64,000 nt of DNA, from positions 38,471,931 to 38,535,930 of the forward strand of contig CM053326.1 in assembly GCA_028583605.1 (NCBI GenBank), given 5' to 3'. The translations under genes and the position numbers were made by a program. Each line of letters starts with the position of its first letter. The stretch's first letter is position 1. Origin of the DNA: Dastarcus helophoroides (taxonomy: Eukaryota; Arthropoda; Insecta; Coleoptera; Bothrideridae). Under the pieces are notes generated by a model. The model was given only the letters and a program-made list of their open reading frames with translations, was not told the DNA's origin and made no database searches. Shown here one piece after another: positions 1 to 64,000 of this stretch.

Positions 1-400
1 GTGAAAAGCCTATAAAGCTTAATCTCTAAAGTGTGCCTATATGAATAGATACATGCATTTACAAACTTTCATGTTATTTGCATTTCACCAACTAAGATTT
101 TATATGTTGAAATTTCAATTCTTTTTGTTTGGATGTGATTGTCATTATACAAAGGCCTCTAAATGATCTAGAAAACATTGTTTTATTAAAGTTCAAAAGG
201 TATTTTATCCCCTACAAATGATATTCAACTGAAATTATTACATTACCATTCGAATAATATACTTTGAATCTTATTCAATCAAGAAGTAGCATCCACATGG
301 CACCTGATAGAATAGATTACCATACTATCTACAAGATATCGCAATAAAAAATAGAGTATCTCTTCAGAGAGATATCAGAGGGATGGCAGAGAGATATCGT
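1..400. other. AT-rich sequence without a recognised gene
   Basis: No exon, repeat boundary or RNA gene was recognised. The upstream exon of the CAPA gene (5'UTR and signal peptide) would be expected on this side or before the window, but no convincing signal-peptide ORF followed by a donor was found. Confidence 0.4.
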
Positions 401-530
401 CTTCAGAGATGATAGCTTGACTATCGAAACGCAGTAGAGCAATCTTTGTTGTGATTTTTATTCTTTCTAGGTTTCAAGGGACAAGATTTGTATTTACATT
501 TTTGAAGATCACCAAGGACCAGTTCGTTCC
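401..530 (+). repeat. Decayed copy of the hammerhead-like repeat (family 2)
   Basis: It carries GATAGCTTGACTATCGAAAC followed by a diverged CTTTGTTGTG...TTTCAAGGGACAAGATTTGTATTT tail (quoted in parts). The same order is seen in the copies at 7886, 18113, 61052, 61672 and 62287. The segment where the catalytic CUGANGA core should be reads CAGAGA, so this copy looks dead as a ribozyme. Confidence 0.6.
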
Positions 531-719
531 ACAAAAAAAATGCAAAGCTACGTAATATTGGAAACAGAATAACAACCTTTTTTTGGGACTCGACTTCCCT
601 AAAAAGCCAACAGAAAAAATTTCATTTTACCAAAAATCTAAATTGCTTCTTCCTAAATATACAGATCGTAACGGCTTTAATTAACAGCTTCGTTTTCTTG
701 CTATAACTTTATCTTAGTC

Positions 720-915
720 ACCCACTTCGTTTTCTTTTTCTTCTGCTCCTCCTCCTCCTTCTTCTTCTTCTTCTCTTTCCTCTCCGTCTTCTTCTCTTCC
801 TTCCTATTCTCCTTTTGCTTCTTTTTTTCTTCTTCTTCTTCATATTCTTCTTCTTCTTTTTCTTCTTCTTCTCCTCCTCCTCCTTTCTATTCTTCTTTCC
901 CTTCTTCCTTTTCTT
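720..915. repeat. CTT/CTC-rich microsatellite tract
   Basis: About 195 bases are almost pure pyrimidine on the plus strand, dominated by TTC and TCC triplets. The Lys/Arg/Glu-rich minus-strand reading frame through it is an artefact of the purine-rich strand, not a gene. Confidence 0.9.
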
Positions 916-1128
916 CTTCTTTATATTGTGAGTTAACATGAGACAAAGAGAATTTTATGTTGGCGCTGGTGCATATTTGCGCATTCGCAATCTTTCTTTG
1001 TAATATTTTACACCAAAAAAGTTACGAACTTGTTTTGTTAGTATCCCTTCTCAACATCTCATGCAAATAATTTATTAGTTAGGTACAGTTACAAGGAAAT
1101 TTACTGGCAATACGCAATTTTTTTTTAG

Positions 1129-1835
1129 TTTATTCCTCTGAATTAAATAGAGGTCAATATACTGAAGGAATTTCGATGACTCCACTTCTTCGTACAGGCA
1201 GGTCAGATAATGGCAAGTGGCCAAGTAACACATTCAGTAAGCGATTTTTTTTCATTTTAATAAAGCTTAAAGTCAATGTCGAATTTTTTTAGACGAGAAA
1301 CGAAAATATTCCAAATTAATGGTATTTCCCAGAGTGGGGAGAAACAAAGTTGACGATGAGAAAAGCGCATTGAAAACTCCACCGGGACCTATGTGGTTTG
1401 GACCGAGAATGGGCAGAGTTCAGAAACGGAATCAAGAATACGACAACAGATATCCTCTTTCGGTTATTTTATACAATGGTATTCTTTAAATTCTTTACAT
1501 GTTTTCTCATTCCTTCATGGTAACTTGAAAAATATTATCGGGCCCCGTTAATTTTTAATTAATTTAAGCCTAAAGTTTGGATTATAATCCTGAAGTCATT
1601 AGGATATTAAATTTGTTTCATTTAAGTTCTGAACTTCCAAAGTGATTAATGGAAATTAATAAAGGATTGTAAATCAAATGATTTTTTTTATATTAGATTA
1701 AAGTATTATTGTTTTCCAGTAAAACCGTTGGCTTCCCAATTTCAATACGCACCTCTGGCTGGGCAACAAGATGAAGATACATATGAGTATGATAAGAGTG
1801 GCAGCTTGAACATTGGGGAAGATGAAAATGAATAA
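1129..1835 (+). CDS. capa: CAPA neuropeptide precursor (periviscerokinin/pyrokinin), last three exons
   Basis: Secreted prohormone whose amidated peptides normally act on Malpighian tubules and visceral muscle. Exons read at 1129-1236, 1293-1478 and 1720-1835 (stop TAA 1833-1835); all junctions are GT-AG and phases match. Exon 2 encodes, after a KR site, a periviscerokinin ending LMVFPRV followed by the amidation/cleavage signal GR, then a pyrokinin TPPGPMWFGPRM followed by GR. Both match CAPA products, except that the usual pyrokinin end is WFGPRL, with L rather than M. Exon 1 contains a first GR-terminated peptide ending TPLLRT, where CAPA precursors usually carry another PFPRV-type peptide. 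Exon 3 is an acidic Gln/Tyr-rich tail ending GEDENE. The exon with the signal peptide is missing. Assignment rests on the two C-terminal motifs and their order. Confidence 0.88.
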
Positions 1836-1916
1836 GCAGCAAATAATTTCCTTATAATGTTTGGCTGGAACATTATTTAGGATAAATACAATTTAATTCA
1901 CTCTTCTCTCTGTCAA

Positions 1917-1922
1917 AATAAA
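1917..1922 (+). terminator. Poly(A) signal AATAAA of the CAPA gene
   Basis: AATAAA lies about 82 bases after the CAPA stop codon in AT-rich DNA. This is the closest canonical polyadenylation hexamer downstream. Confidence 0.6.
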
Positions 1923-1924
1923 AA

Positions 1925-2590
1925 AAAATCATTAAATGTGTTTGTATTTTTATATTGTGTGTTATTTTTTATCTCGTTTAAGTTAGAAAACTTAGAAACA
2001 CGGCAGATATCTATGTTTAAAAAGCTGATGTATTTCTTTTTCGCAAATATCATTTGCTTTTCGCGCAACAAACATATTATGAATTATTGCGTGATTACAT
2101 TGAGACAAGGAGGAAATTCTTGTCAGATGAAAAATACAAAGTCTCTAATAGGGTTCGGTGTCGGTCATATTAAGGCAATTCCAGAGATACGTTTAACGGT
2201 ACATTTTTTAAACCCACGACTTGATTAAATTCATTTTGAATGAAAATGAGTAGGAAATGGTTATTGCCGTGCTTGACGTTTTCAATTTACAATTGACGGT
2301 CAAAAATAATGTGGACGAACGTACAAACAATTTGCATATGCTAATATAAAGTTGTATATTTGTATATGTGAACTGATAGCAATTAATCAGAGTGAAAATT
2401 AAATATCGTTTTACGGATACACAATAATTTTATTTATTGTCAAGTGGGAAACCTAAGTAATATCTGTTGCAGTTAAGTGAAGAAATTTACCCATTCCTCC
2501 ACTTTTGCTACAATTCGTGTAACTATGTTGTCAGTATTTCGATTTCTAGTTAATTTTTGAATCAGATCGAGCAGTTATTGATTAGTCCGG
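1925..2590. other. Intergenic AT-rich sequence
   Basis: No recognisable coding or repeat structure was seen. A 96-codon plus-strand frame at 1938-2228 has no recognised domain and no splice or regulatory support. Confidence 0.4.
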
Positions 2591-2599
2591 TAGTACTAT

Positions 2600-2965
2600 T
2601 ATTACTACTACTACTACTAGTAGTAATGAAGAAGTTAGACAGCTAGATAAAGATCGGGAATTCCTGAGCACCATAAAAACAAGAAAGGTTAGCTATTTTG
2701 GTCATATAACACGAGGTACCAAATACCACCCGATTATCATGGGAAAAGTTGAGAGCAGAAGGTGGATAAACCGCAAAAAGCTATCGTGGCTACGAAACAT
2801 CAGAAATTTGACCGGACTGGGAGTAGAGCAACTGTGCGAGTTGCGAAAGATAAAGAACGATTCAACGAAGTTGTCATGGAGATAGCCCAAGCTTGGAGAC
2901 AGGCACGGCATCGAAAGAAAAAGTCCAATAGTAGATAGCTTCCTTCAAATGCAATGTGTCTTTCA
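2600..2965 (+). pseudogene. LINE reverse transcriptase, C-terminal fragment
   Basis: After a short (ACT)n tract, a plus-strand frame from about 2636 reads through the motif TRKVSYFGHITRG and then a basic WINRKKLSWLRNIRNLTG segment. This is the typical C-terminal tail of non-LTR retrotransposon polymerases (RTE/CR1-like, 'R.L.YFGH..R' followed by 'G.R...W..N.R.W'). The frame is interrupted by a stop near 2882. No polymerase core or endonuclease is present, so it is a 5'-truncated dead copy. Clade assignment is uncertain. Confidence 0.65.
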
Positions 2966-3124
2966 AATAAAAACTCAGGAAAAATTTGAAACCCTGAGAG
3001 ATTGTCCCTTTCACAAACCATTAGTTGGTAACTTGAAATAGAAACAATGAGCATCGACGTACCATTTAATTTTTAGAACGGGGAAGGTGTTAAACCTAAA
3101 GCTACCATAACTTTCTTGTGAAAA

Positions 3125-4050
3125 GTCCCTCTGATTGGCTCCGTAATACATGGATTCTAATGCACAGACCAATCGGTTTGAACATTTATTAGATTCGAAG
3201 TTTGGAAACCAAATACCGGTTTCGATCTTGTTAGACCTCGTCAGTTTGGTATACACAACTCGAATGCTAACAAATATTCCGACAAGTAAGTACGAAAAAA
3301 TTCACGGACGTCAAGCCTTTGACTCTTAGTATTACCACCTATTGGTCCATAGGAAAACTATAGCCATCACCAACAATGTCGTATGCAAGTAGAATGCAAC
3401 CTAGACTACAAATTCATGCAGCCCTCCAAGCGTGTATTTGGTTTCCCAACTTCAAATCTAATAAATGTTCAAACCTATTGGTCTGTGCATTAGAATCCTT
3501 GTCTTCTGGAAACTTTTTCCTAGAGAGCAAACGCTTCGCTAGGTGGCAGTGTTTCAACTGTTGGTAGTTTAGCTACCTATGATTCACTATACTCGCCTGG
3601 AGAGCTGCATGAATTTGTAGTCTAGGTTGCATTCTACTTGCATACGACATTATTGGCGATGGCCAAAGTTTCTCTATGGACCAATAGGGGGTAGTACTAA
3701 GAGTCACACACTTGACGTCCGTGAATTCTTTAGTACTTACTTGTCGGAACATTTGTTAGCATTCGAGTTGGATATACCCAACTGACGAGATCTAACAATA
3801 TCGAAATTGGTATTTGGTTTCCAAACTTCGAATCTAATAAATGTTTAAACCTATTGGTCTGTGCATTAGAATCCTTGTCTTCTGGGAACTTTTTCCTAGA
3901 GAGCAACCACTTCCGCTAGGTGGTAGTGTTTCAACTGTTGGTAGTGTTTCAACTGTTGGTAGTTCAAGCTACCTATAATTCACTATACAGGTCTGGAGGG
4001 TTGCATGAATTTGTAATCTAGGTTGCATTCTACTTGCATCCGTAATACAT
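3125..4050. repeat. Complex inverted repeat (family also at 20450-20850)
   Basis: A segment beginning near 3140 (GGATTCTAATGCACAGACCA, then a stretch ending GTTTGGAAACCAAATACC) reappears in reverse complement at about 3765-3885 and partly at 3440-3510. A second motif, GTCTAGGTTGCATTCTACTT, occurs at 3610 and 4016 and in reverse at about 3390. The same two modules, again as opposed copies, make up 20450-20850. This looks like a foldback or MITE-like element; no transposase frame is visible. The short ORFs here are chance frames. Confidence 0.7.
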
Positions 4051-4378
4051 ATTACGAACATTTGGTAGTAAGGTATCGAAAAGTTGATTCTAATGTATTA
4101 AGATTTGTAGCAAACAAATCTAGGGCAATATCTGATAACGTGATAACTGATAACGTTTGAGATTAGAATATTAATTTGTGTTCGACGTGGATATTTTTCT
4201 CTTAACAAAGAGTAGTAAAAAGATGCGCGAAAGAAATTTTATTAATAGATAAAATGACACGCAAAAATTGTTGTGTCATCGATCATTGTTCCTATGAAGA
4301 TAATATTAGTTTAATTAAAATCTCTACCAATCTAAGTTCAGATCTTAACAAGTAATTGGTTTTCTCTATTTATATATA

Positions 4379-5418
4379 CAGGGATGTTCCCGTTTTAAGT
4401 GCCTTAATGAAACAGGTGATAGAAAAAACAATTTTAAGCAAAGAGTTTCCTATGAACATGTTTCCAGAAACTCTCAATAAAAAAGATACAAGGTGTTGAA
4501 ATTTCAATAAAAAAAAAGTTTTTACTTTTTCACTTTCAAGTTTTCTAAGATATTTAAACCAAATTTTTCACACATGGTGTATGAATGAAAATAAAATAAA
4601 ACTAAGTTTCTATCTCAACCAGTGGTGGAGTTACGAGTAATCTGTGATATTATTGTAGGTACACCACTGGAGAAATGAAATAAAATACCTGTTTTGGGTA
4701 AAGTATTTAATTTTGGATAAAAGTTATTTCTTGACATTTTTCCGTATTTGGCACTGGTTAGCGTCATGTCGTTGGTTTTGGAAAAAACATCACTCTCACT
4801 CGTACTTTCATTAGGAAGAGTCCCAAAAATTTAAATTTTGTCACAATAGTAACAAATATGAAGGAACGTTAAGTGTCAACTTTATCCAAAACTGTTAATT
4901 CATTTCATTTTATCCAGTGTCGTAGCATCTTAAACTTACCCCTATTTGTGTTACTCGGTGATTATTTAAAGACCAGCATACATTCATTGTATTCGAACAG
5001 TTCCTACGTAAAACATAAGGTAGTAAATGCCAAAACAAAATGTCAAGAAAAAACTGTTTCAGAATTAAACGCTTCATCCAAACATTTTCTTTTATTTCAT
5101 TTTGTTTAGTGGCGTATTACTTTTTTTTCAAATAATATCACAGATTACCCGCAACCCCGCCACTGGTTGAGATAGAAACTTAATTTTTCTTTATTTTATG
5201 ATCCTTCATCTACACACCATGAGTGCAAAATTTGGTTTAAATAACTCTGTAAACTTGAAAATGAATGAATAAAAACTCTTTTTTTATTTAAGATTTTAAC
5301 ACCTTGTATCTTTTTTACTAAGAGTTTCCGGATACATGTTCATAGGAAACTTGTTTCCTTAACATTACTTTTTCCATCGACCTGTTTCATTTAAGATACT
5401 TAAAACGGGGACACCCTG
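4379..5418. mobile_element. Foldback (long-TIR) transposon, 1040 bp, TA duplication
   Basis: The element begins CAGGGATGTTCCCGTTTTAA and ends with its approximate reverse complement TTAAAACGGGGACACCCTG, each flanked by TA. The arms are about 280-300 bp, including the shared blocks around 'AGTTTCTATCTCAACCAGTGG' (4606) and its inverse at 5162. The TA flank and CAGGGTG-type tip point to the Tc1/mariner superfamily. There is no transposase, so it is non-autonomous. Confidence 0.8.
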
Positions 5419-5844
5419 TATAATCGCATGATCTTATTTTATATGGAAGTAATTATTAAAAAAAGTTTCCAGTCAACAACTAAATACGTAAAAAGAAAAG
5501 AGCTAACAAATATTTTCAATTTGACGTTGATATTTTGAGGCCTTACAATTTCTTAACAAATCTGGAAGATAACTTTCTCGGTAAACTTAATTATCAAAGA
5601 CTTTTTCAACGTTCGGAATTAGGAGAATAAATCTCATGCAAGTTAAGTCTTGAATGAGAATAAATTCATAACATGAGATCCTAAATGATCAATTAAAATG
5701 TCAATTACAATTCTAAATAGTCATAAAGGTTTCCAGGTCACTTGCTGGAAGAAAATATAGGTTTCTTGTCGAATGAAATAAGAATATGCTACAATAAGGA
5801 GATTTATTAGAAATAAGCAAAATATTCTCCGAAAATAGGATATC

Positions 5845-6757
5845 CAAGGTGAGCAAAATTCGATGTCTCACCTCTATTAAGAAAATGAAAAACGATATAA
5901 GAAATCTGAAAAAAAGTTCTTACATTGGATTAAGTAAGGTTCATTTTAAGCTAAATTTGTATATTTGTCCATATTTAGAAACAAAAGTAATGACAACATT
6001 GAACTTTTTTCCAGAAACCTACCTATATTTTTGCATATTTAAAAAAAGCTTATTTAAAAAAAGAAAATTTGTAAATAAAAGAAATTTATATCTTTTTCGA
6101 TTAAAAAGTTATAAGCAATTTTATTGTAAAAAAACTAGTATTAAAAAATCGTAATTACTACGATTTAAATAAATAGACTTTGGAAATGCAATAAATCAAA
6201 AATCAAAGCATACTGGCATTTGTCAATAATTCAACTAATGGTTTACAAACATTTTTTGTTGCCATTTGACTTTGAAAAATGTTCACGCAAACCACATATT
6301 ATTTATTAGTTTATGGGGAATCCCAAAGAATCCTAGAAGAGCAGATGAATATGCTCTGAGATACCCCGAACATGTTATTTCAAGGCTTAAAATATTTAAT
6401 AGATTTGTTTTCAAAGGCTGTTCGATTAAATCGTAACGATTTCGAAATTTTAATAATATTTTTTTTACAATAAATTTTATCATAACTTTTTAACGGAAAG
6501 ATACCAAATTATTTTATTTGGAAATATTTGTTAAGAAAGATTAGTTCTTTTGAAACGTGCAAAAATAGAGGTATGTTTCTGGAAGAAAAAAAAATTGATG
6601 ACGCCATTACTTCGGTTTTTAAATATTTAAAATTTGGCTTAAAATGGACCTTACTCAACCCCAATTAAGAACCTCTTTTCAGATTTTTTATATCACTCTT
6701 TCATTTCTTGCAGTAGAGCTGAGACATCGAGTTTCGCTCATCCTGTGCATAATTCCA
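5845..6757. mobile_element. Second foldback element with about 290-bp inverted arms
   Basis: The left arm starts near GGTGAGCAAAATTCGATGTC. The right arm, read in reverse, starts GGATGAGCGAAACTCGATGTC. Both arms continue through a conserved block (GATATAAGAAATCTGAAAAA on the left) and a TTTTTCGATTAAAAAGTTAT-type block. The centre (about 6180-6420) is unique. No transposase was seen. Exact ends and target duplication are unclear. Confidence 0.65.
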
Positions 6758-6777
6758 GATCCCAGTGATATTTAAGA

Positions 6778-7020
6778 TACTAGCTATTACCCGCAACTTC
6801 ATCTGCGGATTTAAATGAATAATTAAAACTTAACAGAAAAACTGTCCAAAATTAAAGCGAGTTTTTTTTAATTTATTAAATTGACGAATTAATTTATTTA
6901 TTTTAATATTCTTATCTGTCTCTGCAGTAGATGATAATGCCAATCAAATATACTTTCTAATTTATGCAATTTGTATTACCGGTGCACTCTTTAAAATACA
7001 AGAGATTTCTTTCCATATAC
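6778..7020. repeat. Dispersed repeat, tip ACTAGCTATTACCCGC
   Basis: It starts ACTAGCTATTACCCGCAACT and resembles 47074-47300 over about 220 bp: both share GAAAAACTGT, a TTATCTGTCTCTGCA-like block and CACTCTTTAAAATAC. The tip is typical of a repeat common in insect genomes. The class (SINE, Helitron or LINE tail) cannot be settled from two copies. Confidence 0.6.
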
Positions 7021-7390
7021 GGATTTACCAAAATATGGAAGAACCCGTAAAATACGGGAAATCTGGCAACTATAACCGCAGAGAAGCCGAGAAGAAACAG
7101 AGTTGCACCCTATCGCGTTATGGCGCTGTCAAAATGTCCGACTTCTAAAAGAATCCCACCTGCAAAATTACATTAAGTTTGGATCCTCATCGTTAGATGG
7201 CGCCGTCGTCGTATTGTCATTGCCGAGTTGTGCATTTATTTACGTTGAAAATGAGTTGTGCCATGTGCACGAGAATAAAACCTCAAGAAAGTGCGCCAAA
7301 TCTGTCAACACTGAAGCGGACAAAAAGGCAGACAAACACACTTTCGCATTTATATATTAGTAAGGATTAAATATTAAATTATTGATATGA

Positions 7391-7501
7391 TTGAAATATA
7401 AAACTTGTCCCCTGAAACCAAGAAAGATTAAAAAACACAACAAAGATTTTGATGTGTTTTTTAATCTTTCTTGGTTTCAGGGGACAAGTTTTGTATTTCA
7501 A
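7391..7501. repeat. Near-perfect 51-bp inverted repeat made of two family-2 ends
   Basis: Two copies of the family-2 terminal sequence (core ACTTGTCCCCTGAAACCAAG) face each other around a spacer of about 10 bases, giving a 111-bp hairpin. The internal hammerhead-like part of the family is absent. It may be a foldback or deletion derivative. Confidence 0.75.
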
Positions 7502-7885
7502 TTTTTGAATATAAGCAAAGTCCGATCCACCAAAATATTGATATGATATGGATATTGGATATGAAGATACCTACATACGTTATTTACCTTAGACCAGCGT
7601 TTCCCAAAGTGTGGTTAGGGGTGCAAACGATAGTTCGATGTTTTGAAAACATCGATGTATCGTTTGTTGACATCGATATTTCAACATCGACGGTAAAACT
7701 TAAAAAATATCGATACATCGTTCACTTTATAAACGATGTTTGAAAAATCGATGTATAGTTTCGCAATGGAAGTAGTGCCATCTGTTGTATAGAATTGATG
7801 AGGCAAACGACCACACAATTTTGTAACTAGTCACCCGATTGCAATAGTGTATATGTAACAAATTGATATGCAATACAATTACAAA

Positions 7886-8056
7886 AATTGAAACACAGAA
7901 CTTGTCCCCTGAAACCAAGAAAGATTAAAAAACACAACAAAGGTTGCTCTAACGCGCTTCGACAGCCAAGCTGTCATCTTCAGAGAGAAACTCTCGGTCA
8001 GGGGACAAGTTCTGTGTTTCAATTTTTGAAGATAACCAAGGACCAGTCCGTTCCAT
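7886..8056 (-). repeat. Family-2 repeat with hammerhead-like core
   Basis: Read on the minus strand it has CTGAAGA (7984-7978), a 6-bp stem II GACAGC/GCTGTC with a 3-nt loop, then GAAGCGCGTT where other copies have GAAACGCGTT. Stem II differs from the GATAGC/GCTATC of other copies by a compensated pair. Stem I is CUCU/AGAG on either side of the core. The A-to-G change at the A15.1 position probably weakens activity. Confidence 0.7.
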
Positions 8057-8067
8057 CAATACAATTA

Positions 8068-8251
8068 CAGTCAAAACCGGATATAACGACATCGTTTACA
8101 ACGACGCATCGGTTATTACGACTAAATGGCAAGGTCCCGGCAATTATTTTAAAAGCTAACTGTCCTGCCAGTTATATTGCTTATGACAACTACCGGTTAC
8201 AGCGTCCGTAATTTATGGTCCCTTCAATGTCGTTAAATCCGGTTTCTACTG
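8068..8251. mobile_element. pogo/Tigger-like MITE, 184 bp
   Basis: The TIRs are CAGTCAAAACCGGATATAAC and, inverted, CAGTAGAAACCGGATTTAAC, flanked by TA at both ends. It is a sister of the copy at 52634-52821. There is no coding capacity. The tip type (CAGTnnAAnCCGGATATAACG) is that of Tigger/pogo transposons. Confidence 0.85.
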
Positions 8252-8259
8252 TATTTGAA

Positions 8260-11200
8260 AATTCATAGTTCAGCTATTTTTATTTCGCAATCTATAAAAA
8301 AACCCAAATTTTGAAAAAAAAAGTGTTAAGAAAAGTTTTCGCGTATTAACTTTGAAAACTCGAAAACATTAACTACATTTGTTATAATTTCGATTTTAAA
8401 TTCACAATTATTTATTATTTATTTGATATTAATTATTTTAAAAATTCGAAGAAAAATAAAATTCTTTTTATCAAAATTTTTAGTTTGAACTTCAGATTTT
8501 TAATTCCTTTGAGACAACTTTTTTTTGCATAACTTTTTTAGAGTTTTCAATTTTTTAATTTCGTATTTCAATTCAAAACCTCTAGAAAAAAGTCGAAATT
8601 TTTAGAAAACGTTTTTAGAAAGAGACCGATTTTTGAGCTAAAAATAAAAATTTCTAAATAAACATCAAAACAGAATTCTCGAAATTTTGACCCAAATTTC
8701 CAAATTACAAATTTTTTACAAGTTGTCAATTTTGAAGTAAAAAGTATGAATACGTGTCTCGTGCTTTTCTTGAAAATTGTATATTTTTATAATTTCCTCA
8801 AAACCTCCAATTTTTTCGTAAATTTTTGTATCACACCAAATTGTGTTTTTTATGAATTTTACGTTATTATCGAGAGTTGAAATTTTTCCCCAAAATTTGG
8901 AGTGTAATCTAACATTTTTTAAACTCGAAAACTAAGAATTTGTTATAAATATTTGATTTGTTTTAGGTACATTTCGACTTTTTTTAATTCTTTACTTTTT
9001 TCTACAAAAAATTCCAAATTTCTAGAGAGAAAAATTAACATGTTTAAAAAAGTCTAATTTTTGAATCAAAGATAAAAGTTTAAAAAACCGAAACCTCAGA
9101 ATTTCGAACCTAATTTTCCAAATTTGGAATATTTGAGAAGTTGTCAACTACTACTACTACTAGACATCAGACATTTTTATCAAAATTCCATGATTAAATT
9201 TAAAAATTACATCTCATCAGTTCATTCCAATATTTTTTTTGGAAACTATCGAATCTGCCATGAAATTTTGTATTAAAGCAAATTTTATTTTTATAAACTT
9301 TTTTTTCCAAGCCAGAATTGATCTCTAATTTTTGTTAAAAATTCGAACTTTTTTTATAAATATTTGAGATTAAAGAGAAAGTTTTTAAAATTTTGAGTTT
9401 GTCTTTTAAATGTTGAAGTTTCCCTTCAATATACGTCTGTAATTTTAATTTTATCGAAAGTTTAATTATTTTTTCAAAATTTTGGCTTTTAAAATTTTCG
9501 ACATTTTCAAAATTACTTTATTCTTTAAAATTCCAAAATTTGTAAGTTTCTGAACTTTCGAATTTTTGGGAAGTAGCTAAAAAGTTTAAAAACAAGTGAA
9601 ATTTTGAAACATATTTTGGAAAAAAATCAGAATTTTCAAAAAAAAATTCGAAAGTGTTTTTGAACATTTATAAGTTTCTGAACATTTCAGTTTTTCGTAA
9701 AAACTTTGGAATTTTTTTTTGAAAATTTTAATTTTTTCCAAAACTGTTTCAAAATTTCACTTGTTTTTGAAGTTTTTAGCTATTTTCCAAAAATTCGAAC
9801 TTTTTTTTGAAAATCCTGACTTTCAAAATAACATTTTTTTTTAATTAAATTAGAACGAGTTTCCAAAAATTTTGGTTTTTTGAAAATTCTGTTTTTTAAT
9901 AAAAAAAGTTACAAAAATTTCAACATCTTTTAAATTTTGACTATTTTTTAAAATAATCGACTTTATTGCAAAACTTTGCTGTATTCAAAATTACAACTTA
10001 TTTTTAAACCTTCAAAAATGTTGCCTTTTTTTTGATAATTTTTTCTTGTCTTAAATCTGTTTCAAAATTTGGTCTTGAAATTTTTCACTATTTTTTAAAA
10101 TTAAAACCCTCTTTAAAATATTGAAATTTTCAGAAGTCCCACATTTTCGAAAGTCTATCGAAATTTTTTAATAAAAATTTCGATGTTTTTCTAAATTTCA
10201 ACTATCAAAATTTTAATTTCAAATTCGTCTGTTAAAAGTTCAACCTTTTTGAAAATTTAAGGTTTTTGACGAATTTGGTTTTTCAAAAAATTTTGCATTC
10301 TTTTGGCACAATTTTCTAGATTCGCTTTTTTTGAAAATGTCGGCTTTGATAAAGTTTGGCATTTTTACAAAATTTTGCCTGACTTTTTTAAAAAGAGTTT
10401 TATTAAAATTTCGACTTTTTTTTTTGAAAAGCCAGAATCTATTTGAATATATTAATTTTTTATGACAATTTCACCACTTTTAAAAGTGTTGTCTTTTTAC
10501 AAAGTTTTCGAAGTTTCTCGGCATTTTAATTTTGCTATTTTTGATTTCCAATTATCTTTTCAAATTCCAAAAATTTATATTAACCCAAATTTAACATCAA
10601 TTAAAAAAAATCTTTTAAAAACTTCGAGTTTAAAGGCAACATTTCGGGGTTTTTTTGGTAAATTCGATTTTAATCTCGAAATATCCACTTTTTTTCTCTA
10701 AATTCCAACATTACATTGAAAATTTCTACTTTAATCTCAAAATTTCAGTTTCAATCTCGAAACTTCCACTTTTTTCCCTAATTTCGAGTTTCGACTTTAA
10801 CCTAGAAATTTCGAAAAACAACGACATTTTGACTTTAATCTCGAGTTTCGACTTTAACCTAGAAATTTCAAGAAAAAAGTCGAAATTTTGGTTATTAAAA
10901 ACTCAAATTACTGAACACATCCTACTGTCAACTGTCTAACGACCACACCTAACCGAACCATAAAGTATTGAAATCTCGAGATTAACGTAGAAATTTCCAA
11001 TTTTTTCCGAAATTTTAAAAAAATGTCGAAGTTTTGAGTTTACCTGTAGTCGAAATTTCGATATTAAAATTGAAGTTTTGATTTTAATCGCGGAATGGCT
11101 AGAAAAAAGTGGAAATTTCGAGATTAAAGATGAAATTTCGAGAAAAAAGTCGAATTTTCAATTTTAATCTAGGAATTTCTAGAAATAAGAAATTTTAAGA

Positions 11201-11280
11201 TTAAACTCGAAAATTTTAAAATTAAACTCGAAATGTTTAAAAATACATTTGCTTTTTAAGTTGATGTCCATTCTACGCTT
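8260..11280. repeat. Degenerate low-complexity expansion (TTTCGA/TTTTT-rich)
   Basis: About 3 kb consists of short motifs such as AAATTTCGACTTTTT, TTGAAAATTT and AATTTTCGAA in ever-changing order, with no constant period. It lies inside the hAT element. The short ORFs rich in Phe/Ile/Lys/Ser are composition artefacts. Similar tracts are at 15240-18660, 24230-26640, 47290-50520 and 60160-63560. Confidence 0.8.
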
Positions 11281-11440
11281 CGTAATTTTGGCTTCTTAAG
11301 CGCGCAATTAAATATTTATCAAAAAACATCGATGTATCGTTATCGAATACCGATGTTTAAGACATCGATGTTTCATTAAAAAAAAATCGATGTTCAAACA
11401 TCGATGCTTTTTTGAACGATGTTGCATCCCTAAGTGTGGT

Positions 11441-11895
11441 ACACGCATGGAAGAGGTGGGGGTAGGCGCTGCACTAGGCGCCTTCATGACTTAAAAACTA
11501 AAAATTAATTGTTTGGATAAACGTGACAAAACTAACTTAATCCGCTTGCACTGCTTTAAAGAGTTCTTGCAGATTGCAGAATGATGTTTTGTTCAAATTC
11601 CTTGATACGTTCAGCAGATAAACATGCTTCCTCATTTATATATTAGGATGCAATTTTTTAACGAGGTATACTCGACATCACGAAAAATTATGGAAAGGGT
11701 AACACAGATGTCGACAATTTGGGAAACACATATTTAAGAATCTATAGATTGACGAGAATAGAACTTCCATAGGCAACACTAACACCCAGCATTGTTTATG
11801 TAGTTGCCTAACTTCATAACGCGAGTAATCGTTTAGGTGTTTGTATTTATTAAAAAATTTAGGTTAGCTTGTGATTTTCATAAGACAATTTAAAA
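11441..11895. other. Region upstream of the methyltransferase gene
   Basis: It includes CAATTTGGGAAACACA near 11715, which is the approximate inverse of CAGCGTTTCCCAAA at 7596. It could be the right end of an outer hAT copy interrupted by the 7616-11432 element. The remaining 180 bases before the ATG should hold the methyltransferase promoter; no TATA box stands out. Confidence 0.35.
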
Positions 11896-13234
11896 ATGAG
11901 AAGAAATATAATACAAATAAATTGTTTATTTCCAAATATATATCGTTCGTTTGTTAACGCAATATTTCCTAATTCAAACTCTGCACACATAAATCATAAC
12001 TCGTTTCTCATGCTTAGAAAATGTCCTGTGTCAATCAGTGGCGTAACTAGCAGGTTCTACGGACACGAAAATAGTGTGTTAACTGTTAAAAAATGTATTT
12101 CAAAATGGCAAAGAACATTTGAACAATCTGATATTTCAGATGCCAGAGATTCAATCAAAAATATAGTAGCCCACGTTTTAAAATTCAAAAAGGTAAGTTT
12201 TAAATCTTTACAAATTCAAATTCACACTTTTTTATAAATACTACGTCACTACACAATTTTCAGTTCACTGACTTAACGTTTCAACATGGCAGAATACTAT
12301 CACAAGGTGAGATAACTGAAATTGAAAAATGTTGCATGCGACGGTTGAAAAAGTAAGAAAAAGACAAGAACTACTTTACATGATTAGTAAGATTTTTGAA
12401 TTTTCAGTGAACCTGTGCAATACATAATTGGTGAATGGGATTTTAGAAATTTAACTTTAAAAATGAAACCTCCCGTTTTTATTCCTAGACCTGAAACAGA
12501 ATTATTGGTTGAATTAGTTCTTCAAACAATCGATAAAGAGAAAGCCAGTCTCATCTTAGAAATGTGTTGTGGTAGTGGAGCGATATCTTTAGCTATTTTA
12601 CAGGAAAGACAAACAGTGAGATATTTACATGAAATATTTGGTCTTAAAATTGGATTAATAATAATTTTTAAATCGGAATTAGGTATTTTGAGGTATTCTG
12701 CTCGTTTAATTATGCCCAATTTCAGACAAAGGTAGTTGCGATTGATCAATCTCCAGACGCATATGAGCTAACTAAAGAAAATGCAACTAAACTAAAATTA
12801 AATGAAAGACTAGATATTTACCAATTAGTACTTTCTAAAGAAGACGATTTGAATTTTCTTAATAGAAAATTTGATATAATCGTAAGCAACCCACCATACG
12901 TATTTTCTGAAGATATGAAATGTCTTGAGAAAGAAATCGTTTTGTAAGCAGACTATAACTATGTTTAATTTTAATTAAAAATGCTACTTTCAGATACGAA
13001 GATCTCAACGCATTAGATGGTGGACCTGATGGATTAGATGTTATTAAAGTTATTTTGAGAATTAGCTCAAAACTATTACGGAGGTATGGCAAACTATTTC
13101 TTGAAGTGGACCCAAGACATCCAAAGATGATTCACGCTTTTCTTAACGAAAATACTGATTTAAAACTATCATTTGTTACATCACATTGTGATATGTTTAA
13201 AAAAGAAAGATTTGTAGAAATACAAAAGTATTAA
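11896..13234 (+). CDS. HemK1: HemK family release-factor glutamine N5-methyltransferase (probably mitochondrial)
   Basis: It would transfer a methyl group from S-adenosylmethionine to the Gln of the GGQ motif of peptide-chain release factors. Five exons: 11896-12192, 12264-12352, 12408-12615, 12726-12943 and 12994-13234. All introns are short (about 50-110 bp) and GT-AG, and phases agree, giving about 350 aa, close to animal HEMK1. Visible motifs are FIPRPETE (about 153-160), the SAM-binding loop EMCCGSGA (about 180-187), an acidic strand end VVAID (about 201-205) and the catalytic NPPY (about 253-256) that holds the substrate glutamine. The first 100 residues are basic and carry no motif, which fits a mitochondrial targeting sequence (inference). 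The usual D-x-G-x-G-x-G SAM loop is slightly altered (ExCCGSG). This is a complete, apparently intact gene. Confidence 0.93.
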
Positions 13235-13465
13235 ATTATAATGCTGTGTTTGAGTTGAGACCTTTAAATTAATTTCTTGAAATCCTGGAAGATTAAGCTT
13301 TGCTAATAATAAATGCAGTGTTTTTCCTGCGACGAAAGAATTATGGCGGATAATTTGATCTAGTAAGGCGTAATTGCTTTTTAACTTAGCCAAAGGGTAC
13401 TTTTTATCCTGCACTTCATAAATAAATTCTTCTACAAATACCGTGGCGTTTACATCAATTTAGGT
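13181..13465 (-). CDS. Unrecognised ORF, convergent with and overlapping the HemK 3' end
   Basis: A 95-codon minus-strand frame opens right after a TAA at about 13468 and reads VNATVFVEEFIYEVQDKKYP, continuing with a Leu-rich helical stretch containing KSNYALLDQIIRHNSF and LLLAKLNLPGF. Composition is well balanced and unlike the low-complexity frames around it, which suggests real coding origin. No in-frame ATG precedes the conserved-looking part. An out-of-frame ATG followed at once by TAA lies at the expected start, so the start may be damaged, or the frame may be a fragment of a spliced gene or pseudogene. It overlaps the last 54 bases of the methyltransferase on the opposite strand. Family not recognised. 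Confidence 0.4.
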
Positions 13466-13469
13466 TTAG

Positions 13470-14690
13470 GTTATTTTCATGTACTTTATAAGAGGTCAGT
13501 TAGGAAAATGAATTAAATTTCGTTTAAATATTTATAAACCAACTTTCTTAGTGGTGAAACTATGCCATTTCTGTTTTTATTTTAATATGTTTCAATTTCG
13601 TAAAGCAACTGTGGTTTGCAGTGACCATAAATGTCTAAAATGATTTTAAAGTCATCAAGGATAACAAAAAGTCGTTCTTGAGTATTAAGCAATAATAATT
13701 AATTTCAGAAGTTGATAAATATTGTTATATGTCTGATAAGTGTAAACTGCCCGAAACCCGATCACCAGATAAGGACGATGAGGACAATGTATTTACTAAA
13801 CGAATTAATTACAGCTTTAACGCTTTTCGAAAAACTATATAACATTCATTGTTTTGTTCTAAGCCTTAAAGTTCAAATATTCTCTGAACTAAATATTGCT
13901 AATAACGATTATTTAAATACTGAGCGACATCTTACTGATTTTGCTTTTGAGGGGCCTTTCGTAAACAAAACGTGAACAATTTCAACCATAATTCATCTTT
14001 TTATCCATTTCTTCTTAACCTCTAGGAATTACTTCCTCAAAAAATGAATAATAAGCTTGGAGAGTAGAACTTTAGCAATGATGTAAAAATTAGAATTTTC
14101 TCAAATATTGTACTTGCTGCTAAATGGTAAGGGAGACACATCATATCCTATTTAAGCGAGAAATTACTTTACCTACATTTCTTGCTATTATATGTAATAA
14201 AGTTACAATGAGTCATTGATCCTTTTTTTAAATGAATGATTTGTGATTTACCCTTTTCACATTACACAAACAGAAAAAGTCTAATGAAATTGTAAAAATT
14301 TATTAAGAATTTACATATACATAAATAGAGAAATGGAGTAACCAATCTGTTTTATCACAATACTAAAACTAATTAACGTGTAGTCGATAATCTGTAGATC
14401 ATGTATACATACAATTTATTATTACTGCAACGTATTTTTGCAGTATAAAACACAACAAACATTTTTCCACTTGCATCCTTTTGCAAGCATATCATTGACA
14501 ACTGACAACAAAAATTTAAAAACCACTTGAAGAATAACAATCATGAAGGCTGCCAGCACCTTACATAACATTATTCAAAAGTAATTTTCTGTCATAAAAT
14601 TCCACAAAATTGTCCTATCACCGTAAAGAAATACTTCGGAAGAAATTTCAAGGAATTACTTATTTTCTTAATACTATATACATCATTTTA
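13470..14690. other. Intergenic stretch between HemK and ABCG genes
   Basis: No repeat was recognised. A short plus-strand frame at 13706-13837 (MSDKCKLPETRSPDKDDEDN...) follows a possible splice acceptor, but no partner exon was found. The 3'UTR of the ABCG gene extends into this stretch from the right. Confidence 0.35.
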
Positions 14691-14695
14691 TAATA

Positions 14696-14701
14696 TTTAT
14701 T
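14696..14701 (-). terminator. AATAAA overlapping the ABCG stop codon
   Basis: On the minus strand the stop TAA is embedded in CAATAAATA, so a canonical hexamer overlaps the end of the CDS. It is probably too close to be the functional poly(A) signal, but no better one was examined. Confidence 0.3.
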
Positions 14702-15044
14702 GACTAGACAATTGCTTTCTTAAAGTACAATAGGCGACGATCCGCAATATCACAAAATTTAAAAACAAAACCAGAACGTCGTTCCAATAATTAGCGTGGG
14801 TCATTCCAATGTCTTTCAGTAAAGTTTCTGGCGCTTTATAATGACAATATTCAACGTCATCTGGACAAGGTATTGGTGCTCTGTTAAAACCATAGATCGC
14901 TTGTACTAATCCTTCGAAAGCATAACTTAAGTAGGAAATGTATGACAAGATAAACATCGGTTTGGACATATGATTATACATAATGAGAAATCCTGCCAGC
15001 AGAATCATAAAAGCTGTTATTACAGCTCCAAGGAATGTCCCATT
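14697..15044 (-). CDS. ABCG exon 11 (last transmembrane helices, stop)
   Basis: It encodes [19 protein letters not shown], then the conserved [11 protein letters not shown] segment, the extracellular cysteine cluster (CPDDVEYC) and a final membrane helix, ending with TAA at 14699-14697. The acceptor is TTTTACAG. It enters in phase 0, which matches exon 10 only if the extra base in exon 10 is ignored. Confidence 0.92.
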   Translation of the reverse strand, partial: NGTFLGAVITAFMILLAGFLIMYNHMSKPMFILSYISYLSYAFEGLVQAIYGFNRAPIPCPDDVEYCHYKAPETLLKDIGMTHANYWNDVLVLFLNFVILRIVAYCTLRKQLSSQ

Positions 15045-18000
15045 CTGTAAAAGAATTATATATTTAATATGTAGGTAATTACTGTGAATAATATTTGCAA
15101 CTAACAAAGGTTTTCATGATAAAAAGAGCATCATAAATAAATGCATTATGAAATATAATGTGAAAAAAATTTGTAAAAACCTTGTACAAACAAAATAATG
15201 TAAAGGAACGAAATAAATGAAAATTTGGTTTTCTCTACTGATTTAAATTTTTGCGAAATTTCGATTGTAATCTTTTTTTTTTTTCGTAAACGTATTTTCT
15301 AAAAAATTTCGAATATTTCACTTAATTCTTTTTCATAATTCCGAATTTAAACTCTAAATTAAGGCTTTTTCTAAACATTTTAACCTTCTTCGAAATTTCC
15401 ATATCAATCTATCTTAACATTTCTACTTCCAATGTAAGTTCCAGTGGCGTGTTCTTCATGAAAGCTAGGGAAACACAGCTTCCCTTACAAAATGAAAATG
15501 TCCATGTTCATTCTATTTTATAACCTTTTTTTTCACACAACAGTTCCACTATTTATTAATATTAGTAACGCTTATGAATCGAAATTTAACAATTGTGTCT
15601 GTGAAGTAAAAAGATTCGACTTATTTTTCACATAAATAATGGGAATTTATTTGTGTACCAATTCTTAAGGAGTGGGCGAATCGAATTTTAATTGAAAATG
15701 TCGACTTTTTTCAAAACTGTATTTTTTTAATGTCGAATATTTTTAGAATTTTAACTTTTTTTGAATAATACCTTTTTTTTCACACAACAGTTCCACTATT
15801 TATTAATATTAGTAATGCTTATGATCGAAAATTTAACAACTGTGTCTGTGAAATAAAAGATTTAGCTTATTATTCACACAAATAATGGGAATTTATTTGT
15901 GTACCAATCCTTAAGGAGTAGGCGAATCGAATTTTATTGAAAATGTCGACTTTTTTCAAAACTGTATTTTTTTAATGTCGAATGTTTTTAGAATTTTAAC
16001 TTTTTTTGAATAATACCTTTTTTTTACACAACAGTTCCGCTATTTATTAATATTAGTAACGCTTATGATCGAAATTAAACAATTGTGTCTGTGAAATAAA
16101 AGATTCAACTTACTTTTCACATTAATAATGGGAATTTATTTGTCTACCAATTCTTAAGGAGTGGGCGAATCGAATGTTATTGAAAATGTCGACTTTTTTC
16201 AAAACTGTATTTTTTTAATGTCGAATGTTTTTAGAATTTTAACTTTTTTTGAATAATACCTTTTTTTTCACACAACAGTTCCACTATTTATTAATATTAG
16301 TAACGCTTATGATCGAAATTTAACAATTGTGTCTGTGAAATAAAAGATTCAACTTATTTTTCACATAAATAATGGGAATTTATTTGTGTACCAATTCTTA
16401 AGGAGTGGGCGAATCGAATGTTATTGAAAATGTCGACTTTTTTCAAAACTGTATTTTTTTAATGTCGAATGTTTTTAGAATTTTAACTTTTTTTGAATAA
16501 TACCTTTTTTTTCACACAACAGTTCCACTATTTATTAATATTAGTAACGCTTCTTATCGAAATTTAACAATTGTGTCTGTGAAATAAAAGATTCAACTTA
16601 TTTTTCACATAAATAATGGGAATCTATTTGTGTACCAATTCTTAAACAGTGGGCGAATCGAATTTTATTGAAAATGTCGACTTTCTTCAAAACTGTATTT
16701 TTTTAATGTCGAATGTTTTTAGAATTTTAACTTTCTTTTGAATAATTTAACTTTTTAAATTTAAATTTACTATTGAATATTTCGACTCCTGAAAATTTAG
16801 GCATTTCAAAATTTTATCTTTTTCAAAACTTCGATTTTTCAAAACTTGGACTTTTTTTTTAAACTTTAAGCTTTTTGTCGTAATTTTAATTGAAAATCTT
16901 GATCTTTTCAAAATTTTGATTCTTTTTAATAAAATTTTACTTTTTCTTTAAATCTAACTTTTAGTTAGTAGTACAGCTTCGACATTTCAAAAGTAATCTA
17001 TTTTTTCAAAATCTTTGACTTTTTCTCGAAATTCAAATTTACTTTATTGTGTAAATGCCGCTCTATTTAAAAAGAAACTTTTAAAAAGAATTTTTTAAAA
17101 AAGTTATACTTTTCAAAATGGTGATTTATGAGAATTTTTCGACTACTTTTTTCAAAAATTTAGGCTCTCTCACAGTTGAATAATTTTGATTATTTCTCAA
17201 AATTTCGATTTTTATGTCATCAATTTCGACTTCTTTTTTCGATTTTTTTTTGAAAAATTCGACTTCTGCTGAAAATTTGAACTTTTTTTGAAAAATTCGG
17301 CTTCTTTGAAAATTGCAAATATTCCGAAAATTTTAACTTTTTTTTTAAATTTCGACCCTGTTTCAAATTCAGGTAGCAAAATTGACACTTTTTCAAAATG
17401 TAAGCCTTCTCTTGCAATTCTGACTAAAAATTTGTACTTCTTTCAAAATATTTACTATTTTTAATTTTTGAATTTTTTTCAAAAGTCGACTTTTTACGAA
17501 TTACAACTTTTTTTTCAAAAATTTACTTTTTGTTGAAAATTTGAACTATTTATTTGAAAAATTCAAGATTTTCCAAAATATCAACTTTTTCTCAAAAATA
17601 TACATAAATAATTTTTTTGAAACCTATTTACTGAAAATACTGACTTTTTTGAAAATTAAGACCAAGAAATTGAAAGTAACCAAAATGTCATCTTCATTTT
17701 TAAATTTTGACTGAAAATATTTGCAAAAATTTCACTTTTCTAAAAAATCTTGGCTTTTTTAAATAAAATATACTCTTTTGTTCGACATCTTTTCTTACGT
17801 TGAAAACTGACATTATTGCAAATTTCATTTTTTGCAAAAATTGAGTTTTTTGTGACGTTTTCGATCACTTTTCAAAAATGTCTTAGGTTTTTCCAAAATT
17901 TATTTTTTTGTTTGAATTTTGATGTATTTTTGAAAATATTGATTTAAACGTTTCGATTTTTTTTGAAAATTGGGCTCTTTTTTCGAAAAATTACTCACAA

Positions 18001-21000
18001 TTTCTCAAAACTTTAATTTTTTCCCAAATTTTCAAATTTTTCTCCAAATTTCGATTATTTTATAGTCTTTAACTTTTTTAAATTTCGGTTTAATATTAGA
18101 AAATTGAAATACAAAATCTTGTCTCCTGAAACCAAGAAAGATTAAAAAACACAACAAAAGTTCCTCTAACGCGTTTCGATAGCCAAGCTATCATTTTCAG
18201 AGAAGAATTCACAATCTTTGAAGATAACCAAGGACCAGTCCTGTTCCGCCAAAATAATAAATAATAGTAAAAATTTCGACTTTTTTATCAGATATTAATA
18301 GAGGTATTGCTTTTTCAAAATTTTGACTTTTTTGGTTGATATCGACTTTTTTTATTGGAAATTTCGTTTTTTTTTAATATTTTGACTTTTTTAATAATCT
18401 TGAGTGTTTCCTGAAATTTTTAATTAAGATAAAAATTTCGACTTTTTTGAAAAATTGGTTTCTTCTACAATTTAGAAGTTTTTCCCAAAATTTTGACTAT
18501 TTTATAAAAAAAATCAGTTTTTTCAAGATTTAAACTTTTGTCGAAATTTCGACTTTTTTGAAATATTCACTTAAAAATTTCGACTTTTTTGAAATTTTGG
18601 ACTTTTTTGGAAAAATTCGAATTTTTCGAAATTTCAATCTTTTCCTAAGACTTCCACTATTTTCACTATTGAACTTTATTAACGATAAAAGCGCAACAAA
18701 ATTTTAAAAATTTTACAAGTTTTCGATAAATATTTGCTAACACCGGACCAGGTTTCGCATCACTGCATCATCGGCATCATCGAAAATTGGTGGTGGTGGA
18801 ATTTTATAAATTTTGTTGTGTTTTTATCGTTAATAAAGTTTAATAGTTATGAATATCTATAAGTAAATTATATTATTTTTAGTTTTCCAGGGATCTTGAA
18901 CTCACTCTTGACCACCAAACATATTTTTATATTATTCATATTACATACATATACATGATCTTTTCAGATACTTACAATTGGATTCACAAGTGTCCCCAGT
19001 AGAATTCCCATACTCGAAGCTATAAGGAGCAACCAAAATAAGCACGGAAAAAACCATTATAAATCTAGACAGACTTATTGGTTGTGCGCTAAGAAAATAA
19101 GATGTGGAGATGTAAGCCAAGCTGAAAACAACCTGTAAAAATTTAAAATGTAACAATAACGCCATTGTGTTTCAGAAAAATAGCTCTTACTTGAAGAGGA
19201 ATATCTGCTATTAAAAAAGCGATGTAATAGGTTTTCAAATTATACCAGTTGTTGAACCTTTCCTTGCGAATTACCCCTATTTCAGATGGAACTAAAAGAT
19301 ATATCATTAGTATAATAAATCTAAATCAAAAAATCATCGTACACTTAAGAACAGCTGGCATGAGTGACGTATAACATAAGTATACTGCACTGATCATTAA
19401 AAAGCCAACGTTATTAAAAACTTTTGAACCATCATCTCCTACGTTCCGATAGGTAACTCCCAAAAATATTCCTACCATAATATGTAGAAAAAATCGTAAG
19501 AATGATATCGTCTGTAAAAGAGGAAGGCGATAAGATTTTGAAGTCAAAAAAATACTTGGAATCAACTTTCATGTTTACAAAACAATTAGCCCACATAACC
19601 TGAATTATCAAGCATATTTTTATTTATTTTATGAATGGTATTTTTTCCTCGAAACCTACTAACCTATATTTAAGCAAAATTTATAGCGAACTATATCGCT
19701 TTTACTGCCATTAAAATATAATGCAAGCATAATTAGATTGATAACTAATAATAAATGTGATAAATTGTAAAAATCCATTATTTTTTTACACAACGCTGAA
19801 CGATATATGTGTTATTTCCTCATTCCCGTTTTTTTTTTACTTAATAAGTCGAAAGAGCACTTACCCAATCCCTGTATATTTGTACATACGCCCTTTTTAC
19901 AAGGACTTTCAATCTGTGCCATTCTGATGGGTGATACTTTCTTGTTCCTGCGATAAAACTTTGTTCTTTATTTAGGGGAGGTTTGCCATTTTTTGCCAAT
20001 AAATCCTCATCTGCAATAAATATAAACTACAACTGTTAACCATGAAATAGAATTTTTTGGTGCTTTAAAAGCTAATGAAGCGGGAAAGATCATGACATAT
20101 TAATCTGACTATAGACCAAATGACCAGTTCTGGATAACTAAATCATAAATTTAATTTAGTACTAGGTAATTATTATTTGTTTAGTTTTGCAAACTAAGGA
20201 AGTATTTATCAAGATTGTCGTAAAATAATGGATAATGTTCAGAAAGTATGGAAACATGTATGTTTCATAAAAACATTATAAAAACATCCCTTTGATCTAT
20301 TCCCATTGATTTGTTTTGTATTTTGTCACCTTAATTTTATACAGAGTGTTTTATCCATCGCATATTTGGATAGAGTTCTTCTTTACAAATACGGCGATAT
20401 AAAGTTTGGAAAGCCTATCTATAATGGTAAGGATTGTACAGCTTAAATAATTTTCCATTGGATTCTAATGCACAAACCAATAGATTTGAACATTTATTAG
20501 ATTCGAAGTTTGGAAACCAAATACCGATTTCGATCTTGTTAGATCTCGTCAACTCGAATGCTAACAAATGTTCCGACAAGTAAGCATTCGAGTTGGATAT
20601 ACCAAACTGACGAGATCTAACAAGATCAAAACCGGTATTTGGTTTCCAAACTTTCGAATCTAATAAATATTCAAACCTATTGGTCTGTGCATTAGAATCC
20701 TCCTCTTCTGGGAACTTTTTCCTAGAAAACAACCGCTTCGCTAGGTGGCAGTGTTTCAACTGTTGGTAGTTCAGCTACCTATACACTATACACGCCTGGA
20801 GGGCTGCATGAATTTGTAGTCTAGGTTGCATTCTACTTGCATATTCCATTAGATGTTAACTTATATTTAGACTTGTGGATGGTGGCAAATTGAATATTTA
20901 GGTTTAAGTGATTTTTTTGTAATTTCATTTAACTTTATTTTTGTGTTTAAATCTTTTTAATTGCAATAGGAGCAGTAGAATTTATTCCAGTTATAGATTT

Positions 21001-24000
21001 CACCAAAAATATACCAGATATATAAGCTTAAATCCGCTGTTTTTTAGTAATAAAAACACATTTGTTTTGAATAGAAAGCAAAAAAGAATTTTATTCAAAG
21101 TGCTTTCCCTCGCTAGCTATACATTTTTCCCATCTCTCGGGCAATTTGTGAATACCACGCCAAAAGAATTCCTTATCTTTTGAGGCAAACCACTCGTCCA
21201 GCCATTTTCGAACGTCTTCGTAAGAATCGAAGTGCTTTTTAGCGAGTGCGTGGCCCATCGACGAAAACATGTGATAGTCAGAAGGAGCCAGGTCTGGCGA
21301 ATAAGCGGGATGAGGTAACACCTCCCAGTTGTCGTGTTTCCAGGTAATTTTGGACCAATTTCGACGTGTGCGATGGTGCGTTATCGTGGAGGAAAATCAG
21401 TTTGTCATGTCTTTGTTGATAGCCAGGCCTTTTTTCACGTAAAGCACGGTTCAATTTGATCAGCTGTTGGTGGTAGCGTGGGCATCTACAGTTCATCAAC
21501 AGCTCGTAGTAGATAATACCCTGCTGATCCCACCAAACGCACAGCATCGTCTTCCGTCCAAATCGATTTGGGCTTGAGGAAGATGTTGATGGTTGGCCGG
21601 GATCAACCCACGATTTCTTGCGTTTAGGATTCTCGAAATAAATCCATTTCTCATCGCCAGTCACCACACGATGCAGAAATGACTTTCTTTTTTGTCTGGC
21701 AAACAAGATTTCGCATGTGTTTTGGCATCGCTCCATCTGCCTATCGTTCAATTCATGGGGTAATCATTTTCCAATCCTTTCGACCTTTTCCATGGCACGT
21801 TAAAAGCATGGAAATGACTGGTTGAGTGGCACCTAACTACTCGGCAAGCATTTTTCGCGATTGGGTATCGTCCTCGTCCAAAAGACCCTATAATTCATGG
21901 TCCTCGACCTTTCTGGGCCGATTTTCACGCTCCTTGTCACTCAAGTCAAAATGGCCGTCTTCGAACCAGTCTCTGCAAGTTGTTTCCGATAAAGCACTGT
22001 CACCATAGGTTTCCACAAGCATTCGATGTGATTCGGCAGCCGATTTCTTTAAATTGAAGCAGAAAAGCAGAGCTTCCGCATATGCTCTTTTTTTTGGCAC
22101 AAAACTGGACATGATTACACAAAGAAAAATGTATGTTGTATGAAATCGCTTATGATGTGCACTGATTGATGTGAACAGCTGTCGAACTCATACAAAAACA
22201 GTAAGACATTTCCATGGCAGCAGGTAATACGCTCACAACGTCATCTATGAGCAAACAGCGGATTAAACAAATATTAAATCCACCAAGGTAAGAAGGTAAA
22301 ATGCAATATGGGTCTCAGTCATTTGAAATACAAGAGTAGATTAGTTAATTAGTAGATTAAATTAATAACTTACATTTTGGACAATTTGCACTGCTCCTCC
22401 ACTTAGTGGCATGTACATGTTTTACCAGATGATCGGTACATTCCCCATATTCTCCATTTGCTACTTCTAATACTAAAACAAAATAATCACTAATTTTTTT
22501 ATCCAGAAATTATAAAAGAAATGTAACCATACCCAAATATTGACCCATGCTTATCAAGAGAATATGTTTGGATGGGAATGGGCAAAGAATAATTTTCAAG
22601 TATGTTATAGATCCAATATAATTAAACCATCAATTATGTATGAAGAATGTATTTGGACAGTCAAAATGAAAAAAATAAAATAAAGAATAATTTTTATCAT
22701 ATCGGGTTTCCTTTAGGAAATATTCAAGTATTTTATACAAGCATCTAATATTGTTTTGGAGATATCAGATGTCAGTCTCCGAAAAAAATTCCGAAATGGT
22801 CTCAACTTATCAACAAAATCTTTAACCATTCTGGAGGTAATTTCCAAGGTTCTCAGTACACCTAGTATTGCTTGCTGTTGCTGTAGATTAAAATTCACTT
22901 ATTTCCATAAAATGTCCTGATCTGTTATTACACTTATTACAACATTGAACTTAGAAAAAAAACATTACATGTTAGTTTCAATTAGGTTCGAGATAAACTC
23001 TACCTGAGATGAGAAGTTCCTAGGTTTATGCAAAATTCATTGCCTGGCTCTACCTACAACAAAGCTTGCCATTGCTTTTTCAATTTGTAAACCAGCTAGA
23101 TTTACTTTTGATGGTCTCGATCACTGTCTTCCCTTTTCGGGATCTGTTTCTCTCTACTCGGTAAGGTTTGTCAACATGTAAAATACAATACTAAAAAAAT
23201 TAAAATTATTTCCAATCTCAGAACAACATAATGCTTTACAAACAATATCAGAACTAATAATTTTGCCTGTTTTGAAAATATTTTCTTTCCATATATAGCC
23301 GGAACCTGTTGACTATACATCAATGCCTTTAATTAGGAGCTGTTTTGGTTGTGATTATTGTTGGAAATCACATTCAAAGCGCGAGAGCAAAAATCTATTG
23401 TCATATAAAGTAGAATATTGGACACAACAAGTTAGGCCAACACTAGAATACTGTTCTCATGTTTGGAGTTCAGCCCCAAAACACATTTTAGCTCTCTTGG
23501 ATTCAATTCAAAGAAGAGCGATTCGCCTAATTGATGACGAGAGTCTGACCGATTCTCTCGAAACACTAGAGCACAGGCGTATGGTTGGTGACTTGTCTTT
23601 TTTCTACGAGTACTACCACTGAAGATGCTCTCAGAAACTAATAGGATTGATCCCCCTAAGGGCAAGATTCTTGAGGCGTACTAGACAGTCGGAGACAGCA
23701 AATTCCTGTGCGGTCCAGCTTGACACAATGAGGACTTCTGTCTACGGAGACTCTTTTTTCTATAGAACTTCCAAGTTATGGAACTTGTTACCGAAAGGAA
23801 TTTTCCCCAAAAAATACAACCTATTCGGTTGCGGTTCATCGCCATCCTACTCGCATCCTACACACAGTGCTTTGAAAGCATAATGGGGTTACCCTTTGCG
23901 AGTGGATTAAACTTAAAAAAACTGTGTTTCTGTGTATCTTTTACGAACTGAAATCTGATACGGTACTTAAACTTATTTGGATGAGATAGGTCGATGATTA

Positions 24001-27000
24001 ATTCTAAGAACCCTTTTTTCTGAACATAGGTTTTAAGGGATTAATGTTTGACATGTATTTTAGCAGCGTATCATGAAATAGACCAGATGTATTTGGAATT
24101 ATTACGAAAAGATTTCGTTTCGACTGTGAAGTTGAGATTATAATTTCGTCACGACAACACAAACCTTCCGAGACCTCTAAATAAACAGTGGCGACTCGCA
24201 GCCACAACTAATGGGGATGCTGCGACAATGTTTAGTGTTTTAAAATGTTCAAATTTTCTAAAGAAAATTTCGTATTTCAAAACGTTACTTTTCGAAAATT
24301 TTAGTTATTTTCCAAAATATAAAATTTTTGAAAAACTTAAAAATTCTGACCATTTTGTTAATTTCAATTATTTTTAAAATTTTGACATTTTTTGCAAACT
24401 GTCGATCCTTAATTTGAAAACTGTGATTTTTTTTAAGACACATTTCTTAAAATCTTTTATTAATTTCCGACTAATATTTCGTAAAATTTCGACTCCATTT
24501 CAAAACTACGACTTTTTTTTCAAAATTTCGACTCTTTTTGAAACCTTTTTTGAAAGGTTCAAACTTTTTTTAAAATTTTATTTATACATTTTTTTAAACA
24601 TTTCCAATTAAATCTCCGACTTAAAAGAAAAGATCCTTTTTAAAATTGAACTATTGAAAATTTCGACTTTTTTCAAAATTTTGTCTTTTCAAAATTTTTT
24701 GATAATTACGAATTTTTCGATAATTTTGAGTTTTCTACAATATTCAAAAAACTCAGCTCCTTTGAAAATTTGATTAAAACTTTTATTTTAAATGTCGATA
24801 ATTTTTCCAAAAATTCGTCTTTCATTGACATTCCCAAAATTATCGGAAATGTCGACCATTTTAAAAATTAAAAATTTTTTTCGAAATCCTTATCTTCTTT
24901 TGAAAATTTGACTTTCTATGCAAATTTTAAAAGTTTTTAAGATTTGACGTTTTTAATTTTAGCTTTATTTTTTAAAAGTTGTAATATTTTTTTTAACTTT
25001 ACATTTTTTTGAGAAAAACCCGAAATAACACTCAAATTTAAAAAAATTAATAACAAATATTTCTATTTTTAAAATTGCGCAAAGCTTTGACACAAATTTT
25101 TAAAAAAATTTGCATTTTATATAAAAATAAATTGTCAAAATTTTAATCACAAAAAATTGGCTTCAAGCTGGAATATTTGATTTCCAAATGTCTCTGGAAC
25201 TTCAAGATTACTAGAAAAAAATTAAATTAGAACAGAAAATTATTAATGAATTTCTTTCAAAATTTTAATTAATTTTAATTTCGAAATTTTGGGACTCTTC
25301 TAAAAATGTTCATTATTTTTCTCCACAATTTCAATAATTCCCACTTTAAAAGTCGAAATTATAAGAATATTTTTGACAATTAATTTATTTCAAAAAAACT
25401 TTTTTTTCTTTTATTCCGAAACTGTTATTTTTTTTGAAAAATGTTGTTTACTAATAAGGAACTTTTTCTAGAAATATAATCTGCTTTCTCTTGAAATTTT
25501 GAGATTAAGTCTTAAATTTCAATCTTTTTTTTATCGAAATTTAAATTTTAAATTTGAAGTTTTCAAGAGTAAATTTAACATTTCTAGAAAAATTGGAAAT
25601 TCCGATTCAGAATTTTCTTTGGTCCCACAGTAGTAGTGATTTTTTTAAAGAAATATCAAATTGTAAAAAAGGTTGAAATTAGAAGATTCATTTTTTCTTG
25701 AAATTTCAATATTTTTCCCTAATTTTGCTTATTTTTATGCAGATTTCAAGTTTATTTTCCCTAAACTTATACCTAACAATTTTTAGTTTCTTATCAAAAT
25801 TACAAAATAAAATAAACTTTAAAATATTAAAATTTCGTTAAAAAACTTTTAAATTCTCAAAATAAATTAGAGAAAAATCAAAACTTCTACAAGAAAAAAT
25901 ATTTCAAGGATAAAATCTACAGTCGAAATTTCAAAAAAAATTCTTGGACGAAATGTTTAGAGAAAAACACAAATTGCATAGGAAAAAAGCAACATGTCTT
26001 AGAAAAAAAATCGAAATTTGAAAAAAATTTGAAATATCTTTACAAAAAAATGGACATTTTTTGTTTTCTCAATATGTTGAAATTTTTATAGAGCTTTCAG
26101 GGTTTTTTTCAAAAATTTTTTGTCAAAACTACAAAATAAAATGAACTTTAAATTGTCAAAGTGTCGTGAAAAAACTTTTAAAATTTTAAATTTTTAAAGC
26201 AATTTAGAGGAACACAAAGAAAAATCTGGAGAAGTTGGAATTTCTAGAAGAAATTTTAAGAACAACACTTTCAGGAAAAATGGAAATTTCGAGAAAATTT
26301 TATTTATAAAATATTTAAGAAAAATGGAAACTGCAGAAAAAAATCAAAATTTCCTAAAAAAAATCGACATATCTGAAGAAAACCCAAAATTTTCGAACAA
26401 AATGAGATTTGAGGTAAAAAGTCGAAGATACCGTATTAACTTATTTTTTAGAGAAATAGTAAAATGCAAGCTGAGTTTGTTGGATTTAGATTTTTTCTTG
26501 AAATTGGAATTATTTTCTTAAAATGTTGACATTTTTAAAGAAATTTGAGTTTTTTGATAACATTTTAATTCCTGCTCGAAATATTGATTTCTTTCTCAAA
26601 GCTTTTACAAAAACTAGTTTTTGACAATGTGATTTTGACAAATGACCAATTAAATGTTCTGTAATGAAACAGTTAAACGTGCTTAAAATTGAAAATATCT
26701 ACAACCGCAACCATAGTTTCGGCCTTCCTTGGCCTCATCAGCATGGTACGGTGGTTGTATACACTTCCAACTTAAAGCCGTTAGTCAGTCGTATAAGTAT
26801 CCAAGAGAGCAAACCTCCATTGGGTGTGATTTTGTTCAAAATTAAAAATAAAATAAATTTTTAAATGTCGTAACCCTGTAAAAGAAACCTAAATTTTCTA
26901 AAAAAAGAAATCACAGAAAATTTAAAATGTCTACAAAAAATTGTGTACTGAAAAGTGTTCAGAAAATTTGGAGAAAAAAACTCGTAAGCGAAACTGGGGG

Positions 27001-30000
27001 TGCTGCAGTTCCACACTGCCTATACGCCAGCCGCCACTGTAAATAAAGTCTCGATAATTAAAGTGTGGTGTTTCATTGAACTAAATAGTTCATACACACC
27101 CCATTTCCAATAATTATAGACAGTCATTTCTTGTTATTTTTTCTATTTTACTATTTTTGAAGCAAATTAATTATCGAGTACACACCAGACAAAATTAATT
27201 AAACAATAAATATTTACTTTGGTTGTTGTTTATGTCATGACACTTTTTTATAGCTCTATAAAGCTAGCTCCTGCTATAAAAAAGATAATAAAATATACAA
27301 CAATTTTGTTGAAATATGCGTCCATTAACATTTCATTATACCATATTCGTGATTCGTGATCTATCAATTGTTGAATCGTAAAACTATCTTAGATAATGAC
27401 CTTGCACTTGAGTGATTAAAACAATTAAACAAAACCTTGGCCTGGTTACCAGTACTGAAAGTAAAAGCAACACGTTACTCAAACCTTTGTAAATACAATT
27501 TTATTAAGCACCAGATCGTTTAGATTTTAGACAAGCTGCGACAAAAAATGTCCTAGTTGGTGAGGAATTTAGAAATTTGGTAACCTGTTGTGGTCTGAAT
27601 AACGAGATTTGCATGCATAGTTCCATTATTATTACAGCATGCGGTTTCGGATTTAAGGCAATGTTGGTCAACATTCTAATTATTATTGCATATATAATTA
27701 ATCTGTGCTGTGACTGTCAAATTAATTGATTGTTGATAGATCTAGAAATATTAAAAAGGGCAGTCTTTTTTTTGCTAGTACAATTTATGAGCATTCGTTT
27801 TATTATTGAAATCAAAGTGATACTAAAAAAGTATTTTTTTAATGTAATGCACCCATTGCTGTCTAAGGTGGCAGATTTCCAGTGGTGTTATTTATATTTA
27901 TTTTTATTTATAATAATAACGTTGAAAAATTAACCTTCTGCACAATTAAATCCATTGGTCATAATTAAAGTAGTTTCACTTAACCAAACCATATTATCAG
28001 TATCTTCAAATTAGGTTTTTTTCATTTTGGATACTAAATTCTAAAACGATTAATCTATAAAAATAAATAATTAAAATTATTAAATATTAATGATTTATTT
28101 AACCGGAAGTACTGGACTTTAAATCAAGGTGTCACAGAATGTGTATAAATTGAAAAAATTGTTATCTATTTATTTCTAATATGTCGCAAAAAATCCGATA
28201 TTTTTTAAATTAATTCCCTAATTGTCGAATTTAATTCACCAGCAATTAGCTTAAAAAAGAATCTGTTTACATTACATTCATAAAAATAATATTATGTATT
28301 ATTTAAAAAAATTGTTATCAGAAAACTCGATCATTAGATGCGATATTTATTACTATGATTTACAGTGTGAATATAATGCTAATTATAAAAAATATCACCA
28401 GCAATGCAATTAACACTAATATGCTTACTAGCAGACAAATCTATTTAAAGCCAAATTCACCATCACGTTCTCAATTATTGAATTTTATTTACCGTTGCTC
28501 TTTGTTTAAACTTAAAGTCTAAAAATTTCAACTGAAATATTGTATCAAGTTCTCCCATAGTTAAAAAAACCGTCATTGTGAGTGCAGTCTAAATATTTTT
28601 ATTTATACACATCTCGATAACCTTCGATCTGTATACTATACATCAAATTTGTGCTGTATCTGAAATGGTAATGTCAAAGATCGAAACAGTCTCGTGTTTT
28701 ACAAATCTAAGCCTCATGTTTTTTTAACATTATTATAATGAATCGAGAGCGGCGCCAAACGGTAACGAAAGTAAGCATTGCATGGGGGCGCATTTTGACA
28801 TGATGGATTATGGAGCCTGTTATTCGATAAAAATGTTGACAGCATCAATTTTTTTTTACAACCTTGAAAACCTTTAACTCGAAAACTAAACAATTTTTAT
28901 GAAACTTTTTTTCTTCAAGCGTATTTATATACCATCCTAAATCCGCTGTCAAGCATCCTGTATGCGCTTTTCATCTTCTTTGTGAAAAATATATGTAACG
29001 AAAATCAATTTTCGATACATATTTCAAAAAATATATGTAAACAAACATTTAATTGCAGCAAAGTTACTGTCCAAAAAATAAGAATGAAATTCGACGTTTT
29101 TAACATCAAATTCTTAGGAGTTACGAACGAAAGTGCTTTCGTGCTTCTATTTTTACCGTCAACAAGTTATTTAAACACGTTTCTTAAAAAAAAATTACGT
29201 AGCATGCAAATATTTTGTTTTACTTCTATAAGAAATATTAGCCCTGAAAATAGGTGTTAAAATATTATTAATTATTTTTAATAACTGTCAGAGTCCTGGT
29301 AGACTAGGGCTGATCGGTTTCCGATTTTAAATTATTTATCCTGCGTCCCCCGAATCTCCAAATTCCCTATTCTATATTATTTGTCCCGCATCCCGGTTAA
29401 CCACCAAACCAAAGCTCCGATTTTTGAGAATTCACGTTCGTTGTACCTTTCATGGCACGTTTATTTTCAATCGACTAAATTATATTTGGGACATATTTTC
29501 TTTAGCCGAGAAAAGCAATTTTTGAAACACATTTTTCTAGTCGACAAAAGGATTCAACTTTTTGCTGTTGTCAACATGAGATTAGAGACTTTTTAGAGGT
29601 TGCAAATTTCAAACCGAAGCTACTAGACTAATAATCATCATTTTTTTAACTAAATTTTTACTAAACTATTGAACTGATCTCCATAATTGTCCCAATTCTA
29701 CTAAATATTAACATTTAAATAAGAACTTACAATAATCGGCTGGATTATGATATTGTGGACAATGCAATCCCGCGGAGGCTAAGTAAGCAACTGTATTTAA
29801 TGCTGCACCTTGATATATACATTTTCCTTTGGCCATTACATAAACATGGTCGAATTGTTCATATAACGTGGCACTTGGTTGATGTATTGTGCAAATTATG
29901 GTTCTTCCTTCTTTGGCTAGAGCTTTCAGCATATTGACGCACTGGTAAGAAGATAAGCTATCAAGGACCACTGCAACAAATAAAAACATAATTCGAATTC

Positions 30001-33000
30001 AAAAATCATTATTGATTAAATAAATTTTCATATAAAAAAAAGATTCGCCATCAAACGTCACCGTCATTAAATTATACAACCATGGGTCTTGCTAAGGAAA
30101 AGAAAGGAGCAGTGTTTCCCCAATCATAGTCGAGTTAGGAAACTGTTTCCATAAATTTAATATACCGGGATGCCAAAAATTATCTTGGTCAGGGGTGGTT
30201 GTGGAATGTAAAACGTGTGTCTTATTTTAAAATTTTGAATATGTTTTGTTGTGTCAGAATCTGTCAAGTCATTGTGCTGAAATTTTCTAATCCAGTTTTT
30301 GAATCATGCCTCTTACCACACAGCACAAAATTTTCATCATTGAAGCCTATCTTCGAACGGGTGCGCTAGTTAATGGAAATAGGCAATTCAGTCAACGTTT
30401 GTGTTTGGACAATTTTCGAGAGCACTTCCCAAACGTGGCAATATTACCGGACAATTTTTATGCGCGCCTTACAAATTATGTTGAAGTGTTTCGCGAAACT
30501 GGTTGTGTGACTCATAAAAAAGATGCTGGTAGACCAAGAGTTCGTACAGAAGAAGTTGTCAATGACGTTCGTCAACGTATGGAAGAGGAACCTGCAAAAC
30601 CTTTGAAACGTCTTTCTCAGGAAATTGGACTTTCTTATGGAACATGTCAGAAGATTTTAAAGAAAGACTTGAACATGCATCCATATAAGATGCAAGCTTA
30701 TCAAGCTCTTCTGCTCGCAGACCACCCCAGACGCCTTGCTTACTGCCATTGGTTTGTCAATAATTTAATTAATGACGATCTTCTGGACTTTTTTTCTGAC
30801 GAAGCGTGGTTCCACCTTTCAGAATACATCATTTCTCAAAATATGCGAATGTGGAGCAATGATAACCCTCATGTTTTTACTAAATCGCCACTACATACTC
30901 AAAAAATTGGTGTTTGGATGGCAGTTTCTCGCAGAAAAATAATTGGGACAATTTTTTTCGATTTCACCGTCAACGCAGAAAGGTGCAGACACAACTTTTT
31001 GGCTGAATTTGTGCAACGATGATGAACTTGGTACGCTTCTTTCCAGCAGGACGGTGCAACAGCACATACTACACGAGAAAATATTGCTTTCCTCCGCGAG
31101 TTTTTTGGTGACTGACTGATAAGTTTGCATACAGAGTTTTCTCCGAGATCACCTTGTTTGACAATTGTGGACTATTTTATATTTCCTTACTTAAACAAAA
31201 AGATTTTCGCAACTCCGGTAAATAATTTGCAAGAACTGCAACAAAGAATTGTTCAGCAATGTGCAACCATAACGCCAGAAATGCTGCAAAACGCTTTTTA
31301 CATCATGAGGAGGCGCGTCAACTTGTGCATCGAACAAAACGGGGGACATTTCCAACAATTACTGTAATTTAGTTTTTCTTGTTACTAAAAGCGTTATTCA
31401 TAATTTGTAGTTCATTATTGTTTTACAATTGAAATAAGTAGATATGAAATTTGTAGATTATTGATGATGTCAGTGTGACAGTGACATAATTATTTCAAAC
31501 GTAAAGTAAGACACACGTTTTACATTCCACAACCACCCTTGACCAAGATAATTGTTGATATCCCGATATAAATCTACTATAAGTTACTATAAATCTAAGT
31601 CATAAATCTAAGTTATAAATCTTGACGACCTTTTTTGGTAAAAAATGCTCGAAGCAAGTTTTTTTGATGGTTATCGATAAATATTTAGAAAAATAAGAAG
31701 TAGATATTAGAGCAGAGAGTAGATAGTAAGAGGATATTTTAAAAAATTCCCTTAGATTCTTAGATACTGTAACGAAATGTAATTGTAGAATTTAGAATCT
31801 AAGAAAATTTTCTAGAAAGATCTGATAAGAGAAAGCGGCCGCGATAATGAAGCAAACGACAGATAAGCATTCCAAAAATTTCGGAAAACGATAAGCCTTA
31901 TCTGCTGTATTTTTCTAGAACCCGGAAGCAAAAACTATATAAGGCGGTCGCCTTTCCCTCGAGTCAGTCAGATAGTCAGTGTAGTTAATTAGTGAGTTAG
32001 TAGTTAGAAGTCAATTAGTGACTTAATTATTCAGTTGCAGTGTTCCTAGTTTAGTTTGGAAATAAAGTGGTTATAATTCCAGCGTAATAATCATTTCGAA
32101 CCGATAGCCCGCAACAATACGATAAAACTTATGCAAATAATTCAAATGCGTACCCCTTTTCTTCAGTTTATTTTAAGCTGACTCAGCACAAGATCACAAC
32201 AATAAATATTTTCACAAATGACGTTGTTTGCATGTTGTGTCCATTAAGTAATGACAAACAGATCTATAGTCACGTATTTCATTTTACTTAATCAATTATT
32301 GACTAGAACAGTATCAATCAGCCTCTTGTTCTTATCTTAGAGAAATTAAAAGTATAATAGCCAGTTCAAAATTTCAACAATTCACTTCATTTTTTTTACC
32401 ATCGAAATTTGATTGTCATGTAATGCTCGTACTTTAATTTTAAATTAAGTTCTTAGTATATCCAGGTTTTCATTGAACGCAAATTTCCTGTTTATATTAA
32501 GTAGTTAATAACCGTTATTTAGTTAGTATATACGAGTATTATCAAATGAAATAGTTTTTTTTTATTTGTTAATCAATATTGATTTATTCTTATCAATTAA
32601 ACAATACGTCAAATACATTCAAACGATCACGTACCCTAAAATAACTTCCAAATTCACTAGGAAAGCATATATTGTTAAAAAAAGTTCCATGATAGTAAAT
32701 TTATAGGATATAGAGCAATTACAAAAAGTTACAAAAGCAGTTGTGAAGACAACAAAAAACAAACTTACTCATTTTTTGTCAAATATAAAAGTTATGTCAA
32801 AAATAACTTAAGGAATATTTATTTCAACATCCTCAAAGGGGCAAAAATTGCCACACATGCACTAGCAGTTTTTTGGTTTTAATATCACAATCGCTACTCC
32901 ATACTTTATTTTAATCAGGGCTGTCCTTTTAAGGGGCGACGATTTTACCGAGCTCATTTTGGTGCAAGCGTGCTTTTTTGGTTCTAGATTCATTTCTACC

Positions 33001-36000
33001 ATTTGTGCTAGTGCATTTGAAAACATCCTTTAGATATTGAGTGATTAATTTAGTCAGCTAAAATCCGAGGCAAAGTTGCATTTAATTTATTAATTTCATC
33101 AAAGTATGTCTTAACTACAAATTAATCTAGGTTTAAAAGAGGGCAGGTCATCTGACATAGGTCATTTATAATTAATAAAGTTGTAAAACTTTTTCCATTG
33201 ATAATTTATGATTTTTATCAGTATCCAACATTCTTTTAGAAGTGTCTGTTTAATTTAATAATCTTTGAGTATTTGCAAATGACTTAATACTTTTAACTCT
33301 AAATGATAAATCTGAATATCTGTTCCTTCTTTATGACAAAATCCAGGTTTGAAAACTATCAAAAGTAAACTTGTTTTTAATCAATAATAAAATTTACTAT
33401 GATTTGTGCATAGTAACATCAATTCCATTTGTGGTTACAAATGAATTTCACATGACTTATCAATGTACTAACATATTCTTATCTCTATAAAAACTCTACA
33501 AAATGCTATAAAAGTAATAAAATATCAATTTTTGTCCACACGACACTGACCTATTCTAAGAAGGAAAAGATCATAACTTTGTGCACAAGAAAACTATGAC
33601 AGTTACATAATAAGTCATAAAATTGTCCCAGATTTTCAAGTTCAATACTTCCTGCAGAAGTTTCTAGACACAACTTTGCATTACCTCACCGATAGATTTT
33701 ACTTTCTCTGTTCCAACATTTATACGTTTCCGCCCTTCCTTATTAGGTTATTAATGCACGTTAAATAATAAACTGAATAGTGTAGGAAAATATTTATAAA
33801 TGCATGCATATTTAAAGTGTACGCTGTAAACCTATTTTGATATTATTACATTAAATTAAGTCAATTAAACGAACTGCGATTTAAGTTCATAAAACAAACA
33901 CAAACTTACGTCGTAGGTTCATCTAAAAACATGATCGGCGAGTTATCTATTAGTTCTAAGGCCACGGAAAGTCGTTTTTTCTGACCCCCAGATAACCTAC
34001 TGCACCATGTTCTTTTGCTTAAACTCAAACCTAATTGGTCCAGAATACTGTCAATCTAAAAATTGGAGTTACAACAATCAACCATTTAAGGCCCTTTGCA
34101 GCCCAAACTAACCAAAAAGTGCTTCTTTTTAAGCGAAACGCTCACTCCCAATTTGAGATCGGCCGCGATTTTCATTATTTCTTGGACGCTTAACAGAGGT
34201 GGTAAATTATCTTCTTGTAAGATATAAGATGATTTTTTTCTATATTTTTCTACACCCACTGTCTCTTTATCGCCAACGCAACTTTTGACCGTACCTTGGA
34301 CACCAGTTTTTCTGAAACAAATCACGTTTTAATAGTCATCACGTTTTAGCAGAAGTAACTCGAACATATCGGTTGATAAATGTAAGAATAGTATTTTTAA
34401 TTGCAAAAAATTACATTAAATGTAGAATCTACAGGGTTTGTTACAAACTAGCCCGTTAAAGTTTCCAAATAACGCCATTACCTAGGCATTAAAACTATCT
34501 TAAGTTCACTCTAAGTATATTGGGAAATACTTGTTAAAAAAAAATTCAAAAATCAGATATAATCAATGCAGTTGAATTGCATGTCTATAAACAATTTTAC
34601 TGTGAAAAATCACATATAATGCGATTCGTATTTTATAAATATAAATGAAATGAATAAATTATTGCGGTTATACATACATAAAAATTGGTACTTACTGGAA
34701 ACCGGTTAGTATATTCAATAAGGAGGTTTTGCCTGCTCCTGATGGTCCCATTATGGCTGTTAATTCCCCAGCTTTGAATTTTCCAGAAATTCCATGAATA
34801 ACTGTCTTCTTGGCTGCAAAAAAAACAAAATTACAAAAATGAGAATAATTACTACATATACGGCTTTAGATCTGATTATTAATAGTTTATCCCAACCAAT
34901 GTGGTGGTGTTAGATTATTTCTAAATTTATTCAAGAATTTCTATTCAAATAGAGTTATTAGTGAAAAAAAATCGATAACTTAACACACGTGCAGGAAAAA
35001 AAATTCCAACATGTTCAGTTTCGGTAAAACTAAGACAGAGAGGAGTTTTGAGAGAATGGAGTGGCCAAAATATTTCTTCTTTTTATATTAACACGTTTTT
35101 TATTAACTCACTTGGTTGTCCATGATTGAAAATAGAGAAAATCTATGTTTGACATCTGTCTGCTCGATGCAAATTGCGCTGGATCTTAAAATAACTTTCC
35201 AATAAGCCAGATACTTGAAACTTTGCTTTGGTTACAATACAATATTTAATCCGATCATGAAAATTATTGTAACGAAATGTAAATTGCAGAATTTAGTACA
35301 TAAGAAAAGTTTCTAGAAGGATCTGATAAGGGAAAGCCGCCGAGATAATGAAGCAAACGGCAGATAAGCGTTCCAGACATTTCGGCCAACGATAAACCTT
35401 ATCTGCTCAAAACTTCTAGAACTCGGAAGCGAAAACTATATAAGGCGGGCGCCTTTCCCTCGAGTTAGTTAGTTAGAGTCAGTCACTGTAATTAGTGAGC
35501 TAGTAGTTAGAAGTAAATAAGTGAGTTCATTATTCTGTTGTAGTGTTCCGAGTTTAGTTTGGTAATAAAGTGGGAATTATTCAATTCGAACCGATAAGCT
35601 CGCAACGTCTGGTGTCAGAAGCGTGATTATTATTGTGCTTGCAGTTGACTTTATCTCGGACGTTTTAAACTATTAAATAGTTATACGAGGCGCGTCAAGT
35701 AAAATCTTGAACATTCTAGTACGCTTTATGGATACGAGATTAAGATCGGTCAAAATGGAACATTTGCAAGCTATATTAGCAATGATAACAGACAACAAAG
35801 AACAAGAGGAAGAACGAAGAGGACAAGAAAAAGAACAGAAGGAAGAACAAAGACGACAAGAGGAAGAACGAAGACGACAAGAAAAAGAACAGGAGGAAGA
35901 ACGAAGATGACAAGAAACAGAACAGAAGCAAGAACGAAGACGACAAGAAAAAAACAGGAGGAAGAACGAAGACGACAAGAAGACAGAGAAGGAATTCAGA

Positions 36001-39000
36001 CAAACAAGAATTGCATAGTCTGTTAGCAAATATAACTGAAAAAATGGCAGAAGACGTTGCAAAAATGAGAGAAGAAGTGAAAGAACAAATTACAGGAATG
36101 AAAGAAGAAACGCAAGAAAAGATTGGCGAAGTCAAAGAAGAATTCAACAGCAAGCTTCTTTATATGGAAAATGCAACTCAGAAAAAGTTCAACAACATCG
36201 AAAAAGAGACGAAGAAGTTGCTAAGTGGACAAGTTACACAACGTGAATCCGAAAGTGTACCCGCCATTTCTTCCCAAAAGGTAAAACCTCCGACCTATGA
36301 TGGAAAAACATCGTTCCAGGCCTACAGAATACAGTTCGAAGTTGCTGCTAGAGCCAATCGATGGACGGAAGACGAAAAGGGGACCTCAATGGTGATTTCC
36401 CTGCGCGGAGGAGCTCTGGAACTACTCCGAGCTCTATCTGACCACGAACTAGCTAACTTCAAAGATTTAGTTAGGGCTTTAGGGCTGAGATTTGGAGACC
36501 ATCAGTTGCCACAAGTGGCCCAGTCGCAACTAATAGTAAGGAAGCAGAAAAGTGATGAAACGCTGCAAGAATTCGAGGCTAAAGTAAAAAGACTGGCTCA
36601 TGTCGCTTATCCAACAGCACAAACTGAATTTTTGGATCTTTGCACAGCTAGAATTTTCATAGAAGGAATAAGAGACCCAGAAATCCAGGGAGTGATACGC
36701 TTGTCAAACTTCCGAACATCGAGAGAGGCACTGATTAGAGCGTTGGAGGTGGAAGCTGCTTACAAGGTTTCGGAGCCAGAGATGTCACGAAGAATGAGAA
36801 AGGCCGACATTAAAGAGGCCGCGAATAACCTCGATATCACGAGCCTCATAAGCGCTAACATAAGGGAAACAAACGCGGACATGGATGCTAACATGAAGGA
36901 AATGAACGCTAGCATGGAGAAAATGAATGCGAACATAAGTACCAACATGAAGGAATTGAACGGGAGCATCAAAGGATTGCTGGGGGCTCTCAAAGGTAGA
37001 ACCTGCAGAAACATAACATGTTACAGCTGTGGCAAACCGAGGCATATCAAGAAGGACTGCAGGTCAACCCCCAAGAAGTCGACAAGCCCCACAGTAATAA
37101 AACAACACGTCGAGAAGAAGAACTCACTAGCCAATGTTAAGAAACCAGTCGTCAAAACTCTTCCTATCAAACAGATAAATAGGACCAAGGAGAGTTTGAT
37201 GGTGGAAGCCAGCGTAGATGGAAGGGATGTGCAGGCAACAACAGGAGTCAAGGTTATTATGGCACGCAATCCTCAAGCAATCCGTGACTGGCCAAGACCC
37301 AAAGATAAACAAGAGTTGAGAAAGTTTCTTGGGTTATGCACCTATTACAGAAGATTTGTGAAAGGTTTCGCGAACGTCGCTGCGCCATTACACCGACTAA
37401 TGGAAGGAAGAACGCCGTATGTCTGGACTCCCGATTGTGATACCGCTTTCCGAAAACTGAAGTTCGCCTTGTGCGCAAGCCCTATCTTGGCTTATCCTCA
37501 CCAGAATGGAGAGTTCGTGTTAGACACTGATGCCAGCAAGGTCGGCATTGGAGCTGTGCTGTCCCAAGTTCAAGGCGGTGAAGAAAGAGTTATTGAATAT
37601 TACAGCAAAATCCTGAAGAAGCCGGAGAGGAACTATTGTACCACCAGGAAGGAACTTCTTGCGATAGTAAAGGCCGTGGAACACTCCCACAGGTATTTTT
37701 ATTGGCAAGAATTCCTCATCAGAACAGATCATTCGGTGCTTTCTTGGTTACTCCGAATGAAGAACGCAGGGGAACAGACGGCTAGATGGTTGGGAAGGCT
37801 ACAAGAGTATCACTTTAAGGTGCATCATCGACCGGGACGACAGCATAACAACGCTGCCACTTTGTCCAGAAGACCTTCTGGGGATTGCAAATACTTTAGT
37901 CGAGTTGAGGACCATGAGGACCTGCTGAATATAAGAGTTACGTTTGTCCAGCCAGAAGACGGATGGACTGTTGAAAGTCTTCGAGAGCTACAGAAAAGCG
38001 ACGCTGATATCAGACCCATGTTGGAATGGAAAGAAGCTGGAGATAAACCAGAATGGCAAAAGGTTTCCGACAGAAGTCCAGCTCTTAAGAATTTTTGGAC
38101 TCAATGGAAATCCCTCCAGGTAGAAGACGGGGTGCTGAAGAGGGCATGGGAAAGCGCGGATGGAAAGCACGTCAACTTGCAGTTGGTGGTGCTTCAGGAG
38201 AAGATTCCACAGGTCGTGTGGGAGGCGCATAATGGAACCTCTGGTGGACATCTAGGGATGAACAAGACCCTGGAGAAGATTCGGAAACAGTTCTATTGGC
38301 TTAACTGCAGGGAGGACGTCGAGCGGTGGTGTCGGAAATGTGTCACCTGCGCTGCATCCAAGGGTCCCCGTACAAGAACCAAAGCAGTATAATGTGGGAG
38401 CACAATTTGAAAGATTTGCAATCGATGTGGCAGGGCCCTTCCCAATATTAGACCATGGGAACAAGTACATCCTGGTAGCTATGGATTATTTCAGTAAATG
38501 GCCTGAAGCTTACGCCATCCCGAACCAGGAAGCTTCCACAGTAGCAAGAGTTCTTGTGGACAACTTCATCTGTCGATTTGGTGTTCCCTTGAAACTACAC
38601 TCGGACTAAGGAAGGAACTTCGAATCGGGAGTCTTTCAAGAGATGTGCCGTCTTCTTGGAATAAAGAAAACTCGAACGACACCTCTTCGTCCACAGTCTC
38701 ATGGAATGGTGGAAAGATTTAACAAGACCTTGGAGGAACATCTTTCGAAGGTCATTTCCAAGCATCAGACAGACAGGGACCGACATCTACCACTGTTTCT
38801 AATGGCCTATCGCGCGGCAACTCATGAAACTACGGGTCACTCTCCGGCAAAAGTGATCTTCGGGAGGGAACTGCGGCTTCCGTGTGACTTGATGTTTGGA
38901 TCCCCAGAAGAGACTCCCAGAGAGACGATGGGTTTCGTAGACGACTTGAGGGAAGCGATAGATCAACTTGGCGACGGACCGGATGAAGACAAGGTATGAC

Positions 39001-42000
39001 GTGAATGCCAACCATGGTGGTACAACCCTCAGCGAAGGAAAGGAGTTTCGCCGAGGTTTACGCCATCTTGGGAAGGGCCATACAAAGTGCTGAAGAGAAT
39101 CACCGACTTGATATGCAGGATCCAGCGTAGCCCCAGGACTAAGATGAAAGTGGTACAGCTGAATTGACTTTGCAAGTATAGTGGCGAAGTGACTGAATGG
39201 AACTGATCGGGATGATCAGTCTTAAGGAGGGGGGGGGGGGCAGTGTAACGAAATGTAAGTTATAGAATTTATTACGTAAGAAAAGTTTCTAGAAGGATCT
39301 GATAAGGGAAAGCAGCCGAGATAATGAAACAAACGGCAGATAAGCGTTCCAGAAATTTCGGCTAACGATAAGCCTTATCTGCCCAAAACTTCTAGAACCC
39401 GGAAGCGAAAACTGTATAAGTCGGACGCCTTTCCCTCAAGTTAGTTAGTTAGAGTCAGTCAGTGTAATTAGTGAGCTAGTAGTTTCAAGTAAATAAGTGA
39501 ATTCATTGTTCAGTTGTAGTGTTCCGAGTTTAATTTGATAATAAAGTTGGTATTATTCAATTCACGTGTTAAAAATCAATTCGAACCGATAAGCCCGCAG
39601 CAACATTATATATTGCGGAAACAACTGGTTTTCGAGAAACAAGCCTAACCAGCGTTACCACCCCTACTGATTTATGGATATACCGATTTGAAGCCTAGTC
39701 TACGGATATATCGATTTACGACAAAGCCTAGTAATTTTTTAAAATCCCTTATTTCAGTCATGCTATGCAATATTTTGCTGGAAATGCCGAAAACGTATGA
39801 CATTCATTGCAAAAAATAAAAAAAAACAGATTCCCCTATTAATGTCACCTTATGTAAACTTTATGCTTGGAGGCTTAAGGGGGAGATCCTGGAATTTGTC
39901 AGATGAAAAGAGTGGAAAAAATCATCAGAGTGGGCGATACGCGTTAGCTTTCATACAATAGAGTGAAGTGGCTCTCAAGATATAATAATAACAAACAAAC
40001 TTTAATTTGGGAAACGTCGATGTATCACCATTAAAATTTACTTAAATTGATTTATTTAAAACGAAAAAATAACTTGTATATCATTAATAATGCGAGATGT
40101 AATAACCTTCTCATAAACATGTATCAGTATTTAAATGCTTATGAGCACTAAATGTGGAATGTTATCCATTAATTTTTTATTCCAAATAATTTAACATTTC
40201 AGCCACTTTAAGTAACTGAGGCTACTAGGCTACTAAAGAAGGAAAGAAAAAAAAAATTCCTGCTCCTAAAATACTACTTTAAGATTGTTTTTAAGTTTAG
40301 AGTTTTTGTGATATGGCAATTTCGTTAGACGCAGCATTAGTATTGGTTCTAACAGCATAAACAATTTCAGTCTCGATTAACATAAGCTGTCTTCCCAATA
40401 AAAGAAAGAAAAGTGATCATAATTTTGGTACCAACTAATTTCTAGGAAATCAAATATCGTAGCAAAGTCTCGTTACAAGTAAAAATCAAATATCGCCTAC
40501 AATACATAATGTGAGCTCATGATCCCCATAAATCATAAATAGTTTATAGTAAGAGACAAAAAGTTGAACGATCTATTCCGCGTTCTACCCTTTGACCTTA
40601 GACAATGCTATTTCATTCTTCTATCGATAAGGAAGTGACCCAAATTTGCTAAAAAAAATATGATTTGTTTAGACACTTAATGCATATAATAATTTTGTCC
40701 CAAGTTACGTAATTCTTGTATTGCACATTCCAATTATCATATTAATAAAACGTGAATTTATCCCATTTAGAAGAATTTGTAAACATAATATTTACTTTTT
40801 GAATTTGTTTAACATAATTTAATATATTAATAAGTACTAATGCATTTGTGATTTAAGTGGGTCATTTGGAAAAATCAACAATTTTTCTCGTTTCGACACA
40901 AGATGATTTTTATGTAAATAATATTTTTCAAGTTATCTACTTTTAATTTGTATGGGAATACTATTATTACGGTGTGATTGTAAAAAAGTCAAGGTTTAAC
41001 GGATTTTCGTGTTACAGCTTAGATGAGTTTTAATTCTACTGTTCGAAAACTATACGTCTTGATATTTTAAAATCATGCAATTTTTGAAGGTCATATTCCT
41101 TTCGTGACTCACTTCTTAGACATACATGTTTTACGTGCAATGTTTATGTAGTTGGACACATTTTTTCCGTTGTTGCTCATAAAAACAAGTTGATTCTCGT
41201 CACTTGTTAGAAATAATGAAAACCGGAAGATTAAGATCGAATGGGCATGTTTTCCTTGAAACACCGGAGACTCTGCTTAAAGCAGTACCTAAAGTCTGAA
41301 AAAATATTCGTCTGAAACAAGTTTGCGAATCGAATTGAGGGACAGACGACGCTTACTAAAAGCGTTATCCAATGAAGCCACAAGCATATCAATAAAATTA
41401 CTTCTGCAAACTTGCACTTCTGCAGTTTCAGTACTTTATTAGTCTCTTGGCCTAAAGGCCTAATGGAACCAGTTTTCACTAGTCTGGTTTTTAGCAACAT
41501 CGTATTTTTGACTAAAAAATATTAAACTATTAAACTAAATCTTTAATGGAAGCCCAATGAGTTAACTGATCTAGTCTACTTTTTTTTTAAAGTTTAATCC
41601 ACTCGCAAAGAGTAATCCCATTATGCTTTCAAAGCACTGCGAGTAAGATGCAGAAACAAAGATAGATGAACCGATGAATCAATGAACCGATGAACCGCCT
41701 TCTTAAACAAGGATAGGTTGTAATTTTTGGGGAAAATTCGTTTCAATAACAAGTTCCATAACTTGAAAGTTCTATAAAAAAAAAGGGTCTCCGTAGAAAG
41801 AAGTCCTCACTGTGTCAAGCTGGGCCCCACAGGAACTTGCTGTCTCCGACACTGTCTAGTACGCCTTAAGAATCTTGCCCTTAGGGGGATCAATCCTATT
41901 AGTTCCTGCAAGCATCTTGCATGATAGTACTTGTAGAAAACCAAACGCCTGTGCTCTAGTGTTTCGAGAGAATCGGTTAGACTCTCGTCATCAGTTAGGC

Positions 42001-45000
42001 GAATCGCTCTTCTTTGAATTGAATCCAAGAGAGCTAAAGTGTGTTTTGGGGCTGAACTCCAAACATGAGAACAGTATTGGCTAGTGTTGCCCTAACTTGA
42101 GCTTTGTATAGTGTTAATAGCTAATAGCTGATGAGATGTGAAGTACTCTTTAGCTCTAAAAAGAAAACCTAGCTTCTGAGAGGCGGATTCGGCAATGGCG
42201 GGCACATGATCGTCCCAAGAGAAGTTAGTGCTCGCATTCACTCCTAGGACAGATAGATTAGATCTCATCGGAAGGATTTTACCGTCCATTAGTGTGTTTG
42301 TTGCATTATCCCTTGATGTTTTCTTAGAGAAAACTGCAGCCTGAGTTTTTAAAGCGTTGAAGTCGACCAAATTGTTCTTACCCCCTTCCAGAATAATCTC
42401 GAGATCCCGATTAATCGTCTGTATCAGCTGTTCCCTTAGTCGATCTAAAGCAGCGATAGATAATGGTTTGTCAGAGAAAAAAGATGACACAAGGTCACTA
42501 ACATCTGCGTAGCTATCCATCATAATATGTCATTTCCTTTTAAAACAAAACAAATACTTCAAAAATATGAGCAATTCCCTATATATTGGGTTGGCAAGAA
42601 AGTAATTTCGGTTTTGCGTTATGAAAATAACACATTTTTTTAATATAAAGAATATACATTAATTAATTATATATTTTACATTTTGTTGCCATCTTTCTTG
42701 CGGCTTCAGGATTTCGCTCTTATAGAATTTCTGATTTTTCTAAGAAAAAACTCTACCAAGTAAGATTTAAGATCATCATTTAGGAAATTTTTACCATTCA
42801 TAGACTTTTGCAGACTACGAGATGAATGGTAATCAAACGGTGCTAGGTCAAAGCTGTATGGGGAATGCGACATCACTTCCCAACCAAGCTTCAATAATTT
42901 TGCATGAGTTACCAAAGATGTGTGAGGCTTAGCATTGTCATGGTGGAACGATTTGGCCAATTCTGGCATTTTTTCTTTGATTGCTTTATCCCGTTTCATT
43001 CGCTGTTGACAGTACACATCTAAATTGATTGTCTGGTTCCTTGGAAGCAGCTCAAAATACACAACACCTTTATAATCCCACCAAATCGACTGCATGATCT
43101 TTTTTTGATGCAATTCAGCTCTTGATGTGGTTTGTGCTTAAACCATGATCGTTTTCGAATGATGTTACTGTAGATGACCCATTTTTCATCATCAGTAATG
43201 ATTCTTTTCAAGAAGGGATCATTTTCATTGCGCCTAAGATCCGTATTGTAAATATTGATTTGTTGTGTTAAAGGAATTACTTTTAATTTATACGGAACCG
43301 AGCTCTTTAACGAGTCCAAGACATTTTAAGTGATTCTCAATGGTTGTGTGATACCTCATCGAAATCTCTTGCACAGTTATATGACGATTCCCTTTAATAA
43401 TGGCATTAATTTGATTATTATCAACTTTAGTAGGTCGACCAGAACGTTGATCATCTTTGAGTGAAACATCTCCAGAACGGAGTTTCTTAAACCAATTTTG
43501 ACAAGTGCGTTCTGTTATGCAGTCACCACCATAAACTTCACATATTTCTTTATGAGCCTCTGCAGCTTTCCGTCCTTTGCGGAAATAAACAAGTAAAATA
43601 AGCCGAAAATGTTCGTATTTGCACTCCATATTAAAATTGACCCTCAACCATCAGCTACAAATGAAATCTCTCATCACGTGCTTCAAAATAAACCTCGATC
43701 TGTCTGATATCAAATTTCAAAACATAAAGAACATCACCCCCAAAATTCATTCAAAAAAATTTAAATAACGCTGTCTGTGTGAAAAATAAAAACGAAATGA
43801 CTTTCTTGCCAACCCATATATTTAGAATTTCTATCTGAAAATATGTTTTAAGATCTGGACTAAAAGAAAAGGAATCATATATCAATTGCATAATATGGCT
43901 GATTTTACTAATTAAAGACAACTAATTTATCGTAGACGGTTCCTTCCAAAGCGTTATGGTTTTTGCATTTAGGGTGGATTGCCTAAAATTAAGCCAGCAC
44001 CTAGGTCTCCCCTATTTTTTACATGAGAACCGTCATCAAGTTTTTGCCCTGGCTCGGAAAAATCGTAGATCCGGTGCGGCCCACATTTAATACCTAATGC
44101 GAATTTACCCATATATTTCGGTTAATGGAATATTCACAAGTATTTTGAGCAGAAGAATAATAAGTAGGTGAGAGGAGTCAAATATGTGTGACAATCGATC
44201 AAGACTATGGAAAGAAAGATCTTGTTTGTATTTCACTCATAAAATGAGGTGAAAATCCTTTTAATCAGATAAATCTTTCTTCGATCCTCTCTGCTCGTGT
44301 ATTTCGGCGTAAACCCGGTCAAGGTCAATTTTGTTTCGCTTGTATGAGATAAAAGTAAAAATTTATAACAAGCACTGAAACTTAAAACATGATATGAAAC
44401 GGATTGGACAGTAAAATCACCTTTAGACAAGGAATTTCTTATCTAACCTTGTCTAACAAAGCACCATTCTTTCTTGAATGGACCACTACGAAATTTCCTA
44501 CTCCTTTTTTGGGTGGTATGACCAGATGGTTAAAGATATTAAGACAATATTTAAACCAATAGTGGTCTATCCGATCTGCAACTGGAGGAGCGCACTACAT
44601 TTGGCATTTAATATCACTCCGAATTTCCTCAGAGGTTACTGGTTGACGCGATTCCTCTGCTTTTATCATTAACGACCAAAAGGTTTGAAACTGCGTCAAA
44701 GTTTATTGTATTGAGAAGCCCAAACCTTGGGAATTTAGATCTCACTTGAGGCTGGTAGTAGTGTTTAAAAAACAGCAACTTTTAGCATCCTTCACTACCG
44801 CATTTTTGGAAATTATCAGCGTCTGGTTATACTGACTGAGCGTTATGGATATTGTGTTCCTTGATTACAACATTGAATTAAAATATCCGCTTAAAAAATC
44901 CAGATCAAATCTATATATTTCTCTCGTACGTGAAAATGGCCGGCAAGAAATTCGAAAATCATTTTTCCCACTCCCACCCGTATATTCACTGTTTTCTTTA

Positions 45001-48000
45001 TAACTTGCGAGCAGCATAGGTAGGCCATATCAGTCTAGTGAACGGATGTAACGTAAATCGCGCAATGATTGGTCGATTTCATATCGACACTAGTGTGGAT
45101 ATGAAATTGACCAATCATGACCATGCGATAAGAACAAATGTCATTTTTAGATTCAACATTATACCATAGAATTTGTCAAGTTGACGTATTTAACGAAACA
45201 AATATTTCTTAAATCGTATTTTTGTTTTTGAGGGATCGTGGTCGTGGGAAAAATTCGCTGTACAACTCGAGCGGATTGTCCATATCGCACTCGAACGCCT
45301 TCGGCGTCGTGCTCAAACTTCGTTCTCGTGCGATATGGACATCATATCCGCTCTTGTTGCACAAACTACTATATACTATTCTTCTACTATTCAATAACTT
45401 CAATTATTATTATTAATTAATTAATTGATTATTCATGATATATTAACGTATAAATTCATTCATGTATGCAGCAAGATTATTACAAAAGAAGGCGTAACTG
45501 TTTTTTTTTTAAATAGGAACGAAAATTCAAGTTAATTGAAGACATTGATTACTTAAATCATTGACACTTTAATCGTAGACGTCTGAAATATTAATCATTT
45601 TAAAAATAAAAACTATTAAATAATTATTTGATAACATTATTTTACATTTATTATGCGTCAAATTACTAGTAAAGCACATTACGTGGTACGACTTATAATT
45701 TATTGCTAATTAGAATCTTAATTATTGATGGTTAAATGATAGAATCGGATCCCATTTAAACACCAAAACACGTGTAATAGTGCATAAAAGTTTCATATAA
45801 AAATGTATTTTATTTTTCTATTTTGGTTTGTTTTTTATAAATTAAATTTGTTAATAGATACAGGAAAATAATGTAAATTTGCTTTTAATTGCAGGCTACT
45901 GCATGACTAAACCTTAATAACAGTTTTTAGCAACAAATAAAATTCAAGCAGGAACTGATAAGTTGATAAGGACATTTTATGGACACATGTACATACTATG
46001 TAAATTATGCAAATGATGAATGAATTTTCTTCTGACGTATGTACTGGATCTTATTTGGTTAAACTGCACCCCACAATTAACTTTCGATATCTAATAGATA
46101 AAAAAAATGTTAAATACAAAAGTTTCTAGAAACCGCTTAAATTTTTATTTCATACAAGTTTGCCATATATAGGATATTGTTATTTTTTTTAGAATCAACA
46201 CCCCAATTATTTTTTCATTTTCGAATTCTGAAAATTCAACACATATTTTTATAATACACCATGGTCCTAAACTAACCTGCTTCTAAAATATTGCCAGTTA
46301 AAAATCGTCAATGGAGATCTCTTTTCCTCTACAGTTTTCCACAGTTTTATGGAGATTTTTGTATTTTTTTCTCTACAAGATGATAAAAACTAACCCATTT
46401 TTTTCAAATTAAAACAGTATGTCTTGTAACCCCTAACGATGTGTAAAATGTCTGGATTATTTATTTATTAACAGAATTATGTTGCTGATTCGTTGCATAG
46501 ATTTTATACCAATTCAACAATTAAATATAGAATACAGTATGAATGAACTAATATCTCATTATGTTCCAGCAATAAACGTACACTTAGTATAAAATGAACT
46601 GAAACCAATTTTAAAAACTGGAAAGTTATAATTCCTCAGCACTCATTATTTTTAATATCACATGATGATGCAATGGAAAGTTTTGTTTGCGCTGACAAGA
46701 ATAATTTCAATATTAAAGAGATAGGTAATTAAGAATAATAATGAATATGTAACTGAACGTTTCCGTAAATATTTAAAAAGTACTTGCCATATTTGTCTTT
46801 TTACATGTCTTAAGGTTCAAGGTTTAATCACATATCGATGAATAGAAAATAAACGAAAAATTTAATCAACTTAAAAGACTTTGAAAAAAGAGTATTATTT
46901 TAAAATAATTGATGCTAAACTTGGGGATGGAATTTTGTTTAGAAATTTGAAACATGTTTAAAGTTTCGAAGTAGAAAGACCTTTACATGAATTCTGCATT
47001 TGTTGCCAATATAATTGAATGGGTTTAGTTTTTAAATAAATATTCTACGTTTAAGAACATTTAATATATGTAACTAGCTATTACCCGCGCCTTCGTTTAC
47101 GAATTCAAGTGAATAATTAGAATTTTAGAGAAAAACTGTTCAAAATTAAAGAGTTTTTAAATGTCTTAATTTGACAGACCAATTTATTTGTTTTAATGTT
47201 TTTATTTATCTCTGCAACGGATAGTGCTGTCGATCAAGTTAGTTTTCTTCTTTATGAAATTTGAGTTACCGTTGCACTCTTTAAAATACGGGAGGTTATG
47301 TGCAGAAATCGAAACTTTCCGAATATTTAAAAAAATTTCGAAATATTAAAAACAAAAATTTTAAATTTTCAAAAGTTGAATTTTATGAAAAAGACAGCAT
47401 TTGAAAAAAAGCATATTTTAAAGATCAGAATTTTTACCTTATTCAAATTTTGACAATCTTGAAACTTACAAGAAATCTTTCTCGGAATTGTTAGCTTTCT
47501 ATTAAAATTTTAATACAATTTTGGAAAAATAAACAAATTTTAAGAAGATGTTATTTAGAGAAAAAATCTAATTTCGAGTTCAAATTTCCATAAACATAAT
47601 TTTGAAGTACAAATCAAAACTTCGAAAATTAGACGAATTACGCAAACTAAGCTAAACCCCCAAAAGTCAAATTTCAAGGAAATTTTCAGAAAAAACTAAA
47701 TACTATTGAAAATAATTTGAAAACATAAACGATTTTTGAAAAATACAGTCGAAATTTAGAAAAAAGGGTGACATTTCCAAGCAGAAACCCAGTTTTGGGA
47801 AAAAAAAATTAATAATCAAAATTAAACTAAGAAGTTAATATTTCGAAAAGATCAAAAAACCTCAAAAATTCGAAAATTATCAAAATTGCTAAGTCAAATT
47901 TTGTGAAAAAAAAGTTGCAAGTTCCACGAGAAGTTGAATTTTGGAAAAGAAGTTGTAATTTTATACAATATTCTTTCTCTGGAAAAATCGAAATTTTGAA

Positions 48001-51000
48001 ATTACAATCTAAAATCTCAAGAATAATGCCAATCTTGATCGAGGTTAAGCTTTTCAGAAAAAAAAAACATACATTAGGGAAAATGGCGAAATTTTGAAAA
48101 GGGGCGAATTTTGGAAGAAAAGTCGAAAAAGTTTAATTTTGAGAATAAAATCAAAATTTATAGAAATACACCTTTTTTAGAAAAGGGCGAATTTTGGGAA
48201 AAAGACTTATTTTACGAGTAGATAATGCGAGTAAAAACTAAATATGGAATTTGTGTTAAAAATTTGAACCTTATTAAATCAGTAAAAATTTCTGGTAAAT
48301 CGAATTTGAAAAAAGTTTAAACCTTCAGAAAAAGCCCAACATTGAAAATATAACGGAATTTCGAAGAGAAATACCAAAAAAAAGATAAAACTTCGAAAAA
48401 AAGTCACCTTTTTCGGAAAAAATTATTAAAAAAATGTCGATTTAAGTTGAAAAAAAGACGCATTTTGAAAAAATAGTCGAAATTTCGAAGAAAAATAACA
48501 TTTCAAAATAAATGGTTATTTGCATTTGTAAAATTTGTCGAGAGATTGTTTAAGAGTGTGATTAAAACTGTTTGCAATTAGTATCTTTTTATAAAAATTC
48601 ATCTTTGAAAAATATGAAAGTTCTCAAACAAATATTGTTCGCAAAATTTTGACAAAAAAAACAAATTTTAATAAGTAAGTTGAAATTTGAAGAAAGCTCT
48701 GTAAAAAAATCTAAATTTTCAGATAAAAGATAATTCAATAATAAAAACAACCAATTTTGAGACAAAATTTGAACATTTTTAGAAAATCTGATTTTTCAAA
48801 ACAAAATCTAAAATTTTGGAATTTTGGGATAAAATAAATCTAAGGGAAAAATTCAAAATTTTGAGAAAAAGACAAATTTCAAGAAAATATTAAGGTTTTT
48901 AAATCTGAAATGAGATAAAATTCAAAATTTCACAAAAAAGGCAAAAAATTACTGAAAATTTTCAAACAGTCAGGTTCTTAAAGCCCAGTATTGAGAAAAA
49001 AAAACAGAATTTCGAAAAAAAAAATCAACATTTCAAGGAAAAGCTCGACATTGTAAGAAAAATACCCAAAATTAAAAAGAAATCTAGAATTTTTCACAAA
49101 AAGTCTAATTTTAATACAAAGAAGTCGAATTCTGCGAATAAAGTCAAAATTTGAAAAAAAAAGACCAGTAATTAAAAAAAATTCTAAGTTTGGGAAAAGA
49201 CGACTATTGATGAAAAAGTCATTATTTTCAAAATAGAATTGAAATTTTTCAGAGAAAGTCTGATTTTAAGAAAGTTTGAGAATAAATTTGAAGTTTTCAA
49301 AAAAAGCGATTTTTGCCTTTTTACAGAACTTCCAAAAAATATTTTTCAAAATCTCCCAATCAATATTTTTCTCCAAATCATTGTCTTTTTATCAAAATAT
49401 CGACCAAAATTTAAAAAAAATCACATTTTGGTTAATAAGGCGAAAGTGGCAGAAATTAGAATTGTGAAGAGTCGAAATTTTCACAAAGAAAAACAAAGTT
49501 TGAGAAATGGCGTAAATTTGAAAAAGAACTGACGATTTTGAAGATAAAAATTTATAATTTTGAGGAAAAAAGCCGACAAGTTTTAGAAATACATTTGAAA
49601 TTTAAAAAAACGAATTTTATAAAAGAAGTTTAAATTTCGAGAAAAATGTCGAAATTTAAAGGCAAAGAAATAGTTGAAAATATTCCGAACACTTTTAGTA
49701 GTTCTTTGACACGGTCTAATCCCGGAAGAAGTATATCCTGTACTGACTCTGGCCGTGGAAGCCTTCGTTATCATATTCCGGAAAGTTAATTCTAAAAAAA
49801 TCTAATCTTACAGAAAAAGCCCGACATAGAAGAAATAATCGAGAAAAAGATCGAATTTTCTAGAGAAAAGTCGACATTTTAAGAAATTGCAATTTTAATT
49901 TGAATAAAGTCGAATTTTGCAAATAGAATCATAATTTTGAAAGACAAGAGACGAATTTTGACAAAAGTAATCCTTTCAAGAATAAGGCGAATTTGGAGGA
50001 AAAATTTGCCATTTTGAAATTGAATGGAAATTTCGCAGAGAAAATCAAATTTGATAATAAGGTTTAAATTTTTTGACAGAAAATTTTCTCACAGGTTATA
50101 TTTTTTATAAAAATGCTATATATTTCCAAAATCCAAAATGTGCAAATAAATATTTTTTAAAGATTTTTACTTTTTTTATCAAAAGATCGAACAAATTTGG
50201 AAAAAAAGCTAAATTTTAGGAAATCTAAGGAAAGTCTATTTTAAAAATAGTCGAAATTTCCAGAAAAATCTGAATTTTGAGAAACGACGAAATTTCGAAC
50301 AAAAAACGACGAAATTTCGAACGACGAATTTTAAAATAAAAATTCGAAGCTTTGAGAAAGTTAGATTTTAAGGAAAAAAATCAAATTCCAAGAATATATT
50401 CGAAATTAAAAAGAACGAATTTGTTGGAAAAACTCGAAATCTCAAGGAAAAAACGAATTTTGAAATATAAAAATGAAAATTTCCGGATAAACTTCTTTTT
50501 TGGTTGAATATGTATTTTCAGTTGACTGCATAAGAGGGTGAGAAAGTGACATCGATCTGGTGCAACATTGCTATGAGAGAAAGGTTTTTTTCCATATACA
50601 TATAAACCTATAATAATAAAAATTTATAAATGCCATTTTATACGTTTTTACTGCCATTTTCGCCTATTTGATTTGCCATTTATGGCGCCAAAACTTAACT
50701 TTTTTACTGCCAGAACTTCCGGGCTGTACTCATCACTTTGACTGTATGACATATTCTCGCCACGGCGCGGCGGTGTTTATTTTGCTTATCGCATTTCTTA
50801 TCTGTGATGCCACGCGGCAGTAAAACTGGAAAACTGAGAGTCTGAGAGTCTTTATGCTGCTGCAGAACGAACAACGTTGATAATACATGACGTCATTTCA
50901 AGCACAATTTGACAGATTGAAGGGTTTTGATGTATCAAAATAGAAATGTCTGCCAGGTTCTAGTCATAAATATCATCTAATCGTCTTTGGTAATCGTTGT

Positions 51001-54000
51001 TTACCTTAAAACATCTTTAGTATAATCGATTGTTTATAAATAGATTTTGATAATAATAGCAACTGTGTGAACAGGATATTTTATCAAGCAAAGAAAAATT
51101 AATTATATTTCACACTATTACTTTGTTTTATCCTATGCAGAATAAAGGTGAATTTGCACTTACGTACTTTTGACTTTGGATGTACATTGTGGGTAATTCA
51201 TCTACGATGAAGTAAAAAGATGAAACGTGAACCATTATATTTAGATATTCACTTTGAATGAAATGAAAACCACCTCTACAAATGAATCACTGGCGATGCA
51301 CATTCAGATTGTAAAATGGTATAAATTCCAAAGAACTCAATTTGAAGTGTCTGGATGACTTGAATTGTCTAGAAGCAAGATAACTTTGCGTTCGAGTTTT
51401 TTCTTATGAATAACTTTTCTCTTCAAAAATATTTGTACACTACTATCGTCGCCGTCTATCATGGTTTGCTTAATGATCGTCAAATGAAAAAAAACCGAGT
51501 TGTCACCATAGAAATAGTAATATTTTGGTTAATTTTGCATCAAATTATTTGCAAAGTTAGCCTGTGTTTCTTGCTACATTTTAGAAATGCGATTAATTCC
51601 AAAATTGGTTACTGAAATCATATGAAATAACATGCAAATTCAAGGATAGAAGGGTATTTTTTAATACACTTATTTTACACGTATTTTTTAATGCATTTTG
51701 GTCAAAAAGGTACGACGAAATTTCAAAAGTCACTATCTCTGAAGCAGTATGTGTCACAACTTGAAATAACGGTTTTCCTCAACGTAATTAAAATAGTCTT
51801 TATATGAAAGCATTACGATAGACTTTTTCCTTCAGGTAACTTCAGAGAAAGTAATTCCCATGGATTAAAGTCTGACGAATAAGGCAGCTAATCGAATTCA
51901 GTTTTGTACTTTCTGTGGATTGTCGAGGCTGATAACTTGATCTCGAAATCGCTCATCCAATAGTTAGGTGCGAAGTAAGCGAGCTCTACGATGAAGCAGA
52001 GAGAAAAATTTGACCTTTCAATGAGTTATTTATTACTTGAAGCTGACCTATGTTGACAGCCGTTATAGTAGATACCTGCATAATAACTACTCAATGGGTT
52101 TTGTCAAGAATTTTATGACTCCGTAAGAAAAATTCACCTCTAAGGCCGGACGCATACGTACGAAATTCTGGTTCAGTTCGCGAATGAAGAATTCAGATTC
52201 GAGCACTAAAAGGAATGCTTTTTTATGAAACTTTAGGAATCCGTTCGAAGTGCGGCCAGTCACTGAAAGCTGAATCTGAATTTCTGCTGCGGAAACCTGA
52301 TCTGAATTCTGTATGTGTGGACCTTTGGTATAAATTGTTCCCATGTCCGACAAACACTGATCCAAAAAGGGTATAGCAGGATAAGCATAGGAAATCCCCA
52401 GGAGTCAAATGTCATGAGTGTTATATCGATCAGTAGGTCACATATCTGTAATAATATTCCCATCGTTTTGGCCGCCTATCTCTTACTGTCTTTGAGTAAT
52501 TTTGAAAAATGCCCTTTTTGCAGAGCATTTTTTAAACTTTGTTTTCTCCGTAAGTAATAAAGCTAGAAAAATGATTCAAAAACCAAATTGTAGACAATAT
52601 TATGACAAATATTATGCGTGTGTATTTAAATTACAGTCAAAACCGGTTGTAAACGATGTCGTCGTTTACAACGACGCATCGGCTATTAGGACTAAATGAC
52701 AAGGTCCCGACGATTATTTTAAAAGCTAACTGAACTGCCAGTATTATTGCTTATAACAACTACCGGTTACAGCGACCGTAGTTTGTGGTCCCTTCAATGT
52801 CGTTATATCCGGTTTCAACTGTATATTGCGCAATAATATATGTTTTTTTTATGGAAATATTTTTCTATTGCAATTTTTTTTAAGTTAGAGCAGTGACCAC
52901 TTTCTTAAAATTATCAAAAATTACTATTAGTATGAAGAATAACTGGTACAAATTTTATTGAAATCGGATGGCTGCAACCTGTTGAAAAAAAAATGTTTTT
53001 GTCACCTAGAGTCCTAATTGATCGCAAATTATAGGAATCTAATGCAATTTTTTTTAGGTACAGTAACCACTTTTTAAAAATTACCTAAAATACTATTAGT
53101 ATACAAATTACCTGCTATAAGTTTTATTAAAATAGAACGGCTGCAACCTGCTAAAAAAATAATTTTTATTACCTAGAGCCCTGGTTGATCGCAGATTATA
53201 GGTATTTCTAATACATATTTTTTAGGTTTTGGCGGAGTAATCACTTTATAAAAATTCTCAAAAATAGTAATTAGGAAACAGATTAAATGATCTAATTTTT
53301 GTGAAAATCAAACAGGTGCAACATAATAGTTTTATGTTACCTATGTTCCTATGTCAAAGCTTCCACATATTACTTCACTAGACAAATAGTATCAAATTTT
53401 TGCAGTCAAATAGTTGTTTCGAACGAGATATTTTACTATTCCATTTTGGTTTTAAGCCTATATCTCGGCAGGAACTTATCAACAATCATACCATCTTTGC
53501 AGCTAAAAAATTATACCACATTACCCAAGAATTGATGTTGATTTTCGATGGCACATATATTCGCCATCAGAAAATTTCCAATACTAGCGAAAATCTTATT
53601 CTGGTCAGAAAAAGATACCTATATGTAACCCATTTACAATTTGTGGTTCTGGTGGCAACATAGCAGATAATTTGGGACGGTTTTATGGCGCACAAAGTGA
53701 TGCCCCAATTATGAAAACTGTTTTAGAGGATTCGCAAGGTCTAAAAACGTTTTTGCAAAGAGGTGACATACTTATTTCTAATTGCACGCGAATTCCGTGA
53801 TGTTGAAGATCAAATAAAAAACAAAGGATATTTACCCTTGATGCCAGCGTTCAAAGGCAAAAGAAATCAGTTGACAACTAAAGAATATAACAGTTCCCAA
53901 GATTAAGATGGGTCGTCGATAATGTTGACGGATGGATTGGTCAAAAGCATAAATTTTTGCGTCATAGAATTAGTCAATAAAATGCTATCGAAAGTAAAAC

Positions 54001-56619
54001 CGCTTTGTAAGAATGTGGAATTTTTGAACAACAGGTTTGGGAAGCATTTAAATCTGATAGTGATTTAGCTGACGAAATCATCGTTTATATGAAAGCCAAA
54101 ATGACTACATTAAACACTTTGAGCACGGAGGTTGAAAATCAACACAGGAACAGAAGAAAAAAAAAGACTTAAAATAGTAGGGGCATCGCAAATAATGGAT
54201 TTCCACGAACTAGGTGAACATGAATTAAAAATATTATTCACGAGTTCCTACCAATTATAAGCAGCTTCATATCCGCTGTGCTAATTGGAGATCAAGAAAG
54301 TTTCTCAAATAGAATACAATGTATAAAAGAATCACCAAATATACTGAAAGCAGAAGTGAAATCACGGCATAAAAATAGCAAGACTTATAATTGCTAAATT
54401 GATTATATTCCAAATGGAAAAAGTTACACTGACGTCAAACGCTATACTTGTGGTTGTTCAAACGGCAATGAAACGATAGTAATATTAAGCAAAATATTCG
54501 CTAAAGACAATGTATCTGTTGTCATTAATTCAGATAATGATAATGATGAATTTAAATTAAAGACTATTTCAAATCGAATATACTTTTTATTTATTTCTAT
54601 TCGAAACCTACAATTTATATCAACCAGGGCTGTAGGTAAAAATACTTTTTTTTCAGCAGGTTGCAGCCTTCCTATTTTTAAGAAATTTACACCAGTCAAT
54701 CTTCATACTAATAGAAATTTTCAGTAATTTTACGAAAATGGTTACTCTGCCGAAACCTAAAAACAAAGGTATTAGACACCTACAATTGGCGATCAAGCAG
54801 GACTCTACGTAGCAAAAAAATTTTTTTCAACAAGTTGTAGCCTTCCAATTTTAATAAAACTTATACCAGTTATTCTTTATACTAATAGCAGTTTTTAATA
54901 ATTTTATGAAAGTGGTCACTCTGCTGGAACTGAAAAAAAATTGCAGTGGAAGAATATTTCCATTAAAAAAACATATATTATATATAGGGTTCGGAGGGAC
55001 AATTCATTGGACCAGAACCAACCCTTCCCCTGGCAAGATCAACCGTAAGATCCCTACTTAACGAAGAAATTTATCGTAAACACAAAGCCTTATGGGCATG
55101 AATAACAACATGCCGACAAACTCACGCATTAATTAGAATGCCGTGCAGGGAAAGGGCAAAACTATGCCTACAACTCTCAAGGAATAATCTCAGGAAACTT
55201 GTAGAAATATGGACAGGTCACTGTCGATTAAACAAACACCTCCACAGAATGGGAATTATAAACGACCCGAGCTGCAGAGGGTGTTTAGAAGAAGATAAGA
55301 GTGTCGAGCACATGATGTGTTACTGGCCGGCCCTAGCATCAATCAGAGGATCCACGCTGGGGGACTTCTGGCCTAGTGTGGCGAGTTTGAGAGAGGCGCA
55401 TCCAAGGGACGTTCTTCAGTTTCTCAACAAGGTTGGCTGGCTGAAAGAATGACCAAGGACACCTAAATCACGGGGATAGCACAATGGGCCCGGAAAGGGT
55501 GGCCTAAGTGCTGGCCTAAACTTTAGGCAACCCACAACGAATCCAGAATCCAGAACATATATTATAGCGCAATATAATTTAGATACACACGCACAATATT
55601 TGTCATAATATTGTCTACAATTTGGTTTTTGAATCATCTTTCTAGCTTTATTACTTACGGAGAAAACAAAGTTTAAAAAATGCTCTGCAAAAAGAGGCAT
55701 TTTTCAAAATTACTCAAAGACAGTAAGAGATAGGCGGCCAAAACTATGGAAATATTGTTAGAGATAGATAACATACTGATCGATATAACATTCATCACAT
55801 TTGGCCCTAGAGCAGATTTCCTATGCTTATCCTGCTATACCCTTTCATGTGTACTCAAAGAACACCAAACAAGCACTTTCGGAGGGCAAAAACACGTTTC
55901 AACTGTTACGTGTGGATTCGTCTTTCCCAAATTTAGTTATTTTTGGAATATTTGGTAATCTTGATAACAGAAATGAGATTTATACTCAAACACTGGCTTC
56001 TAGTGAGCGTCTGCTATTCTGCTGACAAAATGAAGGGTTTAGCTATCAACTCAAACGATATTTGAACACTGACTGTTTAACCACTTGTACAAAAAATACA
56101 TTTTAAGTCCGAAAACGTATAAACTTATAATATAGAGACCGTTAAAAAATATTATATATTAGATATCTTTAAAACTGTTAGGTCATTATTTTATAATAAA
56201 TAAACATCTTCAAATAGTAAATTATCAACAATTATTACACCGAAAATTGGAAAACACTTTTACTGCAAGTTGTTAAAATAAGTTATGTATGATTACATTC
56301 TTATGTTGTTCTATGAGTAATCACGATCATTATTACAAAAAAAATTGATTCTTTAAAACTTAAATGTTACATAACTTCCGAACATTCCAACTGTTTAACA
56401 TTTTTTTGCATATTTTACAGATACTTTATGCAAATATTGTTTAGATTGTTAATTTAAAATTAAATAATATTACACTAGCAAATTCAAACGTATCACACAA
56501 CAAAAAAAATATCACCTACCTCTGTGACCTGACAATACGTAGAACAATTTTTGAAACTCTATATCTACAGGTTGTAGTATGGGCATATTCAAATTCCACT
56601 GACTGGTGTAGCTCAACAT
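14697..56619 (-). CDS. ABCG (white-family) half-transporter, 11 exons over 42 kb
   Basis: ATP-driven membrane half-transporter of the ABCG1/ABCG4 type (nucleotide-binding domain first, membrane domain second), which dimerises to move lipids or sterols in related proteins; its own substrate is unknown. Exons (minus): 56619-56520, 34813-34696, 34311-34113, 34055-33910, 29970-29731, 22472-22374, 20010-19865, 19511-19343, 19291-19191, 19132-18976 and 15044-14697. Together they give about 606 aa, normal for the family. Seen in order: Walker [11 protein letters not shown]-loop region SYILQEDN, signature LSGGQKKR, Walker B MFLDEPTT, the H-loop TIHQPSA, then membrane helices. All junctions are GT-AG with matching phases except that exons 5 and 10 each hold one extra base that shifts the frame. 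These are either assembly errors or pseudogene lesions. Introns 1, 4 and 5 are full of transposons. Confidence 0.9.
15521..16745. repeat. Five tandem copies of a 244-bp satellite-like unit
   Basis: The anchor ACACAACAGTTCC starts at 15535, 15782, 16026, 16270 and 16514, giving spacings of 247, 244, 244 and 244. Units are nearly identical, including TATTTATTAATATTAGTAA and ATTTATTTGTGTACCAATTC. High similarity implies recent amplification. The array sits in the last intron of the ABCG gene and ends in the low-complexity tract. Confidence 0.92.
18113..18250 (-). repeat. Family-2 hammerhead-like repeat, single copy
   Basis: Minus strand: CTGAAAATGATAGC, TTG, GCTATCGAAACGCGTTAG (quoted in parts). 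Stem II is intact, but the core reads CUGAAAA instead of CUGANGA. The terminal ACAAGATTTTGTATTTC-type tail is present. Its low-complexity flanks match those of the three-unit array at 60840-62700. Confidence 0.7.
18668..18845. repeat. Inverted-repeat element with a possible third hammerhead-like motif
   Basis: The arms ACTTTATTAACGATAAAAGC (18672) and its near-exact inverse (ending 18841) are about 45 bp each. The centre on the minus strand reads CCGATGA (18774-18768), T, GCA-GTGA-TGC (stem with a GNRA-type loop), GAAACCTGGTC (18756-18746). This follows the hammerhead order with U4 changed to C. A short (GGT)n tract replaces part of the expected stem I. Confidence 0.55.
18976..19132 (-). CDS. 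ABCG exon 10, with a 1-base insertion
   Basis: It starts [15 protein letters not shown] in the frame set by exon 9, and the family-like continuation [17 protein letters not shown] is found only one base out of frame. The extra base is one of the two G at 19026-19027 (plus strand, context ATAAGGAGC). The exon is 157 nt, whereas a multiple of three is needed between its phase-0 ends. Confidence 0.85.
19191..19291 (-). CDS. ABCG exon 9
   Basis: It encodes [20 protein letters not shown] followed by [13 protein letters not shown]. This is the conserved 'E..v..rE...g.Y....Y' loop and the following membrane helix. Donor GTAAGA, acceptor TTTTAG. Confidence 0.92.
19343..19511 (-). CDS. ABCG exon 8 (first membrane helices)
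   Basis: It encodes [20 protein letters not shown] and [20 protein letters not shown], the second and third membrane segments of ABCG half-transporters. The donor used is AAGT|GTACGA, chosen because it alone keeps phase with exon 9. Confidence 0.92.
19865..20010 (-). CDS. ABCG exon 7 (linker to membrane domain)
   Basis: It encodes a linker followed by [19 protein letters not shown], the conserved start of the membrane domain in ABCG proteins. Acceptor TTGCAG, donor GTAAGT. Confidence 0.92.
20020..20450. other. ABCG intron 6, no recognised feature
   Basis: AT-rich intron sequence between exon 7 and the repeat at 20450. Nothing supported was found. Confidence 0.4.
20450..20850. repeat. Second copy of the 3125-4050 inverted-repeat family
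   Basis: GGATTCTAATGCACAAACCA at 20460, and its inverse at about 20680-20700, face each other around GCATTCGAGTTGGATATACC. The trailing GTCTAGGTTGCATTCTACTT module is also present. Apparent ORFs are repeat artefacts. Confidence 0.75.
21029..22265 (-). mobile_element. mariner-family transposon, inactivated
   Basis: The tips AATCCGCTGTTT (21031-21042) and AAACAGCGGATT (22253-22264) are inverted copies next to TA. Between them lies one broken minus-strand transposase. Length (about 1.24 kb) is typical of mariner. It is inserted in ABCG intron 6. Confidence 0.85.
21091..22112 (-). pseudogene. mariner transposase (DD34D type), frameshifted
   Basis: The N-terminal helix-turn-helix part starts with [19 protein letters not shown] and includes [17 protein letters not shown]. 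The catalytic part has GDEKW (first Asp), HDNAPSH (second Asp) and [11 protein letters not shown] (third Asp), the mariner DD34D set. The reading frame is split into at least three pieces (22112-21888, 21751-21278 and 21321-21091), so no full enzyme is made. Confidence 0.9.
22374..22472 (-). CDS. ABCG exon 6
   Basis: It encodes [20 protein letters not shown] and continues to NCPK. It follows the ADY motif at the end of exon 5, as in ABCG1/4 proteins (ADYxxEVAsGEYG). Enters in phase 1, leaves in phase 1. Confidence 0.92.
22480..23390. other. ABCG intron 5 sequence without recognised features
   Basis: No exon or repeat was recognised up to the LINE fragment at 23400. A 61-codon minus-strand frame at 22713-22898 has no support. 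Confidence 0.35.
23400..23925 (+). pseudogene. 5'-truncated LINE, polymerase C-terminus (family L1)
   Basis: Two overlapping frames read [18 protein letters not shown], then [18 protein letters not shown] and [18 protein letters not shown]. These are conserved C-terminal motifs of Jockey/CR1-type insect LINE polymerases ('R..LEY.s.vW.p', 'iq.r..r.i', 'n.LP..vf'). A stop near 23622 and frame changes show it is dead. The 3' end is GAGTGGATTAAACTTAAAAA at about 23900-23920. Copies of the same family lie at 41586-42530 and 63585-64000. Confidence 0.85.
23930..24230. other. ABCG intron 5 sequence, nothing recognised
   Basis: No supported gene or repeat. Confidence 0.35.
24230..26640. repeat. Degenerate low-complexity expansion
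   Basis: Motifs such as AAAATTTCGACTCTTTTTGA and TTTCGAAAT repeat without fixed period. The strand bias changes from T-rich (left) to A-rich (right). It continues at 26860-27000 after the insertion of the hammerhead repeat. Confidence 0.75.
26630..26832 (-). repeat. Family-1 hammerhead-bearing repeat, copy A
   Basis: It shares with 59458-59650 the blocks TTTTGACAAATGACCAAT, ACAGTTAAACGTGCTTAAAA, TTAAAGCCGTTAGTCAGTCG and AAACCTCCATTGGGTG in the same order. It splits a low-complexity tract, which shows it is an insertion. No coding sequence. Confidence 0.8.
26701..26759 (-). ncRNA. Hammerhead ribozyme remnant without cleavage site
   Basis: Minus strand: stem I ACCAUG, core CUGAUGA (26741-26735), stem II GGCC-AAGGAA-GGCC, GAAA (26720-26717), then directly CUAUGGU. 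Compared with the copy at 59521, five bases spanning stem III and the GUC cleavage triplet are gone. Stem I still pairs perfectly (ACCAUG with UAUGGU). Confidence 0.75.
27000..29725. other. ABCG intron 5, AT-rich, no gene recognised
   Basis: There are a few short frames (for example 27730-27933 and 28982-29260) but no domain, splice support or repeat structure. A GC-richer patch near 28745-28830 (GAGAGCGGCGCCAAACGG) was not identified. Confidence 0.35.
29731..29970 (-). CDS. ABCG exon 5 (D-loop, H-loop), with a 1-base insertion
   Basis: It encodes [20 protein letters not shown], then [11 protein letters not shown] with the switch histidine, and ends NPADY. Joined to exon 4 (...DEPTT) the frame requires the G-L-D of the D-loop, but one extra base in TGGTCCTTGAT (29965-29966, plus strand AAGGA) breaks it. 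The exon is 240 nt where 239 keeps phase on both sides. Confidence 0.88.
30163..31568 (+). mobile_element. Tc1/mariner-superfamily transposon with 65-bp TIRs
   Basis: The left TIR begins TACCGGGATGCCAAAAATTA and the right, inverted, TATCGGGATATCAACAATTA. Both continue through TTGTGGAATGTAAAACGTGT. TA flanks are at 30161 and 31569. It carries one damaged transposase gene and lies in ABCG intron 4. Confidence 0.9.
30306..31367 (+). pseudogene. Tc1/mariner-superfamily transposase, frameshifted
   Basis: It starts [20 protein letters not shown], with an N-terminal helix-turn-helix region and a basic [17 protein letters not shown] linker. The catalytic region shows [10 protein letters not shown] (first Asp), then in another frame [13 protein letters not shown] (second Asp) and LTIVDYFIF (third acidic position). 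A frameshift near 31015 ends the main frame at 238 aa, and a TGA near 31108 lies after the second motif. It is inactive. Confidence 0.88.
31768..32115. mobile_element. Solo LTR of the Ty3/gypsy family at 35268
   Basis: It runs from TGTAACGAAATGTAATTGTA to CCGATAGCCCGCAAC and is strongly similar to both LTRs of the 35268-39604 element, including TATATAAGGCGG and AATAAAGTGG. The flanks GATAC and AATAC suggest a 5-bp duplication with one change. No internal sequence is present, so it arose by LTR-LTR recombination. Confidence 0.88.
32116..33905. other. ABCG intron 4, AT-rich, nothing recognised
   Basis: No coding frame or repeat was recognised in this stretch between the solo LTR and exon 4. 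Confidence 0.4.
33910..34055 (-). CDS. ABCG exon 4 (signature and Walker B)
   Basis: It encodes [16 protein letters not shown] and MFLDEPTT, the ABC signature and Walker B motifs. Acceptor TTTTTAG, donor GTAAGT. Confidence 0.95.
34113..34311 (-). CDS. ABCG exon 3 (Q-loop region)
   Basis: It encodes the stretch around [20 protein letters not shown], the Q-loop glutamine region typical of ABCG (YIxQDDxLxPxLTVxExM). Donor GTTAGT. Enters after two bases of a codon from exon 2. Confidence 0.93.
34696..34813 (-). CDS. ABCG exon 2 (Walker A)
   Basis: It encodes [20 protein letters not shown] followed by SLLNILTGF. The Walker A motif is intact. Acceptor TTGCAG, donor GTAAGT. Confidence 0.95.
35268..35606 (+). 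repeat. 5' LTR
   Basis: TGTAACGAAATG... to ...GCTCGCAAC. It contains a TATA-like box (TATATAAG, 35437-35444) and AATAAA at 35564-35569. It differs from the 3' LTR by scattered substitutions and lacks the short insertion ACGTGTTAAAAATCAATTC found near the end of the 3' LTR, so the element is not brand new. Confidence 0.93.
35610..35623 (+). promoter_or_regulatory. Primer-binding site candidate
   Basis: TGGTGTCAGAAGCG starts three bases after the LTR. The position and TGG start match a tRNA 3' end used to prime minus-strand DNA. The tRNA species was not identified. Confidence 0.65.
35707..36010 (+). pseudogene. Start of gag: Glu/Arg/Gln-rich coiled-coil leader, interrupted
   Basis: After a possible start at 35729 ([14 protein letters not shown]) the frame runs into a highly charged heptad-like repeat (units such as [11 protein letters not shown]). 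It is cut by a TGA at 35908-35910 and then by a frame change before 36011. It probably once formed the N-terminus of the Gag-Pol frame that follows. Confidence 0.6.
36011..38392 (+). pseudogene. Gag-Pol frame, 793 aa, protease/RT core deleted
   Basis: A continuous frame. Residues 1-80 are coiled coil. About 95-320 is the Gag capsid-like part ([17 protein letters not shown]). A zinc knuckle [14 protein letters not shown] lies at about 337-350. It then passes from the start of a protease-like segment (about 403) directly into the C-terminal RT motif [15 protein letters not shown] (about 440), so the protease active site and the RT catalytic Asp motif are missing. RNase H follows (about 500-620, [13 protein letters not shown] and [10 protein letters not shown]). 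The integrase zinc-binding HHCC domain is at about 740-785 ([15 protein letters not shown]). The deletion kept the frame open. Confidence 0.92.
38393..39170 (+). pseudogene. Integrase catalytic part, out of frame with stops
   Basis: After the TAA closing the long frame, another frame carries [10 protein letters not shown] (first catalytic Asp), KLHSD followed by a stop near 38607 (second Asp region) and [14 protein letters not shown] (the Glu). A further TGA lies at about 38997. A frame change near 38390 separates it from the zinc-binding domain upstream. Confidence 0.88.
39224..39240 (+). promoter_or_regulatory. Polypurine tract
   Basis: AAGGAGGGGGGGGGGGG lies three bases before the 3' LTR, the expected place and composition for the plus-strand primer. 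The long G run may be affected by sequencing error. Confidence 0.85.
39244..39604 (+). repeat. 3' LTR
   Basis: Matches the 5' LTR throughout and ends ...AAGCCCGCAGCAAC before the ATTAT target copy. It is about 20 bp longer than the 5' LTR because of a local insertion near 39564-39580. Confidence 0.93.
39610..41580. other. ABCG intron 1, nothing recognised
   Basis: AT-rich DNA with only short chance frames (for example 41231-41500 minus). Confidence 0.4.
41586..42530 (-). pseudogene. 5'-truncated LINE of the same family as 23400
   Basis: Minus-strand frames read [20 protein letters not shown] and [20 protein letters not shown], the region after the RT palm in Jockey/CR1-like elements. Then comes the family C-terminal part [20 protein letters not shown]. 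The frame changes at about 42090 and again near 41950. The 3' end (GGATTAAACTTTAAAAAAAA on the minus strand) matches the other copies. Confidence 0.88.
42586..43816 (-). mobile_element. mariner-family transposon, inactivated
   Basis: TIRs TTGGGTTGGCAAGAAAGTAA (left) and TGGGTTGGCAAGAAAGTCAT (inverse of the right end) are next to TA. Length is about 1.23 kb with one minus-strand transposase. The tip differs from that of the copy at 21029, so two different mariner lineages are present. Confidence 0.9.
42706..43647 (-). pseudogene. mariner transposase, frameshifted
   Basis: The N-terminal part has [19 protein letters not shown] and [16 protein letters not shown] (paired helix-turn-helix). The catalytic motifs are [16 protein letters not shown] and DLAPFDYH (DD34D). 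The frame is broken into three overlapping pieces (43647-43288, 43319-43020 and 43113-42706). Confidence 0.9.
43830..45040. other. ABCG intron 1, nothing recognised
   Basis: Short frames (44233-44430, 44478-44672) lack any support. Confidence 0.35.
45066..45117. repeat. 52-bp near-perfect palindrome
   Basis: Arms of 26 bases (TGATTGGTCGATTTCATATC...) mirror each other around CACTAGTG with two mismatches. It could be a hairpin, a MITE core or a protein-binding palindrome; no flanking duplication was identified. Confidence 0.8.
45235..45362. repeat. GC-richer inverted repeat (GAGCGGAT ... ATCCGCTC)
   Basis: GAGCGGATTGTCCATATCGC and, inverted, GAGCGGATATGATGTCCATA flank a central CGAACGCCTTCGGCGTCG. 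The block is clearly more GC-rich than its surroundings, consistent with a small inserted element. Confidence 0.65.
45420..47070. other. ABCG intron 1, nothing recognised
   Basis: AT-rich DNA without supported genes or repeats. Confidence 0.4.
47074..47300. repeat. Second copy of the ACTAGCTATTACCCGC repeat
   Basis: Starts ACTAGCTATTACCCGCGCCT and aligns with 6788-7010 (shared GAAAAACTGT, TTATCTCTGCA-like block and CACTCTTTAAAATAC). Confidence 0.6.
47300..50520. repeat. Degenerate low-complexity expansion, A-rich strand
   Basis: 3.2 kb of motifs such as GAAAAAAGTCGAAATTT and CAAAATTTTGA. A short non-repetitive insert at about 49690-49785 (CACGGTCTAATCCCGGAAGA) interrupts it. ORFs here (for example 49239-49532) are Lys/Phe/Ile-rich artefacts. 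Confidence 0.75.
50525..52360. other. ABCG intron 1, nothing recognised
   Basis: No gene was recognised. A GC-rich patch near 50755-50820 (GCCACGGCGCGGCGGTGTT) and a block at 52140-52270 were not identified. Confidence 0.35.
52634..52821. mobile_element. pogo/Tigger-like MITE, 188 bp
   Basis: CAGTCAAAACCGGTTGTAAA ... ATATCCGGTTTCAACTG with TA on both sides. Sister of 8068-8251 and strongly similar along the whole length (shared GTTTACAACGACGCATCGG). It sits within the left arm of the long-TIR element; the same arm on the right lacks it. Confidence 0.88.
53430..54140 (+). pseudogene. DDE (HARBI1/DDE_Tnp_4-like) transposase remnant
   Basis: Pieces in different frames read [16 protein letters not shown] (the DGTY motif containing the first catalytic Asp), [26 protein letters not shown], then [20 protein letters not shown] and [20 protein letters not shown]. 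These are in the order seen in insect DDE_Tnp_4-type transposases. Stops near 53661, 53800 and 53905 and frame changes show it is dead. Family assignment is from memory of motifs and uncertain at superfamily level. Confidence 0.7.
54983..55554 (+). pseudogene. 5'-truncated LINE tail (RNase H / C-terminal region)
   Basis: Frame 55138-55452 has [20 protein letters not shown] followed by [20 protein letters not shown]. This is the C-terminal cysteine motif after RNase H in R1/Jockey/I-group LINEs. It is flanked by a 12-bp direct repeat ACATATATTATA (54971-54982 and 55555-55566), the expected LINE target duplication. Upstream in-frame coding continues to about 54990 with a stop near 55100. Confidence 0.88.
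55850..56515. other. ABCG intron 1 near exon 1, nothing recognised
   Basis: AT-rich; no repeat or exon recognised. Confidence 0.35.
56520..56619 (-). CDS. ABCG exon 1 (start codon)
   Basis: ATG at 56619-56617 opens [20 protein letters not shown], then [13 protein letters not shown], before donor G|GTAGGT. The VDIEFQ segment is the typical entry to the ABCG nucleotide-binding domain, and phase 1 fits exon 2 (34813). No in-frame upstream ATG was followed further. Confidence 0.82.
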
Positions 56620-57190
56620 GTTCTTTCTAACTCACTAATTTCACTACTGTAGTTAATTAATTAAATTATTATAAAACGGTCCTGTCGTCTTATCGAGTAA
56701 ACAAATACGATGCAGCGAATATCAACTAGGAGAGAATGCAGAAAACGATCAACTAATAACCCACGAACACATGCGATCGCGTCGCGCCTTATTCTTTTAT
56801 TTTGTAGACAGTGTATGTATGTATTCCGGTTTTTATGCGTGCTATCAATCATTATCATTATTCTAAATTACTTTAAACATTAAATTTTACAATTTTCTCC
56901 TACAATAACACTTTAACTTAACTGTAAGGAAACAAATTTGTTACCTATTGACGTCTTGCCTTTCTACATACATATTATGTAAGAATATCTAACATAACTG
57001 AGAAATTTACAACCAGAAGTGCGATGCAACCCTAAAGGGTTACAAAGGTCACCGTGTTGTACTATAGATTTGCATCATAGCAAATTCCATTAAACAGGAG
57101 TGTCCTCGGCTCGACATGCGTTTAGGTATATTTAGTGTTACCAAATCGTGACACCTTACGGTATAAGGGAATTGATTTTATATATAGTGT
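56620..57190. other. 5' flank of the ABCG gene
   Basis: It should contain the ABCG promoter and any 5'UTR exon. No clear TATA box or initiator could be singled out. Confidence 0.35.
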
Positions 57191-57195
57191 TACCA

Positions 57196-58035
57196 ACCCT
57201 TAAACATATTTACCCCTAAAGCTAAGGTCAAAAACCCCTAAAATCGCCACCTTTGGTAATACCCTTCGTTTATAAACTAATTATTTCCAAAATAATATCA
57301 TTCTCTTTAATAGGATTAGAATTCAGAATTCTTGCAAATTCCGTTGCACCATTCAACAGTTTTTGGTTCAAACAAAACAAAATGAACTGTTCATCAAACA
57401 TCGGCTTTGATTTGCTTTAGCGACTTTATTTTTGGTCGTCAAATATTATTTTCAAGCACTGTGGTAAATTTTCGGCCGATGGATCTTTTTTTTGTCGTCA
57501 AGATTTTAACTTGGGGCATTTTCATGTATACTGTCCCGTTTTTAAGTTTTAGAAATCTGATAGCCCTAGGCAACTGCTGTAGAAGTCTGATAGAGCTAGG
57601 AAACTAAAAGAAGCTTCCTTCAAAGGTGCGGATTAAATAATATGAAATCCAAGTTTTGGGCAAATGAATCAAATGTGAATGAATCTCTAAAGAATGAATC
57701 TTTCTAAATAAAATAATCAAATGAATCGAATTGCCGACCCCTAGGTACCACAGAATAGTTGTAATATGTCCAAAAATTCTACGTTTATGGTTAATACTGG
57801 GGCCATTTTTCGTTTTTTTTAACAAACTTCGCATTCTTAGTAACGAGAAATTGTACTAAATATCCGTAAGAGGTTAAGTCAACACATAAATATGATTGGC
57901 TAGATTGGTTTATCCTAAGTCTATACTTGTAGATTAAGAAGTCCCTAAAGATACCTCTAAAAATATAAATCCCCTAAAATATCCCATTTCGCTTATTTAC
58001 CCCTAAATTTAAGAGGAAAACCCCTAAGTTGGGAA
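57196..58035. mobile_element. Possible hAT-like MITE (weak)
   Basis: AGTGTTACCAACCCTTAAAC near the left and, inverted, CAATGTTCCCAACTTAGGGG at the right share a TGTTnCCAAC tip. Both are followed by blocks with TTTACCCCTAAA and AACCCCTAA. The 8-bp duplication was not confirmed. Confidence 0.35.
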
Positions 58036-58177
58036 CATTGGGTATATTAAACTTAACAAATAATTTCAATTAAATGTTCTATCATGAAACTGATAAATTT
58101 ATGACAATTTTTCGTAGGTTTGTAATAAATAAACTTCACGAGAACTTTAACATACCATCAATAAAAATCAGTTTGTC

Positions 58178-58440
58178 CAGCCTCAATTACGAAAGGATGA
58201 ATAAAAAATAATATATTTGTTATTCCTCACTATTTATTACAGCATTACGAACGTTTGCATGTATTTATTTCAATCTGTTGCTTAAAAAAAAATGAAGGAA
58301 ATTTTTGAGTCAGCCTCAATTACGAAAGGATGAATAAAAAATAAAGTATTTGTTATTCCTCACTATTTATTACAGCAGTACGAACGTTTGCATGTTTTTC
58401 AATCTGTTGCTTAAAAAAAAATGAAGGAAATTTTTGAGTC
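58178..58440. repeat. Two tandem copies of a 133-bp unit
   Basis: CAGCCTCAATTACGAAAGGA occurs at 58178 and 58311, and each copy runs to GAAGGAAATTTTTGAGT. The copies are nearly identical apart from a 4-bp deletion and a few substitutions, so the duplication is recent. Confidence 0.9.
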
Positions 58441-59457
58441 GTGCGTCATTATTGATTTCGAACGTAGATTACAATCTGCGTCGAAAATTATTATTATTAT
58501 TAAATGTTGACCAACACAGTAAGATTCAATGAAACAAGGCACGGTAACTTGCCGAATATGGAATATAATCAGTGGCGTGTCATGACTTTATAAATGGGGA
58601 AGTTAACTGGACAGCCTTTTAAAAGATTATTTACAATTTTGCTTTTAACTGATTACATTTTGAAGCCCTAAGCAATCAAAATGTCGTATTTCGATTAGTC
58701 GAAATTTCGATTTAAATTCACAATGTCAAAATAAATGTCGAAATAGAAAAAAATTAAAGATTTTAATGCAAATCCATTTGTCCAAATTTATTTTAAAAAA
58801 TTCCAGAATTTTAAAATTCAAGTTAAATTTTGAATATTATTTCTTTAATGCTCAGTTTGGTTTTTGGACTACAGTAAAACTCCGCTTAACGCGGGGGTTA
58901 CGTTCCAACCAAGTAGAACGTTATACGAAACAGCGTTAGACGAGGTAATCTCTTCATGTACACAATGGGGTTAGGGGAAAACGGGTGTAAAAAGCAAATC
59001 ACCATTCATGTTTAGATCATTCGGATTCTTCTGCATTTCCAATTTTCTGCTTTCTCATCAAGAAGGCGCCTAATGTCATCTGTATTTTTCTTGAGTGCTC
59101 TATAAGAAGTTGTCAACATGTGGAAAAGGCATCCATGGCACCTTGGCTTGCCTTTGAACTCCTATCAAAAGCTGCTTTATTTTCAATAAATTGGTTCATA
59201 ATTTCTGTTATAGTGGCTAACTTGGTTTTTAGAAATGCCGTTGACATTTTTTTTTTCTGCTGAGATAATGAGCCTTGTATATACAAATATATACAAGTTT
59301 TTTAAGATGCAATTGAAATCTAATTTCATTAGAATCTAATGAAATCTTGACTGCAATTGCAAAGTTCACATAGATGAGGCAAAGCTTGTATCACGGATTG
59401 CATCGCAACATCCATAAAAACAAACGTCCTCGGCGTGACTTTACTTTCATTAGTTTT

Positions 59458-59650
59458 GACAAATGACCAATCAAATGTTCTGTAATTAAACAGTTAAACG
59501 TGCTTAAAATTGAAAATATGTACAACCGCAACCATAGACTAATTTCGGCCTTCCTTGGCCTCATCAGCATAGTACGGTGGTTGCATACACTTCCAATTTA
59601 AAGCCGTTAGTCAGTCGTATAAGTATCCAAGAGAGTAAACCTCCATTGGG
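59458..59650 (-). repeat. Family-1 hammerhead-bearing repeat, copy B
   Basis: Same block order as 26630-26832, with an extra segment ACTAA at 59539-59543 that restores the ribozyme cleavage region. Inserted into the pogo-like element. Confidence 0.82.
59521..59584 (-). ncRNA. Hammerhead ribozyme, apparently complete
   Basis: Minus strand, 5' to 3': distal stem I strand CAACC (59583-59579), internal loop, proximal stem I ACUAUG (59573-59568), core CUGAUGA (59567-59561), stem II GGCC-AAGGAA-GGCC (59560-59547), GAAA (59546-59543), a very short stem III AUUAGU (59543-59538) ending in the triplet GUC (59539-59537), then UAUGGU and GGUUG closing stem I. Every conserved core base is present. Predicted cleavage is between 59537 and 59536. 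A very short, almost palindromic stem III is typical of hammerheads in retrozymes and Penelope-like elements, which may need a dimer. Activity is inferred, not shown. Confidence 0.82.
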
Positions 59651-60839
59651 TGACTTGTAACTGACTTTTAACTGTTTATTACGCAAACATTTTCGCTACA
59701 TGCTAATTGAAGCATTCTTCTCTGCTGAGATAATAAGCCTTGTATATACGAATATATACAAGGCTTATTTTTTTTTGTTCTTCAGAGTCACTATTTTCGA
59801 TATTTTTGTGTTATTCTTGATCCACTATTTCCTTGGGCTCTTCATCAATATTTCTTTGAGATCTTTCACATTTCTAAACCTGTTTGTTTCGCTAATTCGA
59901 CTATTTCGTTCATATCAACGGAGTTTCTAGTGTCACTGTCCTCGTTTTGATCTTGCCAAATATTTTAACGCACTTCGTTCAAACATTTTTTCGTAACCTC
60001 ATTAAAAAAAATTATACATGTATGTTGTATCTACTTTAAATTTAGGGAAAGCCCAATCGTGCCTGCAATTTTCAGGTAATTTCATTATTCCAATAAAAAA
60101 ACGTTAAACCGAAACAGCGCTAAACGGAGAAGCGTTAAGCGGAGTCTTACTGTATTTTAATTTTTAAATTTTTCTCTTTGAATTTGAATCTTTACTCAAA
60201 ATTTCAAATTAACATTCTAAATTAAAAACTCAAAATTTATGTTAAATAATTACAAAAACCATCTTAATTACAAAATAGAACTGGGGCAAGAATATGTTTT
60301 TTTCCTGAATTTGAAACTTCAACATTTACAGAAAATCTAAATTTAAATAAAATGTAAATTTATTTTCGAGAATGTTAAAATTTTCAAAAAGTCCAAACTA
60401 TCAAAAAGTTGGAATTTCTAAAACAAAGTCGAAATTCCGAAAGAAGTCAAAATTATCAACAAATTCAAAATTTTAAGATAAGTCAAAATTTTTACAAATT
60501 CAAATTTTTTATACGAGTTCAAAATTTCCAGGAAAAGTTGAAATTTGATAAAACGTCAAAACTTTCAAGTCTCAGTTCTGAAAAGTCCAAATTTGCAAAG
60601 AAGTGTCAATTTATAAAAAAAAAGTAAAAATATTTAAAAAATTATAATAATGGAAATCTTGGGAAAAGATTGAAATTTCGAAAAATTTGAATTTTTCCAA
60701 AAAAGTCCAAATTTTTAAAAAAGTCGAAATTTTTAAGTGAATATTTCAAAAAGTCGAAATTTTGACAAAAAGTTGAAATCTCGAAAAAATTGTCTTTTTT
60801 TATGAAATAGTCAAAATTTTGGGAAAAAACATCTGAATT

Positions 60840-62700
60840 GTAGAAGAAACCAAATTTTCAAAAAAGTCTAAAATTTCATCATAATTAAAGATTTTAAGAA
60901 AGACTCATGATTATTAAAAAAGTCAAAATCTTCAAAAAAAAACGAAATTTCCAATTAAAAAAAGTCGATAATCAACCAAAAAAGTCAAAATTTTGAAAAA
61001 GTAATACGTCTATTAATATCTATTAAAAAGTCGAAATTTTTATTATTATTTTTTGTGTGGAACAGACTGGTCCTTGGTTGTAAGTACTTCTCTAAAGATG
61101 ATAGCTTGGCTATCGAAACGCGTTAGAGGAACCTTTGTTGTGTTTTTTAATCTTTCTTGGTTTCAGAAGACAAGGTTTGTACTTCAATTCTTTAATATTA
61201 AATCGAATTTTAAAAAAATTGATTTTTTGAAAAAAATTTTAACAGTTCAAAAAAGTTAAAGATTATAAAATAATCGAAATTTGGAGACAAATTTAAAAAT
61301 TAGGGAAAAAAGTTTTAAGAAATTGTGACTAATTTTTAGAAAAAAGAGCCCAATTTTCCAAAAATACTCGGAACGTTTAAATCGATATTTTCAAAAATTA
61401 CCAAAATTCCAAAATAATTAAATTTTGACAAAACTTAAAACATTTTTAAAAAGTGGTCGAAAACGTCACAAAAAACTAAATTGTAGAAGAAACCAAATTT
61501 TCAAAAAAGTCGAAATTTCAAGAAACACTCAAAAGTATTAAAAAAGCAAAATCTTCAAAAAAAACCAAAATTTTCAATAGAAAAAAGTCGATATCAAACA
61601 AAAGAGTCAAAATTTTGATAAGTAATACGTCTATTAATATCTGTTTAAAAAGTCGAAATTTTTATTATTTTTTTTTGGTGGAACGAACTGGTCCTTGGTA
61701 ATCCTCAAAAATTGTGAGTACCGCTCTGAAGATGATAGCTTGGCTATCGAAACGCGTTAGAGGAACCTTTGTTGTGTTTTTTAATCTTTCTTGATTTCAG
61801 GGGACAACATTTCTATTTCAATTTTTTAATATTAAATCGAAACTTAAAAAAGTCGATTTATTAACAAAAATTTCAACAGTTCAAAAAAGTTAAAGATTAT
61901 AAAGTAATCGAAATTTGGAGAAAAATTTAAAAATTGGGGAAAAAAGTTTTGAGAAATTGTTACTAATTTTTCGAAAAAAGGGCCCAATTTTCAAAAAAAT
62001 TCGAAACGTCTAAACCAATATTTTCAAAAATTACCAAAATTCCAAACAATTAAATTTTGGAAAAACTTAATGGTCGAAAACGCCACAAAAATCTAAATTG
62101 TAGAAGAAACCAAATTTTCAAAAAAGTCAAAATTTCAAGAAACAATAGAGATTATTAAAAAAACAATATCTTCAACAAAAAACGAAATTTCCAATAAAAA
62201 AAAGTTGATATCAACCAAAAAAGTCAAAATTTGGATAAGTAATACGTCTACTAATATCTGTTAAAAAAGTCGACATTTTTATTATTTTTTTTGGTGGAAC
62301 GATCTGGTCCTTGGTTATCTTCAAAAATTGTGAGTACCTCCCAGAAGATGATAGCTTGGCTATCTAAACGCGTTGAAGAAACCTTTGTTGTGTTTTTAAT
62401 CTTTCTTGGTTTCACGGAACAAGATTTGTATTTCAATTTTTTAATATTAAATCGAAATTTTAAAAAGTCGATTTTTTTTAAAAATTGCAACAATTCAAAA
62501 AAGTTAAAGATTACAAAATAATCGAAATTTGGAGAATAATTTGAAAATTTGGGAAACAAAGTTTTGAGAAATTGTGACTAATTTTTCGAAATATGAGCCC
62601 AATTTTCAAATAAAATTTGAATGTTTAAATCAATATTTTCAAAAATAAATCAACAAACTTAAGACATTTTTAAAAAGTGGTCGAAAACGTCACAAATTTT
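60840..62700 (+). repeat. Three tandem units of about 620 bp, each with a hammerhead-like motif
   Basis: The landmark GTAGAAGAAACCAAATTTTC occurs at 60840, 61483 and 62100, and GGTCCTTGG at 61069, 61690 and 62306, so spacing is 616-643. Each unit holds the family-2 cassette GATAGCTTGGCTATC(G/T)AAACGCGTT followed by CTTTGTTGTG and ATCTTTCTTG. In the homologous tract at 17-18.65 kb only one unit exists. Confidence 0.85.
61721..61763 (+). ncRNA. Hammerhead-like motif, best copy of family 2
   Basis: 5' stem I CCGCU (61721-61725), core CUGAAGA (61726-61732; N7 of the hammerhead core is variable), one extra U, stem II GAUAGC-UUG-GCUAUC (61734-61748), GAAA (61749-61752), palindromic stem III ACGCGU (61752-61757), triplet GUU, then AGAGG pairing with CCGCU in four of five positions. 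The extra U before stem II and the GUU triplet differ from the best-known ribozymes, so activity is uncertain. Confidence 0.6.
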
Positions 62701-62955
62701 TGAAAAAATGAAATTTGCAAAGTCAGTTTTCAACGTAAGAAAAGATGTCGAACATAAAAGTATATTCAAAAAAAAAAAGTCAGGATTCTTTAGAAAACTG
62801 AAATTTTTGCAAATATTTTTAGTCAAAATTTCAAAAAGAAGCTGAAATTTTGGTTAGTTTCAATTTCTTGGTCTTAATTTTCCAGATTTTCAGTAAAAAG
62901 GTTTCAAAACAAATATTCATGTATATTTTTGAGAAAAAGTTGATTTTGAATTTTT

Positions 62956-63101
62956 CCCGAGTACTCATTTCACCGTAAGATTGAATCGACCTTGCGAACC
63001 AGAGTGTTTCTTGAAAACGGGTGGTGCATGAAGCCGCCAGTGGGAATCGAACCCAACTCTCTTAGTTTGTAGTCTAGCACTCATACTACTGGACCACGGT
63101 C
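62956..63101 (-). mobile_element. tRNA-related SINE
   Basis: The minus strand begins GACCGTGGTCCAGTAGTATG (A-box region) and has the canonical Pol III B box GGTTCGATTCC (63053-63043). A tRNA-unrelated tail then ends CTCGGG. The acceptor and anticodon stems do not fold properly, so it is not a functional tRNA. The homologous tract near 17550-17600 has no such insert, which gives an empty site (GAATTTTTC|AAATAAATAG). Confidence 0.8.
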
Positions 63102-63584
63102 AAATAAATAGTTCAAATTTTCAACAAAAAGTGAATTTTTCAAAGAAAAGTTTTAAATCGAAAAAGTCGACAAGTCAAAAATTAAAAATGGTAAATATTT
63201 TGAAAGAAGTACAAATTTTCAGTCAGAATTTCAAGAAGAGGCTTACATTTTGAAGCAGTGTCAATTTTGTTACCTGAATTTGCAAAAAGGTTGAAATTTA
63301 AAAAAAGTTATAACTTTCAGAATATTTGAAATTTTCAAAGAAGCCGAATTTTTCAAAAAAAAAGTTCAAATTTTCGGCAGAAGTCGAATTTAAAAAAAAA
63401 ATCGAAAAAAGGAGTCGAAATTGATGACATAAAAATCGAAATTTAGAAAAATAATCAAAATTATTCAACTTCGAGAGAGTATAAGCTTTTGAAAAAAAAG
63501 TCGACAAATTCTCATAAATCACCATTTTGAAAAGTCAAAGATTTTGAAAAAAATAGATTATTTTTGAAATGTCGAAGCTATTTT

Positions 63585-64000
63585 TTTTTAGGTTTAATCC
63601 ACTCAAAGCACTGCGAGTGTGATGTGGAAACAAGGATAGATGGCGAAGAACCGTCTTCTTTAACAAGGATAGGTTGTAATTTTTGGGGAAAATTCCTTTC
63701 GATAACAAGCTCCATAACTTGGAAGTTGTATAGAAAAAAGAGTCTCCGTAAACAGAAGTCCTCACTGTGTCAAGCTGGACCGCACAGGAATTTGCTGTCT
63801 CCGACTGTCTAGTAGGCCTCAAAAATCTTGCCCTTGGGGGGATCAATCCTATTAGTTCTTGCGAGCATCTTCCATAATAGCACTTATAGAAAAGAGACAA
63901 GTCACCAACCATATGCCTGTGCTCTAGTGTTTCGATAGAATCGGTCAGACTCTCGTCATCAATTAGGCGAATCGCTCTTCTTTGAATTGAATCCAAGAGA
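63585..64000 (-). pseudogene. LINE C-terminus, same family as 23400 and 41586, runs off the window
   Basis: A 153-codon minus-strand frame (63996-63535) contains [38 protein letters not shown] and a final HLSLFPHHT. It is the cleanest of the three copies. The 3' end GAGTGGATTAAACCTAAAAA lies at about 63607-63588. It continues upstream beyond base 64000, so its completeness is unknown. Confidence 0.88.

Follow-up and report, generated by a model that had tools for sequence, protein, structure and literature searches.

The minus strand at 59519-59587 of the window, that is, of the whole 64-kb stretch of Dastarcus helophoroides DNA analysed here, reads as a hammerhead ribozyme lying in a small repeat. 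This raises the questions of whether the motif is genuine, what kind of element carries it, and whether it is likely to cut today. The evidence considered below comes from four loci that belong to two families, which we call F1 and F2, all within this one window.

Architecture and rarity of the hammerhead

A sequence-only reading had claimed that one copy of the repeat, hereafter copy B of F1, carries all hammerhead parts in order on the minus strand. We located these parts one by one and obtained a match to a strict descriptor, thereby confirming the claim and assigning the motif to type I. Read 5′ to 3′ from 59592 to 59515, the minus strand gives CAACC as outer stem I; after a loop come ACUAUG as inner stem I and CUGAUGA, and then GGCC-AAGGAA-GGCC, GAAA, UUAG, UC, UAUGGU, UGC and GGUUG. 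In DNA letters, the core CTGATGA occupies 59567-59561, stem II (GGCC/GGCC with loop AAGGAA) occupies 59560-59547, and GAAA occupies 59546-59543 and is followed by TTAGTC, all on the minus strand. Our predicted cut on this strand falls at 59537/59536, exactly where it had been placed before.

The inner part of stem I (ACUAUG/UAUGGU) forms six of six standard pairs, two of which are G.U, and the outer part is CAACC/GGUUG; stem I can be drawn with an internal loop, and loop II has 6 nt. Stem III (AUUAGU, 59538-59543, minus) is reduced to one A-U pair over the tetraloop UUAG, and its six bases are self-complementary when two G.U pairs are included (pairs AU, UG, UA, AU, GU and UA). The features of a type I hammerhead (CUGANGA...GAAA, U16.1, H17, an open-ended stem I, and paired stems I and II) were all present in copy B and in one hammerhead of the second family (F2a), and the set was incomplete in copy A of F1, which lacks U16.1, and in the other three F2 hammerheads (F2b-d).

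Motifs of this kind were rare in shuffled sequence. The pattern CTGATGAGGCC-N6-GGCCGAAA, searched with up to three mismatches allowed, had two matches in the window, both of them exact, against an expectation of 0.00 from 100 shuffles. The strict descriptor, which requires CTGANGA, a stem II of 3-7 bp, GAA, A15.1, U16.1, H17 and at least five contiguous stem I pairs, identified exactly two loci in the whole window, namely copy B and a locus at 3244 (minus, F2a). In 600 dinucleotide-preserving shuffles, it found a mean of 0.0033 loci per window, with a maximum of one. Both real loci have a self-complementary stem III, and none of the 600 shuffles gave such a locus. Among viral contigs, the pattern formed by the copy B core and stem II had 27 exact matches, 21 of which were complete type I or III hammerheads under a looser descriptor that itself had no shuffle control; because these 21 were complete by that descriptor, we regard the copy B core as a good hammerhead marker.

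We also checked the motif against the Rfam hammerhead models, as had been suggested. Hammerhead_HH9 (RF02275) was the best-scoring family for both copy B and F2, with scores of 16.5 to 30.9 bits that all fell below the curated cut-off of 52, which is a detection threshold and not a mechanistic feature. Copy B, when searched alone, reached 20.4 bits against this gathering cut-off of 52, and it was absent from the whole-window Rfam list at E up to 1. A model built from five aligned hammerheads retrieved those five and F2d (49.6 bits), so that five of the six were training sequences, and the next and last match listed had an E of 5.9. Copy B, itself one of the five training sequences, scored 79.1 bits with this model.

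The carrier repeat and a second family

The hammerhead of copy B lies in a 199-bp repeat at 59454-59652 (minus; GC 0.382), in agreement with the earlier description of the carrier as a dispersed repeat of about 200 bp. The other copy, copy A, lies at 26633-26826 (minus), and the two are 94% identical over 199 aligned columns, with seven mismatches in 194 aligned bases and one 5-nt gap. Both copies are single, not tandem (2/2), they have both ends in common, and their GC content is 0.38-0.40; inspection by eye revealed no convincing terminal inverted repeat. Four ORFs across or adjoining copy B gave only sub-cut-off Pfam matches (TPR_XPO7, E 0.021; RNase_H_2, E 0.085), so that F1 has no evident coding sequence. 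The pogo-like transposon named as the host of copy B received no Pfam support in these four ORFs, but this part of the earlier reading may still be true; residual coding-like stretches may resemble a pogo C-terminus. Copy B is also bracketed by a pair of 48-bp direct repeats (59250-59297 and 59715-59762, plus; 92% identical), which contain an internal stem-loop.

The sole gap between the copies removes the bases TTAGT: copy B reads GAAA-TTAGT-CTATGG and copy A reads GAAA-CTATGG. These five bases hold the stem III loop and U16.1, and copy A, in which only a hammerhead remnant is left (26698-26761, minus), is therefore predicted to be dead, with no active hammerhead of the usual kind. The loss may have occurred through slippage between short repeats. 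Copy A can thus be neither counted as a complete hammerhead nor used as independent support for an active ribozyme. A type III reading of copy A (22.3/48.5 bits with the Rfam type III model) was likewise rejected, since its outer stem has two non-standard pairs out of seven and no more than a few bases remain for a stem I hairpin. The stem I change in copy A, cited earlier as a case of pairing kept while sequence changes, amounts to one base (U.G in copy B, C-G in copy A): the pairing is indeed kept, but there is no double compensatory change, and the argument is weak because copy A has lost its cleavage site.

Copy A is flanked by a perfect target-site duplication (TSD), TGTGATTTTG, at 26628-26637 on the left and at 26825-26834 on the right (both plus; 10/10). 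Its score of 10 compares with a 99% quantile of 7.5 and a maximum of 14 among 2000 random position pairs. No TSD was found around copy B, where the score of 3.5 equalled the median of random pairs and rose to 5.5 with wider slack. In the viral contigs, neither a 25-base string from the core nor a 29-base string from the non-ribozyme part of F1 had an exact match; the 29-base string likewise had none in bacterial and archaeal genomes, and copy A had no BLASTN match in phages or plasmids. This is as expected for an animal element.

The second family was delimited by BLASTN of its 376-bp unit (GC 0.40), which matched two loci on both strands. Locus 1 (3152-4039) consists of an inverted fragment (3153-3437, minus) and a tandem of about 1.6 units (3434-4042, plus), and locus 2 (20460-20842) consists of an inverted fragment followed by a plus-oriented unit. 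Both loci have the inverted fragment on their left, and their outer ends are the same. Locus 1 has an exact TSD (11/11 or 12/12), and that of locus 2 is imperfect (9/10 or 10/11). F2 contains four hammerheads. F2a (3196-3264, minus) is intact by the descriptor, with stem III ACCGGU and a predicted cut at 3214/3213; F2b (3762-3830, plus) is degraded, stems I and II each having a single mismatch; F2c (20587-20655, plus) reads AAAA in place of GAAA, so that G12 is changed, and is predicted to be inactive; and F2d (20504-20568, minus), a hammerhead of the inverted arm, has an incomplete stem I. At a relaxed threshold, HH9 matched F2a at 3190-3263 (minus, 29.8 bits), F2b at 3764-3835 (plus, 17.5 bits) and F2c at 20588-20661 (plus, 30.9 bits), and gave a partial match at 20515-20551 (minus, 16.5 bits), each against the cut-off of 52.

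F1 and F2 may be diverged copies of one element, a reading that we considered and did not accept. Aligned locally, F1 and a doubled F2 unit scored 203 against a maximum of 181 in 200 shuffles, but F1 scored 155 with F2a (shuffles 171) and 147 with F2c (shuffles 186), and the non-hammerhead parts of F1 did no better than shuffles, 39 and 37 of 200 of which scored as high. To judge from these alignments, the two families are not clearly related outside the hammerhead. Across the five aligned hammerheads, 48 of 50 pair cells were standard (96%), as against 22-44% with slid partners. Three of the ten pairs differ on both sides with pairing kept, all of them between F1 and F2, in a sample of five sequences from two families that holds few independent events. 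In column shuffles, the number of paired cells, the number of cells with a double change and the covariation score were each reached by 1 in 500; the number of pairs with a double change (79/500 as high) and of further pair types (397/500) did not exceed chance.

Several other repeats and reading frames lie in the window. At 15523-16756, a 244-bp unit is repeated head to tail about five times, with no Rfam match there at E up to 1. An LTR-retroelement-like region at 35268-39543 has an ORF of 867 aa, in which Pfam matched RNase H and integrase zinc-binding domains and, below its cut-off, a zinc knuckle; this ORF is bracketed by 300-nt repeats at 35268 and 39244 (92% identical), and a third related stretch lies at 31767 (63%). 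Pieces of mariner-type transposase were found at 21278-21763 and 42706-43137 (Transposase_1) and at 43291-43650 (HTH_48). The ORF at 14700-15113 (minus) contains an ABC-2 transporter domain, and the one named protein among its two matches is from the ladybird Cryptolaemus (58% identical). A long near-perfect palindrome lies at 7391-7510; the microRNA and lactis-plasmid RNA matches obtained there on both strands were all below cut-off and were set aside as palindrome-like sequence.

Predicted folding and the nature of the elements

In both families, stem III consists of one A-U pair over a tetraloop, and its six bases are self-complementary (AUUAGU in copy B, ACCGGU in F2a). Copy B folds more stably than its shuffles (-28 against a mean of -17.1 kcal/mol, z -3.88, 0/200 as low). 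The minimum fold (-28.0 kcal/mol, nearest-neighbour) is, however, not the hammerhead but a hairpin formed between AUUAG and the core CUGAU. Stems I and II alone give -17.4, and a fold constrained to stems I and II gives -26.3 with the core still paired. Since the preferred hairpin sequesters the core in this way, efficient cleavage of copy B as a single molecule is doubtful. When the units were placed in tandem, the dimer hammerhead fold reached -31.0 against -57.3 for the best fold in copy B, and -25.5 against -44.3 in F2a, in energies that ignore the non-canonical core and loop contacts. These modelled energies speak against easy activity, and copy B, complete in sequence, is probably weak alone.

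We consider it likely that F1 is a short, non-autonomous, non-coding retroelement family whose type I hammerhead has a vestigial stem III, and that F2 is a second such family. The copies are best read as ageing non-autonomous retroelements comparable with animal retrozymes or with Penelope-associated hammerheads. Such motifs had already been noted as known from retrozymes and Penelope-like elements: the motif, its rarity in shuffles, the sister copy, the TSD of copy A and the second family (with a further TSD at locus 1) speak for the comparison, to which the covariation in copy A adds little; the pogo-like host is not established. Against the retroelement reading stand the single F1 copies, the lack of a TSD at copy B, the folding energies, the two covariation measures that did not exceed shuffles, the lack of a Penelope-type enzyme in the 20 ORFs scanned and the sub-cut-off Rfam scores. 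Beyond the motif, its rarity, the repeat, the TSDs at copy A and F2 locus 1 and the decay of the copies, we infer, after the cycle published for animal retrozymes, a life cycle with cleavage, dimer action, circular RNA, RNA-mediated mobility and a helper enzyme. Read-through would produce element RNA, and the hammerhead would cut it, with two RNAs or two tandem units pairing via the self-complementary stem III. A host RNA ligase may then circularise the cleaved product, and the reverse transcriptase of another element would copy the RNA into the genome elsewhere, duplicating about 10 bp of the target.

It is almost an even question whether the family is by now a neutral fossil, that is, extinct, with both F1 copies as relics and no hammerhead in the window cutting today. 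The decay of the copies is consistent with this: copy A has lost U16.1, F2b has stem mismatches, G12 is changed in F2c, and copies A and B differ at seven of 194 aligned bases in addition to the 5-nt gap. The predicted fold of copy B, which hides the core, points in the same direction, but copy B and F2a are still complete by the descriptor. Such a fossil state is compatible with our main reading of what the family was.

It is less probable, though to be taken seriously, that F1 and F2 are fragments of Penelope-like retroelements, namely pseudo-LTRs bearing minimal hammerheads, and not independent retrozymes. F2 has both tandem units and inverted fragments, an arrangement that also occurs in Penelope copies. 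A vestigial helix III and tandem hammerheads have also been described for Penelope-like elements (PMC7761336, PMC6155905). Against this, Pfam detected no Penelope-type enzyme, neither a reverse transcriptase nor a GIY-YIG domain, in the 20 ORFs scanned, 16 of which are among the 134 ORFs of at least 70 aa. Moreover, copy B and F2a come closer to canonical type I, in that an internal loop can be drawn in their stem I, and F1 is only 199 bp long.

Within the retroelement reading, the position at which the plus-oriented part of F2 locus 1 begins deserves mention. This part starts at unit position 314, and the cut is predicted after position 316, a distance of 2-3 nt; at the junction, however, it overlaps the inverted fragment by about 4 nt (3434-3437). 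For a 376-bp unit, the probability that chance places a start no more than 3 nt to either side is roughly 2%, and this is a single case. A more specific, and improbable, form of the idea is that both families keep a dimer-only hammerhead, which would need two RNAs or tandem units and would cut in a concentration-dependent manner, that the F2 start at 3434-3437 is the trace of cleavage before reverse transcription, and that F1 is a SINE-like monomer. If this were true, cutting by the F1 and F2 hammerheads would depend on the concentration of element RNA.

We consider it quite improbable that a MITE-like DNA transposon or a SINE simply picked up the hammerhead and that the ribozyme has no part in mobility. 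The ends common to copies A and B would suit such an element, as would the clean TSD of copy A and the F2 arrangement, in which both loci have the same outer ends and inverted sequence on one side. The picture is nevertheless at odds with the lack of a convincing terminal inverted repeat in F1, judged by eye only, with TSD lengths that differ (10 against 11-12 bp), and with the occurrence of the same hammerhead geometry in two families not clearly related outside it. Finally, chance resemblance to a hammerhead, to which only the Rfam scores under the gathering cut-off would lend colour, is negligible given two descriptor loci against 0.0033 per shuffled window and the existence of both the sister copy A and the second family; the copy B motif is real.

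Comparison with known hammerhead elements

Non-LTR retrozymes of animals offer the closest comparison for our preferred reading of F1 and F2 as non-autonomous retroelements. Their description is one of 150-450-bp units in tandem that have a GC content below 50% and type I hammerheads, with TSDs that exceed 4 bp when present, and analogous repeats are reported from insects among others (PMC7229834). The two families agree with this description in their type I hammerhead, small non-coding unit (199 bp in F1, 376 bp in F2), GC below 50%, TSDs longer than 4 bp (10 bp at copy A, 11-12 bp at F2 locus 1) and weak helix III, the last as in the amphibian copies (PMC7229834). F1 differs from it in that both copies are single; F2 locus 1 has about 1.6 units in tandem. 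The comparison covers four loci in the two families.

The form of stem III has counterparts in several systems. Satellite hammerheads of the newt and the axolotl (HHR_Amex1) likewise have a one-pair stem III with a palindromic tetraloop, and HHR_Amex1, in which a single pair is capped in this way, is described as a poor cutter alone and a much better one as a dimer (PMC7229834). The likeness is one of described form, and the amphibian element is a vertebrate satellite of about 330 bp (PMC7229834). The repeat hammerheads reported from Aedes aegypti likewise have palindromic loops on stem III, and the RNA tested there failed to cleave in vitro (PMC3088659). They share with the present families an insect host, an interspersed repeat and a palindromic stem III/loop III able to pair in a dimer, and the likeness is again by description, with a dimer stem of 10 bp there as compared with 6 bp here (PMC3088659). 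The minimal hammerheads of Penelope-like elements and Terminons also have a vestigial stem III and a proposed dimer action, but according to their descriptions they have no helix III or no loop contacts, whereas stem I here has an internal loop (PMC7761336, PMC6155905).

Among titles and the opening parts of abstracts, we found no literature on hammerhead elements of beetles, which is no proof of absence. The kind of element is already known, and our results leave the knowledge of hammerheads or retrozymes unchanged. They apparently extend the hammerhead-bearing elements of insects by two families, and they provide a complete copy and its broken counterpart as a clean pair, together with target duplications that suggest integration. 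The form of stem III, shared by description with the amphibian and mosquito hammerheads, opens the dimer model to testing in an insect.
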